Shown: positions 1-64,000 of the stretch, piece by piece | Layout: each line of letters starts with the position of its first letter | How positions within the stretch are numbered: the stretch's first letter is position 1 | NCBI GenBank assembly: GCA_017524615.1 | Contig: JAFXVJ010000018.1 | Span: forward strand, 16,466 to 80,465 | DNA from: Clostridia bacterium | GTDB taxonomy: Bacteria > Bacillota > Clostridia > Christensenellales > Aristaeellaceae | Reading direction: 5' to 3' | Length of the DNA: 64,000 nt | Translations under genes and position numbers: made by a program | Notes under the pieces: generated by a model | Told to the model about the DNA's origin: nothing | The model's input: only the letters and a program-made list of their open reading frames with translations | Database searches by the model: none

Positions 1-355
1 ACAGGATGAACTGCACGTTGTGGCGGTCGCTGAGCGCCTCCAGGCGGCGGAAGAATTCCTCGGTCTTTTCAATGTCCGTCTTGACCAGCTTCATGAACGC
101 GTCCACAAAGATGACGCTGATATCGAAATTCTGGGCCAGCATGCCGCACAGGAAGCCGAAAAACATTTCCGGGCTGTCGGAGCCGTATTCTCCGGCGTTC
201 ACGAAGCGTATCTCGTGGCGCAGATCAAACATGTACCGTGTGTCGTCATCCACAAAAATGACGTCGCCCTTGTGCTCCTTGATGGCCTCGTTGGCCATGT
301 CCAGGATGCGCTTGGTTTTGCCGGAGCCTTTTTTGCCGTGAATGATCTGTATCAT
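1..355 (-). CDS. P-loop ATPase, N-terminal part (gene runs off the left edge)
   Basis: The minus-strand frame starts with ATG at 355 behind an AAGGGGGG-type ribosome site and stays open to the edge of the window (118 codons). The N-terminus reads MIQIIHGKKGSGKTKRILDM, an excellent Walker A motif (GKKGSGKT, residues 7-14). A Walker B-like hydrophobic strand, DVIFVDD, follows at about residues 31-37, and a second one, ISVIFVDAF, at about 83-91. The compact layout resembles small RecA/thymidine-kinase-like P-loop ATPases of Clostridia with no firm role. It is divergently placed from the CNNM-type gene at 579. The C-terminus is missing, so the family cannot be settled. The P-loop assignment is seen in the sequence; the function is unknown. 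Confidence 0.8.
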   Translation of the reverse strand, partial: MIQIIHGKKGSGKTKRILDMANEAIKEHKGDVIFVDDDTRYMFDLRHEIRFVNAGEYGSDSPEMFFGFLCGMLAQNFDISVIFVDAFMKLVKTDIEKTEEFFRRLEALSDRHNVQFIL

Positions 356-578
356 GGGTAAAACCCCCCTTACGCTTTTGATGCTTTCATTATACCTGAT
401 TTCTTCCGGGATTTCAAGGTGTGGCGGCACGGAAATGCGATCTTCCTTGACAAAGGCTGCGGGATCCGATACAATGAGTGCGTCGGCGGCATGGCGGCTT
501 TGGCCTGGGCCAGGGTGAGCATGCCTTTTTATTTTCACGGGCCGACGCGACGGAATCGTTCCAAGGAGAAGGATCAAT

Positions 579-1847
579 TTGAACGGCAATGTGATTTATA
601 TATTGGTAATCCTGCTCATGATTTTGCTTTCCGCGGCGTTTTCCGCCATGGAAACGGCGTTTTCCTCCCTGAATAAAACCCGGATCAGGACTCTGGCGGA
701 AAAAGGGAAAAAGCGGGCGGAACTGGTGTGCCGCCTGACGGAGCAGTATGATCAGCTGATATCCACCATCCTGATCGGCAACAACATCGTCAATATCGTG
801 GCGGCGTCCCTGGGCACGGTGCTGTTCGTGCGCCTGTGCGGGGGCGCGGGGGTCACCGTCTCCACGGTGGTGATCACCTTAGCGGTGCTGGTGTTCAGCG
901 AAATCACCCCCAAGAGCATCGCCAAAGATTGTCCGGAACGGGCGGCCATGTTTTTTGCGCCTTTCATCCGCACCCTGATCTGGTTTATGACGCCGGTCAA
1001 TTATGTGTTTTCGCATTGGAAAAAATGGGTGTCCAGCTCGCTGAACCTGCGGGCGGATGACAAGGTGTCCCAGGATGAACTGCTGATGCTGGTGGACGAG
1101 GTGGAGGAATCGGGCAGCATTGACCAGAATGAAGGGGAACTGCTGCGCAACGCCATCGAATTCACCGATCAGGACGCGGAAAGCATCCTGACCCATCGCA
1201 TCGATCTGGTGGCGGTGCCCCGGGACGCCACCAAGCAGGAAATCGCCCGGAAGTTTTCTGAGTCCAAGGTGTCCCGCATCCTGGTCTACGGCAGGAACAT
1301 CGACAATATCCTGGGGGTTATCCACCAAAAGGATTTTTACGATGGCGACGGCATCACCGGAAAGCCCATCCGCGATATCATCTCGCCTGTGATTTTCGTG
1401 CTCAAGAGCGAAAAAGTCAGCGATCTGCTGCGTACCCTGCAAAAAAATAAAACCCACATGGCTGTGGTGCTGGACGAGTACGGCGGCACCTACGGCATCG
1501 TCACCATGGAGGATATCCTGGAGGAACTGGTGGGCGAAATCTGGGACGAGCATGACGAGGTGGAGGAAACCTTCCGTAAGGTGAACGATGATACCTGGCT
1601 GGTGGACGGCGCGGCCAACCTGGATGATTTCTGCGAATATTTTCAGCTGGAGATCGATTCCGAGGTGGTGTCCGTCTCCGGCTGGGTGACGGAGCAGTTC
1701 GGCAAAATCCCCTCCGTGGGGGAGGGTTTCTCCTTCGGCCCCTATCATATCACTGTCACGGCTGTGAATAACCACCGGGTGGAACAATTGGAAATCCGTA
1801 AAACGGAGGCCCTGCCGGAAGAGCCGGAGGAAGGGCCGGCGGAGTGA
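579..1847 (+). CDS. CNNM/CorC-type membrane protein with CBS pair (HlyC/CorC family)
   Basis: The product has 422 residues. The TTG start at 579 is preceded by AAGGAGAA at the right distance. Residues 1-140 form the DUF21/CNNM membrane domain with about four hydrophobic segments and the family-typical SAFFSAMETAFSS-like beginning (LSAAFSAMETAFSSLN) and EITPKSIAKD. A tandem CBS domain follows at about 195-325 (HQKDFY; MAVVLDEYGGTYGIVTMEDILEELVGEIWDE is diagnostic in part). A C-terminal CorC/HlyC transporter-associated domain fills about 340-410. Relatives are linked to Mg2+/Co2+ efflux or Mg2+ homeostasis, with nucleotide sensing by the CBS pair. Old 'hemolysin' names are not a supported function. 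No operon partner is visible; the next 890 bases are non-coding. Confidence 0.9.
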   Translation: MNGNVIYILVILLMILLSAAFSAMETAFSSLNKTRIRTLAEKGKKRAELVCRLTEQYDQLISTILIGNNIVNIVAASLGTVLFVRLCGGAGVTVSTVVITLAVLVFSEITPKSIAKDCPERAAMFFAPFIRTLIWFMTPVNYVFSHWKKWVSSSLNLRADDKVSQDELLMLVDEVEESGSIDQNEGELLRNAIEFTDQDAESILTHRIDLVAVPRDATKQEIARKFSESKVSRILVYGRNIDNILGVIHQKDFYDGDGITGKPIRDIISPVIFVLKSEKVSDLLRTLQKNKTHMAVVLDEYGGTYGIVTMEDILEELVGEIWDEHDEVEETFRKVNDDTWLVDGAANLDDFCEYFQLEIDSEVVSVSGWVTEQFGKIPSVGEGFSFGPYHITVTAVNNHRVEQLEIRKTEALPEEPEEGPAE

Positions 1848-1929
1848 GCAAGGAATGCCAGAGCCTACTTTGCCATGCGCCACGGGTTTCGAACGGCGAT
1901 GCGGCATGGCGCGTCCTCATACTCTTCTT

Positions 1930-2035
1930 CTAAAATCTTGCATCTTTGGGCGTCTTATTCGTTCTGGTAGCGCGTCACTGCGGTGAACGCAGCGCTGCTG
2001 CGCCTCCCTTCGTTCCGCTATCTGTTAAGATTATA
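1930..2035. repeat. Decayed copy of the dispersed palindromic element
   Basis: The left part (TCTAAAATCTTGCATCTTTG, about 1931-1950) and the core (AACGCAGCGCTGCTGCGCCT, about 1986-2005) closely match the element at 51379-51540. The right arm is degenerate and the terminal inverted repeat is no longer intact. Similarity was judged by eye. Confidence 0.55.
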
Positions 2036-2204
2036 AAACACAATTCGCAAAGAGCGAGATAATCAGGAGGACGAGGCAGGGGCCTACGCGGCCCCTGAAC
2101 CCCGCGCCAGGGGATGATCCCCTGGACCCGCTCCTCGCGAAGTTGCTTGATCGATAGGCCCAAGAAATCATCGCGTGTTACGCTGGGATTACGGAAAGCT
2201 TGAG

Positions 2205-2333
2205 AGCTTCTGGCCCAGAGAAAGCCGGGGAAATCCCAAGGGAAAAGCTCGCTTTTCCCTGAGGATGATCCCCCGGCTTTCCCCGGATGCTTTGCATCCG
2301 GGATGGCCGCTTTCAGCGGCCGGGCCAGAAGCT
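2205..2333. repeat. Cloverleaf-like nested inverted repeats (possible structured RNA or BIME-like element)
   Basis: The outer stem AGCTTCTGGCCC (2205-2216) pairs perfectly with GGGCCAGAAGCT (2322-2333). Inside are three arms. Arm one is GAAAGCCGGGG (2220-2230) with CCCCGGCTTTC (2271-2281), enclosing AGGGAAAAGC/GCTTTTCCCT. Arm two is the hairpin at about 2282-2302 (CCCGGATGC, TTT, GCATCCGGG). Arm three is GGCCGC, TTTCA, GCGGCC (2305-2321). Every arm is nearly perfect. The orientation of any transcript is unknown. Confidence 0.7.
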
Positions 2334-2523
2334 ATACGATGATCACCGCTGTTATGGTGCCCTTTCTGGTTCTCTTTCGGGCTCCGAAAGAGAACGCCCC
2401 GTCGTCCCTTTGCTCTTTTTTCATTCTTGCCAATTTGGATCTTAGAACGCGAATAGTATCAGGTTCGCCGCGTCCCCGGTCTATCGAACCGGACGGACAG
2501 CCTACCGAACTTTATCAAACGAT

Positions 2524-2571
2524 GGCCCATGGAAAAGCGAGAGCTTTCCCATGGGCTGTTTGTTTTTATTG
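2524..2571 (+). terminator. Terminator-like hairpin
   Basis: GGCCCATGGAAAAGC and GCTTTCCCATGGGCT pair around a GAGA loop and are followed by TGTTTGTTTTTATT. It could end an RNA made from the palindromic region upstream, since no coding sequence precedes it directly. Confidence 0.55.
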
Positions 2572-2741
2572 GCTCTTTACGGCAAGTTAGGGGATTCGGT
2601 TAAGAAACCAGGCATGCGCAGCCTGCTTGCATGGCAGAAATCCCGTCACTGCAAGCATGTCGCGGCATAGCCGCGAGCAATGCGTATGCGTACGGGATTC
2701 CATCCCCTCATAAAACGTGAAAGACCTTTTATTCTCAATGT

Positions 2742-5700
2742 TTATAGCCGCTCCTTCTCCTGCACCTTTTCCAGCAGCGTGGGGAAATCCATATCAGGCA
2801 GGGTGCGGACGCTGTCGCTTTGGGTGGGATCCCGCCGGCAGATCGCGGCGTATTCGCAATTGGCGCAGGGGCCAATCCCGTTTTTATCGCACAGCGGCGC
2901 TGCGGCGATTTCCCCGGCGCGCATGCGTTCGGCCCACAGGCGGGCTTTTTCCTCGGCATGGCCGATCAGGGCGCGCAGATCCTGGAGGGTGGCCAGCATG
3001 GCGCGCTTGTCAAAACCGTCGTCCTTGGTGAGCATTTTGGGCAGGGTCAGGGGCGGGTCGCCGTCGTCCATTCTGCGCAGGATGGCCGCGTCCTTGAGGG
3101 CGATGCCCCGCAGCTTCAGCTCCCGGGCCAGGGCGTCCTCCACGTCCTGAAGGGCGGGGGAACCGGCCAGCAGGGGATCGGCCACGTGCATGTAGAAGGC
3201 CCCGGCGGGCTGGGCGTCATCCTCCATGGAAAGAGCAGCCTTCAAATACAGCAGCAATTGCAGCTGCGCGCCCCAGAAGATGCGGGCGGGATCCAGCTTC
3301 GTGCCGCCGGATTTGTAATCCACCACCCGCAGGTACACGCCCTCGTCCCCGGCGTAGCGGTCAATGCGGTCAATGATGCCCCGGACGGAAACATGGCTGC
3401 CGTCCCGAAGCGTCAGCTCAATCGGCGGGATGCCGCCGGGATAGCCGAAGCGGATTTCCGCGGCCTGCGGCATGAAGGCGCTCTGTTTGGCGCCCTTGGT
3501 AAAGGTCCATGCCACGCGCTTGAGCACCCGGCGGTATTTTTCGCCCAGGACGCGCATGCGGGCGCTGTCACCCATAACGCCGGACAGCATTTGATCAAAC
3601 AGGGGCTGGGCGGCACAGTCCATGGCCGCGTCACAGGCGGATTTGTCGATTCTGGGCCAGTTGGGGATGGAGGGCAGCAGACGGGTAAAGCCCTCCAGGG
3701 CGCTGTGGTAAAAATTCCCCGCGTCGATGGGCGTCAGCGTCCATTCCTTTCGGGGCTGAGGGGATAAGCCCTGCTCCACGAAATGGCGGTAAGGGCACAC
3801 GGCAAATTTCTCCAGCCGGCTCACCGACATGACCCTTTCCATGAACAGGGACCGGGTGATCTCCCGGGGCAGGGGCCGGGCATCCTCGTCGGGATCAAAG
3901 GCCCGGCGCAGGGCCAGCACCCGCGGCCGGGTATCAGGGGAAGCGGACAGGTATCGCCAGGCATCCAGCCATTCGCCTGTCAGGGGGCCCTCCCGCATCT
4001 TTGTGCCCAGGGCGTCAAGGGCCGGGCCGGGGGAAAAGGGCGTCTGGGATGCGCATTTCTGGCTGATGCCGCCTTCCTCCACCAGGCCGGGCAGCAGCCG
4101 GCGGATGTGGCCAAGCTGCTGGAAGGGACGCAGGGCAGCGCCCTCCTGGGTGGCCTGCGCGCGGGTCAGGTACAGGTATTCCCGAGGACTGGACAGGGCC
4201 TTCCACACGTCCAGCCGGGCGAGGGCGTCCTGGCCGTCCTCACTGAGGGACAGATACACGTTCAGCGCCTGCTGGGCGTCCTCCTGCTCCTGAGGGGTCA
4301 GCAGGGCGCCGGGAGCGGCGGATAAAAGCCCATCGGTCAGATTCATCATAAACAGCGCCCGGGGCCGGGACAGGGGCAGGCTGCCGATGGCGCCGCACAT
4401 GACGGCGTCCGCCGTGGGCGGCAGGGAGGATAATTCGCACCCCTCCAGCCCCGCTTCCAGCCAGCTGCTCAGCTGCCGGGCGGTGACCCGTGCGTCGGAT
4501 AAAAGCGCGTGCGCCTGGGTCAAAAGCTGCACGATGGTGTCCCACACCTGGCCGGCCTGCACCGCCTCGGCGGCCATGCCCCGCTGCAGCAGCGCGTCCT
4601 GCGCGGCCAGCAGCCGGTCATAAACCTGGACCCCGGTCAGATAATCGTACACCGCGCGGAGGGAAGCATCGGCGTTTTCCGCCGCCCGCAAAGCCTGGCG
4701 CAGTGTTTCCAGGGGCGTGATCAGCGAAAGCCTCGCCTGCTCCACCTGCGCGCATTCCAGGGCGCTGCCCCGCTGGAAGGGGGACAGCCACAGCTTCCCC
4801 CGGATGCCATAGGACAGGATATAGTTTTCCAGCCGCCAGGCATCCTCCTGTGTCACGGGAGCGTAGCCCGATTTGATCAGGGCGAGCATGGCATCGGCGG
4901 GATAGGCCTCGCCAACGGCCCGGAGAGAGGACAGCAAAAAACGGGACGCGCCGTGCCCTGCGGCGGGCAGCTTGCGGGTCACATAAGCGGGAATGCGGTA
5001 GGATGCCAGCACTGTGGCCAGCGTTCCGGCGAAACCGGCGTCGCCCATGGCCACGGCCATTTCCCCGAAGGCTACGCCCTTTTCGTGCAGCAGCAGCATT
5101 TCCTGCGCGGCAAAATGCGCCTCAAAATAGGGATTGGGCGCGGCATACAGCCGCACTGCGGCGCAGACGCCTCCATAGGGCGCGCCGGGGGACAGCAGGT
5201 ATTCCCGGGCCAGATGGGCGATTTCCGGGGCCTGGCCGGCTTCCTCCGGCGGCAGCAGGCGGAATTGACAGGGCACCGCCGCCTCCCTGGCCGCTTTTTC
5301 CAGACGGCGGGCGCTTTCCAGCACGGGGGAGAAGGCTTCCTCCCGACCAAGCACGATCAGGGCCCGCACATCGCCGCTCTGCCCGGCCAGGGTGACGAGC
5401 AGCCGGTTCATCTGCCCGGTGAACACATCAAAGCCGTACACGGCAATCCGGGCGTCCCGCGCCACCTGGCTGTCCGGCAGGCGCAGCAGCATGGCTTCCT
5501 GCACGTCTTCCCCGTCCACAAACTGGCCAGAAAGCTGAGCGGCGTAAGCGGAATAAATCAGGGCCAAATCGTGAAATTTATCCCGGACCGCGCCCTCGGG
5601 CAGGCTGTCGGCATGGGTGGAGAGCGCTTCCGGCGCGACGCCGGCCCGCTTGAATTCGGCGATCAGCGTACCGATCCGCTGGATGAAGCCCTGACGTTCG

Positions 5701-6014
5701 GCGGCGCTTTCGTAGTATTTCAGCTGTTTCCTGCATTGCAGCAGGGCGCGGGCCAGGGCGAATTGCTTGCCCTGGGCGTCGATGCGGGTGCGGCCGTCGG
5801 CCCCGGCCTGGGCAAATACCCGCTCCGTGAGCCGGGAGGGAGACAGCACCTCCAGGTCAAAAAAGCCCGGAGCGTTCAGGCCGTCCATCAATTCCCGCTC
5901 TGTCTGCAGGGTGTACTGCTCCGGCACGATCACGATCATCCGGCCGCCCAGCCCCGCCATGGCGATCAACTGCCGCCGCAGGGCTTCCTGGGTGCCGCCG
6001 AGGATTTGCAGCAT
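2742..6014 (-). CDS. addB: ATP-dependent helicase/nuclease subunit B, AddB
   Basis: The product has 1090 residues. The start is the ATG at 6014 with AAAGGAG five bases upstream; an in-frame ATG at 6056 lacks such a site. AddB pairs with AddA to resect double-strand breaks for recombination. The C-terminal RecB-type nuclease is clear: FYHSALEGF, GIIDRID and VVDYKSGGT supply the His/Asp/Asp-X-Lys residues. Four cysteines for the 4Fe-4S staple are present (one in KFAVCPYRHF, then the cluster in GPCANCEYAAIC). The N-terminus aligns with the AddB helicase-like domain (MIVIVPEQYTLQTERELMD), but where a Walker A (GxSGSGKT) is expected the sequence reads ILGGTQEALRRQ, without Gly-Lys-Thr. It lies 66 bases downstream of recG on the same strand; addA is not in the window. 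Confidence 0.92.
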   Translation of the reverse strand: MLQILGGTQEALRRQLIAMAGLGGRMIVIVPEQYTLQTERELMDGLNAPGFFDLEVLSPSRLTERVFAQAGADGRTRIDAQGKQFALARALLQCRKQLKYYESAAERQGFIQRIGTLIAEFKRAGVAPEALSTHADSLPEGAVRDKFHDLALIYSAYAAQLSGQFVDGEDVQEAMLLRLPDSQVARDARIAVYGFDVFTGQMNRLLVTLAGQSGDVRALIVLGREEAFSPVLESARRLEKAAREAAVPCQFRLLPPEEAGQAPEIAHLAREYLLSPGAPYGGVCAAVRLYAAPNPYFEAHFAAQEMLLLHEKGVAFGEMAVAMGDAGFAGTLATVLASYRIPAYVTRKLPAAGHGASRFLLSSLRAVGEAYPADAMLALIKSGYAPVTQEDAWRLENYILSYGIRGKLWLSPFQRGSALECAQVEQARLSLITPLETLRQALRAAENADASLRAVYDYLTGVQVYDRLLAAQDALLQRGMAAEAVQAGQVWDTIVQLLTQAHALLSDARVTARQLSSWLEAGLEGCELSSLPPTADAVMCGAIGSLPLSRPRALFMMNLTDGLLSAAPGALLTPQEQEDAQQALNVYLSLSEDGQDALARLDVWKALSSPREYLYLTRAQATQEGAALRPFQQLGHIRRLLPGLVEEGGISQKCASQTPFSPGPALDALGTKMREGPLTGEWLDAWRYLSASPDTRPRVLALRRAFDPDEDARPLPREITRSLFMERVMSVSRLEKFAVCPYRHFVEQGLSPQPRKEWTLTPIDAGNFYHSALEGFTRLLPSIPNWPRIDKSACDAAMDCAAQPLFDQMLSGVMGDSARMRVLGEKYRRVLKRVAWTFTKGAKQSAFMPQAAEIRFGYPGGIPPIELTLRDGSHVSVRGIIDRIDRYAGDEGVYLRVVDYKSGGTKLDPARIFWGAQLQLLLYLKAALSMEDDAQPAGAFYMHVADPLLAGSPALQDVEDALARELKLRGIALKDAAILRRMDDGDPPLTLPKMLTKDDGFDKRAMLATLQDLRALIGHAEEKARLWAERMRAGEIAAAPLCDKNGIGPCANCEYAAICRRDPTQSDSVRTLPDMDFPTLLEKVQEKERL

Positions 6015-6080
6015 GGGAACTCCTTTGTTATTTGGGGTGGAAGGTGAAATGTGCAAATGGGAAAGCGCGGAAGAAGCGGG

Positions 6081-8093
6081 TCAGTTCATGGCGATGTCGT
6101 CCATGACCCGGGCGAAGGCGGCATGGGCGCTTTCCCTGACCTGGGCCCATTCCTGCTCATAGCCGGGGGAGCGGAGCCACTTGAGGCAGGCGCTGGTTTC
6201 TTCCAGCATCTGCACGTCGGCCCCCAAGGCCATACCGGGAATGAGGGTATCGCCGTGCTGACGGGTGCCCAGGAAATCCCCGGGTCCCCGCAGTTCCAGA
6301 TCCTTCTGGGCGATTTTGAATCCGTCGTTGGTTTCACACAGGGTTTTGAGCCGCTCATTCGGCGCGGCCATCAGGAAGCACCAGCTTTCCCGGGCCCCGC
6401 GGCCCACCCGGCCCCGCAGCTGATGCAGCTGGCTCAGGCCGAAGCGATCGGCGTTTTCGATGACCATCACCGTGGCGCTGGGCACGTTGACCCCCACCTC
6501 GATCACGGTGGTGGACACCAGCACATCCAATTCGCCCGTGGAGAACTTCCGGATGGTAGCTTCCTTTTCAGCGGGATCCTGCTCCCCGTAGGTGAGGCCC
6601 AATCGCAGCCGGGACAGGGGCCCGGTGGACAATTCGGCGTAGGTGTCCTGGGCGCTTCGGGCGTCGATCTGCTCGCTTTCCTCCACCAGGGGACAGACGA
6701 TGTAGGTCTGCCGCCCTTGAGCGGCTTCCCGGATGATAAAATCGTACAGCCCGTCCCGCTTTTCTTCCGGCACGATCCGGGTTTTCACCGGCGTGCGGCC
6801 CGGGGGCAATTCATCCACGATGGACAGATCCAGATCGCCGTACAATACCAGCGCCAGGGTGCGGGGAATGGGGGTGGCGGACAGCACCAGTTCGTTGGGG
6901 GCGGCGTCCCCGTCGCCCGCCTTTTTGCTCAGCAGTCTGCGCTGGCGCACGCCGAAACGGTGCTGCTCGTCTGTGACCACCAGCCCCAGGCGCTGATACC
7001 GCACGTCTTCCGAAATCAGGGCGTGGGTGCCGATGACGCACTGCCAGTCGCCGGACGCGATGCTTTCCAGCGCATGCCGGCGCTCCTTCGCCTTCATGCC
7101 GCCGAGGAGCAATCCGCAGGAAACGCCCAAGGGCTCCAGCGTTTTTTTCGCGCTTTCCAGGTGCTGCCGGGCCAGGATCTCCGTGGGGGCCATCAGGGCG
7201 CTTTGATATCCCGCCCGGGCGGAGAGCGCCATGGCCCCGAAGGCCAGGGCCGTTTTGCCGCAGCCCACGTCCCCCTGCACCATACGGCCCATGGCATGCG
7301 GGGCTTCCAGGTCCTGCGCGATTTCATCCAGCACCCGCCTTTGCGCGCCGGTGGGCGGGAAGGGCAGGGAGGCCCAATAGGCGTTCGCCGCGCCCGCCTC
7401 TACGGGGATGCGGAGGCCCTGGGCCCTTTCTCCCCGCAGGGATGCGGCGGCGGCCTGATACAAAAGCATCCCTTCAAAGTATACCCGCCGCAGGGCGATG
7501 GCCAGGTTTTCTTTCGTTTCCGGGAAATGGGCCTGGCGCAGGGCAAAATTGCGTTCGCACAGGTGATATCTGATCCGCAGGATGTCCGGCAGGGTTTCGG
7601 GGCAGCAATCCTCCAACTGGGTCAGGGCCTGACGGATCAGATCCCGCATGGTCTTGGGCGGCAGGCCCGCCAGCGCCCGGTATACCGGCAGGATGCCGCG
7701 TTCCTTCACCAGAATGGGGCTGGCCAGACGAATCCGGCCCTGCTTGTCCCGGTCCACCCGGCCATAGAGGGTCAGCGGCGTATCCTTTTTAATCTGCTTT
7801 TCCAGCCAAGGCTGGTTGAACCACACCACCGGTATGCTGCCCGTTTCGTCGGTCAGCCGAAGCGTCACCGAGGTCAGCCCCCGGAACTGGCTCAGCCGCG
7901 GGGCGGCCTTGGGATAACCGCTGACGCACACTTCCGTGCCGGGGGAGATTTCGCCGAGCGGCGTCACGGTGGAGGTGTCCTGATAGCGAACGGGCAGGGT
8001 GAGCAAAAGGTCGGCCATTGTGTGGATGCCCGCCTTTTCCAGCGTATCCAGCCGGGCCTTGCCCAGCCCCTTCAGCTCGCTCAGCGTCTTCAT
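6081..8093 (-). CDS. recG: ATP-dependent DNA helicase RecG
   Basis: The product has 670 residues, the usual length for RecG, which regresses stalled forks and processes branched DNA. The N-terminus (SELKGLGKARLDTLEKAGI) is the helix-hairpin-helix and wedge region. The OB-fold wedge spans about residues 50-150. Helicase motifs follow: GDVGCGKTALAF (motif I), APTEILARQH (Ia), VVTDEQHRFG (II, DEQH), LSATPIPRT (III), STTVIEVGVNVPSA (V) and QLHQLRGRVGRG (VI). The ATG at 8093 has AAGGAAAAA upstream. It sits 12 bases after the GH13 gene stop, so the two are probably one transcript with addB. RecG and AddB both serve recombinational repair. Confidence 0.97.
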   Translation of the reverse strand: MKTLSELKGLGKARLDTLEKAGIHTMADLLLTLPVRYQDTSTVTPLGEISPGTEVCVSGYPKAAPRLSQFRGLTSVTLRLTDETGSIPVVWFNQPWLEKQIKKDTPLTLYGRVDRDKQGRIRLASPILVKERGILPVYRALAGLPPKTMRDLIRQALTQLEDCCPETLPDILRIRYHLCERNFALRQAHFPETKENLAIALRRVYFEGMLLYQAAAASLRGERAQGLRIPVEAGAANAYWASLPFPPTGAQRRVLDEIAQDLEAPHAMGRMVQGDVGCGKTALAFGAMALSARAGYQSALMAPTEILARQHLESAKKTLEPLGVSCGLLLGGMKAKERRHALESIASGDWQCVIGTHALISEDVRYQRLGLVVTDEQHRFGVRQRRLLSKKAGDGDAAPNELVLSATPIPRTLALVLYGDLDLSIVDELPPGRTPVKTRIVPEEKRDGLYDFIIREAAQGRQTYIVCPLVEESEQIDARSAQDTYAELSTGPLSRLRLGLTYGEQDPAEKEATIRKFSTGELDVLVSTTVIEVGVNVPSATVMVIENADRFGLSQLHQLRGRVGRGARESWCFLMAAPNERLKTLCETNDGFKIAQKDLELRGPGDFLGTRQHGDTLIPGMALGADVQMLEETSACLKWLRSPGYEQEWAQVRESAHAAFARVMDDIAMN

Positions 8094-8105
8094 GATCGTT
8101 TTTCC

Positions 8106-9860
8106 TTATGCGCGTCGAACGGTGACAGTCACCCGCTCGTCCTGCGCGGGCTGGCCGAACACATCCCGGCCGCCGGTGATTTCCCGGGTGATCACCAGGG
8201 TATCGCCGTCGGGAGCGTCCACGGAAAGGGTGCCGGTTTGCAGGGCGGGGCTGTTGCGCCGCTGCCACAGCAGGGCCTTGATTGTTTTCTCTAATTCCCG
8301 GTTGCCGCCCTCCCAGGGGAAGGTGCCCCGGCAGTAGGGATCGGCGGAGCCCTGCATGCCCCGCTCGTCCCCGTAATACACGCAGGGGATGCCGGGCAGG
8401 GCGCAGAGCAGGCGCATCATTTCAACGTAACGCCGGACGCCCAGCCGGTAATCCTCCTCCGACAGCCGCTTTTTGCCCCGGTGTGCGGGGGGATACGCCT
8501 CCCACGTGTGGCCGCACAGGGCGTTGATGGCCCGGGGCCGGTCATGGCTGCCGGCCAGGTTCATCAGGGAATAATAGAAGGGCGCGGGATAGTTTTCCTG
8601 CTGGCTCAGGATCAGCCTGCGCAGGGCGCGGGCGTCGGTATGGCCGGTCAGGAAGGCCAGGGCCGCGTCCCGCAGCGGATAATTCATGACGCTGTCCAGG
8701 GTGTCGCCCTGGCAATAGCAGCGCATTTCGCCGTAGGCTTCCTTGTGGCTGGCGTCTTCCCATACCTCGCCCAGCACCACGGCGTCGGCGCTTTGCGCCT
8801 TCGCCGCGCGGCGCAGCCGGCGCAGGAAATCCATGGGCAATTCGTCCGCCACGTCCAGCCGCCAGCCGGCCGAGCCCTTTTCGATCCAGCCCCGCACCAC
8901 GCCGTGCTCCCGGAACATGAAATCCTGATAGGAGGGGTCGTACTTTTCCACCTCGGGCAGGGTGTGGAAGCCCCACCAGGCTTTGTACTGGTCCGGGTAG
9001 CGGGTAAATTTGTACCAGGGATAATAGGGCGACTGATGGGACTGACACGCGCCCACGGAGGGGAAACGGCCGAAGCGGTTGAAATAGACGCTGTCCTCGC
9101 CGGTGTGGCTGAACACGCCGTCCAGCACGACGCGGATGCCCATGGCCCTGGCGGCGGCGCACAGGGACACGAAATCCTCGTTCGTGCCCAGCAGCGGGTC
9201 GATCCTTTCATAATCGGCGGTGTCGTAGCGGTGATTGGACCGGGCCTGGAAAATAGGGTTCAGATACAGTACCGTCACGCCCAGGGATTGCAGATAGGGC
9301 AGCTTTTCCTCAATGCCTTTCAAGTCTCCGCCAAAGAAATCCCGGGCGCAGTTGTCGTCCCCGCCCTCGGGCATCAGGAGGGGCGTTTCATCCCAATGCG
9401 CGTGATAATAGCATTCCTCCCGATGGGGGTGCGGCAGGCCGCTGGCATAGAAACGGTCCGGAAAAATCTGGTACATGACGCCGTTCCGAAGCCAATGGGG
9501 CGTATCGTAGGCGGGATCGTACACCGTGATTTGCCAGGCCCGGGGATGATCGGTCAGAATGCCTTCGCCGCCCATGCCGTCCTCAGGGCAGCCGCAGGCG
9601 GCCAGCGTGCCATCCGCCTTTTCGCCCCTGAAATCATACCAGCAAAGTATGGGGATATCGGGCATGGATACGGTGGCCGCGTACAATCCGTCCTCCTCCC
9701 GTGTCATGGGGATCCATTTTTCGCTGCCGTCGTATAAGCGCAGGTAGACGGCGCGGATGGAGGGATCGGCCTGCACGTGGAAGGTCACGGGGGCTTTGCA
9801 GGGCGCGGCGCCCAGGGGGCTGCGGTAGCGGCTCATTTGGGAATGATGATAAAGCAGCAT
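8106..9860 (-). CDS. Glycoside hydrolase family 13 alpha-glycosidase (neopullulanase/cyclomaltodextrinase-like)
   Basis: The product has 584 residues from the ATG at 9860 (AAAGGAG upstream); a longer frame to 9899 lacks a good site. An N-terminal beta-sandwich (CBM34-like, about residues 15-105) precedes the TIM barrel. The four GH13 regions are visible: VVLDGVFSHTG (about 242-252), GWRLDVADEL with the nucleophile Asp336, VVLGEVWED with the acid Glu365, and LAGSHDRPR with Asp440. The N-terminal domain and the YQIFPDRF motif point to the neopullulanase, maltogenic amylase or cyclomaltodextrinase group that cleaves short alpha-glucans in the cytoplasm. No signal peptide is seen, consistent with intracellular use of imported maltodextrin. 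Exact substrate cannot be read from sequence. It heads the recG-addB gene run. Confidence 0.9.
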   Translation of the reverse strand: MLLYHHSQMSRYRSPLGAAPCKAPVTFHVQADPSIRAVYLRLYDGSEKWIPMTREEDGLYAATVSMPDIPILCWYDFRGEKADGTLAACGCPEDGMGGEGILTDHPRAWQITVYDPAYDTPHWLRNGVMYQIFPDRFYASGLPHPHREECYYHAHWDETPLLMPEGGDDNCARDFFGGDLKGIEEKLPYLQSLGVTVLYLNPIFQARSNHRYDTADYERIDPLLGTNEDFVSLCAAARAMGIRVVLDGVFSHTGEDSVYFNRFGRFPSVGACQSHQSPYYPWYKFTRYPDQYKAWWGFHTLPEVEKYDPSYQDFMFREHGVVRGWIEKGSAGWRLDVADELPMDFLRRLRRAAKAQSADAVVLGEVWEDASHKEAYGEMRCYCQGDTLDSVMNYPLRDAALAFLTGHTDARALRRLILSQQENYPAPFYYSLMNLAGSHDRPRAINALCGHTWEAYPPAHRGKKRLSEEDYRLGVRRYVEMMRLLCALPGIPCVYYGDERGMQGSADPYCRGTFPWEGGNRELEKTIKALLWQRRNSPALQTGTLSVDAPDGDTLVITREITGGRDVFGQPAQDERVTVTVRRA

Positions 9861-9902
9861 CTTTGTTCCGTCTCCTTTGAAAAGAGAATCCTGATCCAAA
9901 AT

Positions 9903-9932
9903 ATCATATCACAGCACAGGGCAAAAAATCAA
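9903..9932 (-). promoter_or_regulatory. Predicted promoter for GH13-recG-addB
   Basis: On the minus strand TTGATT (9932-9927) and TATGAT (9908-9903) are separated by 18 bp and lie about 45 bases upstream of the GH13 start. Confidence 0.55.
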
Positions 9933-9977
9933 TCGCCGATGGCCGGGAGACGGAAAAAATGCGGATCGGAAAAGCGG

Positions 9978-10006
9978 TTGCAAGATCACGGGGAATTTGG
10001 TATACT
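9978..10006 (+). promoter_or_regulatory. Predicted sigma-A promoter for the coiled-coil SH3b gene
   Basis: TTGCAA (9978-9983) and TATACT (10001-10006) are separated by exactly 17 bp. The start codon is about 97 bases downstream. Confidence 0.7.
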
Positions 10007-10102
10007 GATCCGTGAAAACAGGACGCTCCGGGAGGAACGATGCCCGGAATAAACACCGCGCGGCAGGGCTGTGCCGTACGGCGTACAAAGGAAGGATGCA
10101 CC

Positions 10103-11710
10103 GTGAAAAAACTCATCGCCGCGCTGGCCGTGGCGGCGCTGGCCGCCGGTATTCTCGCCGGGATTCTCGCGGTGGGGAACCATGGGCTGCGCATCCGCAC
10201 AGAGGATTTGGCCGGCCAGGCGGATCAGCTGGATGGACAATTGGCGGCGGCGTCGGGGAATCTGGAAAAAGTCCGGGAGTTCCTGGCGGAGACGTTGGCG
10301 GCAAAGGAAAAACTGACAGCGCAGCTGGACGCGACGATGGTAGAAAGGGACACCGCCTTGGCCGCCCAGGCGGCGCAGGTCCGGCGCAATGCCGAGCTGG
10401 AGGCGCTCAACGGCGAACTGACCGCGCAGATGGAGCTTCTGGCCGCCGGATCGGCAGAAGAAAAAGCGGCTCTGGAGGCAAGCGTCGCCCAGCTGACCGG
10501 GGAGCGGGAGGATTATAAATCCCAGGCAGAAGCAGCCCGGCAGGCGCTTTCCTCCCTGACAGGAGAATGGAATCAGGCGCAGGCGGAACTGACCGCCGCA
10601 TCCGCCCGAAACGAGGCGCTGGACCGGCAGCGCCGGGATCTGGAGGATCAGTTATCAGCCGCGCAGGCGGAAATCGCTGCCCTGACCGCACGGGCCGGAG
10701 GCCAGGCGGAGGCCATCACGTCGCTGAATATCATAAAGGATCAGCATGCGGCGGAATTGGCCGAAAAAGAGGAACTGATTTCCGAACTGACAGCAGCGCG
10801 GGATCAGGCGCAGGTCGAACTGACAGAAAAGGAAAACCAAATCACGGCGTTGACGGCAGCGCAGGAACAGGCGCAGGCAGAACTGAAAGATAAATCAAAA
10901 CAAATTGATACTCTGACAGCAGCGCGGGATCAAGTGCAAGTGGAACTGACGGAGAAGGAAAACCAAATCGCGGCGTTGACGGCAGCGCAGGATCAAGCAC
11001 AGGCGGAACTGACGGAAAAGGAAAATCAAATCACGGCTTTGATAGCCGCGCAGGAACAGGCACAGGCGGAACTGACGGAAAAGGAGAATCAAATCACAGC
11101 CTTGACAGCCGCGCAGGATCAGGCGCAATCGGAACTGACGGAAAAGGAAAACCAAATCGCGGCTTTGACGGCGGCGCAGGAACAGGCGCAGGCCGAGATG
11201 GCGGAAAAGGATCGCCGGATCGCAGCGCTGACCGAGGCGGCGGAATCCGCCGGGGATACGGGAAAAGCCTGGGTGGTGGTGCGCTCCTGCGATGAATATG
11301 GCGTGGCGATCGCCCCGGACCAGTCTATGGCGCTGGAGGAGGGGGTCCATCGGGTGTATCCCCAGGATCATCCCGATTTGGCGGGATACACGCTGATGAG
11401 CAGCCCCTATCAGGAAGTGACGGTGGCGGGGGGCGCTGCGTCCCCCGCGGTGATCACGTTCCTTTATTGCCCCGCCGCGGCCCCATCGGAAGCGGCCATG
11501 GGCTGGGGTACGGTGATCAGCGACGGTGGCCGGGTCAATCTGCGCTCCGGCCCCGGCACCGGATACACTCGTCTGGCACTGCTGCCGGCAGGAACCAACG
11601 TGGAAATCCTGGGCCGGATCACCAACGGGGAAGGGCAGTGGTACTATGTGACCTGGAACGGCACGCGGGGCTACATTTTAGGGACATTTTTAACAGTAAG
11701 CATGGATTGA
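10103..11710 (+). CDS. Membrane-anchored long coiled-coil protein with C-terminal SH3b domain
   Basis: The product has 535 residues from GTG at 10103, chosen because AAAGGAAGG lies seven bases upstream; an upstream ATG at 10040 has no such site. Residues 2-25 are one hydrophobic segment, a signal anchor or uncleaved signal peptide. Residues 30 to about 390 are a heptad-rich coiled coil. Within it about eight copies of a 21-residue unit (consensus TEKENQITALTAAQEQAQAEL) occupy 10756-11230. A small beta domain follows (about 392-460), then a bacterial SH3 domain (GRVNLRSGPGTGYTRL ... WYYVTWNGTRGYI, about 470-533). SH3b domains often bind peptidoglycan. The likely role is a wall-reaching rod or a scaffold of the division or elongation machinery, but this is inference. 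Its own promoter is predicted just upstream. Confidence 0.8.
   Translation: MKKLIAALAVAALAAGILAGILAVGNHGLRIRTEDLAGQADQLDGQLAAASGNLEKVREFLAETLAAKEKLTAQLDATMVERDTALAAQAAQVRRNAELEALNGELTAQMELLAAGSAEEKAALEASVAQLTGEREDYKSQAEAARQALSSLTGEWNQAQAELTAASARNEALDRQRRDLEDQLSAAQAEIAALTARAGGQAEAITSLNIIKDQHAAELAEKEELISELTAARDQAQVELTEKENQITALTAAQEQAQAELKDKSKQIDTLTAARDQVQVELTEKENQIAALTAAQDQAQAELTEKENQITALIAAQEQAQAELTEKENQITALTAAQDQAQSELTEKENQIAALTAAQEQAQAEMAEKDRRIAALTEAAESAGDTGKAWVVVRSCDEYGVAIAPDQSMALEEGVHRVYPQDHPDLAGYTLMSSPYQEVTVAGGAASPAVITFLYCPAAAPSEAAMGWGTVISDGGRVNLRSGPGTGYTRLALLPAGTNVEILGRITNGEGQWYYVTWNGTRGYILGTFLTVSMD
10756..11230 (+). repeat. Tandem 63-bp coding repeats (21-residue coiled-coil units)
   Basis: About eight in-frame units vary around TEKENQITALTAAQEQAQAEL, with near-identical DNA (gaaaaggaaaaccaaatc-type blocks) in the central units. 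The unit equals three heptads. The high DNA identity indicates recent expansion or homogenisation. Confidence 0.85.
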
Positions 11711-11789
11711 ATTCGTGCAAAAACGATAAAAACAAGGGAAATGCAAGGGAAGAAACACAGGATTGCAACAAAAATGTAAACATTTGCGG

Positions 11790-11818
11790 TTGCATTTTCC
11801 GTATGGTTTTGATATAAT
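11790..11818 (+). promoter_or_regulatory. Predicted strong sigma-A promoter for the Ala-rich protein
   Basis: TTGCAT (11790-11795) and TATAAT (11813-11818) have a 17-bp spacer. The region upstream is A-rich. The untranslated leader is about 65 nt. Confidence 0.75.
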
Positions 11819-11889
11819 ATCTTCCGGTTCGCCAAAGAACGCCATTTGCGTCCCGGCAGAACCGCAATCAATGAAGGAGGACAATCATT

Positions 11890-12273
11890 ATGAAGAACAT
11901 CAAGAAGTCTACCCTGCTGCTGGCCGTTATCGCCATTGCCGCTCTGATCTTCGGCGGTGTGGAACTGGGCAATGTGAACAGCCTGAAGGACAAGATTGCC
12001 AACATCGGCGAAACCCTGGGCATTGACAACCTGGGCGAACTGGCCGGTGATAAGCTGACCGAAGCCCTGAATTCCGTCAAGGGCGCCGTGAACGATGCCG
12101 CTGACGCTGCCAAGGATGCCGCTGATGCTGCTAAGGATGCCGCTGAGGAAGCCAAGGATGCCGCTGCCGATGCCGCGCAGGGTGCTGCCGACGCCGCGCA
12201 GGAAGCCGTTGAAGATGTCGTGGATGCCGTGAACGACACCGTTGAAAACGCTGTTGGCGGGGAAAACAAATAA
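11890..12273 (+). CDS. Small membrane-anchored Ala/Asp-rich amphipathic helix protein
   Basis: The product has 127 residues; AAGGAGG precedes the ATG. Residues 8-24 are one transmembrane or signal segment (TLLLAVIAIAALIFGGVEL). The rest is charged; from about residue 63 it is an 11-residue-periodic string of AADAAKDAADA type, like LEA-protein or apolipoprotein helices. Such proteins form amphipathic helices that lie on membranes or protect them under stress, but homology by composition is weak evidence. Codon use is biased toward GCC/GCT and the gene has a consensus promoter, a strong ribosome site and its own terminator, all suggesting abundant expression. It stands alone as a transcript between two exported-protein genes. 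I do not recognise a named family. Confidence 0.8.
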   Translation: MKNIKKSTLLLAVIAIAALIFGGVELGNVNSLKDKIANIGETLGIDNLGELAGDKLTEALNSVKGAVNDAADAAKDAADAAKDAAEEAKDAAADAAQGAADAAQEAVEDVVDAVNDTVENAVGGENK

Positions 12274-12290
12274 TTATTTGTTCCAAAGAG

Positions 12291-12316
12291 GCAGGCCGCG
12301 ATGCCTGCCTTTTTTT
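12291..12316 (+). terminator. Rho-independent terminator of the Ala-rich protein gene
   Basis: GCAGGC, CGCGAT loop, GCCTGC, then CTTTTTTT, 17 bases after the stop codon. Confidence 0.85.
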
Positions 12317-12402
12317 CATGGGGCGCCGGCGAAGAAGGGCGCCTCTCCGTGACACGGGAGAAATATTTACAATCTTTGGCTGTGCTTCCGCCCGCGCAGC
12401 CC

Positions 12403-12431
12403 TTTTCATTTTTCCGGATATGCAGTATAAT
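12403..12431 (+). promoter_or_regulatory. Predicted promoter for the two secreted-protein genes at 12560 and 14025
   Basis: A consensus TATAAT (12426-12431) has a weak -35 (TTTTCA, 12403-12408) at 17 bp. Confidence 0.5.
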
Positions 12432-12559
12432 AGGGCTGTCTGAGATGGATGCGCGATAAGCCGGGCAGGAAAGAAAATTTCCTTATTTGTGGAACAAAAC
12501 CGCGCGGCGTTCCGTCCTATTATCAGGAGCCAAGGAAAAAGCGAAGGGGAGGGAACGCC

Positions 12560-14023
12560 TTGAGAAGGAAAGCGAAGCGTTTGGGCGCGTGGATCTGCGC
12601 CTGGACGGTTTTCCTCAGCGGCTTCGTAAGCGCGCGGGCAGAATTCTCTCCCGGCTGGGATGCCCTGTCGGCCGCCGACGCCGTGACGCTGGAGATGGAC
12701 GGGCATATGGATGCCCTGGACGGCCTGGCCGATTCATCGCTGGACGCTGTCAACAGCTTTCTTTCCCGCATGCATGCGGAAATGACCCTGAACGAAGGGG
12801 ACGGGGGATACCATCTCCAGGTGTGCGTGGATGGACAGCCGGCCTTCGCTGTGTCCTCCGGCACGGGGCCGGAAGGCGTGATCACCGCCTTTTTCCCTTC
12901 CGGCGGGGTGTACCGCACGGAAAAGGACGCGCCGGACGCCCTGGCGCTTCTGACGGGCGTGGAAAGCGCGGACATCCGGCCGCTTCGCCTGGCGGAAGCG
13001 TACCGGCAGGCGGCGCCCGCCCTGTTCGCGGCGCTGGCGGAATATGCCGAAGCCAGGCCGATGAAGGAAAAAACCAGCATCAAATACGCCGTATCACCGC
13101 CAATGTACGAGCTGTATACTTTCAAGGACGGCGCTTTGAACGAAGCGTGGCCCCATGTGGCGGCACAGCTGATCGCCGCGCTGCCGTCCGTGCTGGAAAA
13201 CCGGGCGGAGGATCAGGCCCGGGCGGAGGAATTGCTGCGGAGCCTGACTTTTTCTGGCGATTGCCGCGTCAGGCGGTATCTGGACGCCGACGGACAGGAC
13301 ATGGGCCTCCAATTCAACGGACGGGCCGGCCCGGAGGGAGACATGCGCAAGGCGTCCCTGGTCCTGGGCTTCACCCCAAATACGGGCGGCTCGCTGGAAC
13401 TGTCGCTGCCGGCAGTGACGGGAAAGAATAACCTGAAAATCACTCTGGCCGGACGGGTGACGGAAAAGAACGGGGAAAGGACCCTGACGCTGTCGGCCTC
13501 CCGCGTCCGGAAAACGCGGGACAGCCACGAATCCGCCAGCCTGGATATGACGCTGAAGAATGCCATGCAGGATGGGCGGGAGCACTGGAGCGGCAAGGGG
13601 ACGCTGACCCTTGACGCGGGGACAAAGAAAATGGTGTGGACGTGGACCCCCACCCTGATCTATGCCGATGACGCCCTGTCAGGGGACGTGGCCATTCAGC
13701 GGAAAGAGGGAGGAAAAATCACCCTCCGGGGCACGGTCCGGGTGCGTTTGGCAAAAGCTGACCCGGTGGCTGTGCCTCATGCAGAGGGCGATAAAGTAGA
13801 TCTGAGGGGGAAGGACCCCGAGCGGGCGCGGGCGGCGGTGATGGCCGAGTGGCCTGTTCTGGCCGGGCTGGCGGCGCGGCTGATGGCCACGCTGCCCCCG
13901 GACCTGCGGACGCGCCTGACCCACGACCTGCGTACGGACAGCTGGATGACGGGGCCCAGCGTGGCCCCCTTGGAGGAGGATCCATTCCAGGAGGATTCCT
14001 GGGTTGTAGAGGAGGAAGAATAG
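12560..14023 (+). CDS. Secreted protein of unknown function
   Basis: The product has 487 residues from TTG at 12560, six bases behind AAGGGGAGGG; the frame extends upstream to 12449 without a ribosome site. Residues 1-27 are a signal peptide (RLGAWICAWTVFLSGFVSARA, cut after ARA). The mature part is rich in short beta strands with alternating polar and hydrophobic residues (TLTLSASRVRK, GKGTLTLDAGTKKMVWTWTP), a pattern seen in LolA/LppX-like half-barrels, and ends in an acidic tail (EEDPFQEDSWVVEEEE). It is followed one base later by a second secreted protein with the same strand-rich style, so both likely act together outside the membrane. I do not recognise the family; a lipid-carrier fold is only a guess. 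Confidence 0.75.
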   Translation: MRRKAKRLGAWICAWTVFLSGFVSARAEFSPGWDALSAADAVTLEMDGHMDALDGLADSSLDAVNSFLSRMHAEMTLNEGDGGYHLQVCVDGQPAFAVSSGTGPEGVITAFFPSGGVYRTEKDAPDALALLTGVESADIRPLRLAEAYRQAAPALFAALAEYAEARPMKEKTSIKYAVSPPMYELYTFKDGALNEAWPHVAAQLIAALPSVLENRAEDQARAEELLRSLTFSGDCRVRRYLDADGQDMGLQFNGRAGPEGDMRKASLVLGFTPNTGGSLELSLPAVTGKNNLKITLAGRVTEKNGERTLTLSASRVRKTRDSHESASLDMTLKNAMQDGREHWSGKGTLTLDAGTKKMVWTWTPTLIYADDALSGDVAIQRKEGGKITLRGTVRVRLAKADPVAVPHAEGDKVDLRGKDPERARAAVMAEWPVLAGLAARLMATLPPDLRTRLTHDLRTDSWMTGPSVAPLEEDPFQEDSWVVEEEE

Positions 14024-14024
14024 A

Positions 14025-15572
14025 ATGAAACGGCTGATTGCTCTGATGCTGCTGTGTGCGATGGCGCTGGCGGCGGTGCCCGGCCTGGCAGCGGATGACT
14101 ACACCATCGAGGAAAAGTTCTACCGGCAGGCGATGCTGGAGTCCGCCTACAAGGGCACGCTCACCCTGAGCGTGACGGGAAACGGCACCGCGCTGATTTC
14201 TCCGGCGCTCTGGTCGGCGCTGAAGGCGGCCGCGCCCCGGCTGTCGGTGGAGATCGACCACAGCTATGCATCCCGGCAGCGGGAAGGCCAGGCGACGGCC
14301 ACGCTGCTGCTGGACGGACAGAACGCAGGGAAAACGACGTTCCTGTACAATGACCGGCTCATCGGCCTGAGCAGTGACCTGCTGGCGGGTGGGAACACCT
14401 ACTATACCGCCGATCGGGAGTGGGATCCGCGGGATCTGCTGTATCCCATCGCGCTGGGGGACAACGCCTGGCCGCCCATGCTGGGGGTCCTGTACGCGGT
14501 GGTGACGGCTCCTCAGGAATGGCAGGACCGGGCGGCGCCCTACCTGACGCCGTATGAAACCAAGCTGAGCATCTGGCTCAACGGCTTTTCTTCCTTCAGC
14601 ACCGGCACCGATGAGGACGGCGTAGCCTACACGGAAATGCATTTCTCCATTCCCGCGCTGGCGATAAAATCCGAGCTCAAGCAGCTGCTGGTGGATCTTT
14701 ACGGCAATACCGCGCTGCTGACGCTGCTCAGGGAAGCGATCCCCGCCCGGGAGGCCGCCGCGTACCTGGACGCGTCCATGCTCAACGGGTTCCTGATGTC
14801 GGTGGACGGGCTGCAGCTGTCCGGCGACATGGACATCATCCGCCGTTACGACAGCCAGGGACACTCCCTGCTGGACCGGATTCAGCTGCCCTTTACGGAA
14901 GATCAGTATCTGACGGCCCTGAGCATTGCCGTACGCCACACCGGCGAGGGCGCGGACTGGCGCGTGACGGGGAAAACCCGGGAGGGCGCGGATTTTGATT
15001 TCCAATGCCTGGCGGGGGAGGACATGATCTACACCGGCGCCGCGGAAATCACGCTGCCCCCGGAAGAAGAAGCGGGCTTTGTGGTGGACGACGGAAACGG
15101 GCAGGAGGGCGTCCGACGCACCATTGCCTTTGACTACAACCTGATCTGGGAGCCGGGGGAGGAAACCTATGACCTGGCCACCGATAAATTCCAGCACACC
15201 TATAAAGCGTCCCTGCTGATCAAGCCCAAAGGGGAGGATGCCGGCCCCAGCCAGTCCCTGGCCCTGGAAGCCACCTTTTCCTCCGGCAGCTCCAAGCGCT
15301 CCGCCACCCGGCTGGACGCCACCCTGGAGTGGCGGGATCTGGATTCGGAAGCGTCCATCCTGCTCAGGCTGGACAGCCGCACCGTGGCGCCCTTCACCGT
15401 TGCCAGCCTGAATCAGGTGACAGGCGCGGTGCGGGTGGATCAGATGAACGGACAGAACCGGGAAGCGCTGCTGAACCGCTGGACGCAGACCTGCCAGGCC
15501 TGGATCACCACCCTGGCGGCCAGGCTGACCCTGCCCGGGCTGCCCGCAGCGGCCCTGGAACAGCGCCGCTGA
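14025..15572 (+). CDS. Secreted protein of unknown function, partner of the gene at 12560
   Basis: The product has 515 residues. The ATG follows the preceding stop by one base and GAGGAGGAA within the upstream gene is its ribosome site, so translation is coupled. Residues 1-22 are a signal peptide (LIALMLLCAMALAAVPGLAA). The mature protein starts with helices (DDYTIEEKFYRQAMLESAYK) followed by many beta strands (GTLTLSVTGNG, LSVEIDHSY, QATATLLLDG), then a helical middle part, then more strands (ASLLIKPK, SLALEATFSS, ATLEWRDLD). No catalytic motif, Cys pair or anchor is visible. It may be a divergent relative of the upstream protein. Function unknown. Confidence 0.75.
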   Translation: MKRLIALMLLCAMALAAVPGLAADDYTIEEKFYRQAMLESAYKGTLTLSVTGNGTALISPALWSALKAAAPRLSVEIDHSYASRQREGQATATLLLDGQNAGKTTFLYNDRLIGLSSDLLAGGNTYYTADREWDPRDLLYPIALGDNAWPPMLGVLYAVVTAPQEWQDRAAPYLTPYETKLSIWLNGFSSFSTGTDEDGVAYTEMHFSIPALAIKSELKQLLVDLYGNTALLTLLREAIPAREAAAYLDASMLNGFLMSVDGLQLSGDMDIIRRYDSQGHSLLDRIQLPFTEDQYLTALSIAVRHTGEGADWRVTGKTREGADFDFQCLAGEDMIYTGAAEITLPPEEEAGFVVDDGNGQEGVRRTIAFDYNLIWEPGEETYDLATDKFQHTYKASLLIKPKGEDAGPSQSLALEATFSSGSSKRSATRLDATLEWRDLDSEASILLRLDSRTVAPFTVASLNQVTGAVRVDQMNGQNREALLNRWTQTCQAWITTLAARLTLPGLPAAALEQRR

Positions 15573-15636
15573 CCCCAATGGCGGCTCAATTGTCACTTTT
15601 CACGTACAAAACCTGTTTTTTTCATGCCGTGGTGCA

Positions 15637-15665
15637 TTGCGAAAAAGCAAAAGTCATGGTATGAT
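15637..15665 (+). promoter_or_regulatory. Predicted sigma-A promoter for the secreted protein at 15713
   Basis: TTGCGA (15637-15642), 17-bp spacer, TATGAT (15660-15665); start codon about 48 bases on. Confidence 0.7.
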
Positions 15666-15712
15666 AAATAAGGTCAAGTGAATTCATCAATAATTCAAAG
15701 GAGGATACCTCA

Positions 15713-17023
15713 ATGAAAAAACTCTTGGCTCTGGCCCTGGCACTGGCGATGATGCTGTGCTGTGTGAACGCGCTGGCCCTGGATCTGGGCAGCGATGGCG
15801 CTACCATTCTCGTGGAAGGCAATGTGGACGAGAACTTTTTCAACCAGATCGTCGCGTCCCAGATGGGATCCAGCATGGATGAGCAGACCAAGGCTGCTGT
15901 CAGCAGCGCGATCAAGCTGCTCAACAAGATGGGCCTGCAGGTAAGCATTGGCAACAACGGCGCCGAGGCCGACGTGCTGCTCAACGGCACCGCCCTGGCC
16001 GCTGTCGGCCTGGCTGCCACCAGCGAAGGCGGCCTGATGCTCGTCAGCGACCTGATCCCCACCTATGCCGTGACCGTGGCCCCCGAAACCCTGCAGCAGC
16101 TGATAAACGCTATTGAGCAGCAGTTTGGCGGCCTGTCCGGGATGAGCCTGGACCCCAATGAACTGATAAACGCCGTGTTGCCCCATGTGGAAACCTTGCT
16201 GCAAACCATTTCCGCCAACGTCGGCGAGCCCGAGAGCGGGATGTTCACCGTGGACGGCTATATGTTCAACACCAAGGTGCCCGTGAACATGACCAGCAAG
16301 GAACTGGCCACCGCCGCGGTGGAGTGCGTGAAGGGCATTGCCAGCGAGCCTGTTGTGCAGAGCCTGCTGCAGCAGTTCGCTTCCTTGGCCGGCAGCTCCA
16401 GCCCGAATCTGGATCTGAACACCCTGGACAATGCGCTGGAAAGCATTGCGAATACCCCCGACGAAAATTCTCCCGACCTGGAGCTGGCCATGTACAGCAA
16501 TAATGACGGCACTTACTTTGTCATGGACATGAGCCAGAACAACGAAACCCTGAGCCTCCACGCCGGTGCGATCGGCAACAGCTTTGTGCTCAACGTTGAT
16601 GCGCTGGGTCAGGCCACCATTGCCGCCGTCATCACCGTGGATGAAAAGGCCAGCCTTGTGGACGCCCGTATTGATATCGAAGCCCAGGGCCAGTACGTGG
16701 GCCTGACCGCCCAGGCCAGCCAGCAGATGAACGCCTTCGTGGCGCAGCTGAACCTGTTCTACATGAGCAAGGCTGCTCCGATCATTTCTTTGCGGGTTTC
16801 TGCGATGTCCGGCGCCAGCTTCACGCTCGATTTGACCGGCGCGGGCAAGACGGCACTGGCCGCGGAAGACCTGATCAACGGCGACAGCACCGCCACGAAC
16901 AACCTGATGATGGATCTGCAGGTTTACGGCCTGCCCCTCGTGCTGCAGAAGGCCACCCAGGCGATGCCTGAAGAAGTGGGCGCCCTGCTGCAGATGGTCA
17001 TGGGCCAGCAGAACGCTTACTGA
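15713..17023 (+). CDS. Abundant-type secreted protein of unknown function
   Basis: The product has 436 residues, with AAAGGAGG upstream. Residues 1-23 form a signal peptide (LLALALALAMMLCCVNALA). The mature protein alternates strands and helices: a strand-rich first domain (DLGSDGATILVEGNVDE; GLQVSIGNNGAEADVLLNGT), a helical middle (PETLQQLINAIEQQFGG) and another strand-rich part (TYFVMDMSQNNETLSLHAGA). The style is like the two upstream exported proteins, suggesting a set of related cell-surface or carrier proteins. Codon use is more biased than its neighbours, it has its own consensus promoter and a strong terminator, so it is probably abundant. It lacks LPXTG, S-layer homology or lipobox signals. 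No named family recognised. Confidence 0.75.
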   Translation: MKKLLALALALAMMLCCVNALALDLGSDGATILVEGNVDENFFNQIVASQMGSSMDEQTKAAVSSAIKLLNKMGLQVSIGNNGAEADVLLNGTALAAVGLAATSEGGLMLVSDLIPTYAVTVAPETLQQLINAIEQQFGGLSGMSLDPNELINAVLPHVETLLQTISANVGEPESGMFTVDGYMFNTKVPVNMTSKELATAAVECVKGIASEPVVQSLLQQFASLAGSSSPNLDLNTLDNALESIANTPDENSPDLELAMYSNNDGTYFVMDMSQNNETLSLHAGAIGNSFVLNVDALGQATIAAVITVDEKASLVDARIDIEAQGQYVGLTAQASQQMNAFVAQLNLFYMSKAAPIISLRVSAMSGASFTLDLTGAGKTALAAEDLINGDSTATNNLMMDLQVYGLPLVLQKATQAMPEEVGALLQMVMGQQNAY

Positions 17024-17039
17024 TTCATTCCGAGTCATG

Positions 17040-17071
17040 GCGCCGTCCGGCTTTCCGGACGGCGCTTTTTC
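17040..17071 (+). terminator. Rho-independent terminator
   Basis: GCGCCGTCCGG, CTTT loop, CCGGACGGCGC, then TTTTT. Confidence 0.9.
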
Positions 17072-17096
17072 TGTCATCCCATGCGCGGCGGCATCG

Positions 17097-17125
17097 TTGC
17101 ATTCCTGCTGGCCTTGTGGTATCAT
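17097..17125 (+). promoter_or_regulatory. Predicted promoter for the esterase gene
   Basis: TTGCAT (17097-17102), 17-bp spacer, TATCAT (17120-17125). Confidence 0.6.
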
Positions 17126-17191
17126 GGAAGGTGGGCGGAACGCGGATGTTTCATGTGTTCCGGCAAATGCGCGATTGGAAAGGATCAAGCC

Positions 17192-18058
17192 ATGGCAGCT
17201 GTTCAGTCACGGAATCAGGAAGCGGGGCGAAACGCGCTTGCGGAGGTCACGCGGGAAGAAGGCAATGCCCTCCCGCGCGTCTCTGTTCAGTCCTCGGCTG
17301 AACAGAGGCAAACCGCGCAGGGGTTTTTATCGCCTCTGGCGCGGCCTTTTGATTTCCCGGAGGGACGGCACGGGGTGCTGCTGATACATGGCTTTACGGG
17401 CAGCCCGGCCCATATGCGGCTGATCGGAGAGGGACTGAAGGAGCGGGGCTTTGCCGTCCGGGGCATTCTGCTGCCCGGGCACGGAACCGATCCCCGGGAT
17501 ATGGAAAGGGTGACCTGGCAGGATTGGTGGCGGGCCGCTGTGGAAGCGGCGGAGGAGATGCGCGAAAAGTATGCGTATTTCACCGTGGCGGGCCTGTCGA
17601 TGGGCGGGCTGATGGCGTTGATGCTGGCGGCGGAAATGCCGGTGACGGCCTGCGTATCCATCGCCGCCCCGGTGAAAACGGTGAACAGACTGCGCGGCCT
17701 GGCCCCGCTGCTGGCGCCTGTGCATCCGGTGATCCGCAAGCAGGGGGAGCGGACGGGCCTGATCCCGGCGTATGATGTGGGATATGACGAATACCCCACC
17801 TGCCGGGTCCAGGATCTGAATGTCCTGATCGGCAAATGCAGGCAGTGCCTGCCCCGGGTGCGCTGCCCTCTGCTGGTGATCCAGTCCCACGGGGACCGCA
17901 CCGTAGCCCCGGACAGTCCGGAAATCATCCTGTCGCGAACGGCCAGCCCGGTCACCTCCCGGCTGTGGCTGCAGGAAGCGCCCCACGCTTGCACCGCCTC
18001 TCCCGAGTACCCCAAAATCGTGGAGGCCATGGCGGATTTTCTGCAGCGATGCGAATAG
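17192..18058 (+). CDS. Alpha/beta-hydrolase (carboxylesterase / monoacylglycerol lipase-like)
   Basis: The product has 288 residues from ATG at 17192 (GGAAAGG upstream); the frame is open from 17081 without a better site. The fold is diagnostic: oxyanion motif LLIHGFTGSP, nucleophile elbow GLSMGG, the acid in SHGDRTV and the His in EAPHA near the C-terminus. This matches the thermostable carboxylesterase/monoglyceride lipase group that hydrolyses short- to medium-chain esters in the cytoplasm. The first 45 or so residues are not part of the fold; they are low-complexity and are encoded by a segment resembling a dispersed repeat (see 17202-17250), including the hairpin CTCTGTTCAG/CTGAACAGAG at 17281-17307. 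An internal start could exist after it, but no good ribosome site was seen. Confidence 0.88.
   Translation: MAAVQSRNQEAGRNALAEVTREEGNALPRVSVQSSAEQRQTAQGFLSPLARPFDFPEGRHGVLLIHGFTGSPAHMRLIGEGLKERGFAVRGILLPGHGTDPRDMERVTWQDWWRAAVEAAEEMREKYAYFTVAGLSMGGLMALMLAAEMPVTACVSIAAPVKTVNRLRGLAPLLAPVHPVIRKQGERTGLIPAYDVGYDEYPTCRVQDLNVLIGKCRQCLPRVRCPLLVIQSHGDRTVAPDSPEIILSRTASPVTSRLWLQEAPHACTASPEYPKIVEAMADFLQRCE
17202..17250 (-). repeat. Dispersed short repeat inside the esterase reading frame
   Basis: Read on the minus strand, the stretch contains AAGCGCGTTTCGCCCCGCTT and a following ATTCCGTGAC. It resembles 23930-23993 (AGGCGCGTTTCGCCCTGCTT), 45168-45214 and 39697-39750. Similarity was judged by eye. Confidence 0.5.
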
Positions 18059-18389
18059 GATAAGTTGCGATTTTTCTTTGGAAAACGCTTGTATTTCCAA
18101 GGACGCTATGGTATAATAACGAAGAAAGCGAAGCTTTCAGTCTCGGCGGTTCCCGAAGGGACGCACGCCGGGCGTGATGATACCAACTACCGCGGGATTT
18201 GTTTTTTTGTTTGCCTGCCGTGGGCGAAAAAATGGCCCTCGGGATGCGCTGAAGGAAAGAAGGGTTTAACGAAGAGTGGGAACTGCATGGAAGAAAGCGC
18301 CCGGGGAAGGTGTATTCCGTGTCCCTGCGTTTTCTGGCCGTGCGGTATGATCCCGCTCTTTCTGTATTTTCGGGAGAAGGAGCCGGAGC
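18059..18389 (+). promoter_or_regulatory. Promoter and structured leader of the rimP-nusA-infB cluster
   Basis: A consensus promoter lies at 18089-18117: TTGTAT, 17-bp spacer, TATAAT. The resulting leader is about 265 nt, long for a housekeeping cluster. It begins with the hairpin GAAAGC/GCTTTC (18124-18138), continues with a GC-rich palindromic part and a T-rich tract (GTTTTTTTG, about 18200-18208). No open frame in it looks real. Such leaders ahead of nusA can be sites of NusA autoregulation in other bacteria, but I see no classic motif. Confidence 0.6.
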
Positions 18390-18863
18390 ATGCCAAAGAA
18401 CGCCAACATGCAAAAGATTGCGGCCATTTGCGAAAGGACGGCGGCCAGGCTGGGATATGAGCTGTGCGACGCCGCCATCGAAAAGGAGCCTGCCGGCCGA
18501 TATCTGCGCATTTATATCGATGTGGACGGCGGGATCACCCTGGACGACTGCGAGAAATTCCACCGCGCCGTGCAGCCTGCTTTGGAGGATTTCGATTACG
18601 ATTTCCTGGAGGTGTGCTCCCCCGGCATCGACCGTCCCCTGAAATCCAGGCGGGACATTGAAAAATCCTTGGGAATGCTGGTGGAGGCGCGGCTGTACAA
18701 GCCGGTGGACGGCCGCAAGAGCGTGCAGGGCCTGCTCCGGGCCATGGATGACGAACAGGTCGTCCTGGAGGCGGAGGGCCAAGCGGTGGTTTTGCCGCGG
18801 AAGGCGGTATCCCAGGTGCGCCTGGTGCCCGATCTGAGCGCCCTGGACGAAGAAGAGCAATAA
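18390..18863 (+). CDS. rimP: Ribosome maturation factor RimP
   Basis: The product has 157 residues; GGAGAAGGAG lies upstream of the ATG. RimP assists 30S maturation around the central pseudoknot. The N-terminal alpha/beta domain carries the family motif LRIYIDVDGGITLDDCEKFHRAVQ (in part) and EVCSPGIDRPL; the C-terminal SH3-like barrel starts at about residue 90. It is the first gene of the conserved rimP-nusA-ylxR-ylxQ-infB-rbfA cluster and lies 46 bases before nusA. Confidence 0.96.
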   Translation: MPKNANMQKIAAICERTAARLGYELCDAAIEKEPAGRYLRIYIDVDGGITLDDCEKFHRAVQPALEDFDYDFLEVCSPGIDRPLKSRRDIEKSLGMLVEARLYKPVDGRKSVQGLLRAMDDEQVVLEAEGQAVVLPRKAVSQVRLVPDLSALDEEEQ

Positions 18864-18909
18864 CGGGACGGATCGGCGGATCCGCCCAGGAACCAAACAG
18901 GAGGACAGT

Positions 18910-20076
18910 ATGGCACACAAATCAGAAATGATGGACGCGATTGAGGCCCTGGCCAAGGCCAAAGACATCAGCGTGGACCAGATTATTGAAACATTGGAGG
19001 ACAGCCTGAAGGCTGCCTACCGCCGGGAAATCAAAAAGAGCAGCAATGCTCCCTTGAACCTCTCTGTGGTCATCTCCCGGGATCATGACGCGCAGATTTT
19101 CGCCCGCAAGGTCGTGGTGGAGGAAGTGGAGGATGACACCCAGCAGATTGCGCTGGAACAGGCCCGGCAGCTTCGCCCCAATTATGAATTGGGCGACATC
19201 GTGGAAATCGATGTGACCCCCGCCAATTTCGGCCGGGTGGCCGCCCAGACCGCCAAGCAGGTGATGCTGCAAAAGCTGCGCGAGGTGGAGCGGGGCAAAA
19301 TCTACGATGAGTTTATCGAGAAGGAAAACGAGATCCTCACCGGCATCGTGGAGCGGGTGGAGCCCAAAGCCGTGTATGTGGAATTGGGCCGCACCGAGGG
19401 CGTGCTGGAAAGCAGCGAATTCATGCCCGGCGAGGAATACCGTCCCGGCGACCACATCAAGGTCTACGTTTTGCAGGTGTACCGCAACAACCGGGACGCC
19501 AGCCGCACCCCGCAGGTGGCGGTGAGCCGCATTCACACGGGCCTGGTGAAGCGCCTGTTTGAAATGGAAGTGCCGGAAATCGCCACCGGCGTGGTGCAGA
19601 TCAAGTCCATCGCCCGGGAGGCGGGCAGCCGCACCAAGATGGCCGTGGCTTCCATGGACGCCATGATCGATCCGGTCGGCGCATGCGTGGGGCCGCGGGG
19701 AAGCCGCGTGGACAAGGTGGTCAGCGAGCTCAAGAACGAAAAGATCGACATCATCAAGTGGTCCCAGGATCCGGCGGAATTTGTGGCCAACGCCCTGAAT
19801 CCAGCGCACGTGGTCAGCGTGTTCGTGTCCGATAAGGAAAAAATCTGCCGTGTGGTGGTGCCGGATAATCAGCTGTCCCTGGCTATCGGCAAGGAGGGGC
19901 AGAACGCCCGCCTGGCCGCCAAGCTGACCGGCTGGAAGATCGACATCAAGAGCCAGACCCAGGTGGCGGAGCTGCTGCGGCAGGAGATGCCCCAGGTGCC
20001 CGAGGGAACGGGCCAGGTGATCGCCGATGAGTACGACGATTATGTGCCGCCCATGGACGATGACGACATCGAGTAA
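18910..20076 (+). CDS. nusA: Transcription termination/antitermination factor NusA
   Basis: The product has 388 residues with AGGAGG ahead of the ATG, the normal length for Gram-positive NusA without the C-terminal acidic repeats of proteobacteria. The N-terminal RNA-polymerase-binding domain covers about 1-125, the S1 domain about 135-200 ([20 protein letters not shown]) and two KH domains about 210-345 ([18 protein letters not shown], then [20 protein letters not shown]). It modulates pausing, termination and antitermination. An acidic tail ([16 protein letters not shown]) ends the protein. Confidence 0.98.
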
Positions 20077-20101
20077 AATCGAGTAAATCAGAGGATCGGC
20101 T

Positions 20102-20386
20102 ATGCCCATGAAGGAAAAGAAGGTGCCCATGCGGATGTGCGTGGGCTGCCGGGAAATGAAGCCCAAAAAAGAATTGCTGCGGGTGGTGCGCTCGCCGGAG
20201 GGCGCGGTCAGCATCGACGTGACGGGCAGGAAACCGGGCCGCGGCGCCTATGTGTGCCATTCGGCGGACTGCCTCAAACGGGCCATCAGGCAAAAGCAGC
20301 TGGAGCGGGCCTTTGAATGCGCTTTGGGTGAAGAAACCCACCAATCCCTGCTGCAGGAATTGGAAAAGCTGGAGGGTCAGGCATGA
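20102..20386 (+). CDS. ylxR: YlxR/RnpM family RNA-binding protein
   Basis: The product has 94 residues. The family signature is complete: RMCVGCREMKPKKELLRVV near the N-terminus and GRKPGRGAYVCHSADC at 42-57. In Bacillus subtilis this protein binds and modulates RNase P. The stop overlaps the next start by four bases (ATGA), indicating coupled translation with ylxQ. The cysteine pairs may bind metal or simply stabilise the fold. Confidence 0.95.
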   Translation: MPMKEKKVPMRMCVGCREMKPKKELLRVVRSPEGAVSIDVTGRKPGRGAYVCHSADCLKRAIRQKQLERAFECALGEETHQSLLQELEKLEGQA

Positions 20387-20676
20387 CGCCGATCTTCGGA
20401 TTGCTGGGCCTGGCATGCCGCGCCGGGCAAATCACGCTGGGCGCAGAAATGGCGCTGGCGGAAATCAAAGGTGGCCGGGCCGGGCTGGTGCTGCTGGACG
20501 CGGATGCGTCGGATGGAACAAAAAAGAAAATTACCGACGCGTGCGCGTATCGCGGGGTGCCGCTGCATATGCTGCCAGCGGAGGAATTATCCCGGGCAAC
20601 CGGCAGGGAGGGCCGAATGGCCGCCGCGGTGAAGCCGGGGAAAATGTGCCAGCGGATGCTGGAATTACTGGCCTGA
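20383..20676 (+). CDS. ylxQ: YlxQ, L7Ae/L30e-like RNA-binding protein
   Basis: The product has 97 residues, an L7Ae-type alpha-beta-alpha sandwich (GLLGLACRAGQITLGAEMAL; AGLVLLDADASDGTKKKI; VPLHMLPAEELSRATGRE). Family members bind K-turn RNA. It occupies the conserved slot between ylxR and infB, so the name follows from both sequence and position. It overlaps ylxR by four bases. Confidence 0.93.
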   Translation: MTPIFGLLGLACRAGQITLGAEMALAEIKGGRAGLVLLDADASDGTKKKITDACAYRGVPLHMLPAEELSRATGREGRMAAAVKPGKMCQRMLELLA

Positions 20677-20775
20677 CGGGATCGGGCCCGGGAAAACCAA
20701 AGATGGAATCGACCGGATATGTCCGATCCGTCGGCAGCCGGTTTACATGCAATAATGCGGGGGTGCAAGCATCGA

Positions 20776-23700
20776 ATGACCAAGGTAAAGCTGGCGGAAG
20801 CCACGAAGGAAATCAATCAGCAGGCAGGCGTGGTCCTGGAGGACGCGGCGCGTATCCGGCGCAGTCTGGAAAGCGTGCTGCAGGCGCTGCGCAAGCAGGA
20901 GGCCAAATTCCAGCGGGAAGAGGAAGAGGAACGCGCCCGGAAGCGCCAGGAGGAACAGCAGGAACTGGCCAAGCAGCATACCAAGGCCTGGACGATGCCA
21001 GATGAGGACGAGGCCGTGGAAGCCGCGCCGCAAGCCCCCAAAAACGAAGAAAAAACCGAGGAAAAGAAGCAGGAAGCCAAGGAAGCCCCGGCACAGGCAG
21101 CTGCGGAACAGGCTCCCGCCAAGGCGGAAAAGCCCGCGGACGCGCAGCAGCCCACCGCGCAGGAAGCGGAAAAAGCAGCGCCGGCGGTACCCGCGGAAAA
21201 AACCGTGGAAAAAACCGTAGAAAAACCCGCGGAAAAACCTGCCGCGCAGGAAGCCCCGGCCAAGGAACCGGAGAAAGTCGCGCCCGCCGCTGCTTCCCGG
21301 ACGGAGAAGCCTGCGGCGCCTGCGGCCAAACCCGCCGCGGATAAGCCCGCGGCTCCGGCTGCGTCCCGTCAGCCCGGCGCCAAGCCCGCTGCCGCTCCGG
21401 CGGCCGGCCGGCCCGCGGCGGCCAACCGTCCTGCCGGTGCCCCCGGCCAGGGCGCGCCCCGTCCCCAGGGGCCGTATGGCCGTCCGGCGAATCCGCAGGG
21501 CCCCTATGGCCGTCCCGCCAACCCGCAGCAGGGCCAGCCGTATGGCCGTCCGGCGAACCCGCAAGGCCCCTATGGCCGTCCCGCGAATCCGCAGCAGGGC
21601 CAGCCGTATGGCCGTCCGGCGAACCCGCAAGGCCCCTATGGCCGTCCCGCCAATCCCCAGGGAGGCCAGCAATTTGGCCGTCCCGCCAATGCGGCGCAGG
21701 GCGGACAGGGATTTGGCCGTCCCGCTGCCGGTGGGCAGGGGGGCAGCCGTCCTGCCGCGGCCGGCGCTGGCCGTTCCCAGGGGGGCAATCGTCCAATGGG
21801 CGGCGGCCGCAGCCGCGGGCCTGAATTGACGCCGGTGGTGGAGAAGGAACGGGTCAGCAATTACGATCCCAACAAGAAGCAGTATATCCGCCAGCATGAT
21901 CCGGAGCATGTGGCCAAAAACCGGAAGCAGTTGCAGAAGGAAACCTTCAACGGTTACGACGATGAAACCGTCCGTGGCGGCAAGAAGGCCCGCTCCACCA
22001 AAAAGGCCCCTTCCGCTCAGCAGATGATGGCCCCCATCAAGATCGAAAAAGCCTTTATGACGGCGGAAACCATCACCGTGAAGGACCTGACCGAGCGCAT
22101 CGGCAAGCCCGCCGGCGAGATCCTCAAAAAGCTGCTGATGCTCGGCATCATGAGCAATATCAACTCTGAACTGGATTACGATACGGCTTCCCTGGTCTGC
22201 TCCGAATTCGGGGTGGAACTGGAAATGAAGCTGGATAAAACGGCGGAGGACGCCCTGTCCGAAGCGGACGTGGAGGACGCCGAAGAGGATTTGCAGCCCC
22301 GTCCTCCGGTCATTACCATCATGGGCCACGTGGACCACGGCAAAACATCCCTGCTGGACTATATCCGCAAGGCCCACGTCACCGCCACCGAGGCGGGCGG
22401 CATCACCCAGCATATCGGCGCCTATACGGTGAAGCTGGACGGCCGCCAAATCACCTTCCTGGATACCCCCGGCCATGAGGCCTTTACCGCGATGCGCATG
22501 CGCGGCGCCCAGGCCACGGACATCGCCGTGCTGGTGGTGGCCGCGGATGACGGCGTCATGCCTCAGACCGTCGAGGCCATCAACCATGCCAAGGCCGCCA
22601 ATGTGCCCATCGTGGTGGCCATCAACAAGATGGATAAGGTGGGGGCGAACCCCGACCGCATCATGCAGGATCTGACCAAGTACGATCTGGTGCCGGAGGA
22701 CTGGGGCGGCGAAACCATCATGGTGCCCGTCAGCGCCGTGACCGGCCAGGGCGTGGATGAATTGCTGGAAATGATCCTGCTCCAGGCCGACACCATGGAA
22801 CTGCGCGCCAATCCCAACCGCATGGCCAAAGGCGTGATCATCGAGGCCAAGCTGGATAAGGCCCGGGGCCCGCTGGCGACCGTGCTGCTGCAGAACGGCA
22901 CCCTGCGTGTGGGCGACAACATCGTGGCGGGCATGGCTTCCGGCCGCGTCCGCGCCATGGTCAACGACCGGGGCGAGCGGGTGCAGAGCGCCGGGCCCTC
23001 CACGCCGGTGGAGATTTCCGGCTTCAATGAGGTTCCCTCGGCCGGTGATGAAATGTTCGCCGTGGCGGACGATCACCTGAGCCGTCAGGTGGCGCAGGAA
23101 CGCCGCGACAAGCTGAAGGCGGCCCGGGCCAACACCACCAAGGTGAGCCTGGATAACCTGTTCGCCGGTATCACGGAGGGCAAGGTACAGAACCTGAACA
23201 TCATCATCAAGGCCGACGTGCAGGGCAGCGTGGAGGCTGTGAAGCAGGCGCTGGAGAAACTCTCCAACGACGAGGTAAAGGTGCGCGTGCTGCACAGTGC
23301 CGTTGGCGCCGTGACGCAGGACGACGTGAACCTGGCCTCCGCCTTCAACGCCATCATCATCGGCTTCAACATCCGACCTGATTCCACCGCCCGGGACGCC
23401 GCTGAAAAGGAAGGCGTGGATATCCGGCTGTACCGGATCATCTACCAGGCCATCGAGGACATCGAAAAGGCCATGAAGGGCCTGCTGGCGCCGGAATTCA
23501 AGGAAAGCCTGCTGGGCCACGCCCAGGTGCGCTCCACGTTCCGGATCACGGGCGCGGGCACCATCGCCGGCTGCTATGTCACCGACGGAAAGGTGCAGCG
23601 CAACGCTTCCGTGCGTCTGCTGCGGGATAACGTGGTGGTGTTCGAGGGCAAGCTCTCCTCCCTCCGCCGCTTCAAGGACGACGTGCGCGAGGTGGCCCAG

Positions 23701-23793
23701 GGCTACGAATGCGGCATCGGCCTGGAGAACTACAACGACGTCAAGGAAGGCGACGTGATCGAGTGCTTCGTGATGGAAGAAATTGAGCGCTGA
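20776..23793 (+). CDS. infB: Translation initiation factor IF-2
   Basis: The product has 1005 residues from ATG at 20776 (GGGGGTG upstream), giving the usual [16 protein letters not shown]-terminus; the frame also extends to 20719. IF-2 brings initiator tRNA to the ribosome. Residues about 60-360 are a charged Ala/Pro/Glu/Lys region followed by tandem PYGRPANPQ repeats. The conserved part has the IF2N fold (about 430-480), G domain motifs [10 protein letters not shown] (G1), GGITQHIG (G2), DTPGHEAF (G3) and NKMDK (G4), then domains II, III and IV ending [14 protein letters not shown]. The length exceeds Bacillus IF-2 (716) because of the N-terminal linker. Confidence 0.98.
21466..21745 (+). 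repeat. In-frame repeats coding PYGRPANPQ in IF-2
   Basis: Seven or more units of about 27-39 bp with the core ATGGCCGTCC(C/G)GC(G/C)AA. They encode a Pro/Gly/Arg-rich, probably disordered linker and are expected to vary in number between strains. Confidence 0.85.
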
Positions 23794-23803
23794 GGATTCA
23801 CCG

Positions 23804-23833
23804 ATGAAAGCCCACGCAAGTGGGCTTTCGTCA
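23804..23833 (+). terminator. Strong hairpin after infB (weak T tract)
   Basis: GAAAGCCCAC, GCAA tetraloop, GTGGGCTTTC. The T tract is short, so it may be a processing or stability hairpin rather than a full terminator. Confidence 0.55.
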
Positions 23834-23929
23834 GGATTGCGGGCGTTGCCGCGGATTCTTACGCCGCGGGAAGCTCTCAGGCCTGAAAACAAATCATCTT
23901 TATTAAGCGTATTCGCACTGGCGTTGCTT

Positions 23930-23993
23930 CAAACGCCCCGTGCCCCGGCAGGCGCGTTTCGCCCTGCTTCTCTGTTCCATAACGGAACAGTGA
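23930..23993 (+). repeat. Dispersed short repeat between infB and rbfA
   Basis: The core AGGCGCGTTTCGCCCTGCTT and the palindrome CTGTTCCATAACGGAACAG occupy a 227-bp gap in an otherwise tight cluster. Related copies are at 17202-17250, 39697-39750 and 45168-45214. The preceding bases (23892-23930) also resemble the left arm of the element at 51379. Confidence 0.55.
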
Positions 23994-24020
23994 CCCAAAA
24001 CATATGAAAGAGGAAATCGA

Positions 24021-24389
24021 GTGAGCAGCTTTCGCATTGACAGAATATCGGAAGAGGTGCGCCATGCCATTGACGCCATCATCCGAGGCATGAACGACCC
24101 CCGCGTCACCGGCACCTACGCCGTGACCCGCGCGGATGTGACCAGGGATCTTCGGTACGCCAAGGTGTACGTCAGCGTGCTGGAGGATGACAAGGCGGAT
24201 GAAATGATCAAGGCGCTGAAAAAGGCCGCGGGGTATATCCGCCACGAATTGGGCCTGCGGGTAGACCTGCGCTATACACCGGAAATCCTGTTTGAGCGGG
24301 ACCGCAACATCGCCTACGGCGTGCACATCGCCCAGGTGCTGAAGGAAGTGGCCCCCAAGGAGGAAGAGAATGCCGATGAAGCAGAATGA
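24021..24389 (+). CDS. rbfA: 30S ribosome-binding factor RbfA
   Basis: The product has 122 residues from GTG at 24021 with AAGAGGAAA upstream. RbfA is a KH-type cold-shock factor for 16S rRNA 5-prime-end maturation. The motifs RIDRISEEVRHAI, DPRV and AKVYVSVLEDD are typical, as is LRYTPEILFERD. The last 20 bases overlap nrnA. Confidence 0.95.
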   Translation: MSSFRIDRISEEVRHAIDAIIRGMNDPRVTGTYAVTRADVTRDLRYAKVYVSVLEDDKADEMIKALKKAAGYIRHELGLRVDLRYTPEILFERDRNIAYGVHIAQVLKEVAPKEEENADEAE

Positions 24390-25365
24390 TTTCTGCCCCG
24401 AAATGCTGTCCGCATTGCAAAATGCGAACAGCATCTTGTTATGCACCCATATCGCCCCGGATGGGGACGCCATCGGCTCCCTGCTGGCCATGGGCCTGAC
24501 GCTGCGGAGGATGAGCAAGCAGGTGACCATGGCCTGCGCCGATCCGGTGCCCGGGCAGTTTTTGTTTTTGCCGGCCGCTCAGGACGTGGTGGGGGCTGAT
24601 GCGCTGAAGGACAGACGCTTTGACGTGGCTATGGCCCTGGATGCCGCCAGCCTGAGCCGGATCGGGGATTGCCAGACGGCCTTCCTGGCCGCCCCCGTGC
24701 GGCTGCAATTGGATCATCACCCGGACAATCCCCTGTATGCCGATTATAACTGGGTGGATGGGACGGCTTCCGCCGCCGGCTGCGTGGTGCGCCGGATGAT
24801 GCGGAAAATGGGCATGCCGCTGACCCTGGAAATCGCGGAGTGCCTGTACTGCGCCATCAGCACCGACACCGGCAATTTCCGATTCCAGAACACATCCGCC
24901 GAGGCCTTTGCCATTCAGGCGGAGCTGATGGAAGCGGGGCTGGACCTGCCCCGGGTGGCCCGCCCGCTGCATCAATTGCGGGAAGCGCCCCATGTGCGGC
25001 TGCTGGGCCGGGCGCTGAACAGCCTGCGTTTCTTTGCCGACGGCAAATGCGCCGGCATGCTGCTCACCCCGGCGGATTATCACGCCGCAATGGCGCTGCC
25101 GGAGCACAACACCGGCATCATCAATTATGCCCTGGATATTCCCGGGGTGGAAATGGCATACCTGGCGGAGGAAAGGGAGGACGGGCAGGTGAAGGCCAGC
25201 CTGCGGTCCCTGCCGCCGTGGAATGTGGCGTCCATTGCCCGGAAATACGGCGGCGGCGGACATGCCTGCGCCGCGGGGCTCCGGTATGAAGGGACACTGG
25301 AGGAATTGCGCCGCTTGCTGGAAACGGACATGCTGGCGATGCTGGAGAAAGAAACGAAACAATGA
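24370..25365 (+). CDS. nrnA: DHH-family bifunctional oligoribonuclease / PAP phosphatase NrnA
   Basis: The product has 331 residues. NrnA degrades nano-RNAs and hydrolyses 3-prime-phosphoadenosine 5-prime-phosphate. Metal-binding motifs are intact: HIAPDGDAIGS, ALDAASLSRIGD, LDHHPDNP and AISTDTGNFRF; the DHHA1 substrate domain ends with KYGGGGHACAAG. The ATG at 24370 has AAGGAGGAAG upstream inside rbfA; a second ATG at 24376 is possible. It overlaps truB by four bases. Confidence 0.95.
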   Translation: MPMKQNDFCPEMLSALQNANSILLCTHIAPDGDAIGSLLAMGLTLRRMSKQVTMACADPVPGQFLFLPAAQDVVGADALKDRRFDVAMALDAASLSRIGDCQTAFLAAPVRLQLDHHPDNPLYADYNWVDGTASAAGCVVRRMMRKMGMPLTLEIAECLYCAISTDTGNFRFQNTSAEAFAIQAELMEAGLDLPRVARPLHQLREAPHVRLLGRALNSLRFFADGKCAGMLLTPADYHAAMALPEHNTGIINYALDIPGVEMAYLAEEREDGQVKASLRSLPPWNVASIARKYGGGGHACAAGLRYEGTLEELRRLLETDMLAMLEKETKQ

Positions 25366-26240
25366 ACGGTTTTTTGAATCTGCTCAAGCCGCCGGGCATG
25401 TCTTCCGGCGCTGCGGTGGCGGTGATCAAACGGCTGGCCGGGGCAAGGGTGGGCCATGCCGGCACCCTTGATCCGGAGGCGGCGGGGGTGCTGCCCATCA
25501 TGATCGGCCGCGCCACCCGGCTGCTTGACTATTTCACGGATAAAAGCAAGAGCTATGTGGCCGAAATCTCCTTCTCCGGCGCCACCGATACCCAGGACGC
25601 CCAGGGCATGATCCGGACGCCGGGGACGCGGATACCGGATCGCACGGAAATCGAACGCGCGCTTTCCGCTTTTCGGGGCACGATCCTGCAGCGTCCCCCC
25701 GCCTATTCGGCGCTGAAAAAAAACGGCGTTCCCCTCTATGCCTTGGCCCGGAAGGGGCAGGAGGTGGAAACCGAGGCCAGGGAAACGGAGATCCGCAGCC
25801 TGACCCTGGGGGAAAGAACGGGCGCGGACGGCTACATGCTGCATGTGGACTGCGGCGGCGGCACCTATATCCGCACCCTGTGCCACGATATCGGCGCGGC
25901 GCTGGGCGCTCCGGCCCACATGCGTTTTTTGCTGCGCACCCGGGCGGGCGTGTTTTCCATAGAGAATGCCGTCACCCTGGAGGAAGTCCAGGAGGCCGCT
26001 GCTCAGGGCGGGTTCGAAAAACTGCTGCTGCCCCTGGACGCGCCTCTGCTGACGCTGCCGCGGGTCGATTTGCCTGAAAAGTATTGGAAGCTGGGCCGGA
26101 ATGGCGGAAAGTTGCCATCGGAGACAGCGCAGCTTCAGCAGAATGAACAGTGCCGCATCTATGCCGGGGAGGAGCTGCTGGGCGTGGGGCACCGGGATGG
26201 CACGGTGATCCGCTTTGACGTGGGACTGACGGGAGGATAA
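25362..26240 (+). CDS. truB: tRNA pseudouridine(55) synthase TruB
   Basis: The product has 292 residues. The active-site motif GHAGTLDPEAAGVLP (with the catalytic Asp) is near residue 33-47, followed by KSYVAEISFSGATDTQDAQG, the PPAYSALKKNGVPLYALARKG block and DCGGGTYIRTLCHDIG. It makes psi55 in the T loop of tRNAs. The start overlaps the nrnA stop (ATGA). In many Clostridia ribF follows truB; here a HAD phosphatase gene does. Confidence 0.96.
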   Translation: MNGFLNLLKPPGMSSGAAVAVIKRLAGARVGHAGTLDPEAAGVLPIMIGRATRLLDYFTDKSKSYVAEISFSGATDTQDAQGMIRTPGTRIPDRTEIERALSAFRGTILQRPPAYSALKKNGVPLYALARKGQEVETEARETEIRSLTLGERTGADGYMLHVDCGGGTYIRTLCHDIGAALGAPAHMRFLLRTRAGVFSIENAVTLEEVQEAAAQGGFEKLLLPLDAPLLTLPRVDLPEKYWKLGRNGGKLPSETAQLQQNEQCRIYAGEELLGVGHRDGTVIRFDVGLTGG

Positions 26241-26243
26241 CGC

Positions 26244-27035
26244 ATGGACATACGGGAAAGACTGGCGGACATTCGCTGCTTTCTGCTGGATATGGACGGC
26301 ACCTTTTATCTGGGCAATCGACTGATCGAAGGATCGCTGGATTTTTTAGCGGCGCTGGAGCGCACCGGACGCCAGTGCCTGTTTTTGACCAACAATTCCT
26401 CCAAATCAGCGGCGTTTTATGAAAAAAAGCTGGAAAAAATGGGGGTGCCAACGCCGTTCCGTCGCGTGCTCACCAGCGGTCAGGCGGCTGCCCGATATGT
26501 CACCGGGCGTTTTCCCGGCCAAAAAGCCTTCCTGCTGGCCAATGAAATAGAAACGGAGGAAATGAGGACGCTGGGGGTGAACATCGATCAGGCGCACCCG
26601 GAATATGTGCTCATCGCCTTCGATACGGAACTGAATTACGAAAAAATGACCATGCTGTGCGATCACGTGCGCGCGGGATTGCCCTATATCGCCACGCATC
26701 CTGATTTCAACTGCCCCACAGAAACGGGCTTCATTCCCGATATCGGGGCCACCATCGCCTATGTGAAGGCCAGCACAGGCCGGGAACCCGACGTGATCAT
26801 CGGCAAGCCTTATGCCGGGATCGTGGATGAAGCCCTGAGGGTGACCGGCCTGAAAAAAGAAGAGATGGCCATGGTGGGAGATCGACTGTACACCGACATC
26901 GCCACCGGCAGAAACTTTGGCATGCTGAGCATCCTGGTGCTGAGCGGCGAAACTACCCGGGAGATGGCCGGCGCATCGCCCATTCAGCCGGATCTGACCT
27001 TTGGCCGGCTTTCGGATATGATTCCTTTTCTGTGA
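26244..27035 (+). CDS. HAD-superfamily IIA phosphatase (NagD/4-nitrophenylphosphatase-like)
   Basis: The product has 263 residues. HAD motifs are present: LLDMDGTFYLG (motif I with DxD), FLTNNSSKS (motif II), GKPYAGIVDEAL (motif III Lys) and MVGDRLYTDIATG (motif IV). The C2 cap insertion between motifs II and III is typical of subclass IIA. Members hydrolyse small sugar or nucleotide phosphates in the cytoplasm; the substrate cannot be told here. GGGAGG upstream and three bases from truB suggest co-transcription. Confidence 0.9.
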   Translation: MDIRERLADIRCFLLDMDGTFYLGNRLIEGSLDFLAALERTGRQCLFLTNNSSKSAAFYEKKLEKMGVPTPFRRVLTSGQAAARYVTGRFPGQKAFLLANEIETEEMRTLGVNIDQAHPEYVLIAFDTELNYEKMTMLCDHVRAGLPYIATHPDFNCPTETGFIPDIGATIAYVKASTGREPDVIIGKPYAGIVDEALRVTGLKKEEMAMVGDRLYTDIATGRNFGMLSILVLSGETTREMAGASPIQPDLTFGRLSDMIPFL

Positions 27036-27044
27036 GGAGACGCC

Positions 27045-27785
27045 ATGAAGAAGCAAGTATCCCGCCTGCTGGTCCTGCTTTTGTGGATCGGTATATGGTG
27101 GATCGCCGCGGGGATCGTTCATCTGCCGCTGCTGCTGCCGGGGCCCTTGGAAACGGGAGAAGCATGGATACGCCTGGCGCAGACCGGCGATTTTTGGCGT
27201 TCCGCCGGCACGACCCTGCTGCGGGTGGCGACGGGGTATGGCTGCGCCGTCCTGGCGGGCGTTTTGCTGGCGGTGCTGTGCCACGCGGTGGGGGCGGCCA
27301 ACGCGTTTTTATCGCCCCTCCGGTCTGTCATCCGGGCCACGCCGGTCTCCTCCTTCATCATCCTGGTGCTGCTGTGGCTGAGCAGGCAGGCGGTGCCCGC
27401 GTTCATTTCTTTTTTGATGGTGCTGCCCATCGTGTGGATGGGGCTGCAGGAGGCGCTGGACAGCCTGGACGCCGGTCTTTTGGAAATGACGAAGATGTAC
27501 CGCTTTTCCCGTTGGAAACGGCTGCGGTATTTTTATTATCCCTCCGTGCGGCCCGCCCTGCTGGCCGCCTGCGTGACGGGGCTGGGCTTCGCGTGGAAAT
27601 CGGGCATTGCGGCGGAGGTAATCGCCCTGCCGCAGTTTTCCATTGGCGGAAAACTGTATGACGCGAAAATCTATCTGGAATCGGCGGATCTGTTCGCCTG
27701 GACGCTGACGGTGATCGCGCTGTCCATGGCGCTGGAGGCGGCGCTGAAGCGGGCGCTGCGAAAGGGAGGCGAAAAAAAGAAATGA
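27045..27785 (+). CDS. ABC transporter permease (SsuC/TauC/ThiX-like)
   Basis: The product has 246 residues with six predicted membrane helices and the BPD_transp_1 cytoplasmic loop (EALDSLDAGLLEMTKMY ... YYPSVRPALLAAC). The style matches permeases of nitrate/sulfonate/taurine/hydroxymethylpyrimidine importers. It starts nine bases after the HAD gene and overlaps the ATPase gene by four bases. No solute-binding protein gene is adjacent, so the substrate is unknown and the binding protein must be elsewhere or absent. Confidence 0.85.
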   Translation: MKKQVSRLLVLLLWIGIWWIAAGIVHLPLLLPGPLETGEAWIRLAQTGDFWRSAGTTLLRVATGYGCAVLAGVLLAVLCHAVGAANAFLSPLRSVIRATPVSSFIILVLLWLSRQAVPAFISFLMVLPIVWMGLQEALDSLDAGLLEMTKMYRFSRWKRLRYFYYPSVRPALLAACVTGLGFAWKSGIAAEVIALPQFSIGGKLYDAKIYLESADLFAWTLTVIALSMALEAALKRALRKGGEKKK

Positions 27786-28354
27786 TTCGTCTGTCCCATG
27801 TGACGGCGGGGTATCCGGGCAAACGGGTGCTGTCGGACCTGAATCTGGAGCTTCCCGACCGCGGCGCTGTGGCGCTGATGGCCCCTTCTGGCTTTGGCAA
27901 GACCACGCTGCTGAGGCTGCTGGCCGGATTGCTTGGGCCGGAAAGCGGAAGCATCGCCGGGCTGGCGGGGAAAAGGACCGCGTTTATGTTTCAGGAAGAC
28001 AGGCTGCTGCCTTGGCTGACGGCGGAAAAAAACGTGGAAATCGTGTGTGACGATCCGGAAAAGGCCCGGTATTGGCTGGAACAAATGGAAATACTCGATG
28101 GCGGCCAGTATCCGGACGCCCTGAGCGGCGGCATGCAGCGGCGGGTGGCCTTGGCGCGCTGCATGGCCTTTGGCGGGGATATGCTGCTGCTGGACGAGCC
28201 TTTCAAGGGGCTGGATGCAGACCTGCGGAAAAGGATCGCGGAGCGCATCAAAGAAAAAGCACCGCTCATGATTCTGGCGGTGCACGATGCGGAAGAAGCG
28301 GCGCTGATGGGCGCGCAGATCATCCGGCTGGATGAACAGATGACGGGGCCGTGA
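27782..28354 (+). CDS. ABC transporter ATP-binding protein (partner of the permease at 27045)
   Basis: The product has 190 residues, short for the SsuB/TauB group (about 240-260). Walker A is APSGFGKTTLLRLLAG (first Gly replaced by Ala), the Q-loop is FMFQEDRLLPWLT, signature LSGGMQRRVALARC, Walker B MLLLDEPFKGLD and switch His in ILAVHDAEEA. The protein stops soon after the H-loop, so the usual C-terminal tail is missing. The sequence before the ABC signature is also compact. It pairs with the permease by overlap. Confidence 0.87.
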   Translation: MIRLSHVTAGYPGKRVLSDLNLELPDRGAVALMAPSGFGKTTLLRLLAGLLGPESGSIAGLAGKRTAFMFQEDRLLPWLTAEKNVEIVCDDPEKARYWLEQMEILDGGQYPDALSGGMQRRVALARCMAFGGDMLLLDEPFKGLDADLRKRIAERIKEKAPLMILAVHDAEEAALMGAQIIRLDEQMTGP

Positions 28355-28372
28355 ATCCTCCTGCGGCCGGAA

Positions 28373-28921
28373 TCATGCAGTGCATGCGGCGGCAATGTGG
28401 ACAAAGGCAGGGGCATGGCCGGTGGCAGGCAAATAGACGTGGAGAAAATCCTCCATCTTCATGCGGATGGAAGCGGTGTTGACACAGGGATGGCAGCCCA
28501 GGAATTCCCCTGCGGGCAGATCGTCATCCAGCACCAAATGCACGTCCCGGGCGCTGGGAAACAGCAGGCCCATGGGGCTCACCGCCCCCGGGGCAATGTG
28601 CAGCAGCTGCATCATGTGCTCGGGCGTGCCGAAGGACAGGCGGCTGACGCCCAGCTGCTTGGACACATCCTTGGTTTTGAACTGCTTGTCTTCCCGGATC
28701 ATCAGCAGATAAAAGACGGTCTTTTGCTGGTTGCACAGAAAGAGGTTTTTGCAAATGATCCCGCCCAGCACCTGATCCGCCGCCCGGCAATCCTCCATGG
28801 TGTGCACCGGGCCGTGATCGATGCGGTCGAAAGGAATGGCCAGACGGTCCAAATAACGGTACACCGCGCCTTCCGGATCCGGACGGACATCCGCAGGCGC
28901 GCCGTGGCAGAGGGTATACAT
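28373..28921 (-). CDS. YbaK/PrdX-like prolyl-tRNA editing protein
   Basis: The product has 182 residues from ATG at 28921, eight bases behind AAGGAG; a GTG at 28930 is too close to that site. The fold is the YbaK/ProRS INS domain: IPFDRIDHGPVHTMEDC, the catalytic Lys in GGIICKNLFLCNQQKT, and the GAVSPMGLLFPSARDVHLVLD block. Free-standing PrdX (ProXp-ala) deacylates Ala-tRNA(Pro). The length and motifs fit that branch better than YbaK. It converges with the ABC genes and its upstream side is a dispersed repeat. Confidence 0.88.
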   Translation of the reverse strand: MYTLCHGAPADVRPDPEGAVYRYLDRLAIPFDRIDHGPVHTMEDCRAADQVLGGIICKNLFLCNQQKTVFYLLMIREDKQFKTKDVSKQLGVSRLSFGTPEHMMQLLHIAPGAVSPMGLLFPSARDVHLVLDDDLPAGEFLGCHPCVNTASIRMKMEDFLHVYLPATGHAPAFVHIAAACTA

Positions 28922-28946
28922 GCTTTTCACTCCTTATACAGAATTC

Positions 28947-29084
28947 TGATGAAAAGGAGCCATCTTTTCGGCCCTTTTTCGCCTGGCTGCGCTTCATTCC
29001 GGTCAACGCAGCGCTGCTGTGCCTCCCTCCATTCAGCTTTGCCAGAACAAAAAACGGCTCGAAAATCTTATCTCCTTTTCATCG
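28947..29084. repeat. Dispersed palindromic element (MITE-like), copy 2
   Basis: Imperfect terminal inverted repeats face each other: GATGAAAAGGAGCCATCTTT at the left and, on the minus strand from 29084, GATGAAAAGGAGATAAGATT. The core (TTCATTCCGGTCAACGCAGC, 28993-29012; CCTCCCTCCATTCAGCTT, 29022-29039) is nearly identical to the copy at 51379-51540. It fills the whole gap between two minus-strand genes and has no transposase. Confidence 0.75.
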
Positions 29085-29094
29085 GAGTTTCGTA

Positions 29095-30219
29095 TTACAG
29101 CACGATATCGCCCACGCCGAACCCGCGGGGCATGGGCTCTTCCCGGAGAAAAGTAAAACTCTCATCCCGCAGAAGCGGCAAGAAATAAGCAAAGGGCAGA
29201 CGGGTGAATTCGCAGCCATAGCTGCTTTGACCGAACCAGCCGCCTTCCACGGCCTTCAAATGCAGATCCCGGGCGAACTTGGTGCGATTGGAGCAATCAT
29301 GCACCAGGAGGGGCCATTTTTCCTCATCGGCCTGCTTCATCAGCGTCAGGGTCAGATCCTGGCTCCAGATCGGGGAAATGTAGCCCTGCCGGCACATATA
29401 CAGGTTTTCCCCGGCATAATTGTCGATGTTGTTTTCGTTCAGATGCAGCTCGGCGCAGTTGATGAAATCAATGCCGGTTTTGAAAATCTGCGCCTTCTTT
29501 TGCAGAAACAGATCATAAAACTCCGGCGTCATGGGGGTTTCGATGCCCACCTGGGGGAAGTATTCCCGGGCGATGGCCATTTTCTCGATCACCCGGTCCG
29601 CGCAGTGGGAAGCGCCCAGATTGAAGCGGATTTCGTCCAGGCCTGCCTCCGCCAGCGCCTTCAGATTCTCCCGGCTGGCGTTCAGGCCGTTGGTGTACAG
29701 GTGCTGATGGACGCCCGCCTCATGGAAGATCCGCACTGCGCCGTAGTACTTTTCGATCTCCATGAAGGGCTCCAGGTACACATAGGAAATGCCGGTGGGC
29801 TTTTTGTGAATGGACAATAACAGCGGCAGATCCTCCTCGTAAAACTTGGTGCCGCCGATTTCCCACATGCCATCGCCCACTGGAGGCTGGGCGTCCAGGC
29901 AGCCGTAATCATAGCAGAAAGGACAGTTCGCGTTGCAGCGGTTTGTCTTTCGCACGGCGCTCAGGCCCGTGCCCAGCAGGCAGGATTTGCACCCGCCGGG
30001 AAAGCGGGAAAAATCGCCCACGTAATAGGTGCGATCCTGAAGGGATTGCAGGCCGGGGATTGCGCGCATCATCCGCTCCCGCCGGGCGTTCACCGCGCGC
30101 TCGATCTGGGCAAAAACGGACAGGGCGATTTCCATCTGCTGCGGCATCAGATCCTCATCCTCCGGCAGCTGGGCAAAGAATTCAAACCAGGTCAGGGCGT
30201 CCTTCTTGGAAATGTTCAT
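29095..30219 (-). CDS. Radical SAM protein
   Basis: The product has 374 residues from ATG at 30219 (GGAGGAG upstream); the frame runs to 30237. The cluster motif is CNANCPFC (Cys-X3-Cys-X2-Cys), about 100 residues in, preceded by another Cys pair (GGCKSCLLG). The half-barrel follows with YLEPFMEIEKYY, HLYTNGLNAS, and DEIRFNLGASH. It resembles AlbB/PflA-like activases annotated only as radical SAM in Clostridia and Spirochaetes. No substrate peptide or partner enzyme lies next to it. Additional cysteines late in the protein (MCRQGY, HDCSN, YGCEF) may hold a second cluster. The reaction is not known. Confidence 0.85.
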   Translation of the reverse strand: MNISKKDALTWFEFFAQLPEDEDLMPQQMEIALSVFAQIERAVNARRERMMRAIPGLQSLQDRTYYVGDFSRFPGGCKSCLLGTGLSAVRKTNRCNANCPFCYDYGCLDAQPPVGDGMWEIGGTKFYEEDLPLLLSIHKKPTGISYVYLEPFMEIEKYYGAVRIFHEAGVHQHLYTNGLNASRENLKALAEAGLDEIRFNLGASHCADRVIEKMAIAREYFPQVGIETPMTPEFYDLFLQKKAQIFKTGIDFINCAELHLNENNIDNYAGENLYMCRQGYISPIWSQDLTLTLMKQADEEKWPLLVHDCSNRTKFARDLHLKAVEGGWFGQSSYGCEFTRLPFAYFLPLLRDESFTFLREEPMPRGFGVGDIVL

Positions 30220-30269
30220 GGGCTCCTCCGCATACAAGCATGGTTATATCACCATGCTATTATAACAAA

Positions 30270-30307
30270 AATCCGCCGCCGGGAAAAGCCCCAGGCGGCG
30301 GTTTTCT
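30270..30307 (-). terminator. Bidirectional terminator after the kinase operon
   Basis: CCGCCGCC and GGCGGCGG pair, with TTTT on the plus side and TTTTT (minus strand) on the other. It ends the minus-strand kinase transcript before the radical SAM gene. Confidence 0.75.
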
Positions 30308-30413
30308 GCCGATCCGGATATGCTTGATGGCTCGGAACTGCCTCCGGCCTCACGAAAGCATGCATGGAAAGGGGACAGCGCGCCTTGATTTCTGGTGCGG
30401 GGATTGCCCGCCT

Positions 30414-32570
30414 TTACTCTATGCCGAGGAATTCCTGGCTCCCGGCATCGTAGGTATAGTATCCGCTGCTGACCGATCCCGTGGAAAACACATGGATTTT
30501 CTCGGTTTGATTGGTGTAGCGCCAGGTGAGCGAAGCGCCGTTCTTACTCACCGTCACGGCGTTGCCGCTCACGGAGCGGAGGCCCCCTTCATCGCTGCCC
30601 ACGCGCATGCACCGCACGGTCAATCCATCCTGCGGTTCCGCGCTGGCGGCGGTATCCACCGCGTAGTATGTGATCGCATCCAGCACATCCCCCGTGAACG
30701 CTATGCTGCCCGGCTGTTCCCCGCGGGGAGGGGTGATGAGCGCTTCCGCGTCTGGATCCAGGCTGCTGACTGTGCATGGGATCCCGTTCTTCATGCCCTG
30801 TACCGTCGCGCTTTGCATGGAGAAATCCGAATACGTGCCGGGAGTATAGGTAACGGTATACCGCGCCTTGCCGTTTTCCGAAGTAGGCGTCTGCGTGAGG
30901 CTGCCTCCTAAGCCCTCCGTCAGGTCCACCGTGGGCAGCAGCGGGAAATCCTTGAGCGTCTGGGGGATCTGGCCGGGCTGAATGAGGGAATCCCAGCCTT
31001 TCTCGTTCAAATCATCCATCCTTTGGCTCAGCTCCTGCTCCGTCAGGCTGAAGCCAGGAGCATGTGCCTGCCCGCCCAGTCCCAGCAAGCCGGATAGTTG
31101 TGGCCAGAGCAGGAAGGCCGCCGCGCCCACGGCGATGAGCGCGCCTAACAGGATCCACAGCCATGCCTTTCCCTTTTTCTTTTCTTTGGGCATGGGCGCC
31201 GGCATGGGATCAAAGGCATCCCGCTGCTGTGGCTGATTCTTTTTGCTTTTCCTGCCCCTGGCGGGCTGCTCTGTGCGCTGATTCGTCTGCACCGGCTGAT
31301 CCCAGGGGGCAAAATCATTCTGCTGCGCTGTGAAAGCGGGCTGCATCCAGCTTTCCTGCGGCGCCGCTGTGCCCGGGTTCATCCAGCTTTCCTGCTGGAC
31401 GGGAGCGGGGGCCTGACCCCGGGGCTGCTTGGGCTGCCTGGGGGGCTTGGGTTCCTTGGGCGGCTTTTGCTTTTTTTCCCGCTGAGGCGGCATGGGGGGA
31501 ACGGGCTGCTGCGGGCTGGGCATGGGAGGAACAGGCTGCTGCTGGACGGGCATGGGCGGCATCTGCTGCCGGATGGGCTGCTGCATTTGAATGGGCCGGG
31601 CTGCTTCCTGATCGGCCGGATAAGGCCCTGCGCCGCCCTGCTGGGCCCACAAAAGCGCCTCGCGCATTTGAGCGGCGCTGGCAAAGCGGCGCTCCGGCTG
31701 ATACGCGCAAGCCTGCAGGATCACTTTTGCCAACGCCGGCGACACCCGGTGGGGCGGGGGCAGCGGCTCGCCGTTGATGCGGCGGCTGAAAGCGGCTTTG
31801 CGCTGTTCCGCGGAAGGCACTGTGCCATCATCCGGCAGGAAGGGCAGGCGGCTGCCGTTGCCCAGCCAATAGAGCACCATGCCCAAGGAATAAATGTCGA
31901 CCCGGGCGGCGGCGTCCATATCCGCCTCCTTGAGCACAGAGGTGTATACCTCCGGCGCCATATAGTTGGGCGTTCCCTTGCGGGACATCCCATTGGTCAC
32001 GCGATCCAGGTTCCGGGCCACGCCGAAATCGCCCAATTTGAAAACGCCGTTTTCGTTGACGAAAATATTCTCCGGCTTCACGTCCCGATGTACGATATTC
32101 TTTTTGCGGCAGATATCCAGCGCCGTGCACACATCCACCCCCAGCCTGATGATGGCCTGCTCGTCCATGGGGGCGGCAGCCATATGCTTCATCAGCGGGG
32201 TGAGCAGTTCCATGCGGATCAGGATGCGCCAGGCCTGCTCCTCCTTGTTGTAAAGGATCTTGTAATCGTCAATGGCCACGATGTTGGTGTATCCTTTGAC
32301 GGAATCCATCATTTTGATTTCGGAGGAGTAATCACGCACCACTTCTTTATAATAATCAAAGGTCTGCTCCGGGGTCATGCCCTCGGCCCGCAGCTCCTCC
32401 ATTTCGCTTTCGTCCCGGGGGATCTGGGTGATTTTGATGGCAGCATAGGAAGTGCCGGCCAGATCCTGGCGGCGTGCCTTATACACCGTGCCGAACGCGC
32501 CGCCGCCCAGCTTGTCCGTGATCTCCCAATCGGGCCAGACCTGACGCACGATCCATTGTTCCTTTTCCAT
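30414..32570 (-). CDS. Membrane Ser/Thr protein kinase, PknB-like, with Pro-rich linker and extracellular domain
   Basis: The product has 718 residues. The kinase domain (about 13-305) has every key element: LGGGAFGTVYKAR loop, Lys46 in AAIKI, IVHRDVKPEN with Asp163, DFG at 181-183, and GTPNYMAPEVY. A Pro/Gln-rich linker (about 320-400) carries two ESWM repeats. One membrane helix spans about 468-490 (AWLWILLGALIAVGAAAFLL). The outside part (about 491-718) is not a PASTA array; it is strand-rich and unrecognised. The kinase ends a three-gene run with a PP2C phosphatase and a pseudokinase, the usual writer-eraser pairing of Hanks-type kinases. The outside domain likely senses an envelope ligand. 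Confidence 0.92.
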   Translation of the reverse strand: MEKEQWIVRQVWPDWEITDKLGGGAFGTVYKARRQDLAGTSYAAIKITQIPRDESEMEELRAEGMTPEQTFDYYKEVVRDYSSEIKMMDSVKGYTNIVAIDDYKILYNKEEQAWRILIRMELLTPLMKHMAAAPMDEQAIIRLGVDVCTALDICRKKNIVHRDVKPENIFVNENGVFKLGDFGVARNLDRVTNGMSRKGTPNYMAPEVYTSVLKEADMDAAARVDIYSLGMVLYWLGNGSRLPFLPDDGTVPSAEQRKAAFSRRINGEPLPPPHRVSPALAKVILQACAYQPERRFASAAQMREALLWAQQGGAGPYPADQEAARPIQMQQPIRQQMPPMPVQQQPVPPMPSPQQPVPPMPPQREKKQKPPKEPKPPRQPKQPRGQAPAPVQQESWMNPGTAAPQESWMQPAFTAQQNDFAPWDQPVQTNQRTEQPARGRKSKKNQPQQRDAFDPMPAPMPKEKKKGKAWLWILLGALIAVGAAAFLLWPQLSGLLGLGGQAHAPGFSLTEQELSQRMDDLNEKGWDSLIQPGQIPQTLKDFPLLPTVDLTEGLGGSLTQTPTSENGKARYTVTYTPGTYSDFSMQSATVQGMKNGIPCTVSSLDPDAEALITPPRGEQPGSIAFTGDVLDAITYYAVDTAASAEPQDGLTVRCMRVGSDEGGLRSVSGNAVTVSKNGASLTWRYTNQTEKIHVFSTGSVSSGYYTYDAGSQEFLGIE

Positions 32571-32639
32571 CGCAAGGTTCCTCCCTCATTCGTGTATCCC
32601 GTTTCCCACCGCATCCGGCAGGGAGAGGCCGGCTGATCT

Positions 32640-33407
32640 CTATGAAGAGAAGAACCGGAATAACCGTTTTCTGTCAGGCGACGCCGCCTGCACGTAAATT
32701 GCCGTCACATTGTCCCGCCCGCCGTTTTCCAGCGCCCGGGCCATCAGCTGCCGCACGGCTTCCCGTGGCGGCATGGAGGATAGGACAGCCTGAATCCCGC
32801 CCGCCTCCACCATATCCGTCAGCCCGTCGGAGCACAGCAGATATCCATCCCCCGGCAGCACTTCCGTTTCTGTGATCTGGGGTTCCAGCCGCATTTCCGT
32901 TTCCGGTATGCCCAGAAACTGAAACAGCGGCGGCTTCATGCCGGGATATCCCGGCATCACGTGATCCACGGACAACTGCGTCATGCTGCCCTGGCGCAGG
33001 CGATAAATGCGGCTGTCGCCCACATTGCACAGCCAGGCCCGTCCGGCGCGGAACAGCGCCATGGCCGCGGTGGTGCCGCAGATCTTCAAGCCGTTTTCCG
33101 CCGTAAAGGCGCAGATGGCCCGATTGGCTTCCAAACAGCACTGCAGCAGGGCCTGCCCTTTCCCGCCGGGATCCGTTACCGACGCATGCTGCGCCGCGAG
33201 AAAGGAGGCAGCCTCTCCCCGCTGTTCGCCGCCCATGCCGTCAAAAACGCCGAATAGCGCGCCTGCCTGATCCTGAACGGCGCCGCTGATCACGTCCTCC
33301 GTGCCCATGGAGCCCATGGGCAGATAATGACCCAGGCAGATCAAATTGTCCTGATTCATCCGCCGCACGTTTCCCTGATGGCTGGCATACGCATAGCTCA
33401 GCTCCAT
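32640..33407 (-). CDS. PP2C-family protein phosphatase
   Basis: The product is 256 residues from the ATG at 33407; AGGAGG is 14 bases upstream. An ATG at 33494 would add 29 residues and overlap the upstream gene, but has no clear ribosome site. Metal motifs are intact: GNVRRMNQDN, GVFDGMGGEQRGE, LLCSDGLTDMV and GGRDNVTAI. These enzymes remove phosphate from Ser/Thr and antagonise PknB-type kinases. It lies between the pseudokinase gene and the kinase gene, with 69 bases to the latter. Confidence 0.92.
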   Translation of the reverse strand: MELSYAYASHQGNVRRMNQDNLICLGHYLPMGSMGTEDVISGAVQDQAGALFGVFDGMGGEQRGEAASFLAAQHASVTDPGGKGQALLQCCLEANRAICAFTAENGLKICGTTAAMALFRAGRAWLCNVGDSRIYRLRQGSMTQLSVDHVMPGYPGMKPPLFQFLGIPETEMRLEPQITETEVLPGDGYLLCSDGLTDMVEAGGIQAVLSSMPPREAVRQLMARALENGGRDNVTAIYVQAASPDRKRLFRFFSS

Positions 33408-33450
33408 CCGCTTGTCCGCCGCCTCCTGTTTGCTTTCCGCGTTCGCCGCT

Positions 33451-34743
33451 TCATTTGATCGTTTTGTCCAGATCGTCGATTTCCGGCCACTCATCCACGG
33501 GCCGGGCCTGAAAGGAGGCCAAGGGCTCCGCGGGCATCGCCGGGGGCGGCGCGGGCGTCACCGGATCCTGCCCGTCATCGCCAGCGTCCGGCGCGGCTGA
33601 TTCTTGTTCTGGAAGCGATGTATCTTCCGCTGGTATATCCGGCTCCGGCGCGGGTTCATCCGGGACGGACTGGCCGCACGGCGCGTCCATCGGGGGGCAT
33701 TCCATGGGCGCACTGACCGCGGGAGCATCCGCTTCCGTGCTGTCATGCGGCAGGGCAGGAATATCCTCCTCACTCGGCTGAGGCGCAGGCACTGCCGGAA
33801 CGGACGGCGCAGGCGCCTCCGGCCTGGCGGGTTCTTTTTCGGGCTGGGGGACAGGCTGAACCGGCGGCATGGGAGCGGCGGGCCGTTCCCGCATCGCCGC
33901 GTCTTGCATCGCCCGCAGCATCGCGCCCGCCCCGGCATACCGGTCTCCCGGACGGAAGGCGCAGGCGGGACGCAGCAGCGCCGCCAGCGCGTCCGAGGCC
34001 AGCATGGGACGGGGCAATATGCAGTTGCGCAAATCCCGCGGCCGCTGATCGGGCTGCGGATGCATCAGGATGCCCGCCTCCGGCGGCAGGAAACCGTTGT
34101 TCATGATCTGATACGCCGTCATGCCCCATAGGAACACATCCGCCTTTTGCAGCGCTTCCGCGTCATTGGGCCGAAGGGCGCTCTGCTCGGGCGCGGCAAG
34201 ACTTCTCTTGTCCGCGGGGTCGGGGATCACCTCGCCCAGACTGTCCCGCACGGGGAAACCGCCCAAACGGTATTCACCCCAGCGGCCCATAAAAATCCGC
34301 TCCGGGCTGATGGCGCCGTGGAACAGGCGGTTTTCATGGCAATAGGAAAGCCCCGCCGTAATGTCGCGCAACAGACGGCGCATTTCGCTTTCCCCGTGCG
34401 GCAGCCGGCCCCACTGGGAAATCAGGCTGGGCAGCAGCGCGGTGCGGACAAAAATCACCGATCCCCGGCCCTCCGGATCCTGCCACACGGTCACATCCTC
34501 GGGCAGCAGCAGATACGGACATGCGCCCAGACGCATTTGCGCCCGGATGGCCTGTACATAACGATTCACGGCGGCATCCGCCTGTTCGTTCCGGCCCGAG
34601 ATCACCACCGCGCGAATGGCCGCTTCGCTGCCGGCCTGTTTATTCTTTTCTGCCCGGAACACCGTGGAATACGCGGTGCGGCCGATCGTTTCCATCAGCC
34701 GCCATTCCGGCCACTGCGCCTGCAGCATGCTTTGAAAATCCAT
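33451..34743 (-). CDS. Protein pseudokinase with long Pro/Glu-rich tail
   Basis: The product has 430 residues; GGAGGCGGGATC precedes the ATG. Residues 8-280 follow a Hanks-type kinase fold, and the start (LQAQWPEWRLMETIGRTAYS) mirrors the true kinase downstream (VRQVWPDWEITDKLGGGAFG). The catalytic residues are gone: the Gly-rich loop is IGRTAYS, the ATP-binding Lys is Arg44 (AAIRA), HRDxKPEN is HGAISPERI (142-150) and DFG is GGF (161-163). An APE-like AAPEQS and a ProAspVal-type KADVFLWGMTAYQI remain. Residues 285-430 are Pro/Ala/Glu/Asp-rich with no membrane segment and end DDLDKTIK, whose Thr could be phosphorylated. Likely a regulatory scaffold for the kinase/phosphatase pair. Confidence 0.85.
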   Translation of the reverse strand: MDFQSMLQAQWPEWRLMETIGRTAYSTVFRAEKNKQAGSEAAIRAVVISGRNEQADAAVNRYVQAIRAQMRLGACPYLLLPEDVTVWQDPEGRGSVIFVRTALLPSLISQWGRLPHGESEMRRLLRDITAGLSYCHENRLFHGAISPERIFMGRWGEYRLGGFPVRDSLGEVIPDPADKRSLAAPEQSALRPNDAEALQKADVFLWGMTAYQIMNNGFLPPEAGILMHPQPDQRPRDLRNCILPRPMLASDALAALLRPACAFRPGDRYAGAGAMLRAMQDAAMRERPAAPMPPVQPVPQPEKEPARPEAPAPSVPAVPAPQPSEEDIPALPHDSTEADAPAVSAPMECPPMDAPCGQSVPDEPAPEPDIPAEDTSLPEQESAAPDAGDDGQDPVTPAPPPAMPAEPLASFQARPVDEWPEIDDLDKTIK

Positions 34744-35083
34744 GATCCCGCCTCCTTTTCCGCTTCCCCTGCCTTTGAGCAGCCGGAGTTTCTGCGGTGT
34801 CAGCCTGTATGTATATCCATTCAGCCTATTTTACCATATACCGCGCCCAAAATCCACCGTTTCTATCCGGATCGGCCGGTGAATCGGCAGCGGATTTTAT
34901 CACAAATCCATCAATTTTCTATTGCGTTTTTAAGAGGACGGATGCAAGGTGGCGTTTCCGGGCAGTCCGCCGACGGCTGGGGCTATCCGCCGGCCTTCCC
35001 GGAAAGAAATCTGGGGGAAAGCGCGTTTGGCCTTCCCCCCATACGGTTTTCCCCGAAATGCGCTGCCTGATCAGGGGATGCGC
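34744..35083. other. Intergenic region upstream of the pseudokinase operon
   Basis: No coding frame is credible. A TAAAAT-type -10 for the minus-strand operon is visible near 34830, with no clear -35. A large imperfect palindrome (about 34955-35007, TTTCCGGG...CCCGGAAA) and a GGGGGAAG/CTTTCCCCC-type hairpin (about 35013-35042) lie beyond the end of the zinc-binding protein gene and may act as its terminator. Confidence 0.4.
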
Positions 35084-35977
35084 TTACTGCCCCAGGGCTT
35101 CCTGCAGCACGGCCAGATTGGCGCGCATCACGTCTTCATAGGCGGTCAGCGCGCCGTCGCCGGTCACCAGGGGATCCAGTTCATACACTTTGGCGCCCGT
35201 GGAGCGGGCGACGGTACGCACGGCCGTGTCGCCATACAGCGGCTCAGAGAACAGGGGCGGATTACCCGCTTCCTTCACCGCCGCGATCACGTCGGACAGC
35301 ATGCGGGAGGATAGGGGCGTGTCCGGATCGGAGGTGACCACGGCGACCACATCCAGGCCGTAAGCCCGGGCGAAGTAAGGGAACGCCTCATGGAAAGTGA
35401 CGATTTTTTTATTGGGCAGGGCGGAAATGGCCGCTGCCAGCTCCGCATCCAGGTCGGTCAGCCGCCGGGTGTACTGGGCGGCGTTTGCGTTGATCCTGTC
35501 CGCCTGGCCGGGCAGCAATTCCACCATGGCGCTCCGGATGTTTTCCACCATCTGCATGGCGTTGTGGGGATCCAGCCAGATATGGGCATTGTATTCCCCA
35601 TGGTCTTCGTCAGCGTGTTCATCGGCGGACAGCAGGGGTACGCCCTGGGCGCAGTCCACCAGCGTCAGGCCGGCGAAACGGCTTTTGATGACGGGCAGGA
35701 AGCTGTCCTCCATGCCGGCGCCATTGATGATCAGGGCGCGGGCCGTGCTGAGGGTGCGCATGTCGCCGGTGAGCAGCTGATAATCGTGGAGGCAGCCGGT
35801 GGAGGGAGGGGTCATGGAGGTGAGGCTGACGCCACTGACGCCGTCCAGCACGTTTTTCGCCAGAATATAGACGGGATAGAACGTGGCCACCACGGTGATT
35901 TCTTCTGTTTCCGCGCCGCAGCCGCCCAAGGGCAGCGCCAGCAGGACGATCAGCAGCAAAGCAAGCAGTTTTTTCAT
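35084..35977 (-). CDS. Zinc/manganese-binding lipoprotein (ZnuA/AdcA family)
   Basis: The product has 297 residues. A lipoprotein signal peptide ends at the lipobox LPLGGC (Cys20 approx). The mature protein is a cluster A-I metal-binding protein: TFYPVYILAKNV, a metal-loop DEHADEDHGEYNAHIWLDP rich in His/Asp/Glu, TFHEAFPYFARAYGL and the C-terminal LDPLVTG. The His-rich loop and HIWLDP favour zinc. The normal first site His is not obvious (TPPSTGCLHDYQ has Cys and His where GxxPH-D is expected). No permease or ATPase gene is adjacent, so it is an orphan. Confidence 0.88.
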   Translation of the reverse strand: MKKLLALLLIVLLALPLGGCGAETEEITVVATFYPVYILAKNVLDGVSGVSLTSMTPPSTGCLHDYQLLTGDMRTLSTARALIINGAGMEDSFLPVIKSRFAGLTLVDCAQGVPLLSADEHADEDHGEYNAHIWLDPHNAMQMVENIRSAMVELLPGQADRINANAAQYTRRLTDLDAELAAAISALPNKKIVTFHEAFPYFARAYGLDVVAVVTSDPDTPLSSRMLSDVIAAVKEAGNPPLFSEPLYGDTAVRTVARSTGAKVYELDPLVTGDGALTAYEDVMRANLAVLQEALGQ

Positions 35978-36033
35978 GGGTTCCAGCGGTTTCCTTTCTG
36001 GGATGGATTGCGGGGACAGCCCCGCCAGGGTTC

Positions 36034-36061
36034 AGTATACCGGTTTTGGGCCGATTGTAAA
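36034..36061 (-). promoter_or_regulatory. Predicted promoter for the zinc-binding lipoprotein gene
   Basis: On the minus strand TTTACA (36061-36056) and TATACT (36039-36034) are separated by 16 bp. No Zur-like palindrome was recognised. Confidence 0.6.
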
Positions 36062-36140
36062 GAGAAAATGAAGAATTTTGTTTCTGTTCGATGTCCGGCC
36101 GGACAGATGCGGATTTTCAATGCTTTCATTCTGCCGCCAT

Positions 36141-36172
36141 AAAAAGCGGGAAGGCGCAACGGCCCTCCCGCT
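36141..36172 (-). terminator. Rho-independent terminator of thrS
   Basis: On the minus strand GCGGGAGGGC pairs with GCCTTCCCGC and is followed by TTTTT, 16 bases after the stop. Confidence 0.85.
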
Positions 36173-36188
36173 TGGCGGTTTGGAGCGA

Positions 36189-37973
36189 TTATTTCCGTTC
36201 CTTGATTTCCTGCGCCAGCTTGGCGGCGAAATCGGCGATGGAATACACGGTGGTCTGGTCGGTCTCCCGGTCGCGGACGGAGATGTTGCCCTCGGCGATT
36301 TCCTTTTCGCCGATGATGATCATGTAGGGCACCTTGTCCTCCTGGCGGGCATAGCGGATCTTGTAGCCGATCTTTTCGTTGCGGTCATCCAATTCCACCC
36401 GGAAGCGCATTTCCTTGAGCTGCTGATACACCTTTTCTGCGTAATCCATGCTCTTGTCGGAAACGGGCAGCACCTTGGCCTGCACGGGCGCCAGCCACAC
36501 GGGGAAGATGCCCTTGGTTTCTTCGATCAGGTAGGCCATGAACCGATCCAGGGAGCCCAGGATGGCGCGGTGCAGCACCACGGGGGTCTTTTCGACGCCG
36601 TCCTTGTCGATGTATTTGAGGTTGAATTTGGCGGGGAGGCAGAAATCCAGCTGGCAGGTGGACAGGGTGTATTCCGCGCCGACGGCGGGCTTCACGTTCA
36701 CGTCCAGCTTGGGGCCGTAGAAGGCAGCCTCGCCGATTTCCTCGGTGAAGTGGATGCCCAGCTCGGTGAGCACTTCCCTCAGGGCGCTTTCGGCCTTTTC
36801 CCACATTTCATCGTCCTGGTGGTATTTCACCTTGTCTTCAGGATCCCGCAGGCTCAGCACGCAGCGGTAATCGGTGATGTGGAAATCCTTGTAGGTGGAG
36901 AAGATCAGGTCGCACACGGCGCTTACCTCGTCCTTGATCTGCTCGGGGGTGACGAACAGGTGGGCGTCATTCTGGCAGAAGTGACGGCCGCGCTCGATGC
37001 CCTTCAGGGTGCCGCTGGCCTCAAAGCGGAAATCGTGGGCGATTTCGCCGATGCGGATGGGCAGATCCCGGTAGGAATGGGGGCGATTGGCGAAAATGCG
37101 CATATGGTGGGGGCAGTTCATGGGACGCAGCACGAAGGCTTCGCCCTCCACCTCCATGGCGGGGAACATGTTGTCCTTGTAATGATCCCAGTGGCCGCTG
37201 GTCTTGTACAGATCGACGGTGCCCACGCAGGGAGTCAGCACGTGCTGATAGCCCAGCATGACTTCCTTGTCCCGGATATAATTCTCCAACTGCTGCCACA
37301 GGGTATAGCCCTTGGGCAGGAACATGGGCAGGCCGCGGCCCACCAGGTCGTCGGTCATGAACAATTGCATATCCTTGCCAATGCGGCGGTGATCCCGGGC
37401 CTTGGCCTCCTCTACTTCCTTGAGGTAGGCGGCCAATTCGTCCTGGTTGCGGAAGGCGGTACCGTTCAGGCGGGTGAGCATCTTGTTCTTCTGGTCGTTT
37501 TTCCAGTACGCGCCGGACAGGCTCATGAGCTTGAAGGCCTTGAGCGCCTTGGTGTAGCACAGATGCGGGCCCACGCACATGTCGATGTATTCACCCTGCT
37601 GATAGAAGGTGATCACGGCGTCGGCAGGCAGGTCGGCGATGTGCTCCACCTTGTAGATTTCGCCCCGCTCCTGCATCAGCTTTACCGCCTCATCCCGGGG
37701 AAGGGGATAGACCTTGAAGGGCAGGTTTTCCTTCACGATCTTCTGCATTTCCTTCTCGATGGCGGGCAGGTCCTCATCGCTGAGCTTCACGTCGCCCAGG
37801 TCGATGTCATAGTGGAAGCCCTTCTCGGTGGCGGGCCCGTAGGCGAAGTGGGCGTTGGGATACAGGCGTTTCACGGCCTGCGCCATGATGTGGGCGGTGC
37901 TGTGGCGCAGCACTTCCAGTTCCAGTTCCTCGGGGCATTCGGCCACGTGGCCGTCGTTGTAGATGATTTTCAT
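36189..37973 (-). CDS. thrS: Threonyl-tRNA synthetase, form without the TGS domain
   Basis: The product has 594 residues from ATG at 37973, preceded by AGAGGAGG. The enzyme starts directly with the editing domain (LRHSTAHIMAQAVKRLYP; CVGPHL), so the N-terminal TGS domain of about 60 residues found in the common 640-residue form is absent. The catalytic core has PMNCPHHMRIF (zinc Cys), RIGEIAHDFRFEASGTL (motif 2), and VVLHRAILGSLDR (motif 3), followed by the anticodon domain (about 490-594). It charges tRNA(Thr) and is preceded by a T-box leader. The frame is open upstream to 38225, but this runs through the leader and is not translated. Confidence 0.96.
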   Translation of the reverse strand: MKIIYNDGHVAECPEELELEVLRHSTAHIMAQAVKRLYPNAHFAYGPATEKGFHYDIDLGDVKLSDEDLPAIEKEMQKIVKENLPFKVYPLPRDEAVKLMQERGEIYKVEHIADLPADAVITFYQQGEYIDMCVGPHLCYTKALKAFKLMSLSGAYWKNDQKNKMLTRLNGTAFRNQDELAAYLKEVEEAKARDHRRIGKDMQLFMTDDLVGRGLPMFLPKGYTLWQQLENYIRDKEVMLGYQHVLTPCVGTVDLYKTSGHWDHYKDNMFPAMEVEGEAFVLRPMNCPHHMRIFANRPHSYRDLPIRIGEIAHDFRFEASGTLKGIERGRHFCQNDAHLFVTPEQIKDEVSAVCDLIFSTYKDFHITDYRCVLSLRDPEDKVKYHQDDEMWEKAESALREVLTELGIHFTEEIGEAAFYGPKLDVNVKPAVGAEYTLSTCQLDFCLPAKFNLKYIDKDGVEKTPVVLHRAILGSLDRFMAYLIEETKGIFPVWLAPVQAKVLPVSDKSMDYAEKVYQQLKEMRFRVELDDRNEKIGYKIRYARQEDKVPYMIIIGEKEIAEGNISVRDRETDQTTVYSIADFAAKLAQEIKERK

Positions 37974-38132
37974 GGTGTTCCTCCTCTGTTGTGTGATGGC
38001 ACGGCGACGCGTGCTGTGTGCTGAGGGTGGAGGGGGGATAGGCAGAGGGCGGCGCGGCATGCCGAAATTGTCCGGCAGGCAATCCCCTTGCCTTCTGCTT
38101 CCTGTCTCCATCCTCCTTACGGGGAGGGCAAT

Positions 38133-38376
38133 CAAAAACGCCCGTCCCCTCATTATGAAATGAAGGGACGAGCGTGAAATGCGTTTCTTCGCCCGCGGTT
38201 CCACCCTTTTTGCCCGTTTACGCAAAACGGACCGCTTGATGACGCGCTGTATCGGGCGCGACGCGCCGCCGGTCAGGAGGCGGTATTTCCTTGGCGTCCT
38301 TGCGCGCTTGCACCGTCCGCGCGCTCTCTGAAAGGACGGGAGAAAGGAAACGTGTTCTCCGTCATTCCGGGGATTG
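38133..38376 (-). promoter_or_regulatory. T-box leader (threonine) controlling thrS
   Basis: The minus strand holds the universal T-box sequence AGGGTGGAACCGCG (38207-38194), which pairs with the uncharged tRNA end, followed by a terminator hairpin CGCTCGTCCCTTCA / TGAGGGGACGGGCG and TTTTT (38174-38133). A specifier ACC Thr codon is plausible in the AAATACCGCC segment upstream (near 38285), but I did not fold stem I. Uncharged tRNA(Thr) should favour antitermination. Confidence 0.9.
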
Positions 38377-38381
38377 GATGT

Positions 38382-38410
38382 ATTATACGCCCGGAGGATG
38401 GCCGTGTCAA
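38382..38410 (-). promoter_or_regulatory. Predicted consensus promoter of the thrS T-box transcript
   Basis: On the minus strand a perfect TTGACA (38410-38405) and a perfect TATAAT (38387-38382) have a 17-bp spacer. Confidence 0.88.
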
Positions 38411-38590
38411 GCCTTTCCTGAGCGAAGATGAGAGTTTTTCGCGGGTTTTTCCGTCATCCACGCAATCCGGTCCATCAGGAGGAAAAGGCTGGACATTCCC
38501 TGAAGAATGAGCGATAATAAGCGATGGATCATGGCACGGCATCCGGCGCGCCGCGGCGGCAGGCCGGCAGATGAGGGATGGAGAAACGCG

Positions 38591-39457
38591 ATGCACGAGG
38601 TGGAAGCAAAAGCTCTGTTGAACAGGTGGCAGGGGATGAACCTGTACCGGGGGTGCACCCACGGCTGTGTCTACTGCGACAGCCGCAGTGCCTGCTACCA
38701 GTTTACCCATGATTTTGAGGATGTGGAGGTCAAACGGAATGCGCCGGAGCTGCTGGAGGAGATCCTGCGGAAAAAACGCAGCAAATTCGTGATTTCCACC
38801 GGCTCCATGAGCGATCCGTACCAGCCCTGCGAAAAGAAGCTGGGCCTGACGCGCCGCTGCCTGGAGCTGATCGACCGATATGGGTTCGGCGCGTCGGTGA
38901 TCACCAAATCGGATCTGGCGCTGCGGGATATCGACCTGTTTGCCAGCATCCATGACAAGGCCAAGAGCGTGCTGCAGATGACCCTGACGGTGTCGGACGA
39001 CGCGCTGAGCCGGATCCTGGAGCCCAACGTGTGTACCACCTCCAGGCGCTATCAGGTGCTCAAGGCATTTCAGCGGCGGGGCATCCCGGCCGTGGTGTGG
39101 ATGACGCCGCTGCTGCCCTTCCTGACCGATAGAGAGGATAATCTCCGACGCATTCTGGCCTATTGCTTTGACGCCGGGGTGAAGGGCATTATTTGTTTCA
39201 ACGCCGGCATGACGCTGCGGGAGGGCAACCGTGAGTATTATTATCGTGCCCTGGACCGTCATTTTCCCGGGCTCAGCGATATGTACCGCAAACGGTACGG
39301 CGGCGCGTACGAGGTGCCCAGCCCCCATTGCGCCGCCCTGATGCGCATATTCCGGGATGAGTGCGAAAAATACGGGGTGCTGCACGATCCGGACGCATGT
39401 TTTGCCTATATCGCTGCGTTTCCGGAGCGGCAGAAGCAATTATCCATGTTTGACTGA
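38591..39457 (+). CDS. SPL-family radical SAM protein
   Basis: The product has 288 residues from ATG at 38591 with GGATGGAG upstream; an upstream ATG at 38507 lacks a site. The cluster motif CTHGCVYC (Cys-X3-Cys-X2-Cys) comes early, after NLYRGC, and the SPL-type blocks STGSMSDPYQPCEKK, GASVITKSDLALRDIDL and TLTVSDDALSRILEP follow. These short proteins resemble the catalytic half of spore photoproduct lyase but lack its conserved C-terminal Cys context; they are widespread in gut anaerobes with unknown substrate. It is divergent from the thrS T-box. Confidence 0.88.
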   Translation: MHEVEAKALLNRWQGMNLYRGCTHGCVYCDSRSACYQFTHDFEDVEVKRNAPELLEEILRKKRSKFVISTGSMSDPYQPCEKKLGLTRRCLELIDRYGFGASVITKSDLALRDIDLFASIHDKAKSVLQMTLTVSDDALSRILEPNVCTTSRRYQVLKAFQRRGIPAVVWMTPLLPFLTDREDNLRRILAYCFDAGVKGIICFNAGMTLREGNREYYYRALDRHFPGLSDMYRKRYGGAYEVPSPHCAALMRIFRDECEKYGVLHDPDACFAYIAAFPERQKQLSMFD

Positions 39458-39470
39458 ATGGGAGGAAGGC

Positions 39471-39542
39471 ATGGAGGACGATTTTGTTCGCGCGGCTGGC
39501 CGCAACGATCCGGCAGTCTGTCCGGAATTGGTATCAGCGTGA
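39471..39542 (+). CDS. Possible 23-residue peptide or gene remnant
   Basis: ATG at 39471 has GGGAGGAAGG immediately upstream, 13 bases after the radical SAM stop. The peptide reads MEDDFVRAAGRNDPAVCPEL and three more residues. It resembles the N-terminus of a truncated soluble protein. No continuation was found in other frames that I can identify. Confidence 0.3.
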   Translation: MEDDFVRAAGRNDPAVCPELVSA

Positions 39543-39696
39543 TAGAATCCGGTCGGAAATCGGTACAGATACCCGGGCGCACCGTGCCGGATGGGGGAGG
39601 GAACGGAAGCGGGACCCTCCTGGGCCGCGCAGGCAGGGCGTCATCCGCGCCGATGATCCGGACCATCCGACGGGAATCGCCCGTCCTCCCTGCCGC

Positions 39697-39750
39697 CTCC
39701 AAGCACTCTTTGTCCGGCTTCTCTGTGTACATTCCGTGACGAAACATTCG
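39697..39750 (+). repeat. Dispersed short repeat, divergent copy
   Basis: CTCCAAGCACTCTTTGTCCG and GCTTCTCTGTGTACATTCCG match the order of blocks in the copies at 17202 (minus), 23930 and 45168. Identity is lower than between the others. Confidence 0.4.
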
Positions 39751-40000
39751 CGCATTTTCTTTCATATTATAAAATACGGGATGCAAATGGGTCGCGCGCG
39801 GCCGCTCTCCCGGCTTCTCATCGGCAGAAGACAGGAGGGAGCGGCTGCGTGCTTTATGCCGTGCATGACTATATATAATATAATAAGGAAGAAAACCAAA
39901 AAATGAAGGGCGTGAACCGATCAAAACGAACAAACTATGGTTTGTATGATCATAAAGAATGGAAGATGAAGAAAATTTTTCGAAAAAGTAAAAAAAAAGG

Positions 40001-40029
40001 TTGAAAAAAACAGGCTGTTGGTTTATAAT
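40001..40029 (+). promoter_or_regulatory. Strong predicted promoter with A-tract upstream element
   Basis: TTGAAA (40001-40006) and TATAAT (40024-40029) have a 17-bp spacer. Immediately upstream, GAAAATTTTTCGAAAAAGTA and a run of A resemble an UP element. The region is by far the most AT-rich in the window. Confidence 0.85.
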
Positions 40030-40035
40030 GGCATT

Positions 40036-40250
40036 GTCATTCCGTGTGGGTTTCTCAACCGACGCTTAATGGCGTTATAAAGGTAACCCCGGATACGCCC
40101 GATTTGAGCGAATGATTGCAAGGAAATGCCAAATCGGAGGTGCGTCCCCGGCGATCCCCGGCGATGTGCTTTCCGGTGGCGGCATGATGATGTCTCAGAA
40201 TCCCGGCAAGGGATTCGCATAGAGAATGAGTTGGGGAAAGGAGGATGCTT
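40036..40250 (+). promoter_or_regulatory. Long structured 5-prime leader, class not recognised
   Basis: Between the promoter and the leader ORF lie about 215 nt with clear pairing: GGTTTCTCAACC hairpin, GACGC/GCGTT, and a long stem of CCCGGATACGCCCGATTT (40087-40105) with AAATCGGAGGTGCGTCCCCGG (40131-40150) capped by a 25-nt loop, then a further GATTCC/GGGATT-type pair around 40198-40215. It does not match the riboswitch classes I know by consensus. Confidence 0.55.
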
Positions 40251-40252
40251 CC

Positions 40253-40351
40253 ATGACTCATAAGCATTTTCGTTCGCGAGACCCGACTGTGTGCCTGACG
40301 CACGGTGATCAGGGTTTTACGATAAACAAAAAAGTATTTGGGAGGAATTGA
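40253..40351 (+). CDS. Leader ORF of 32 residues ahead of the Cys-repeat protein
   Basis: ATG at 40253 has AAAGGAGG eight bases upstream, one of the best ribosome sites in the window. The peptide begins MTHKHFRSRDPTVCLTHGDQ and ends NKKVFGRN. Its stop codon (TGA, 40349-40351) lies two bases before the GTG start of the large secreted protein, and the ribosome site of the latter (GGGAGG) is inside it, so translation is probably coupled. It is basic, with no signal peptide. It may be a regulatory upstream ORF rather than a functional peptide. Confidence 0.5.
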   Translation: MTHKHFRSRDPTVCLTHGDQGFTINKKVFGRN

Positions 40352-40353
40352 TT

Positions 40354-42822
40354 GTGAAGAAGTTGCTTGCGATCTTGGCCTTGTTGCTCGCACTGTGTAT
40401 GCTGTGTGGCGTAGCGATGGCTGACACGGACTCTGAAGACGGCGGCGAGAGCTATTTCGACCCGACCCGTATTCACGAAGTGGATGGACACGAAGTTAAC
40501 ACTGATAGCGCGAGAGAAATGCGGAAAGCCACCTGCACCCAAAAGGGCCTCTGGCGCTATGACTGCGAAGACGATCCCACTCATTTCCATGAAGTGTATT
40601 CTCCTGCTCTTGGTCATGATTGGGACGACGGCAAAGTCACCAAGGAACCCACCTGCACCGAAGCTGGCGTTCTGACCAAAACCTGCAAACGCTGCGGCGA
40701 TACCAAGACTGAGCCCATCAAGGCGCTGGGCCATCTGTGGTCTTCTGATGAAGACGGCACCCAGTGGGGCAAAGTGGTCAAGGAACCCACCTGCACCGAA
40801 AAGGGCGAAGCGCTGGACTACTGCAAGCGCTGCGACGTGATCAGGGAACTGCATGATCCCCGCATCATTGATGAAGTCCCCCATTTCTTTATTGCTGTGA
40901 TTGACGCATATCCCACTTGCAAAGACGAAGGCTGGGGCCACTTCGAGTGCGTGTGGTGCGGCTTCATCCCCGAGCAGGCGGATGTTGACAATGGCACTTA
41001 CGATCTGAGCAATGGCGATGATGGCGAACTCACCATCACACTCCCGACCGGCATGAGCGTTACGGTTGGGTATGACAGTGTTTACTTCACGCTTCCCGCT
41101 GATCCCGATGGTCATGATTGGGACAATTGGGTGCTGATCGACGAGGCGACCTGCTACCAGCCCATGAGCTATGTGCGTTGGTGCAAGATCTGCGGCGACA
41201 AGCAGGAAGAAGTTCTGGATGATTATGACAAGCTGTGGGCCTTCGGCTATGACATCGAAGATTTCATGGATGATGGACGGCTCGCTCCCGTGTATGTTTC
41301 CACTTCCCGCCTGGTGGATTGCTTCACCGAAGAAGTGACCCTCACCTGCAAGAATTGCTACAAGCTCAACGCTGATGGCACCGAAGAATTTGCGCCTGGC
41401 CATGATCCCGTTGTTTTCCAGCGTGATGTGACTTCCCATATCTACGATCACAGCGACAAACTGTATAAGAGCGAAGCGGCTGCCAAGAAGGCTGAGCCCA
41501 CCTTTGCCGAATACAAGGCCGCTACCTGTGAAGAAGACGGCTACATCGCTTACAAGTGCATTTATGACGACTCCCTCGCCGCTATCCCCACCGGCGAAAA
41601 CGCCATCAATGCCACTCCTCATGACGAAGACACCTACGATTACGTGGTGATCCCCGCCCTGGGCCATGACTGGTCTGCCTGGGAAGAGCGCTATGCCCCC
41701 GGCGCCGGCGATAACGAATATGGCTATTGGCTCCGTGAGTGCGAGCGCTGCCATAAGACCGAGGAAAAGATTGCCAAGCAGCAGCCTGCCGAAATGTGCG
41801 GCGACAATCACGATTTCCTGGAAACCGAAATCGTTGACGCCACCTGCACCGAAGCTGGCAGCATCACCTACACCTGCTCCAAGTGCGGCACCGAAAAGAC
41901 CGAAGAAATCCCCGCTCTCGGACACAACTACGAAGTTGAAGTCGTGGCCGAGCCCACCTGCTCCAAGGCCGGAAAGCAGCTGCTGACCTGCGCGAACTGC
42001 GGTGATGAATACACCGAAGTGCTGCCGAAGCTGGCTCATACTCCTGAAGTGGTGCCTGCTGTTCCCGTCACCTGCACCGAAGATGGCCTGACCGAAGGCT
42101 CTGTGTGCGCTGTGTGCGGCGAAGTCCTGGTTGAGCAGGAAGTCATCAAGGCTGTTGGCGCTCATGACTACAAGAAGGTCGAAGCTGTTGCTCCCACCTG
42201 CACCGCTGCCGGTAACACCGAAGGCGTCGTCTGCTCCGTGTGCGGCGATGTGCTGGTTGAGGCCAAGGAAGTTCCCGCTCTGGGCCACACTCCCAAGGCT
42301 GTGGAAGGCAAAGCTGCCACCTGCACCGTGGCTGGTCTGACCGAAGGTTCTGTCTGCTCCGTGTGCGGCGAAGTCCTGGTTGCCCAGGAAGAAATCCCCG
42401 CTCTGGGCCATGATTGGGACGAAGGCGAAATCACCAAGGAAGCCACTCCCGAAGCCGATGGCGAAAAGACCTTCACCTGCAAGGCCTGTGGCGAAACCAA
42501 GACCGAACCCGTTGCTTTCGAATTCAACGAGAATCCCGCTTACGAACTGAAAGACATGGCCTACGGCAACAACATGATCACCGGTACCGTGGCTCATGAT
42601 CCCACCACCGTGGAAGCTTCCAAGCTGTATGCTCGCGTCACCGTGTTCTTCGTGGGCGGCACCTACGCTGTGTTCGCTGACTACATCGAGGACGACGTGA
42701 TCAGCATCGAAGTGCATGGCACCGTTCTGGCTGTGTCTGTTGAACTGACCGCCACCAAGAACGTTGTTCCCGGCGATGACCTCGTGGTGTTCGATTCCTG
42801 GGGCGAGTACTACAAGGACTAA
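40354..42822 (+). CDS. Large secreted protein with about eleven Cys-X2-Cys 'ALGHDW' repeats
   Basis: The product has 822 residues from GTG at 40354 (GGGAGG upstream). Residues 1-24 are a signal peptide (LLAILALLLALCMLCGVAMA). The mature protein is a string of 35-50-residue modules of the type PTCTEAG-x-LTKTCKRCGDTKTEPIKALGHxW. Each carries one Cys in the CTEAG part and a Cys-X2-Cys pair, with a closing Gly-His. Modules at about 50-100, 100-150, 195, 270, 390, and five successive ones at 485-710 are clearest; two have lost the Cys pair. The last 110 residues form a beta-rich domain with no anchor motif. The Cys/His spacing suggests small metal- or disulfide-stabilised folds, a known but uncharacterised repeat in Clostridia surface proteins. 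Codon bias and promoter suggest very high expression. Confidence 0.85.
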   Translation: MKKLLAILALLLALCMLCGVAMADTDSEDGGESYFDPTRIHEVDGHEVNTDSAREMRKATCTQKGLWRYDCEDDPTHFHEVYSPALGHDWDDGKVTKEPTCTEAGVLTKTCKRCGDTKTEPIKALGHLWSSDEDGTQWGKVVKEPTCTEKGEALDYCKRCDVIRELHDPRIIDEVPHFFIAVIDAYPTCKDEGWGHFECVWCGFIPEQADVDNGTYDLSNGDDGELTITLPTGMSVTVGYDSVYFTLPADPDGHDWDNWVLIDEATCYQPMSYVRWCKICGDKQEEVLDDYDKLWAFGYDIEDFMDDGRLAPVYVSTSRLVDCFTEEVTLTCKNCYKLNADGTEEFAPGHDPVVFQRDVTSHIYDHSDKLYKSEAAAKKAEPTFAEYKAATCEEDGYIAYKCIYDDSLAAIPTGENAINATPHDEDTYDYVVIPALGHDWSAWEERYAPGAGDNEYGYWLRECERCHKTEEKIAKQQPAEMCGDNHDFLETEIVDATCTEAGSITYTCSKCGTEKTEEIPALGHNYEVEVVAEPTCSKAGKQLLTCANCGDEYTEVLPKLAHTPEVVPAVPVTCTEDGLTEGSVCAVCGEVLVEQEVIKAVGAHDYKKVEAVAPTCTAAGNTEGVVCSVCGDVLVEAKEVPALGHTPKAVEGKAATCTVAGLTEGSVCSVCGEVLVAQEEIPALGHDWDEGEITKEATPEADGEKTFTCKACGETKTEPVAFEFNENPAYELKDMAYGNNMITGTVAHDPTTVEASKLYARVTVFFVGGTYAVFADYIEDDVISIEVHGTVLAVSVELTATKNVVPGDDLVVFDSWGEYYKD

Positions 42823-42856
42823 GAAAACCTATAACTGCTTACGATAAGTAAGAAAA

Positions 42857-42943
42857 GTCAAGTCTTAGGGTAGCAGTTTGTGGACAGGCAAATGAGCAGC
42901 CGATGCAAAGCTTACGTGCTAACCACAGCTGCTACCCTTTGAC
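42857..42943 (+). repeat. Long imperfect hairpin between the two Cys-repeat genes
   Basis: GTCAA...GGGTAGCAG...TGTGG pairs with CCACA...CTGCTACCC...TTGAC across 87 nt, with inner AGCAGC and AAAGC segments. No T tract follows. It may stabilise the 3-prime end of the first message or attenuate read-through. Confidence 0.65.
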
Positions 42944-42981
42944 GTTCAGGGGCTGCTTGAGAGAAATTTGGAGGAGAATAA

Positions 42982-44931
42982 ATGAAGAAATTGATTTGCC
43001 TTCTGATTTCGATCGTGATGCTGTTGATGGCGTGTTCTGCACTGGCTGAAATTTCAGTTTCATGGTCGGATGGAAAACTCACTGTATCTACCACGGATAC
43101 AGAGGGTATGAATATGATCCTGATTGATGGTCAAGATACCGGGAAATTTGTTGGCGATACCAGCCCTTCCCAGGTCTTTTCCGTTCCCGAGGATGGGCAG
43201 CGTCACACTGTGACCACCATTGCCTACTTCGGTGCTACTGGCGGCAGCGCTTCTTTCGTGGCCGGTGTTGCTCCTACGGATGCCCCCACTGAAGAACCCA
43301 CCGAAGCTCCCACCGCTGAACCCACGGTGGAACCCACGGAAGAGCCCACGATTGCTCCCACCGTGGAACCCACTGAGGAACCCACCGAAGAACCCACTCC
43401 TGCTCCCACCGACGTTCCTACGCCTGGCCCCAAGGACGGCCCTCTGGCTGTGTCCGTAATCGGCTATGAAGCCTCCAAGCTCACCTTCTCGGTCAGCAAT
43501 CTGGCTCCCATGCCCGGCGAAGCCTGGATCGATGGCGTCAGCACCGGCATCACCGTGTACAACGGTGTGAACACCATCACCGTTTTCCTGAAGGAAGGCA
43601 CCTACACCCTGACCATTCACGGCAACGGCGAAACCGCTTCTGACATCATCGTGGTGAAGGCTCCCGAAAACCCGGTGATTTCCAATGTCAGCTATGCCAA
43701 CGGCACCCTGAGCTTCGACCTGGATAAGCTGAACGGCCTGGGCGAGATCTGGGTATCCGATCAGAATGCCGGCACCGCGTCTGCCAATGGCCGTGTCAGC
43801 GTCCGGTACGCGCTGGTTCCCGGTGATTATACCGTGATGGTATACGATTCCATGTATGCTCTGCGGAGCAACACCCTGACCTTCCATGTGCACCGTCTGG
43901 TGGCTGCCGGCGAAGCCAAAGCGCCCACCTGCACCGAGGAAGGTCTCACCGCCGGCATCAAGTGCAGCCTGTGCAACGAGATCATCGAAGCGCAGCAGGC
44001 CATTCCCGCTCTGGGCCATGACTGGGGCGAATGGAAAGTCACCAAGGAACCCGGCGTTGGCGTCAAGGGTGAAGAAACCCGCGTTTGCAAGAACGACGAA
44101 TCCCATATCGAGACCCGCGAAATCGACGCGCTGGGCGAAGATTGGGACGACGGCGTTGTGACCAAGGAACCCACCTGCGAGGAAGAAGGCATTCGGACCT
44201 ATACCAGCAAGAATGATCCCAACCTGACCAAGGATGTGGCGATCCCCGCGCTGGGCCATACGCCTGAAGTCATCCCCGCTGTAGAGCCCACCTGCACCAC
44301 GACCGGTCTGACCGAAGGCGAGCAGTGCTCCGTCTGCGGCAAGATCACCAAGGAACAGGAAGAAATCCCCGCGCTGGGCCATATGTATATTTCTCAGCGG
44401 GCTGAATCCCTGACCCGCAAGAAGTACATCTGCGCTCGCTGCGGCGACGTCATGTACATGGATGCGAATGTGGCCATCGAAAACCTGTACGGCAGCATCC
44501 TGCGCAACGCTCTGGGCGAAGATGTGAATTATGTCGCTCAGATGGATGCGGCTGACAACAAAGTGCTGGTTATCACCGCCACGATCGATCAGAACAATCC
44601 TGAATGGGTGTCCGAAATCGGCATGTATCTGACCAAGCAAATCATCGCTGATATGCGCAGCGAAGGTTTCGAGTATGTCAAGTATGTGAATGAAGGCGCT
44701 TCCCTGGTCTTCGCGCTGGACGATCTGAAGGACGAGCTGTATCCGACCAACGATGTGATCAATGAGTATGTGATTACGCTTGATCCTCGGGTCGAGGGCG
44801 GCTGCCTGGTCAGCATGGACGCCACGATTGGCGACAATCAAAAGATTCCTGCCCAGACCTTCATCCCGATGAAGTTGAACTGGAACAACCATGACATCGA
44901 AGTAACGGCTCAGGGCATTTATAACGAATGA
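42982..44931 (+). CDS. Second secreted Cys-repeat protein with Thr/Pro/Glu stalk
   Basis: The product has 649 residues; GGAGGAG precedes the ATG. Residues 1-24 are a signal peptide (LICLLISIVMLLMACSALA; LMAC might also serve as a lipobox). After a short beta domain comes a stalk of PTEEP/PTAEP/PTVEP units (about 95-150), two Ig-like beta domains (about 155-310) and four ALGHDW modules (about 310-470), two of which have lost Cys. The C-terminal 170 residues are an unrecognised alpha/beta domain (AIENLYGSILRNALGEDVN). The domain order stalk, Ig-like, Cys module is surface-protein-like, yet no sortase or S-layer signal is present. It shares modules and style with the upstream gene and likely works with it. 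Confidence 0.82.
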   Translation: MKKLICLLISIVMLLMACSALAEISVSWSDGKLTVSTTDTEGMNMILIDGQDTGKFVGDTSPSQVFSVPEDGQRHTVTTIAYFGATGGSASFVAGVAPTDAPTEEPTEAPTAEPTVEPTEEPTIAPTVEPTEEPTEEPTPAPTDVPTPGPKDGPLAVSVIGYEASKLTFSVSNLAPMPGEAWIDGVSTGITVYNGVNTITVFLKEGTYTLTIHGNGETASDIIVVKAPENPVISNVSYANGTLSFDLDKLNGLGEIWVSDQNAGTASANGRVSVRYALVPGDYTVMVYDSMYALRSNTLTFHVHRLVAAGEAKAPTCTEEGLTAGIKCSLCNEIIEAQQAIPALGHDWGEWKVTKEPGVGVKGEETRVCKNDESHIETREIDALGEDWDDGVVTKEPTCEEEGIRTYTSKNDPNLTKDVAIPALGHTPEVIPAVEPTCTTTGLTEGEQCSVCGKITKEQEEIPALGHMYISQRAESLTRKKYICARCGDVMYMDANVAIENLYGSILRNALGEDVNYVAQMDAADNKVLVITATIDQNNPEWVSEIGMYLTKQIIADMRSEGFEYVKYVNEGASLVFALDDLKDELYPTNDVINEYVITLDPRVEGGCLVSMDATIGDNQKIPAQTFIPMKLNWNNHDIEVTAQGIYNE

Positions 44932-44949
44932 TTTCGCTCAATCAACAAG

Positions 44950-44980
44950 GGGCTGCCGCGAAAGCGGCAGTCCTTTTTTT
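44950..44980 (+). terminator. Rho-independent terminator
   Basis: GGCTGCCGC, GAAA tetraloop, GCGGCAGTCC, then TTTTTTT. Confidence 0.92.
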
Positions 44981-45318
44981 GCGCGCTGATGCCCCTGGGA
45001 ACGGATCGCAGCAGGCGGCGTTGGGCGCGACAGATGGCGGAAATTTGGTTTCACAATGCGTCAGCTTCTCTGGTGCCTCTATCCTCCCGACGGACATATG
45101 CCGTCCGTCCGGCGTAGACGCAGCCTGTGCTGAACGATCATGGGGAGCGTCGCCTGATATTTGCCATCACAAGTGCGTTTTGCCAGGCTTCTCCGGGCAG
45201 TTACGAATATTCTGTGAATTCGAGGATTTTTGCTTGACAGGTATTTATCTCCGTGGTAAAAAACATGTAAATAGTGGGTGAAAAAAGCCCACAAAAATAA
45301 AAAAGGGAGTGTACTTGT
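44981..45318. promoter_or_regulatory. Intergenic region with repeat copy and promoter of the sugar importer
   Basis: No credible coding frame. The dispersed short repeat is at 45168-45214. A consensus promoter follows at 45234-45262: TTGACA, 17-bp spacer, TAAAAA. Upstream are GC-rich imperfect palindromes including CCGACGG/CCGTCCG (about 45087-45110). Confidence 0.6.
45168..45214 (+). repeat. Dispersed short repeat upstream of the sugar importer
   Basis: CACAAGTGCGTTTTGCCAGG and the following CTTCTCCGGG match the core at 23950 and, inverted, at 17247. Confidence 0.5.
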
Positions 45319-46362
45319 ATGAAGAAGATTCTCGCGATCCTGCTGTGCGTACTGATGGTATGCGGCTGTGCCAGCGTGATGGCCGAAGGCCAGAAGGTCG
45401 GCATTTCGATGCCCACCAAGGACCTGCAGCGCTGGAACCAGGACGGCGCGAACATGCAGAAGATGTTCGAAGAAGCCGGTTTTGTGGTGGATCTGCAGTA
45501 TGCCGCCAACGACGAGCAGATTCAGTTGAACCAGGTGACCAGCATGATTAACAACGGCTGTGATGTCGTCATCATCGCCGCGATCACCAGCACCTCCCTG
45601 GGCTCCGCCCTGGATCTGGCCAAAGAAAAGGGCATCCCGGTCATCGCGTATGACCGTCTGCTGATGGCCCATGACTGGGTCAGCTACTATGCCACCTTCA
45701 ACAACTACGCCGTCGGCACCATCCAGGGCTCCTACATCAAGGACCAGCTGGATCTTGATAATGCGGAAGGCCCCTTCAACCTGGAGATCACCGCTGGCGA
45801 TCCCGGCGACAACAATGCGGGCTATTTCTATAATGGCGCCATCGACGTGCTGAAGCCCTACATCGAGTCCGGCAAGCTGGTTGTGAAGTCCGGCCAGATC
45901 GAGTTCTCCGAAGTTGCGACTCCCGCCTGGAAGACCGAGACTTCCATGAACCGCGCCAACAGCATCATCGCCTTCTATGACGACGGCTCCAACATCGATG
46001 CCTGGCTGTGCTCCAACGACTCCACCGCTCTGGGCGTTATCAACGCGCTGGAAGACAACTATGACGGCGAATGGCCCATCATCACCGGCCAGGACTGCGA
46101 CATCGCCAACACCAAGAAGATGATCGCCGGCGAGCAGAGCATGTCCGTGTTCAAGGATACCCGGACCCTGGCTGCTCAGGTTGTCAAGATGGTTACCCAG
46201 CTCCTCAACGGCGAGGAAGTGGAAGTGAACGATACCGAGACCTACAACAACGGCGTCATCACCGTTCCGTCCTTCCTGTGCGTGCCCGTGTTCGCTGATG
46301 TGAACAACTACACCGAGCTGCTGATCGATTCTGGTTACTACACCCCTGAGCAGCTGCAGTAA
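45319..46362 (+). CDS. Sugar-binding protein of ChvE/multiple-monosaccharide type
   Basis: The product has 347 residues with GGGAG upstream. The N-terminus is a signal peptide ending VCGCASVMAEG, with Cys17 as possible lipid attachment. The protein is a periplasmic-binding-protein class I fold: KVGISMPTKDLQRWNQDG, DVVIIAAITSTSLGSAL, VIAYDRLLM and GDPGDNNAGYFYNGAID. These match the ChvE/GguAB multiple sugar system rather than ribose or xylose proteins. Strong promoter and ribosome site and Ala/Asp codon bias suggest abundance. It is the first gene of the importer at 45319-50590. Confidence 0.93.
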   Translation: MKKILAILLCVLMVCGCASVMAEGQKVGISMPTKDLQRWNQDGANMQKMFEEAGFVVDLQYAANDEQIQLNQVTSMINNGCDVVIIAAITSTSLGSALDLAKEKGIPVIAYDRLLMAHDWVSYYATFNNYAVGTIQGSYIKDQLDLDNAEGPFNLEITAGDPGDNNAGYFYNGAIDVLKPYIESGKLVVKSGQIEFSEVATPAWKTETSMNRANSIIAFYDDGSNIDAWLCSNDSTALGVINALEDNYDGEWPIITGQDCDIANTKKMIAGEQSMSVFKDTRTLAAQVVKMVTQLLNGEEVEVNDTETYNNGVITVPSFLCVPVFADVNNYTELLIDSGYYTPEQLQ

Positions 46363-46399
46363 TCATTCAAACGCCGGTCTTTGACCGGCACCATTGAGG

Positions 46400-46433
46400 C
46401 GATGCAGGTGGGCCATGCTCACCTGCATCGTTT
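46400..46433 (+). terminator. Hairpin between binding-protein and ATPase genes (attenuator)
   Basis: CGATGCAGGTG, nine-base loop, CACCTGCATCG, then TTTC. The weak T run allows partial read-through and keeps the binding protein in excess of the membrane parts. A second small hairpin, GCCGGTC/GACCGGC, lies at 46373-46389. Confidence 0.7.
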
Positions 46434-46481
46434 CAGAAGAGGACATTGGTTCCCATCTTTAAGGAAAGTGGGAGGAACGCC

Positions 46482-48026
46482 ATGGGCAAGATTCTGCTTG
46501 AGATGAGAAACATCACCAAGACTTTTCCGGGTGTCAAAGCGCTTGACAACGTGAATCTGCAGGTGGAGGAAGGCGAGATCCACGCGCTGGTCGGTGAGAA
46601 CGGCGCGGGAAAGTCTACCCTGATGAACGTGCTGAGCGGGATCTATCCCCATGGGACGTATGAGGGAGACATCGTTTACGACGGAGAAGTCTGTAAGTTT
46701 TCGAAGATCAAGGATTCCGAGAAAAAAGGCATCGTCATCATTCACCAGGAATTGGCCCTGGTGCCGGAGATGACCATCGGCGAAAACATGTTCCTCGGCA
46801 ATGAGCAGGGGCACAAGTTCGCCATCAACTGGAACAAAACCTATGCGGAGGCCGACAAGTACCTCAAAATGGTAGGCCTCACAGAGAGCTCCAAGGAGCA
46901 GATCAAGACGATCGGCACCGGCAAACAGCAGCTGGTCGAAATCGCGAAGGCGCTGGCCAAGAAGGCCAGGCTGCTGATTCTGGACGAGCCGACCTCGTCT
47001 CTGAACGAAGAAGACTCCCGCGCACTGCTGGACCTTATGCTCAGCTTCAAGAAGCAGGGAATGACCATGATCATCATTACCCATAAGCTGAACGAAGTGT
47101 CCTATGTGGCGGATAAGATTACGGTTATTCGCGACGGCGCCACCATCGAGACCATCGACAATCATGGTGCGGAGCCGGTCAGCGAAGAGCGGATCATCAA
47201 GGGCATGGTTGGCCGCGAGATCACCAACCGTTTCCCCAAGCGCCCCCACGTTGTTCCCGGGGACGTCAAGATGTCGGTCCGCCACTGGACCGTGCGCCAT
47301 CCGCTTTACCCGGAGCGCAAGGTGGTGGATGACGTATCGGTATATGTCCGCGAGGGCGAGGTCATCGGCATTTACGGCCTGATGGGTGCCGGGCGGACGG
47401 AGCTGGCCATGAGTATTTTCGGCCAGAGCTATGGCGTTGGCTTCTCCGGCGAGCTGGAGCTTGACGGAAAGCCCGTCAAGATACGCAAGAGCGTCGCGGA
47501 CGCCATCAAGCACAAGATTGCCTACGTTACCGAGGACCGCAAGGGCAACGGCCTGATCCTGAGTAAATCAATCACGGTCAACACGACGCTGGCCAATCTC
47601 GACGCCGTCTCCAGCCACACTGTCATCGACGGGGACAAGGAGTTTGCGGCCGCGGAGGAATACCGCGGCAAGCTGCAGATCAAGACGCCCTCCGTGGAGC
47701 AGCTGGTGGGCAACCTGTCCGGCGGCAATCAGCAGAAGGTGCTGCTGGCCAAATGGATGTTTGCCGAGCCGGATATCCTGCTATTGGACGAGCCGACCCG
47801 CGGCATCGACGTGGGCGCCAAGTATGAGATCTACTGCATCATTAACGACCTGGCCGCAGCCGGCAAGAGCGTTGTGATGATCTCCTCCGAGCTTCCCGAG
47901 GTGCTGAACATGAGCGACCGCGTTTACGTCATGAATGAAGGCAAAATCATCGACGAGGTCAAGGCTTCGGAGGCGTCCCAGGAGAGCATCATGGCAGCGA
48001 TCATCCGATCCGGAAGGGGGGCGTAA
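46482..48026 (+). CDS. Sugar ABC transporter ATP-binding protein, two ABC domains (MmsA/GguA-like)
   Basis: The product has 514 residues from ATG at 46482 (GGGAGG upstream). Domain one has [10 protein letters not shown], signature [14 protein letters not shown] and [11 protein letters not shown]. Domain two has the degenerate Walker [11 protein letters not shown], signature [14 protein letters not shown] and [12 protein letters not shown]. Degenerate second P-loops are normal in this family. It powers the importer together with the permeases at 48029 and 49388. Confidence 0.95.
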
Positions 48027-48028
48027 CG

Positions 48029-49366
48029 ATGAGTGAGCAAGTAAAAAAGTCCCCGCTGAAAGAGCCGCTCAGCTTCGGCCCGAAGGTGGGCAGCTTTCTC
48101 CGTAAATACACCATGGTCCTCGCGCTGGTGGCGGTGGTCATCGCCTTCGGCGTCCTGGTGGATCCCAAGAACAGCATCCTTTCCAACAAGAACCTGACAA
48201 GCCTGATCACAGCAAATACTTACGTCTTCATCCTGGCAACCGGTATGCTGCTGTGCATCCTGACCGGCGGCAACATCGACCTTTCCGTCGGCGCGGTGGT
48301 GTGTCTGGCCGGCGCAGTGGGCTGCATCATACTGGAAGCCAAAATGAACATGTGGCTGGCTGTACTGGCCATGATGGGTATCTGCCTGGTCATCGGCGTG
48401 TTCCAGGGCTTCTGGATCGCCAAGATCCGGGTGCCGGCGTTCATTGCAACGTTGTCAGGCTTTTATGCGTACCGCGGAATTGCTTCCTGGATCATGAAGG
48501 GTGAGTCCCACGTCGGTATGATCGACAAGGATTCCGCGTTCATCAAGTATTTCGGCAGCTACAACAACAGCTATGTGTCCTCGGTTCTCAAGGGCTGGTT
48601 CCCGGCCCTGGAACAGTCGGCGAAAGACGGCTGGATCGCGAATACGGAGAAAATCTTCACCAGTGAGAACGCGCTGTTCAAGTCGTTCCTGTTCGGCGTC
48701 AACAACACAAAGAGTTTTGATGTCATCAGCTTCCTGATCGGCCTGACGGCCGCGCTGATTTTCATTGTGCTGATGATCCGCAAGATCATCGTCCAGAAGA
48801 AACTGGGCATCAAGCAGTCCATCCCGGGGCAGATCATCACCACCGTGATCGTCTCCCTCGCCATTGTCTGGCTGAGCCTTGCCCTGAGCTACTACAAGGG
48901 CTTCCCGATGGTGCTGGTTTGGATTCTCCTGGTGCTGGGCGTGTACGCCTACATCACCAACCGGACCGCCATGGGCCGTCACCTGTACGCTGTGGGCGGC
49001 AATGAAAAGGCCACCGCGCTCTCCGGCATCAAGACCCGGAACGTCTATTGGTTCGCCTACGCCAACATCGGCCTGCTGGCCGGCCTGGCGGGCGCCCTGA
49101 CGGCGGGCCTCAACAAGGGCATTGACCCCAAATACGGTGAGGGCTACGAGATGGACGCCATCGCCGCGTGCTTCATTGGCGGCGCTTCCGCCTACGGCGG
49201 CACCGGCAAAGTGTCCGGTATGATCATCGGCGCCATCCTGATGGGCGTCATCAACAAGGGCATGGACCTGAACGGTGTGGAAGACCCCTACAAGAAAGTG
49301 GTCAAGGGCCTCGTTCTGCTGGCAGCCGTGCTGTTCGACGTGCTCTCGAAGCGGCGCAAGCGCTGA
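48029..49366 (+). CDS. Multiple-monosaccharide ABC transporter permease (GguB/MmsB-like), first copy
   Basis: The product has 445 residues, with about ten membrane segments and the BPD_transp_2 core (LTGGNIDLSVGAVVCLAGA; SGFYAYRGIASWIM; AVGGNEKATALSGI; EMDAIAACFIGGASAYGG). An insertion of about 80 residues (about 165-245) before the mid-protein helix makes it longer than the second permease. It starts three bases after the ATPase stop. Confidence 0.93.
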   Translation: MSEQVKKSPLKEPLSFGPKVGSFLRKYTMVLALVAVVIAFGVLVDPKNSILSNKNLTSLITANTYVFILATGMLLCILTGGNIDLSVGAVVCLAGAVGCIILEAKMNMWLAVLAMMGICLVIGVFQGFWIAKIRVPAFIATLSGFYAYRGIASWIMKGESHVGMIDKDSAFIKYFGSYNNSYVSSVLKGWFPALEQSAKDGWIANTEKIFTSENALFKSFLFGVNNTKSFDVISFLIGLTAALIFIVLMIRKIIVQKKLGIKQSIPGQIITTVIVSLAIVWLSLALSYYKGFPMVLVWILLVLGVYAYITNRTAMGRHLYAVGGNEKATALSGIKTRNVYWFAYANIGLLAGLAGALTAGLNKGIDPKYGEGYEMDAIAACFIGGASAYGGTGKVSGMIIGAILMGVINKGMDLNGVEDPYKKVVKGLVLLAAVLFDVLSKRRKR

Positions 49367-49387
49367 CACAGGAAGGAGGACAAAACA

Positions 49388-50590
49388 ATGGAAAGCAAAT
49401 CGGTTTTTGCCGTTCTGAAAAAGAACGTCATGCTCATTGTCCTGGTTCTTGTGTTTGTGCTGTTTGTGATCCTCACCCACGGCGGCTTCTTCAGCGCGAA
49501 CACCTTCACCGATCTGGTCAAGAACAACGCCTACGTCTTTATCCTCGGCGCGGGCATGCTGATGTGCATGCTGACCGGCGGCAACATTGACCTGAGCTGC
49601 GGCTCGACGGTCTGCATGTTCGGTGCGCTGGGCGCCTTCTTCATGTCCACCAACAAAGGCACGCTGGAAAATCCGATCAACGTGCTGAATCTGGGCGTGC
49701 CCCTGTCCATCCTGATGATGCTGGCCATCGGTTTTGCCTATGGCTCGCTGCTGGGGTTCCTGATCGCCTATGTGCGGATCCCGCCGTGGATCGCTACCCT
49801 GACCTTCTTCCTGGCTTTCCGCGGTCTGGGCACGGCGCTTCTGAACTGGGCCAATCCAACCGATAAAACCCTCGCCTACCTGCCGGAATCCTTCCTGCAG
49901 ACCTTCTACAAAGGTGTCCTTTTCCCGACCGAAGGGTTCAACTGGCCATGCTTTGTCATTGGCCTGCTGGCAGCCGGCGCGGTCGTCTTCCTGCTGTTCT
50001 TCAGCCGGAAAAAGCGGATGGAGAAGGGCTATTCAGTCGAACCCATGTACATGACCTGCCTCAAGGGCGGCCTCAGCGCCGCCGGGATCATCCTGCTGAT
50101 GACCCAGTTGGCCATGGACAAGGGCCTTCCGGCACCGCTGCTGTGGGTGGTGGGCATCATCCTGATCTACTATTTCATCACCAGCAAGACCACCATCGGC
50201 CGCCATTTCTATGTGGTGGGCAGCAACATGGAGGCCGCGCGTCTCTCCGGCGTCAACACCCGCCGGATCATGTTCCTGGCCTATCTGAACATGGCCATCC
50301 TGTCTACCCTGGCTACCATGATCAACATGGCGCGTTTCCAGACCGCCATGCCAAATGCCGGCCTGAACTATGAGATGGATGCCATTGCGGCCTGCGTGGT
50401 GGGCGGCGTGTCCGCCAGCGGCGGCGCGGGCACCATCATCGGCATGGTCATCGGTGCAACCCTCATCGGCGTCATCAACCTTGGTATGATCGCGGTCAAC
50501 CTGGACCAGCACTTCCAGTACATCGTCAAGGGCTTCGTGCTGCTGGCCGCCGTTGTGTTCGATATCCTGTCCAAAAAACGTCAAAAGTAA
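49388..50590 (+). CDS. Multiple-monosaccharide ABC transporter permease, second copy
   Basis: The product has 400 residues, preceded by AAGGAGG. It is clearly paralogous to the preceding permease (MLTGGNIDLSCGSTVCMFGA; VVGSNMEAARLSGVNTRR; YEMDAIAACVVGGVSASGG). Most GguB/MmsB operons have one permease that forms a homodimer; two suggests a heterodimer. It ends the core importer. Confidence 0.92.
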   Translation: MESKSVFAVLKKNVMLIVLVLVFVLFVILTHGGFFSANTFTDLVKNNAYVFILGAGMLMCMLTGGNIDLSCGSTVCMFGALGAFFMSTNKGTLENPINVLNLGVPLSILMMLAIGFAYGSLLGFLIAYVRIPPWIATLTFFLAFRGLGTALLNWANPTDKTLAYLPESFLQTFYKGVLFPTEGFNWPCFVIGLLAAGAVVFLLFFSRKKRMEKGYSVEPMYMTCLKGGLSAAGIILLMTQLAMDKGLPAPLLWVVGIILIYYFITSKTTIGRHFYVVGSNMEAARLSGVNTRRIMFLAYLNMAILSTLATMINMARFQTAMPNAGLNYEMDAIAACVVGGVSASGGAGTIIGMVIGATLIGVINLGMIAVNLDQHFQYIVKGFVLLAAVVFDILSKKRQK

Positions 50591-50612
50591 GCATTGGCAT
50601 GGAACCCAGATC

Positions 50613-50640
50613 GACCCCCGTGACCTTGGTCACGGGGGTC
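50613..50640 (+). terminator. Strong hairpin after the importer
   Basis: GACCCCCGTGACC, TTG loop, GGTCACGGGGGTC. There is no T run, so this may be a stability hairpin with read-through to the two small genes behind it. Confidence 0.6.
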
Positions 50641-50656
50641 TGCCAAAAGGAGATGC

Positions 50657-50911
50657 TTGGCTTTGAACAGTGGGAAATCCAGATCCGGCCTGATTGGATT
50701 GGTGGCGGCATACCTGATTTACATCGCGTATGAACTCTATCAGGGTCGGAATGATCCGAAAACCACCATGACGCCCGCTGTACGGATCATATGTATTGTG
50801 TTCTTTGGGGTGGTTTCCGTTGCGCTGCTGGTATATGCTTATCGGATTTGGAAGCAGGGCAGCCGGGAAGAGGAAAAACCGCCGGAAAAAGAGGATGAAT
50901 CACTCAAATAA
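50657..50911 (+). CDS. Small two-helix membrane protein, unknown
   Basis: The product has 84 residues from TTG at 50657 (82 from the TTG at 50663); AAAGGAG is upstream of both. Two hydrophobic segments (about 12-28, LIGLVAAYLIYIAYELY; about 45-65, ICIVFFGVVSVALLVYAY) are joined by a short loop, and the tail is charged (EEEKPPEKEDESLK). It lies behind the importer, and both small genes may be co-transcribed with it. No named family recognised. Confidence 0.65.
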   Translation: MALNSGKSRSGLIGLVAAYLIYIAYELYQGRNDPKTTMTPAVRIICIVFFGVVSVALLVYAYRIWKQGSREEEKPPEKEDESLK

Positions 50912-50944
50912 CGGCCAGTATTGCGCTCAGGAGGATATCTGCCA

Positions 50945-51379
50945 ATGGACGAGCTGTTTGCGGCGCTGGAGCAGGCGTTTGCCGATTATCGCCAGGACCT
51001 GGAAGGCTTTCAGCGCAAAAGGAAACCCACCGATGGGCTGCTGGGATTTGGACGCACATTGGGAGATGATCCCTGCAATGAACGGCTGGATGAGCGCATC
51101 CGACAGACGGTGGAGGCGTTATGCGTCTTGCAGCCTTCTCCCGGGGAAGCGGAGCGGGCAATCCGGCTGCTTCTTTTCGATCAGGGGACAAAGGCCTGGC
51201 CCACAGAAGCGCAATGGATGCTGCGCGCGGTAGAGCGCCACGCGCTTCCGCTGATTCCTTATTTGGAGAAGGAGAGATCGGCGCTGCTCTGCCAGGAATA
51301 TGGCAAGCGGTACCGTCCCTGGGATCGTTTGCCCGTTCAAAAACAGGTCTATAAGGCGCTCAAAGCCAAAGTCATATAA
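50945..51379 (+). CDS. Soluble protein of unknown function
   Basis: The product has 144 residues from ATG at 50945 with AGGAGG at the start of the leader. It is helical and charged with no membrane segment (MDELFAALEQAFADYRQDLE; ERLDERIRQTVEALC; ERAIRLLLFDQG). Nothing in it suggests a catalytic site. Its stop codon (TAA at 51377-51379) abuts the left end of the palindromic element. Function unknown. Confidence 0.7.
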   Translation: MDELFAALEQAFADYRQDLEGFQRKRKPTDGLLGFGRTLGDDPCNERLDERIRQTVEALCVLQPSPGEAERAIRLLLFDQGTKAWPTEAQWMLRAVERHALPLIPYLEKERSALLCQEYGKRYRPWDRLPVQKQVYKALKAKVI

Positions 51380-51540
51380 TACTATTCTCAATCTAAAATC
51401 TTATCATCTTTGGGTGTCTTTTCCGCCCTGGCGTTGCTTCATTCCGGTCAACGCAGCGGTGCTACGCCTCCCTCCATTCAGCTTAGCCAGGGCGAAAAAC
51501 TCATCCAAAATCTGATCATCTTTTATACTGAGAATAGTAT
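51379..51540. repeat. Dispersed palindromic element (MITE-like), best copy
   Basis: The 162-bp element has perfect 12-bp terminal inverted repeats: ATACTATTCTCA (51379-51390) and TGAGAATAGTAT (51529-51540). Beyond these the arms pair imperfectly over about 55 bases each (…CGCCCTGGCG, …CGCCCTGGCT). The core is TTCATTCCGGTCAACGCAGC and CCTCCCTCCATTCAGCTTAG. No transposase. Related copies are at 28947-29084 and 1930-2035. Flanks share ATAA but not a perfect target duplication. Confidence 0.8.
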
Positions 51541-51678
51541 AAGCGATCACAGCATCGCCGTATTGGGAGAGGAGATGCCTGAAAGCGGGAAAAGGGGCAA
51601 GGGCTGGAGAAAAAAGCCATCGGCCCTTCAGACGCAAACCCGCAATCCGATCGCTTGGAACAGACGGCATAAACATAC

Positions 51679-51723
51679 GATGGCCATAGCGGCTGTGCGT
51701 GCTATGGCCATCCTGTTATTTTT
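51679..51723 (+). terminator. Terminator hairpin between 50945 gene and the glycerate kinase gene
   Basis: GATGGCCATAGC (51679-51690) and GCTATGGCCATC (51701-51712) with CTGTTATTTTT after it. It may serve both strands. Confidence 0.7.
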
Positions 51724-52972
51724 CCACTGCTTCTTCGTTTGTTCCCAGCAGCGCCACCGCCACGTCATTCACATTGGTGCCCGTAGGGCCTGTCATGATC
51801 AGCCCGCCTGTTTTCTGCAGCGCATGGTAGGCGTCGTTTTCCCGCAATACTGCGTCTATGGACAGGCCATGATCTGCCAGCTCCCGGCAGGTATCGCCAT
51901 CCGCATAGCCGCCCGCCGCATCGGTAGGCCCGTCGGTCCCGTCGCTGCCCACCGAAAAGACGGCTGCATTGCGGAAGCCGCTGATCCCGGCTGCCGCTGC
52001 CAGAGCGATTTCCTGGTTGCGCCCGCCAAGGCCATGGCCGGTGAGCTTCACAACCGTTTCACCGCCTGCAATGAATGCCAGCGGTTTTCCGTCACGGATA
52101 TGCGTCTTTATGACAGACGCGAGGAAGCTGCCGGCTTCTTTTGCCTGACAGCACATTTGATCGGTCAGCAAAACCGGCTCATAGCCCAGATGCTCGCACT
52201 CCCTGGCAGCTGCGCGGCACAGCTCCCGAACGCTGCCATTGATCTGGGTATGCACATTGTCCAGGGATTTCGGGGTTTCCGCGTCCAGCAGCTTCAAAGC
52301 GGCCTCTGACATTTTTATTCCGTATTTTTTCTGGATGCGCCAGGCATCCTCTGCCGTGGCTGTGTCGGGGCAGGCCGGGCCGGAAGCGATCATGTCCAGC
52401 GGATCGCCGAGAATGTCGGAGAGCACCACGGCCTCCACATGAGCCGGCCGGCACCACTGGGCAAAGCGGCCGCCTTTGACGGCGCTGAGCCGCTTACGGA
52501 TCGTGTTGATCTCAACGATATCCGCCCCGGAGGCCAGCAGCTGTCCGGTAATATCCCGCAGTTCCTCCGCCGGCACCAGCGGCTTTTCAAACAGCGCGCT
52601 GCCGCCGCCGGACAGAAGAAACAGCACGGTATCCTTTTCGGCCAGGTCAGATACCAGATCCAAGGCCGCCTGCGTGCCGCGAAAAGAATTTTCATCCGGA
52701 ACGGGATGCCCAGCCTCGAAGCAGGCAAAGTTGGCGATGGGGCCCATGACGTGGTCGTATTTCGTGATCACGACGCCGTTTTCGATCCGACTGCCCAGGC
52801 AATCGCTGGCGGCCTTGGCCATTTGCCATGCGGCCTTTCCGGCAGCCACCAGCAGCACACGCCCCGGAAACCGCATTTCGGCCAGCGCGCGCTGCACGGC
52901 GGCATCCGGCTGCACGGCGGCTATCGCCCCGCGGATGATCTGATCGGCATGACGCCTTAACGTTTGATTCAT
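51716..52972 (-). CDS. Glycerate 2-kinase (MOFRL family)
   Basis: The product has 418 residues with AAGGAG upstream. It phosphorylates D-glycerate to 2-phosphoglycerate. The N-terminal domain has VLLVAAGKAAWQMAKAA and FLLSGGGSALFEKP; the C-terminal MOFRL domain has GLGGRNQEIALAAAAG, SVGSDGTDGPTDAAGG and TGPTGTNVNDV. Some members are named hydroxypyruvate reductase (TtuD), a name now considered wrong for many. Placed between two sugar importers it may channel glycerate from sugar-acid catabolism, but no pathway gene is adjacent. Confidence 0.92.
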   Translation of the reverse strand: MNQTLRRHADQIIRGAIAAVQPDAAVQRALAEMRFPGRVLLVAAGKAAWQMAKAASDCLGSRIENGVVITKYDHVMGPIANFACFEAGHPVPDENSFRGTQAALDLVSDLAEKDTVLFLLSGGGSALFEKPLVPAEELRDITGQLLASGADIVEINTIRKRLSAVKGGRFAQWCRPAHVEAVVLSDILGDPLDMIASGPACPDTATAEDAWRIQKKYGIKMSEAALKLLDAETPKSLDNVHTQINGSVRELCRAAARECEHLGYEPVLLTDQMCCQAKEAGSFLASVIKTHIRDGKPLAFIAGGETVVKLTGHGLGGRNQEIALAAAAGISGFRNAAVFSVGSDGTDGPTDAAGGYADGDTCRELADHGLSIDAVLRENDAYHALQKTGGLIMTGPTGTNVNDVAVALLGTNEEAVEK

Positions 52973-53346
52973 TTTCCATTTTCTCCTTCACAGAAAAGAG
53001 GCGCACGATGCGCACCGACACCGTGCGCGGGCTTATCGGCTTTTCAAAAGAAGTCGGGAAGCACAGGCCCCCATCAACTGCCGGGGCAATCCATTATCCT
53101 TTCGTGATTTCCATGATGATCCTCCTTCTTTTGCGTTCTGTTCCAGGCTGCCAAAGGCGCGGGCTTTGCCCTCCGGACGGACGCTTTGCACAAATGTGAA
53201 TGCATCCGTCCGTTTTGATCCGGGCGGCTGCGGCCCCGTCCGTTTGCGCAAGGAAAGATGAAATAGGATTTGCCGAGTGGAAAATTTTGTGGTATAATAC
53301 GGACAGATGAAACGGAGGAAAGCGACAGCAGACGCAGGGGATAGGT
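52973..53346. promoter_or_regulatory. Divergent region with promoter of the response regulator
   Basis: A consensus promoter lies at 53270-53298: TTGCCG, 17-bp spacer, TATAAT. The left part (53000-53260) shows no frame with a ribosome site, only GC-rich palindromic bits such as CGGACGGACG / CGTCCGTCCG (about 53173-53212). Confidence 0.6.
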
Positions 53347-54930
53347 ATGTTTCAGATTTTTGTTGTGGAAGATGAATTGCTGATCCGGCAGAGCATACGA
53401 AACGCCATAGAAAAGATGCAGGGGCCGTATGCTTTTTGCGGCGAAGCGTCGGATGGGGAGATGGCCCTTTCGATGATGCAGGATCTGATGCCGGATATCC
53501 TGCTGACGGATATCCGCATGCCCTTCCTGGACGGCTTCGGGCTGATCCGCCACGCCAAGGCCATGATGCCGTGGCTGAAAATCGTGATTATCAGCGGATA
53601 TGGGGATTTTGAATCCGCCCAAAAGGCCATTGCGCTGGGGGTGGATCAGTACCTGCTCAAGCCTGTGCGGCCCGCGGATCTGACGCGGGTCATCGAGGAA
53701 ATGGCCGAACGCATCGAAAAAAGCAAGGCGACCTCTGCGCCGGCGCTGGGATTGGGCCGGGATGAAGTGGATCAGGCCCTGCGGCAGCGTTTTTTGCGGC
53801 AGATGCTGTTCGACGGGGCGGATACCGGCGCGCTGCTGGAGCAGGCCCGGACGCTGAACGTGGACATCGTGCGCAGCCATTACCTGGTGGCGGTCAGCTA
53901 TTTTGACGCGCCCAACCTGGACGGGAAGCACCTGCGTGCCGCCGCGCAGGCCGCCTTGGCCGGAGAGGAGGATCTCCTCTTTGATTTTACGGCGGCGGAT
54001 CAGCTGACGCTGGTGCTGTTTGGCAGCGGCGAGGAGGCCCTGAACGAGCGGGCGTACCGGCTGATCAACATCCTCAAGCATGAGATGCGGGAACTGTGCC
54101 CGGTCATTACGGTAGCGGTGGGCAGCGTGGTCAGGCGGCTGGGCGCCCTGGCGGATGCGTACAAAACCGCCGCCGATCTGCTGAAAAAGGTCAGCAGCGT
54201 GTCGCCTGGGCAGGTGATCAATGCCGCTGATACGGCGCAGATCACCGCCGATATCGTGAATTACAGCGGCCCGTTCAACGAGGAATTCCGTCAGAAAGTC
54301 CTGCGCGCGTCGTCCCAGGAGGTGTCCGGGCTGCTGGAGGAGGCCCTGAACGGGCCCGGAGGCGCCCAGTTTGACAGCATGCTGATGCGGTATTACGCAC
54401 TGATCGACATCCTGAAAATGGCTGTGCAGCTGTCAGCGCGCCATGCGCCCGGAACGGACGGCAAGGATATTGCCGCTCAGCTCAGTGAAAAATACGATAT
54501 TTTTGCCGCGTCCGGGGATAAGGAGACCTTTCGCAGAACGGCCGAAGAGCTGCTGACCGCCGCTCTGTCCACGCGGCAGGACGCGGTGGGGGACGTGAAA
54601 TACGGCCATGTGATCAGCCGGGCGGAAAAGTATGTGGCCGAAAACTTCTGTGATCCCAATATTTCCTTGATCACCACGGCCCGGCACGTGGGCATGAGCG
54701 CCGCCCACTTCAGCACGGTTTTTTCCCAGAATCTGGGCCGGTCCTTCATCAGTTATTTGACCGCCATGCGCATGGAGCGCGCCAAAGAGCTGCTGCGCAC
54801 AACCAACATGCGTCTGTCCGACATCGCGCTGGAGATCGGCTACAACGAGCCCAATTATTTCAGCCATGTATTCCGCAAAACGGAGGGGATCACCCCCAAG
54901 GAATACCGGGCCCGGGAAGGCGGTCAATAA
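53347..54930 (+). CDS. Response regulator with AraC-type output (YesN-like)
   Basis: The product has 527 residues. The receiver domain (1-120) has the acidic pocket EDE, phospho-Asp55 in LLTDIRMPF and the conserved Lys in YLLKPVRP. A middle domain (about 140-400) is of the kind found in YesN-type regulators. The C-terminal 100 residues are two AraC HTH motifs (NISLITTARHVGMSAAHFSTVF; MRLSDIALEIGYNEPNYFSHVFRKTEGITPKEYR in part). It overlaps the end of the convergent binding-protein gene by seven bases. I infer that it activates the divergent and neighbouring sugar operons. Confidence 0.94.
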   Translation: MFQIFVVEDELLIRQSIRNAIEKMQGPYAFCGEASDGEMALSMMQDLMPDILLTDIRMPFLDGFGLIRHAKAMMPWLKIVIISGYGDFESAQKAIALGVDQYLLKPVRPADLTRVIEEMAERIEKSKATSAPALGLGRDEVDQALRQRFLRQMLFDGADTGALLEQARTLNVDIVRSHYLVAVSYFDAPNLDGKHLRAAAQAALAGEEDLLFDFTAADQLTLVLFGSGEEALNERAYRLINILKHEMRELCPVITVAVGSVVRRLGALADAYKTAADLLKKVSSVSPGQVINAADTAQITADIVNYSGPFNEEFRQKVLRASSQEVSGLLEEALNGPGGAQFDSMLMRYYALIDILKMAVQLSARHAPGTDGKDIAAQLSEKYDIFAASGDKETFRRTAEELLTAALSTRQDAVGDVKYGHVISRAEKYVAENFCDPNISLITTARHVGMSAAHFSTVFSQNLGRSFISYLTAMRMERAKELLRTTNMRLSDIALEIGYNEPNYFSHVFRKTEGITPKEYRAREGGQ

Positions 54931-55901
54931 CCCCGGGCGGAGATGATTTCCTCCGACAGCCCTTCCTTTTCAAAGGAGGTTTCCTCCACATAGGTGAATT
55001 TGGGCGGCGTTTCGCCTTTTTCCAATTGCTCAATGATGGCGCGGACCCGGGGCCCGTGCAGCGGGTTGCATTCCACGTCGAAGCTGATTTCCCCATTCAG
55101 GATCATGTGCAGAGCGGTGCTGCTGGCGTCGAAGGAGACGATTTTCACATCCTCTCCCGGCCGCAGCCCCGCTTTTTTCAGCGCGTCAATGGCGCCGTAG
55201 GCCATGTTGTCGTTTTCGGAATAGATCAGGTCAAAGCCCTGTCCCTCTTCCAGCAGGGCCTCTACCAGTTCCTGCCCTTTGGCTTGGGTGAAATCCCCGG
55301 AGGAACGGAAAACCAGCTGCCAGCCGTCGTGGGCAGCCAATCCGGCGTCCAACCCGTCTGTGCGGCCGATCTGGGCAGTGGAGCCGATGTTTCCCTGCAG
55401 GTGAACGATACGCAAAGGCGCATTGCCAAAGCGGCTGTCCATCCATGTCACGGCGGTGTCCCCCTCCCGGCGGAAATCGCTGCCGATCCAGCAGGTGAAC
55501 AGGCCGGTATCCTCGATTTCGATCATCCGATCCACGATGATCACCGGGATGCCCGCGGCCTTTGCTTCGCCCAGCACCGTATCCCAGCTGCGTTCGGTGG
55601 TGGGGGCCAGCACAATGTAATCTACCCCCTGATTGATGAAATTGCGGATGGCGGTGATTTGCTTTTCCTGTTTTTGCTGCGCGTCGTCCAGGATCAGCCG
55701 ATAGCCGTTTTCGGGGGAGAGGGCGGTCTGCATGCTCAGCGTGTTGGCGTTCCGCCAGTCGCTTTCCGCGCCCACCTGGGAAAAGCCCACAACGATCAGG
55801 TCCTTTTCATCCTTGGGCGTGGACACCGCGCCGGGACCGCCGCAGGCGGAGAAAACGATGCACAGCGCCGCCAGCAGCGCTGTCAGAATGACCTTTTTCA
55901 T
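54924..55901 (-). CDS. Sugar-binding lipoprotein, sensor component
   Basis: The product has 325 residues. A lipoprotein signal ends FSACGG (Cys20). It is a class I periplasmic-binding fold: VVGFSQVGAESDWRNANT, QGVDYIVLAPTTERSWDTVL, VIIVDRMIEI and HLQGNIGSTAQIGRTDG. It is paralogous to the importer protein at 57620. The gene lies downstream of and overlaps the histidine kinase gene by four bases (55898-55901), so the two are translated together. By analogy with XylFII-LytS type systems the lipoprotein probably binds sugar outside and signals through the kinase. The 3-prime end overlaps the response regulator gene tail-to-tail. Confidence 0.92.
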   Translation of the reverse strand: MKKVILTALLAALCIVFSACGGPGAVSTPKDEKDLIVVGFSQVGAESDWRNANTLSMQTALSPENGYRLILDDAQQKQEKQITAIRNFINQGVDYIVLAPTTERSWDTVLGEAKAAGIPVIIVDRMIEIEDTGLFTCWIGSDFRREGDTAVTWMDSRFGNAPLRIVHLQGNIGSTAQIGRTDGLDAGLAAHDGWQLVFRSSGDFTQAKGQELVEALLEEGQGFDLIYSENDNMAYGAIDALKKAGLRPGEDVKIVSFDASSTALHMILNGEISFDVECNPLHGPRVRAIIEQLEKGETPPKFTYVEETSFEKEGLSEEIISARGY

Positions 55902-57361
55902 GCTTCCGCTCCTTCCTGATCCAGGGCTTTTACGCCCCGCCGGGGCAGCAGCACCGTCACCGTGGTGCCCTTTCCCTGCTCGCTTTCAAAGGATAATCCG
56001 TAAGGTTCGCCGCAGTAAAGACGGATGCGCTGGTGCACGTTTTTCAGCCCCAGTCCGCTGTGATGCTCCTCGTAGGAGCCGGATTGCAGCCGGGCAAGCT
56101 GCTCCTCCGTCATGCCCGCGCCGTTATCCCGGACCTGCAGGCAGATGTCTTCATCCTTCGTAAAGCCCGTGATTTCAATGGTGCCACGCCCCCGGCGGTT
56201 CTTGATGCCATGGTACAGGGCGTTTTCGATCAGGGGCTGCAGAATCAGCTTGGGCACCGGCGTATCCTGCATTTCCTCCGGCACGGAAATGCTGTAGTTG
56301 AGGATATCGCTGTACCGGATCTGCTGGATTTCCAGGTAGGATTTGGCCTGGATCAGCTCCGCCCGCAGGGAAATCACGTCCTCGCCCCGGTTCAGCGAAT
56401 TGCGGAAGAAGGTGGACAGGCTGGTGACCATGTTGATCACGTCTTCCTCCCGCTGGGACTCGGCCAGGATCACGATGGAATCCAGGGTGTTATAGAGGAA
56501 GTGGGGATTGATCTGGGCCTGAAGCAATTCCAGCTCCGCCCGGTGGAGGGATTGCTGATCCTGCCGCTGCTTCTCCATGAGGGATGAAATGCGGCCCGCC
56601 ATTTTATCGAAGTTCCGATCCAGGGTCCTGATTTCCGTGATATTGGTTTTTACGGGCACGCTGGCAAAATCATCCGCCCCGAAACGCTCGGCTTTCTCTG
56701 TCAGCGCCCGGATGGGGCCGGTGATGTTGCGGCTGACGCGCAGGGTATAGGTAAGCAGCGCCATGAACAGCACGCCCATGGCGATCACGGTAAAGACGAT
56801 GAGCAGGGTGGTCTGCCGGCTGATTTCGCCCCGCAGGCGCGCCAGCTCCCGCACCTCGTCGCCCAGAAAATCGTGCATATAGTTTTCGATCAGCATGGTC
56901 AATCCCGTTTCACCGCGGATATTGCGCTCCAGCAGCTCCATGCGCAGGTCATAGGAATCGGTATTGGCGATTTCGATCATATAGGCGCGCAGATTGCTGC
57001 ACATATCCAGCATGCTGCGCACTCGCCAGCGGTTGTCGCTGAGGGTGGTTTCGGTGGCAAGCCGGTTCAGCACCCTTTCCGCGTTATCCAGTTCTTCCAT
57101 GGGCAGATCATCCACGGAATGATCGGTGCGGGGCCGGATCACATGGTTGTACATTTCCAGATCCAGGTTGCTTTTGAATTCCTGATTGAAATCTGCCGCC
57201 GTGTTGGCGCAGGCCAGCACCCCCGCGTACTGGTGGTTGATGGAAACCAGCATCAGCGTCAGCACAGCGATAATGACCCCCATCGCGGCAGACAGAATGA
57301 TCAACAGCCTGCGAATCTGCTGCTGCACGGTACGGGGTCCCGGAAGAGACGGGCTGGGCAT
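55898..57361 (-). CDS. Sensor histidine kinase, YesM-type
   Basis: The product has 487 residues from ATG at 57361 (TTGGAGG upstream); the TTG at 57373 is too close to that site. A membrane helix near the N-terminus (about 22-42) and another at about 190-215 (LLIVFTVIAMGVLFMALLTY) flank an outside domain of about 145 residues. A HAMP domain follows (RVSRNITGPIRALTEKAERF). The His-kinase block reads AQINPHFLYNTLDSI, and ATPase motifs are QPLIENALYHGI (N), DNGAGM (G1) and HSGLGLKNVHQR (G2). It pairs with the response regulator at 53347 and the sensor lipoprotein. Confidence 0.94.
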   Translation of the reverse strand: MPSPSLPGPRTVQQQIRRLLIILSAAMGVIIAVLTLMLVSINHQYAGVLACANTAADFNQEFKSNLDLEMYNHVIRPRTDHSVDDLPMEELDNAERVLNRLATETTLSDNRWRVRSMLDMCSNLRAYMIEIANTDSYDLRMELLERNIRGETGLTMLIENYMHDFLGDEVRELARLRGEISRQTTLLIVFTVIAMGVLFMALLTYTLRVSRNITGPIRALTEKAERFGADDFASVPVKTNITEIRTLDRNFDKMAGRISSLMEKQRQDQQSLHRAELELLQAQINPHFLYNTLDSIVILAESQREEDVINMVTSLSTFFRNSLNRGEDVISLRAELIQAKSYLEIQQIRYSDILNYSISVPEEMQDTPVPKLILQPLIENALYHGIKNRRGRGTIEITGFTKDEDICLQVRDNGAGMTEEQLARLQSGSYEEHHSGLGLKNVHQRIRLYCGEPYGLSFESEQGKGTTVTVLLPRRGVKALDQEGAEA

Positions 57362-57397
57362 GGGCACCTCCAAGGAAAACAGAAATAGAATGAATGG

Positions 57398-57403
57398 ATT
57401 ATA
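57398..57403 (-). promoter_or_regulatory. Minus-strand -10 (TATAAT) for the kinase/lipoprotein genes
   Basis: A consensus TATAAT on the minus strand lies 37 bases upstream of the kinase start; the -35 is poor (TGTCCG at 17 bp), as for an activated promoter. Confidence 0.45.
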
Positions 57404-57438
57404 GCATATTTCCCGGTGAACGGACAGGAAGAAAAGCC

Positions 57439-57478
57439 AGTTTCAAAAGAAAGTATCAGGAATCGAAAAAAAGTTTCA
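57439..57478. promoter_or_regulatory. Direct repeats AGTTTCA/AGTATCA, candidate operator for the response regulator
   Basis: AGTTTCA occurs at 57439-57445 and 57472-57478, and AGTATCA at 57452-57458. They lie in the divergent region, between the kinase promoter and the importer gene, about 140-180 bases upstream of the importer start. AraC-type regulators bind direct repeats. The importer promoter itself has a TATACAAT-like -10 near 57561-57568 and no good -35. Confidence 0.4.
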
Positions 57479-57619
57479 TTCTTTCCGCTGCACTTCAGCT
57501 AATTGGAAAAAATATTGCTATTGAATTCAAAAGATAATGAATGTTTTCCGGAGAATTACGATATACAATGATAATATCAAAAGCCCGGATAGGGCTGAAA
57601 AAATCGGGGAGGTAAAACC

Positions 57620-58597
57620 ATGAAGAAATTTATCGCAATGCTGCTGACGATGGCGCTGGTGCTGTCCTGCTTCGCCATGGCTCTGGCTGACGACGAACTG
57701 ATCAAGGTCGGCATCATCAACCTGGACCCCGCTGAATCCGGCTATCGTACCGCGAACGTCAAGAATCTGCAGGAAACCTTTACTGTGGAGAATGGCTACG
57801 ACGCAACTTTCGCGACTGCCACCACCGGCAAGGATCAGCTGGACGCTTTCCAGGGATTCGTTACTGCCGGCATGAAGTACATCCTGGTGTCCGCTGCTGA
57901 TACCACTGGCTGGGATGAAGTGCTGGAGAATGCCAAGGAAGTTGGCGTGAAGGTATTCCTGTTCGACCGTATGATCGACTGCGATCCCGAACTGTATACG
58001 GCTGCCGTCGTGTCCGACATGCGCCTTGAGGGCGAAAAGGCCGTTGCCTGGCTGGAGAGCCTGGGCCTGGAAGAATACAAGATCCTGCATATTCAGGGCC
58101 AGCTGGGTTCTGCCGCGCAGATCGGCCGCAGCGATCCCCTGGTTGAAAAGTGCGAAGCCGAAGCCAACTGGACCATCGTCCGTGAAGGCACCGGCGGCGA
58201 CAGCTGGGATCCCAACGAAGCCCGCAAGATCGCCGAAGCTGCCATCGATGCCGGTGAAGACTTCAACATCGTGTACGCCGAGAACGACGGCATGGCTGAC
58301 GGCGTTGTGGCTGCTCTGGACGCGAAGGGCATCAGCCACGGCGTGAACGGCAAGGTTATCATCATGGGCTTTGACTGCAATGCCTGGGCGCTGGAAAAGG
58401 TGCTGGCCGGCGAATGGAACTATGATGGTCAGTGCTCTCCCTTCCAGGCCAATAAGATCGACGAACTGATCAAGATCCTGGAAGCCGGCGGCGAGATCGA
58501 AGGCCTGAATGAACTGAATCAGATCATCAATGACGAAACCTACTTTGCGGCTGATACTATCACCGCGGAAGACGTTGAACGCTACGGCCTGAAGTAA
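57620..58597 (+). CDS. Sugar-binding protein of the YtfQ/galactofuranose type importer
   Basis: The product has 325 residues with GGGGAGG upstream. The signal peptide is AMLLTMALVLSCFAMALA. The class I binding fold shows IKVGIINLDPAESGYRTAN, MKYILVSAADTTGWDEVL, VFLFDRMIDC and HIQGQLGSAAQIGRSDPL. It belongs to the YtfQ-like group; close paralogy to the sensor lipoprotein at 54924 suggests both bind the same ligand. Highly biased codons indicate high expression. Confidence 0.93.
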   Translation: MKKFIAMLLTMALVLSCFAMALADDELIKVGIINLDPAESGYRTANVKNLQETFTVENGYDATFATATTGKDQLDAFQGFVTAGMKYILVSAADTTGWDEVLENAKEVGVKVFLFDRMIDCDPELYTAAVVSDMRLEGEKAVAWLESLGLEEYKILHIQGQLGSAAQIGRSDPLVEKCEAEANWTIVREGTGGDSWDPNEARKIAEAAIDAGEDFNIVYAENDGMADGVVAALDAKGISHGVNGKVIIMGFDCNAWALEKVLAGEWNYDGQCSPFQANKIDELIKILEAGGEIEGLNELNQIINDETYFAADTITAEDVERYGLK

Positions 58598-58613
58598 TCC
58601 TTAGGCAAGACTT

Positions 58614-58663
58614 GGGCGCGGTATGAACGGACGGTAATGCGCGCGTTCATACCGCGCCTTCTT
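58614..58663 (+). terminator. Strong attenuator hairpin after the binding-protein gene
   Basis: GGCGCGGTATGAACG pairs with CGTTCATACCGCGCC, with a 14-base loop and TTCTTTC. It divides the abundant binding-protein message from the rest of the operon, as at 46400. Confidence 0.75.
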
Positions 58664-58715
58664 TCAAGCAAAAGGACGTTTTTTTCAGCAGACGGCATGG
58701 AAGGAGCAGCCCCAG

Positions 58716-60221
58716 ATGCCAAACGAAACGGTATTGGAAATGCGCGGGATCTGTAAGCAGTTTCCGGGCACGAAAGCGCTGAATAATGTGGATTTTACCC
58801 TGCGAAAGGGCGAGATCCACGCACTGATGGGGGAAAACGGCGCGGGAAAATCCACGCTGATCAAGGTGCTCACCGGCGTATATGAGAAGGACAGCGGCAG
58901 CATCCGGATCGACGGCGTAGCGGGTGAAGCGCAGATCCATTCCCCCCAGGACGCGCAGAACATCGGGATCAGCACGGTGTATCAGGAAATCACCCTTTGC
59001 CCGAACCTGACGGTGGCGGAAAACATGTTCATCGGCAGGGATCGCGGTGTGGGCGTGCGCTGGAAGGAATATGAAAAACGGGCGGGAGAGATTCTGAATA
59101 ACCTGGGCATTCCCGCGCGCCCCAAGCAGGAACTGTCCCGGTGCTCTCTTGCCGTGCAGCAGATGGTGGCCATCGCCCGGGCGGTGGATATGAATTGCAA
59201 AGTGCTGATCCTGGACGAGCCTACCTCCTCGCTGGATGAGAAGGAAGTGCAGATGCTTTTTGAGCTGATGCGGGACCTGAAGAACCGGGGCGTGGGCATC
59301 GTTTTCGTCACCCACTTTCTGGAGCAGGTGTACGCGGTCAGCGACCGGATCACCGTGCTGCGCAACGGCGAGCTTGTGGGCGAATACTTGGTGGAAGACC
59401 TGCCCCAGGTGGAACTGGTGGCCCGGATGATGGGCAAAGATCTGGATGATATGGTGGACCTGGAAGCAGTGGGCGAAAAGAGCCAGGGCAGCGACGAGAT
59501 TGTGTATGAGGCAACCGGCCTTGCCAGCACGGAATGCAAGCCCTTTGATTTCCGGATCCGCCGGGGCGAGGTCAACGGCTTCACCGGGCTGCTGGGCTCC
59601 GGCCGCAGCGAGAGTGTGCGGGCGATTTTCGGGGCAGACCGGGTGACTGGCGGCACGGTGAAGGTCAAAGGCCTGCGTAAGACAGTGACCAATCCGCACA
59701 AAGCCATGAAACAAGGCATCGGGTATCTGCCGGAGGATCGCAAGCGCGACGGCATCATCGCCGATTTGAGCGTGCGGGACAACATCATCCTGGCGCTGCA
59801 GGTGATGAAAGGGTTCTTTCATCCCATGACCAAAGCGCAAATGAAGTCTTTCGCGGATGAATACATCAATGCACTGCAGATCAAAACCGCCAGCCAGGAT
59901 ACGCCCATCAAATCCCTGTCCGGCGGCAACCAGCAGAAGGTCATCCTGGCCCGATGGCTCCTGACCCATCCCGACTATCTGATCCTGGACGAACCCACCC
60001 GCGGCATCGACGTGGGAACCAAGCTGGAGATCCAGCGCCTGGTGCTGAAACTGGCGGAGGAGAACATGAGCGTGACGTTTATCTCTTCCGAAATCGAGGA
60101 AATGCTGCGGACGTGTTCCCGGCTGATCGTTATGAGAGACAGGAATATCGTGGGCGAGTTGACCGGGGAGGATCTGACCCAGGCGAAGGTCATGAAGACC
60201 ATTGCGGGAGGAGGGCAATAA
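58716..60221 (+). CDS. Sugar ABC transporter ATP-binding protein, two ABC domains (YtfR-like)
   Basis: The product has 501 residues. Domain one has [26 protein letters not shown] (signature region) and [12 protein letters not shown]; domain two has the degenerate P-loop GLLGSGRSES, signature [14 protein letters not shown] and [12 protein letters not shown]. It energises the permeases at 60223 and 61293. The latter begins two bases after this gene's stop codon region. Confidence 0.95.
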   Translation: MPNETVLEMRGICKQFPGTKALNNVDFTLRKGEIHALMGENGAGKSTLIKVLTGVYEKDSGSIRIDGVAGEAQIHSPQDAQNIGISTVYQEITLCPNLTVAENMFIGRDRGVGVRWKEYEKRAGEILNNLGIPARPKQELSRCSLAVQQMVAIARAVDMNCKVLILDEPTSSLDEKEVQMLFELMRDLKNRGVGIVFVTHFLEQVYAVSDRITVLRNGELVGEYLVEDLPQVELVARMMGKDLDDMVDLEAVGEKSQGSDEIVYEATGLASTECKPFDFRIRRGEVNGFTGLLGSGRSESVRAIFGADRVTGGTVKVKGLRKTVTNPHKAMKQGIGYLPEDRKRDGIIADLSVRDNIILALQVMKGFFHPMTKAQMKSFADEYINALQIKTASQDTPIKSLSGGNQQKVILARWLLTHPDYLILDEPTRGIDVGTKLEIQRLVLKLAEENMSVTFISSEIEEMLRTCSRLIVMRDRNIVGELTGEDLTQAKVMKTIAGGGQ

Positions 60222-60222
60222 G

Positions 60223-61293
60223 ATGAAAAACACACTGAAGAAAATTGCATCATCCCTCAACTCGCTGATGATCCCGCTGGTCGCGCTGTTTCTTCTTTTG
60301 CTGTTTAACCTGTTTCGGGATGTGAGCTTCTTCAGAATCACGCTGGACGACAAAGGGGTATTGAGCGGCAACCTGGTCAGTATTATCAACAGCGCCAGCG
60401 AACTGGCCATCATTGGTATGGGCATGACACTGGTGACGGCGTCCTGCGGCGGGCAGGATATTTCTGTGGGCACGGTCAGCGCCATAGCCGGCGCCGTATT
60501 TGCCAAGATGCTGCTGAAGGCATTTACCGTGATCACGATCCCCACGATCCTGCTTTCGGTGCTGGTTGCTATCCTGGTCACGATCCTGTTCAAGCTGTTC
60601 AACGGCGTGCTGGTGGCGGTGTTCAGGATTCAACCAATGATCGCCACGCTGATCCTGTATTCCTCCGGGCGGTCCATCGCCTCCTGGATCATCGTGGACG
60701 CCACCACCAAAATCGAGGATCCGCTTGTGCGCTATATCGGCATGACCATTCCAGGGTCCCCCATTCCCACGCCTATTTTCATTACGGCAATCATGGGGCT
60801 GGTGCTGGTCCTGATCTTCAAGCTGACCAACCTGAGCCTGTATACCCAGACCGTCGGGATCAACCAGGGCGCCGCCCGGCTGAACGGCATCAATCCCATT
60901 GTCGTGAAGCTGCTGTGCTTCGGTGTGCTGGGCGTGTGCGTTACCCTGGCCAGCGTGATCCAGATCGGGCGCATTGGCTCCCTGACCCAGAATACCATGC
61001 TGGCGGATATCGAAATGGACGCCATCCTGGCGGTGGCCATTGGCGGCAACAGCCTGGGCGGCGGGAAATTCCGGATCAGCGGAACGGTGCTGGGTGCTTA
61101 TGTAATTGAAACGCTGATGACAACCCTGCGCTCCATGAATGTGGATACATCCAGCATAAAGGCCTATAAAGCATTGGCCATCATCGCGGTGGTGGTAGCC
61201 GGATCGCCTGTGATCAAGGCGCTGGCGTCGAACCTGTGGAAGAAGATTCGCGAACAGGTCTTCGTGGGCACGTCGAAGGAGGCGATCCGCTGA
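60223..61293 (+). CDS. Sugar ABC transporter permease (YtfT-like)
   Basis: The product has 356 residues from ATG at 60223 with GGGAGGAGG upstream; the frame begins at 60202. It has about nine membrane segments with BPD_transp_2 motifs (GMGMTLVTASCGGQDISVGT; IQPMIATLILYSSGRSIASW; EMDAILAVAIGGNSLGGGKF). The stop overlaps the next ATG by one base. Confidence 0.93.
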   Translation: MKNTLKKIASSLNSLMIPLVALFLLLLFNLFRDVSFFRITLDDKGVLSGNLVSIINSASELAIIGMGMTLVTASCGGQDISVGTVSAIAGAVFAKMLLKAFTVITIPTILLSVLVAILVTILFKLFNGVLVAVFRIQPMIATLILYSSGRSIASWIIVDATTKIEDPLVRYIGMTIPGSPIPTPIFITAIMGLVLVLIFKLTNLSLYTQTVGINQGAARLNGINPIVVKLLCFGVLGVCVTLASVIQIGRIGSLTQNTMLADIEMDAILAVAIGGNSLGGGKFRISGTVLGAYVIETLMTTLRSMNVDTSSIKAYKALAIIAVVVAGSPVIKALASNLWKKIREQVFVGTSKEAIR

Positions 61294-62435
61294 TGTCGCA
61301 GATCCTTGAAGCCCCGCGGAAAAAGCGGGAAAAAATGACCAACACCATGCTGCTGATGACCATCAGCATCGTGATTTTTATCGCGCTGTATATCTATGCC
61401 GTGCTGAACATTCAGGGCTTCGATAAGCCGGAAATGTTCCTGAACCTGATCAATGAAAACGCGCCGATTATCATTATCGCCTGCAGCCTGACCATCGTTA
61501 TGATCGGCGGCGGGATCGATATCAGTGTTGGCGGTGTGATCATGCTGACGGTGATGAGCTGCGCCCGGTTCCTGAACGAAAACCAGATCGCGGATCAAAC
61601 GCTGGGTGTGATCGTTACGCTGCTTCTGGCACTGGGGATCGGCCTTGCCTTCGGCTTGCTGCAAGGCTCTCTGGTCAGCTATCTGGAGATCCAGCCGTTT
61701 ATCGTAACGCTGGCCGGCATGGTGCTGGCCAAAGGCGTGGCCAGCATGCTGTTCGAGGACTGGAAAGTGCTGCAGAAAGCGCAGGGAGCGCGGAATATTA
61801 CAAACCCGAAAGTGTTGCATGAAGGATTCAAAGCCTTGAAGAACCTGAAAATCGAAATCCCATGGCTTGGATATATTTCGCCCAACAACGGTAAACTGAT
61901 TCCCGCCAAGATCGAGATTGGCGCGGTGATTGCAGTGGTCGTCGTGATCTGCGTTTTCCTGATGCTGCGGTATACGAAAAAGGGCAGGCATATCTATGCT
62001 GTGGGCGGCAATCAGCAAAGCGCTATGATGCTGGGCATCAACGTAAAGCGGACCCGGTTCTTCTCCTATATCATGAGCGGGATGCTGGCCGGTCTGGCCG
62101 GATTTGCATACCTGATACACGATGCATCCGCTAACATCACCAGCGTCGGCGTGCGATATGAAATGGACGCCATCGCGTCCTCCATTATTGGTGGCACGCT
62201 GCTGACCGGCGGCGTAGGCAACGTGATCGGCTCCTTCTTTGGTACAATGATCCTGGTGACGCTGAAAAAGGTGATCAAGCTGGACCCGGCGATCAAGGTA
62301 TCGTACATTCAGGAAATGGCCAGCGGCGCTATGCTGGGGCTGTTCATCGTGCTGCAGAGCATCGTGCTTTCCACCCGCGGAAAAGGGAAGATGCGCTTGC
62401 CTGAATGGCTGAAATTTGGCAAGCGAACCACGTGA
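61293..62435 (+). CDS. Sugar ABC transporter permease (YjfF-like)
   Basis: The product has 380 residues from ATG at 61293, with AAGGAGG inside the upstream gene; the frame begins at 61236. Typical motifs are CSLTIVMIGGGIDISVGG, IQPFIVTLAGMVLAKG, AVGGNQQSAMMLGI and YEMDAIASSIIGGTLLTGG. The pair YtfT/YjfF forms the heterodimeric channel of the galactofuranose-type importer. Ends the operon before a terminator. Confidence 0.93.
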   Translation: MSQILEAPRKKREKMTNTMLLMTISIVIFIALYIYAVLNIQGFDKPEMFLNLINENAPIIIIACSLTIVMIGGGIDISVGGVIMLTVMSCARFLNENQIADQTLGVIVTLLLALGIGLAFGLLQGSLVSYLEIQPFIVTLAGMVLAKGVASMLFEDWKVLQKAQGARNITNPKVLHEGFKALKNLKIEIPWLGYISPNNGKLIPAKIEIGAVIAVVVVICVFLMLRYTKKGRHIYAVGGNQQSAMMLGINVKRTRFFSYIMSGMLAGLAGFAYLIHDASANITSVGVRYEMDAIASSIIGGTLLTGGVGNVIGSFFGTMILVTLKKVIKLDPAIKVSYIQEMASGAMLGLFIVLQSIVLSTRGKGKMRLPEWLKFGKRTT

Positions 62436-62461
62436 CCTATCGGAAGGATCCGGTTAGTTTT

Positions 62462-62501
62462 CGGGCCGGCCCGCTGTTTTGTTCGGGCCAGCCCGTTTTT
62501 T
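62462..62501 (+). terminator. Rho-independent terminator of the second sugar operon
   Basis: CGGGCCGGCCCG, ten-base loop, CGGGCCAGCCCG, then TTTTTT. Confidence 0.88.
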
Positions 62502-62590
62502 GCTTCCATATCTTCCCGCTTCCTTTCTGGCATAAAACGCCTTTTCATGGAAAACCTGTGGCTGAAAAAGGTCAAGGAGGCGCAGGAGCA

Positions 62591-62790
62591 TTGAGAGCGA
62601 CAGGCATTGTCAGACCCATAGATGAATTGGGGCGGGTGGTCATTCCAAAGGAAATCAGGAGAACGCTGAGAATCCGCGAGGGTGACCCGTGCTGATGGGA
62701 TGGACACGGATGGAGCGATTCTGCCTCGCTTTGATGGATACCGCGGACCGATTCGGGATGAAATGAGCGGAAAAGGAGAACCGGGCTGTT
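62591..62790 (+). pseudogene. Frameshifted AbrB/SpoVT-family regulator remnant
   Basis: TTG at 62591 with AAGGAGG upstream starts RATGIVRPIDELGRVVIPKE, the hallmark AbrB/SpoVT swapped-hairpin N-terminus, and continues to GDPC before a stop at 62695. The expected continuation of about 40-45 residues appears in another frame from about 62700 (MDTDGAILPRFDGYRG), a +1 shift. The intact family protein would be about 80-90 or 180 residues. The reading frame is broken, so the product is at most a 34-residue stub. Confidence 0.7.
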
Positions 62791-63205
62791 GACGCATCCC
62801 GTGTCGGCTGCCCGGCTGGCTTTTATTTCAAATCTGTACGAAGGATATAAACCGTCTTATCGGCCAGGCCATCCGGATGCAGGTCATGTCCGGTATTTTG
62901 AATATCGGTATTCCTTGTTTACAAGGTCGATGCACGGTCCTTCCATTCACCGTTGATTGCTTCTGTGAACCATCCGGCGGCGGATTGGAAGCCAGAGGAC
63001 AGGCGTGGCAAGGATGGCAGGCGCGGCCATGCTGCGAGAGCCATGATGATAGTATTTGGGGCCGTTGCCAGTGCAACCATAGGTTGCGTTGGTGTAAGAA
63101 AACGCAATTGCAGGTTGGTGGAAAATGAAGGCTTTTTCTGGTAATCTGTTCCTGCACCGCGGAGCAAAAGGTCTTTACGAAAAAATGATTTGAAGGAGGA
63201 CAGCC
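62791..63205. other. Intergenic region, nothing convincing
   Basis: Short open frames on both strands (plus 62953-63144, minus 62919-63167) have no ribosome sites and odd composition. The plus frame ends in a hydrophobic stretch (MMIVFGAVASATIGCVGVRK) that may be a gene remnant. The ribosome site AAGGAGG of the next gene starts at 63192. Confidence 0.5.
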
Positions 63206-63874
63206 ATGAGCTTTGGAAAAAACCTTCAATACCTGCGGCAGCTCAGCGCAGGCATGACGCAGGAAGCATTGGCGGAAAGACTGAGCGTAAGCCGCCAGAC
63301 GATCTCCAAATGGGAAATGGACGCAGCGAACCCTGAGATGGATAAAGCGCTTGAACTCTGCAAGGTGTTCAACTGCTCCCTGGACAATCTTTTCAGGGAT
63401 GAAATGGACCAGCGCAGCAGCGCTTACACAAACCTTCGCGTTGAAGATGTTCCGGGATTCCGGTATGTGGAGCATACCGTCATCAGCACGGAGCCGGAAA
63501 GCGACGCCATGGACAGAATATACAAATATGCAAAAGAGCACGGTGATGAAAATCCGAAGGTCATCGGCTGGGATTTCCCCAGGCTGTCTGTGGAGCAGAT
63601 CAATGTGTTCAGGATGCACGGATACACAGCCGCATGGATCCTGCCGGATGGCGTAAACCCCGAGGGGCTGGAAGTCAAAGAGCAGGCCGGGCACAGGTAT
63701 GCGGCGATCCACATTGAACGTCCCTTTGACAATCCGTTTTCCACCATCCCGGGCGCCTATCATACGCTGGGGGATTATATGCGGACGAACGGGCTGATCC
63801 ATGTGGAGAACGAGGCCATCCCATGCTTTGAAACGGACGGAGAAAGCATGGACGTCTATATGGCCTGCAAGTGA
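63206..63874 (+). CDS. XRE-family regulator with C-terminal GyrI-like ligand domain
   Basis: The product has 222 residues, with GAAGGAGG upstream. Residues 5-60 are a Cro/C1-type HTH (GMTQEALAERLSVSRQTISKWE; PEMDKALELCKVF). The rest (about 75-222) resembles GyrI/AraC effector-binding domains (GYTAAWILPDGVNPEG; RYAAIHIERPFDNPF). The combination suggests a repressor or activator tuned by a small molecule. Its neighbours to the right are not visible, so the target is unknown. It lies after the broken AbrB gene and is not linked in sequence to the sugar operon. Confidence 0.88.
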   Translation: MSFGKNLQYLRQLSAGMTQEALAERLSVSRQTISKWEMDAANPEMDKALELCKVFNCSLDNLFRDEMDQRSSAYTNLRVEDVPGFRYVEHTVISTEPESDAMDRIYKYAKEHGDENPKVIGWDFPRLSVEQINVFRMHGYTAAWILPDGVNPEGLEVKEQAGHRYAAIHIERPFDNPFSTIPGAYHTLGDYMRTNGLIHVENEAIPCFETDGESMDVYMACK

Positions 63875-63917
63875 TGATCCGTCAGAGATCAGGCAGAAAA
63901 GTGATCAAAGGAACTTC

Positions 63918-64000
63918 CTATTCCGGCAGAAATTCCATGATTTCTCCGTCGTCATGCTTCTCCTCAGACGATGGGATGATCGACCGAATCGCGGCGACTG
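63918..64000 (-). CDS. C-terminal end of an unidentified gene (runs off the right edge)
   Basis: A minus-strand frame is open from the edge to a TAG at 63918. It reads VAAIRSIIPSSEEKHDDGEI then MEFLPE. The acidic tail with a normal hydrophobic start looks like a protein C-terminus, but 26 residues are too few to name it. Confidence 0.4.
   Translation of the reverse strand, partial: VAAIRSIIPSSEEKHDDGEIMEFLPE

Follow-up and report, generated by a model that had tools for sequence, protein, structure and literature searches.

A fixed RSRDPT core, encoded within a predicted hairpin, in the leader ORF of a secreted protein pair of Clostridia

Introduction

What lies between a near-consensus promoter and the genes of two large secreted proteins, and which part of it is kept by evolution? 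The question is raised by a locus in a 2.55-Mb draft genome of a Clostridia bacterium, from which a stretch of 64 000 nucleotides of contig C30 (hereafter, the window) was analysed. In this locus, a 32-codon leader ORF (40253..40351, + strand; MTHKHFRSRDPTVCLTHGDQGFTINKKVFGRN) is followed by the genes for p1 (40354..42822, +; 822 amino acids, GTG start) and p2 (42982..44931, +; 649 amino acids). An earlier sequence-only reading put the weight on an UP element, a structured leader RNA and translation coupling through stop/start contact. Judged by sequence comparison with relatives, this emphasis was misplaced, and the conserved part is a six-residue core inside the leader ORF. The invariance of this core, together with the folding of its codons into a hairpin, suggests that a ribosome pause controls the amount of p1 and p2.

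The locus in related genomes

The comparison covers ten loci, the window's included (G000, G004, G005, G007, G010, G013, G016, G019, G020 and G023), all within one genus (29 genomes). Nine were reached through p2 homologues and the tenth, G023, through a covariance model of the leader ORF (R2). All nine loci found through p2 carry RSRDPT (in G013, on another contig than p2), as does G023, so that the core is present in ten of ten. p2 was found in nine loci, p1 is whole in seven and in pieces in G016, G013 and G023, and p1 and p2 follow the leader in this order wherever the contig reaches. In G016, the promoter and the leader ORF are on contig L004 and the p1–p2 junction on L108, and the untranslated part is ~100 nt shorter. 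The ten genomes are 65–95% complete, several are fragmentary, and six of the ten loci belong to close relatives; the number of independent lineages is ~5, as grouped by eye rather than from a tree.

Eight of the ten loci went into model R2; G013 and G023 did not and are therefore held-out finds. Over 308 genomes of the family, R2 matches at E < 1e-4 in exactly the ten; RSRDPT is absent at the matched site in the next two genomes (G003 and G059), and the matches at E <= 1, in 130 of the 308, are nearly all at chance level. A model of the hairpin between p1 and p2 (R3, from nine loci) matches at E <= 1.6e-12 in nine of the 308 genomes, with one such site each; the second matches (E 1e-9 to 6e-5) represent the opposite strand of that site. 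The idea that the hairpin is repeated or mobile was accordingly rejected. Weaker R3 matches (E 3e-4 and up) occur in G199, G346 and others, and no hairpin was found by R3 in G023, the contig of which is short. Over 257 genomes of the order, R2 and R3 match only the window's genome at E 0.001. Within these searches, run with Infernal's stricter filters, by which weak matches can be missed, the two models appear to match strongly only in this genus. The exact octapeptide FRSRDPTV is present in 2 of 300 family genomes, a pattern that is too strict, the residue ahead of RSRDPT being M or K at most loci. The regions around matches of a further model, R1, in G272, G001, G332 and G028 contain no p2 homologue.

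Among the named genomes scanned, the C-terminal domain of p2 was located at seven loci, all in uncultured Clostridiales/Clostridia assemblies. One of these comes from the rumen of water buffalo, and five have RUG isolate names, taken here to denote rumen genomes.

A conserved promoter and a variable untranslated leader

A motif scan detects a sigma-70-type promoter, TTGAAA-17-TATAAT (11/12; 40001..40029, +), with a predicted transcription start near 40036. This is the sole sigma-70-like site in the scan of 39400–45400. Shuffled sequences average 3.6 sites, so that mere detection is no evidence; what counts is the score of 11/12 (sites scoring 11 or 12 of 12 number four in the whole window) and the conservation of the elements, with TTGA at −35, the 17-nt spacing and TATAAT kept in ten of ten loci. 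The near-consensus promoter recognized in the sequence-only reading is thus borne out. So is the claim that it lies in the most AT-rich patch of the window, with the flanking patch ranking first when 60, 100 or 150 nt are taken and second for 200 nt. An UP-element-like AT-rich A-tract stretch directly 5' of the −35 element (39951..40000, +; 76% AT over 50 nt) is a different matter: the 50 nt upstream of −35 are 72–76% AT in three loci (the window, G016 and G023), which have the A-tracts, and 46–58% AT in seven, so that an UP element is not supported as a general feature.

The untranslated leader (40036..40236, +) is conserved neither in sequence nor in length, which is 201 nt in the window, 93–104 nt in seven relatives, and 117 and 174 nt in one relative each. 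Its folding energy is 1.76 sd below that of dinucleotide shuffles, 10 of 200 of which are at least as stable. Among the ten loci, z < −2 is reached for the whole leader in G016 and G023 only, and for the first 50 nt in G000 and G004 only. A DNA search with the leader in 99 other genomes gave no long match, the best being short stretches in G094 (E 1.4e-4) and G016 (E 8.5e-4); the top blastn match, at 1e-5, is the promoter part of G016, and nhmmer found nothing below 0.04. The 'about 215 nt of structured RNA' described earlier is not supported by these numbers (z −1.76, with sequence and length varying among relatives), and conservation of the leader structure in relatives, a check named beforehand, was not found for the ~200-nt leader.

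A riboswitch or another Rfam cis-regulatory RNA was rejected because the window has no match at the gathering score; six related loci contain just one such match, a tRNA, and the best sub-threshold match in 39850–45330 (E 0.023) falls outside the leader. The window scan detects no terminator-like site on the + strand between 39753 and 44951; one, a hairpin followed by a T run, stands after p2 (44952..44968, +). The leader peptide, p1 and p2 would be encoded in a single three-cistron transcript.

A fixed hexapeptide in a variable leader ORF

The Shine–Dalgarno sequence of the leader ORF, AGGAGG (40239..40244, +), ends 8 nt before the ATG. Both AGGAGG and a leader ORF are present in ten of ten loci, which agrees with the original description of a 32-codon ORF with a good ribosome site. 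The six codons for RSRDPT (40271..40288, +) encode the same peptide in all ten loci, with all nucleotide changes synonymous; outside this core, nothing in the leader ORF was seen to be fixed across lineages. The length of the ORF ranges from 11 to 35 codons: the stop directly follows the T of RSRDPT in G020 and G005, and in G016 the frame runs without a stop into p1. Between RSRDPT and the start of p1, by comparison, the spacing is steady at 64–75 nt. Four loci (G000, G016, G023 and G005) have an in-frame ATG 8 nt behind AGGAGG, which places RSRDPT from residue 7. The remaining clade of six has an in-frame start 9 nt behind AGGAGG (ATG in G020 and TTG in five), which places it from residue 6, or from residue 5 if an ATG at 12 nt is used instead.

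The variation within the core is confined to 6 of its 18 nucleotides, all six sites being synonymous, including first-position changes from CGN to AGR. Given eight sites that are synonymously variable, random placement of the six variable sites has a probability of 0.0015, to be taken as a guide only because the sites were treated as exchangeable and the loci are related. The codons used are CGT, CGG or AGA for the first Arg; TCG for Ser; CGA, AGG or AGA for the second Arg; GAC for Asp; CCG, CCC or CCT for Pro; and ACT, ACC, ACA or ACG for Thr, with the third positions of TCG and GAC invariant across the loci. Several of these codons are rare in 20 genes of the window, codon usage having been measured on the window's genome only: AGA, CGA and AGG make up 1.5, 2.6 and 6.2% of the Arg codons, respectively, TCG 9.9% of the Ser codons and ACT 4.6% of the Thr codons. 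Codons that are common in the window's genes also occur in the core, namely CGG for the first Arg (G016 and G023), ACC (G016) and ACG (G005).

Hairpins at the core and between the genes

In a hairpin predicted in ten of ten loci (40274..40322, +), the 5' arm consists of the RSRDPT codons. In folds of the core together with the 40 nt that follow it, 13–16 of the 18 core nucleotides pair downstream in each locus; when these 40 nt are shuffled, the mean is 5–10. The stability z-scores are −2.6 (G000), −3.2 (G016), −5.0 (G023) and −5.8 (G005); those of the six closely related loci range from −1.1 to −2.1. The hairpin is kept in the five lineages despite differing 3' arms, and the third position of the second Arg codon is in a G-C, G-U or A-U pair depending on the lineage.

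The second hairpin lies between p1 and p2 (42854..42950, +; core 42866–42944; z −5.4) and attracted attention by its 73% identity over 114 nt with the G016 sequence. Across nine loci, 90.9% of the cells of its 31 consensus pairs are standard, and compensatory changes are apparent: eight pairs are changed on both sides, compared with 2.2 in shuffles, none of 500 of which reached as many. Versions slid by 1–3 columns pair in 42–56% of the cells and have 1–5 pairs changed on both sides, compared with the eight. The covariation term of RNAalifold is slightly unfavourable (+0.44 kcal/mol). A second, small helix taking in the Shine–Dalgarno sequence of p2 (UUUGGAGGA; 42953..42978, +) appears in the consensus prediction, with one cell changed on both sides, and is partly gapped in the window's genome. 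By folding models, the stronger RNA structures of the locus are the core hairpin and this intergenic hairpin, neither of which was named in the sequence-only reading.

The secreted pair

The N-termini of p1 and p2 look like signal peptides by eye, and p2 in relatives is, again by eye, lipobox-like. Eight Cys3His stretches that fit C-x(8-16)-C-x2-C-x(6-22)-H are present in p1, which also has a C-terminal domain; p2 contains a Pro/Thr linker, two such modules and a conserved C-terminal domain. The C..C..ALGH modules are common to both proteins, in line with the initial description of two large secreted proteins with shared modules. An alignment of seven p1 proteins has 59 invariant columns, of which 28 are Cys or His (our own count), and the Cys3His pattern suggests zinc binding. 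The homologues of p2 keep the N-terminal domain and the C-terminal domain of about 150 residues.

No family in Pfam, NCBIfam or PHROGs matches p1 above threshold, and the only Pfam match above the cut-off in p2 is to the Pro/Thr linker; neither protein matches a resistance gene in Pfam or NCBIfam. Stretches similar to p2 are present in 84 of 100 genomes, its own included, mostly modules and in some only the linker, and by sequence similarity the Cys3His modules, for which there is no family model, appear to be widespread in the order. That no family model names them here agrees with the earlier statement that the modules have no described role. Among the matches listed in a literature search with the module string, nothing was related. 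Against solved structures, the p2 C-terminal profile had no sequence match and p1 a single match at chance level. Carriage on plasmids (p2 search) and on viral contigs (search with the p2 C-terminal profile) was rejected, both searches being without a match.

The effective number of codons (Nc) is 35.8 for p1 and 37.1 for p2 at GC3 of 0.67–0.68, and the two genes rank second and third among 38 mechanically picked ORFs of the window for departure from the composition-based expectation. This bias, to which the repeats contribute in p1, is weak evidence that is compatible with high expression.

A ribosome pause in the leader ORF

The promoter, the Shine–Dalgarno sequences, the leader ORF, the RSRDPT core, both predicted hairpins and the gene order are all conserved among the sequences compared, and we infer translation of the leader ORF, a pause on it and an effect on the mRNA, possibly modulated by a signal. 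The explanation that we favour, with a probability of about 0.42, is that a ribosome-pausing leader protects or tunes the long mRNA of the secreted proteins, in the manner of 5' stabilizers of the ermC type. The strong promoter and the strong Shine–Dalgarno sequence would load ribosomes onto the leader ORF and, within 5–7 codons, the ribosome would meet RSRDPT, that is, an R-X-R motif encoded by mostly rare Arg, Ser and Thr codons in the 5' arm of a hairpin, and pause there. A ribosome paused on a strong Shine–Dalgarno sequence would shield the 5' end of the mRNA from 5'-to-3' decay and so set the yield of p1 and p2, the relative yield of which is probably set by the intergenic hairpin through stabilization or processing of the mRNA. 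According to PMC3997798, long mRNAs in Bacillus are stabilized by 5' leaders with a stalled ribosome (the ermC stall sequence) or a strong Shine–Dalgarno sequence.

A bolder proposal, that RSRDPT defines a new class of arrest peptides with an ErmDL-like R-X-R-X-P-T and codons in a hairpin, which senses a tunnel ligand, the arginine or proline supply or the speed of translation, and sets the level of a secreted, possibly metal-binding pair in rumen Clostridia, seems to us doubtful.

First among the alternatives, and still unlikely, is an arrest leader of the ErmDL/MefAL kind: the ribosome would be halted at R-S-R by a small molecule bound in the tunnel or by some other signal, and once stalled would switch the expression of p1 and p2 by mRNA refolding or antitermination. 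R-X-R-X-P-T is common to the core and to ErmDL (MTHSMRLRFPTLNQ, PMC10314930), a striking likeness. The register (residues 6–11) also agrees in the clade of six, provided that translation starts 9 nt behind the Shine–Dalgarno sequence; in the remaining four loci it is shifted one residue further on, R-S-R would begin at residue 5 if the ATG at 12 nt is used in the five TTG loci, and ErmDL was picked out from among many known leaders. When the core is modelled as occupied by a ribosome, the p1 Shine–Dalgarno sequence is computed to become more accessible by 0.03–0.13 in six loci and less accessible by 0.01–0.09 in four, and attenuation at this site was rejected given such small shifts in both directions. 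Intrinsic attenuation was rejected as well, there being no terminator-like + strand site in the window between 39753 and 44951 and U4 runs overlapping the base of the core stem in only four loci (G000, G007, G013 and G020) as opposed to the other six, from stems read by eye in the relatives; on account of these four, a weak attenuator may exist in some lineages. The doubt over the start codon lowers the odds of an arrest leader and the U runs raise them, the two roughly balancing; there is no resistance gene downstream.

That the RNA hairpin alone is functional, by protein binding or through mRNA stability, with the leader ORF a by-product, appears distinctly unlikely. The pairing of most of the core in each of the ten loci and the unvarying third positions of TCG and GAC are what this explanation would call for, but the variable sites are all synonymous, down to the first-position changes between CGN and AGR, and an AGGAGG with an in-frame ATG or TTG 8–9 nt behind it is retained in ten of ten loci.

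Yet less probable is a simple role of the ORF in translation coupling, the view of the sequence-only reading, or in spacing, by which initiation on p1 would be raised. The stop 2 nt before the GTG of p1 is real in the window and does not generalize: the intervals from the leader stop to the p1 start are 2, fused, 54, 61, −4, −4, 31, 31, 68 and 40 nt in the ten loci, that is, contact within 4 nt in three (G000, G010 and G019, where the stop touches or overlaps the p1 start), one fusion and 31–68 nt in six. With such variable spacing, coupling by stop/start contact is not supported; moreover, p1 has its own Shine–Dalgarno sequence (GGGAGG in the window, 40340..40345, +; GGAGGA ahead of the p1 start in ten of ten loci), and coupling has no need of a fixed RSRDPT. 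Finally, RSRDPT as the essential part of a small trans-acting peptide is very improbable: conservation is indeed at the peptide level, but just six residues are conserved in ORFs of 11 to 35 codons, no signal peptide is seen by eye, and the core is tied to the hairpin and to a steady distance from p1.

Comparison with known systems

Their shortness makes arrest and leader peptides difficult to detect. A literature text search found no occurrence of RSRDPT, and one combining leader peptides, secreted proteins and clostridia gave no match. In rumen bacteria that are uncultured, the comparison isolates a six-residue core on which constraints on the peptide and on the RNA appear to overlap and which stands before a widespread, unnamed class of surface proteins. 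If the pausing explanation is true, a wider range of genes would be under leader-peptide control; if the arrest reading is true, this would be a case of peptide arrest that serves neither antibiotic resistance nor core metabolism.

Small ORFs upstream of a main gene, with a Shine–Dalgarno sequence of their own, are known as translation-coupling leaders. The leader ORF resembles them in these respects and differs in that its stop contacts the next start in only three of ten loci. The C..C..ALGH modules of the downstream genes are presumably those of the Cys/His repeat surface proteins of Clostridia, which are likewise secreted and have Pro/Thr linkers; what sets the present proteins apart is their pairing in one operon, together with the fixed leader core and the intergenic hairpin.

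The '+X+' macrolide leaders ErmDL and MefAL share with this locus a short ORF, a strong Shine–Dalgarno sequence and R-X-R near residues 6–8; R/K-X-R/K is found near the N-terminus in the present loci too, with RSR from residue 7 in four and from residue 6 or 5 in six. In ErmDL, R-X-R is followed by X-P-T as it is here, with Phe at the position of Asp. In contrast to these leaders, secreted proteins rather than a macrolide resistance gene are encoded downstream, no clear switch at a Shine–Dalgarno sequence or terminator is predicted, and there is no known ligand. The 5' stabilizers of Bacillus (the ermC stall sequence and STAB-SD; PMC3997798) are similar in having a strong Shine–Dalgarno sequence ahead of, and separate from, that of the main ORF (AGGAGG in ten of ten loci here) on a long mRNA. 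The leader of p1 and p2, with its proposed stabilizing role, differs from these in its fixed peptide core.

Variation among related loci

A GTTACGGTTCCCTTAAAAA block lies approximately 22–41 nt 5' of the -35 element in the clade of six closely related loci (L117, L139-L142 and L161), and a variant of this block is found upstream of the promoter in the genome G005 (locus L143); among the ten loci compared, no such block was seen in G000, G016 and G023. The block is a possible operator.

In G016, the region 3' of p2 (L108:2176-3780) encodes a short protein that resembles the C-terminal domain of p1, along with a second p2-like protein; judged by these resemblances, this region is a partial tandem duplication of the p1-p2 pair. 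The region of the C-terminal domain of p2 also has matches in the genome G028 (C45:7187-7792 and C46:15950-16924), located within very large module proteins (open frames of 1341 and 1146 aa), and the model built from the leader ORFs had no match in this genome.

Genomic neighborhood

Directly 3' of the p1-p2 operon lies a sugar-type ABC operon (45319-50590, plus strand) that encompasses a binding protein, an ATPase and two permease-like genes. The binding protein shows 94% identity to its counterpart in the genome G026, where p1 and p2 matches are absent from the 12 kb around that gene.

Farther away, the patch at 57383-57620 ranks among the top two of the window in AT content and is located just upstream of a further periplasmic binding protein gene (57620-58597), which has the lowest Nc, a measure of codon bias, among the 38 window ORFs.

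The minus strand carries a kinase/phosphatase cluster (30414-34743), in which a protein kinase and a PP2C phosphatase are accompanied by another kinase match that falls short of the Pfam cut-off, and a consensus promoter (TTGACA-17-TATAAT, 12/12; 38410) directed towards an ORF (36189-38225) that was named ThrRS-like by eye. On the same strand, approximately 4 kb from the operon, is a gene for a ZnuA-type zinc-uptake binding protein (35084-35977), possibly of relevance if the p1 and p2 modules bind zinc.
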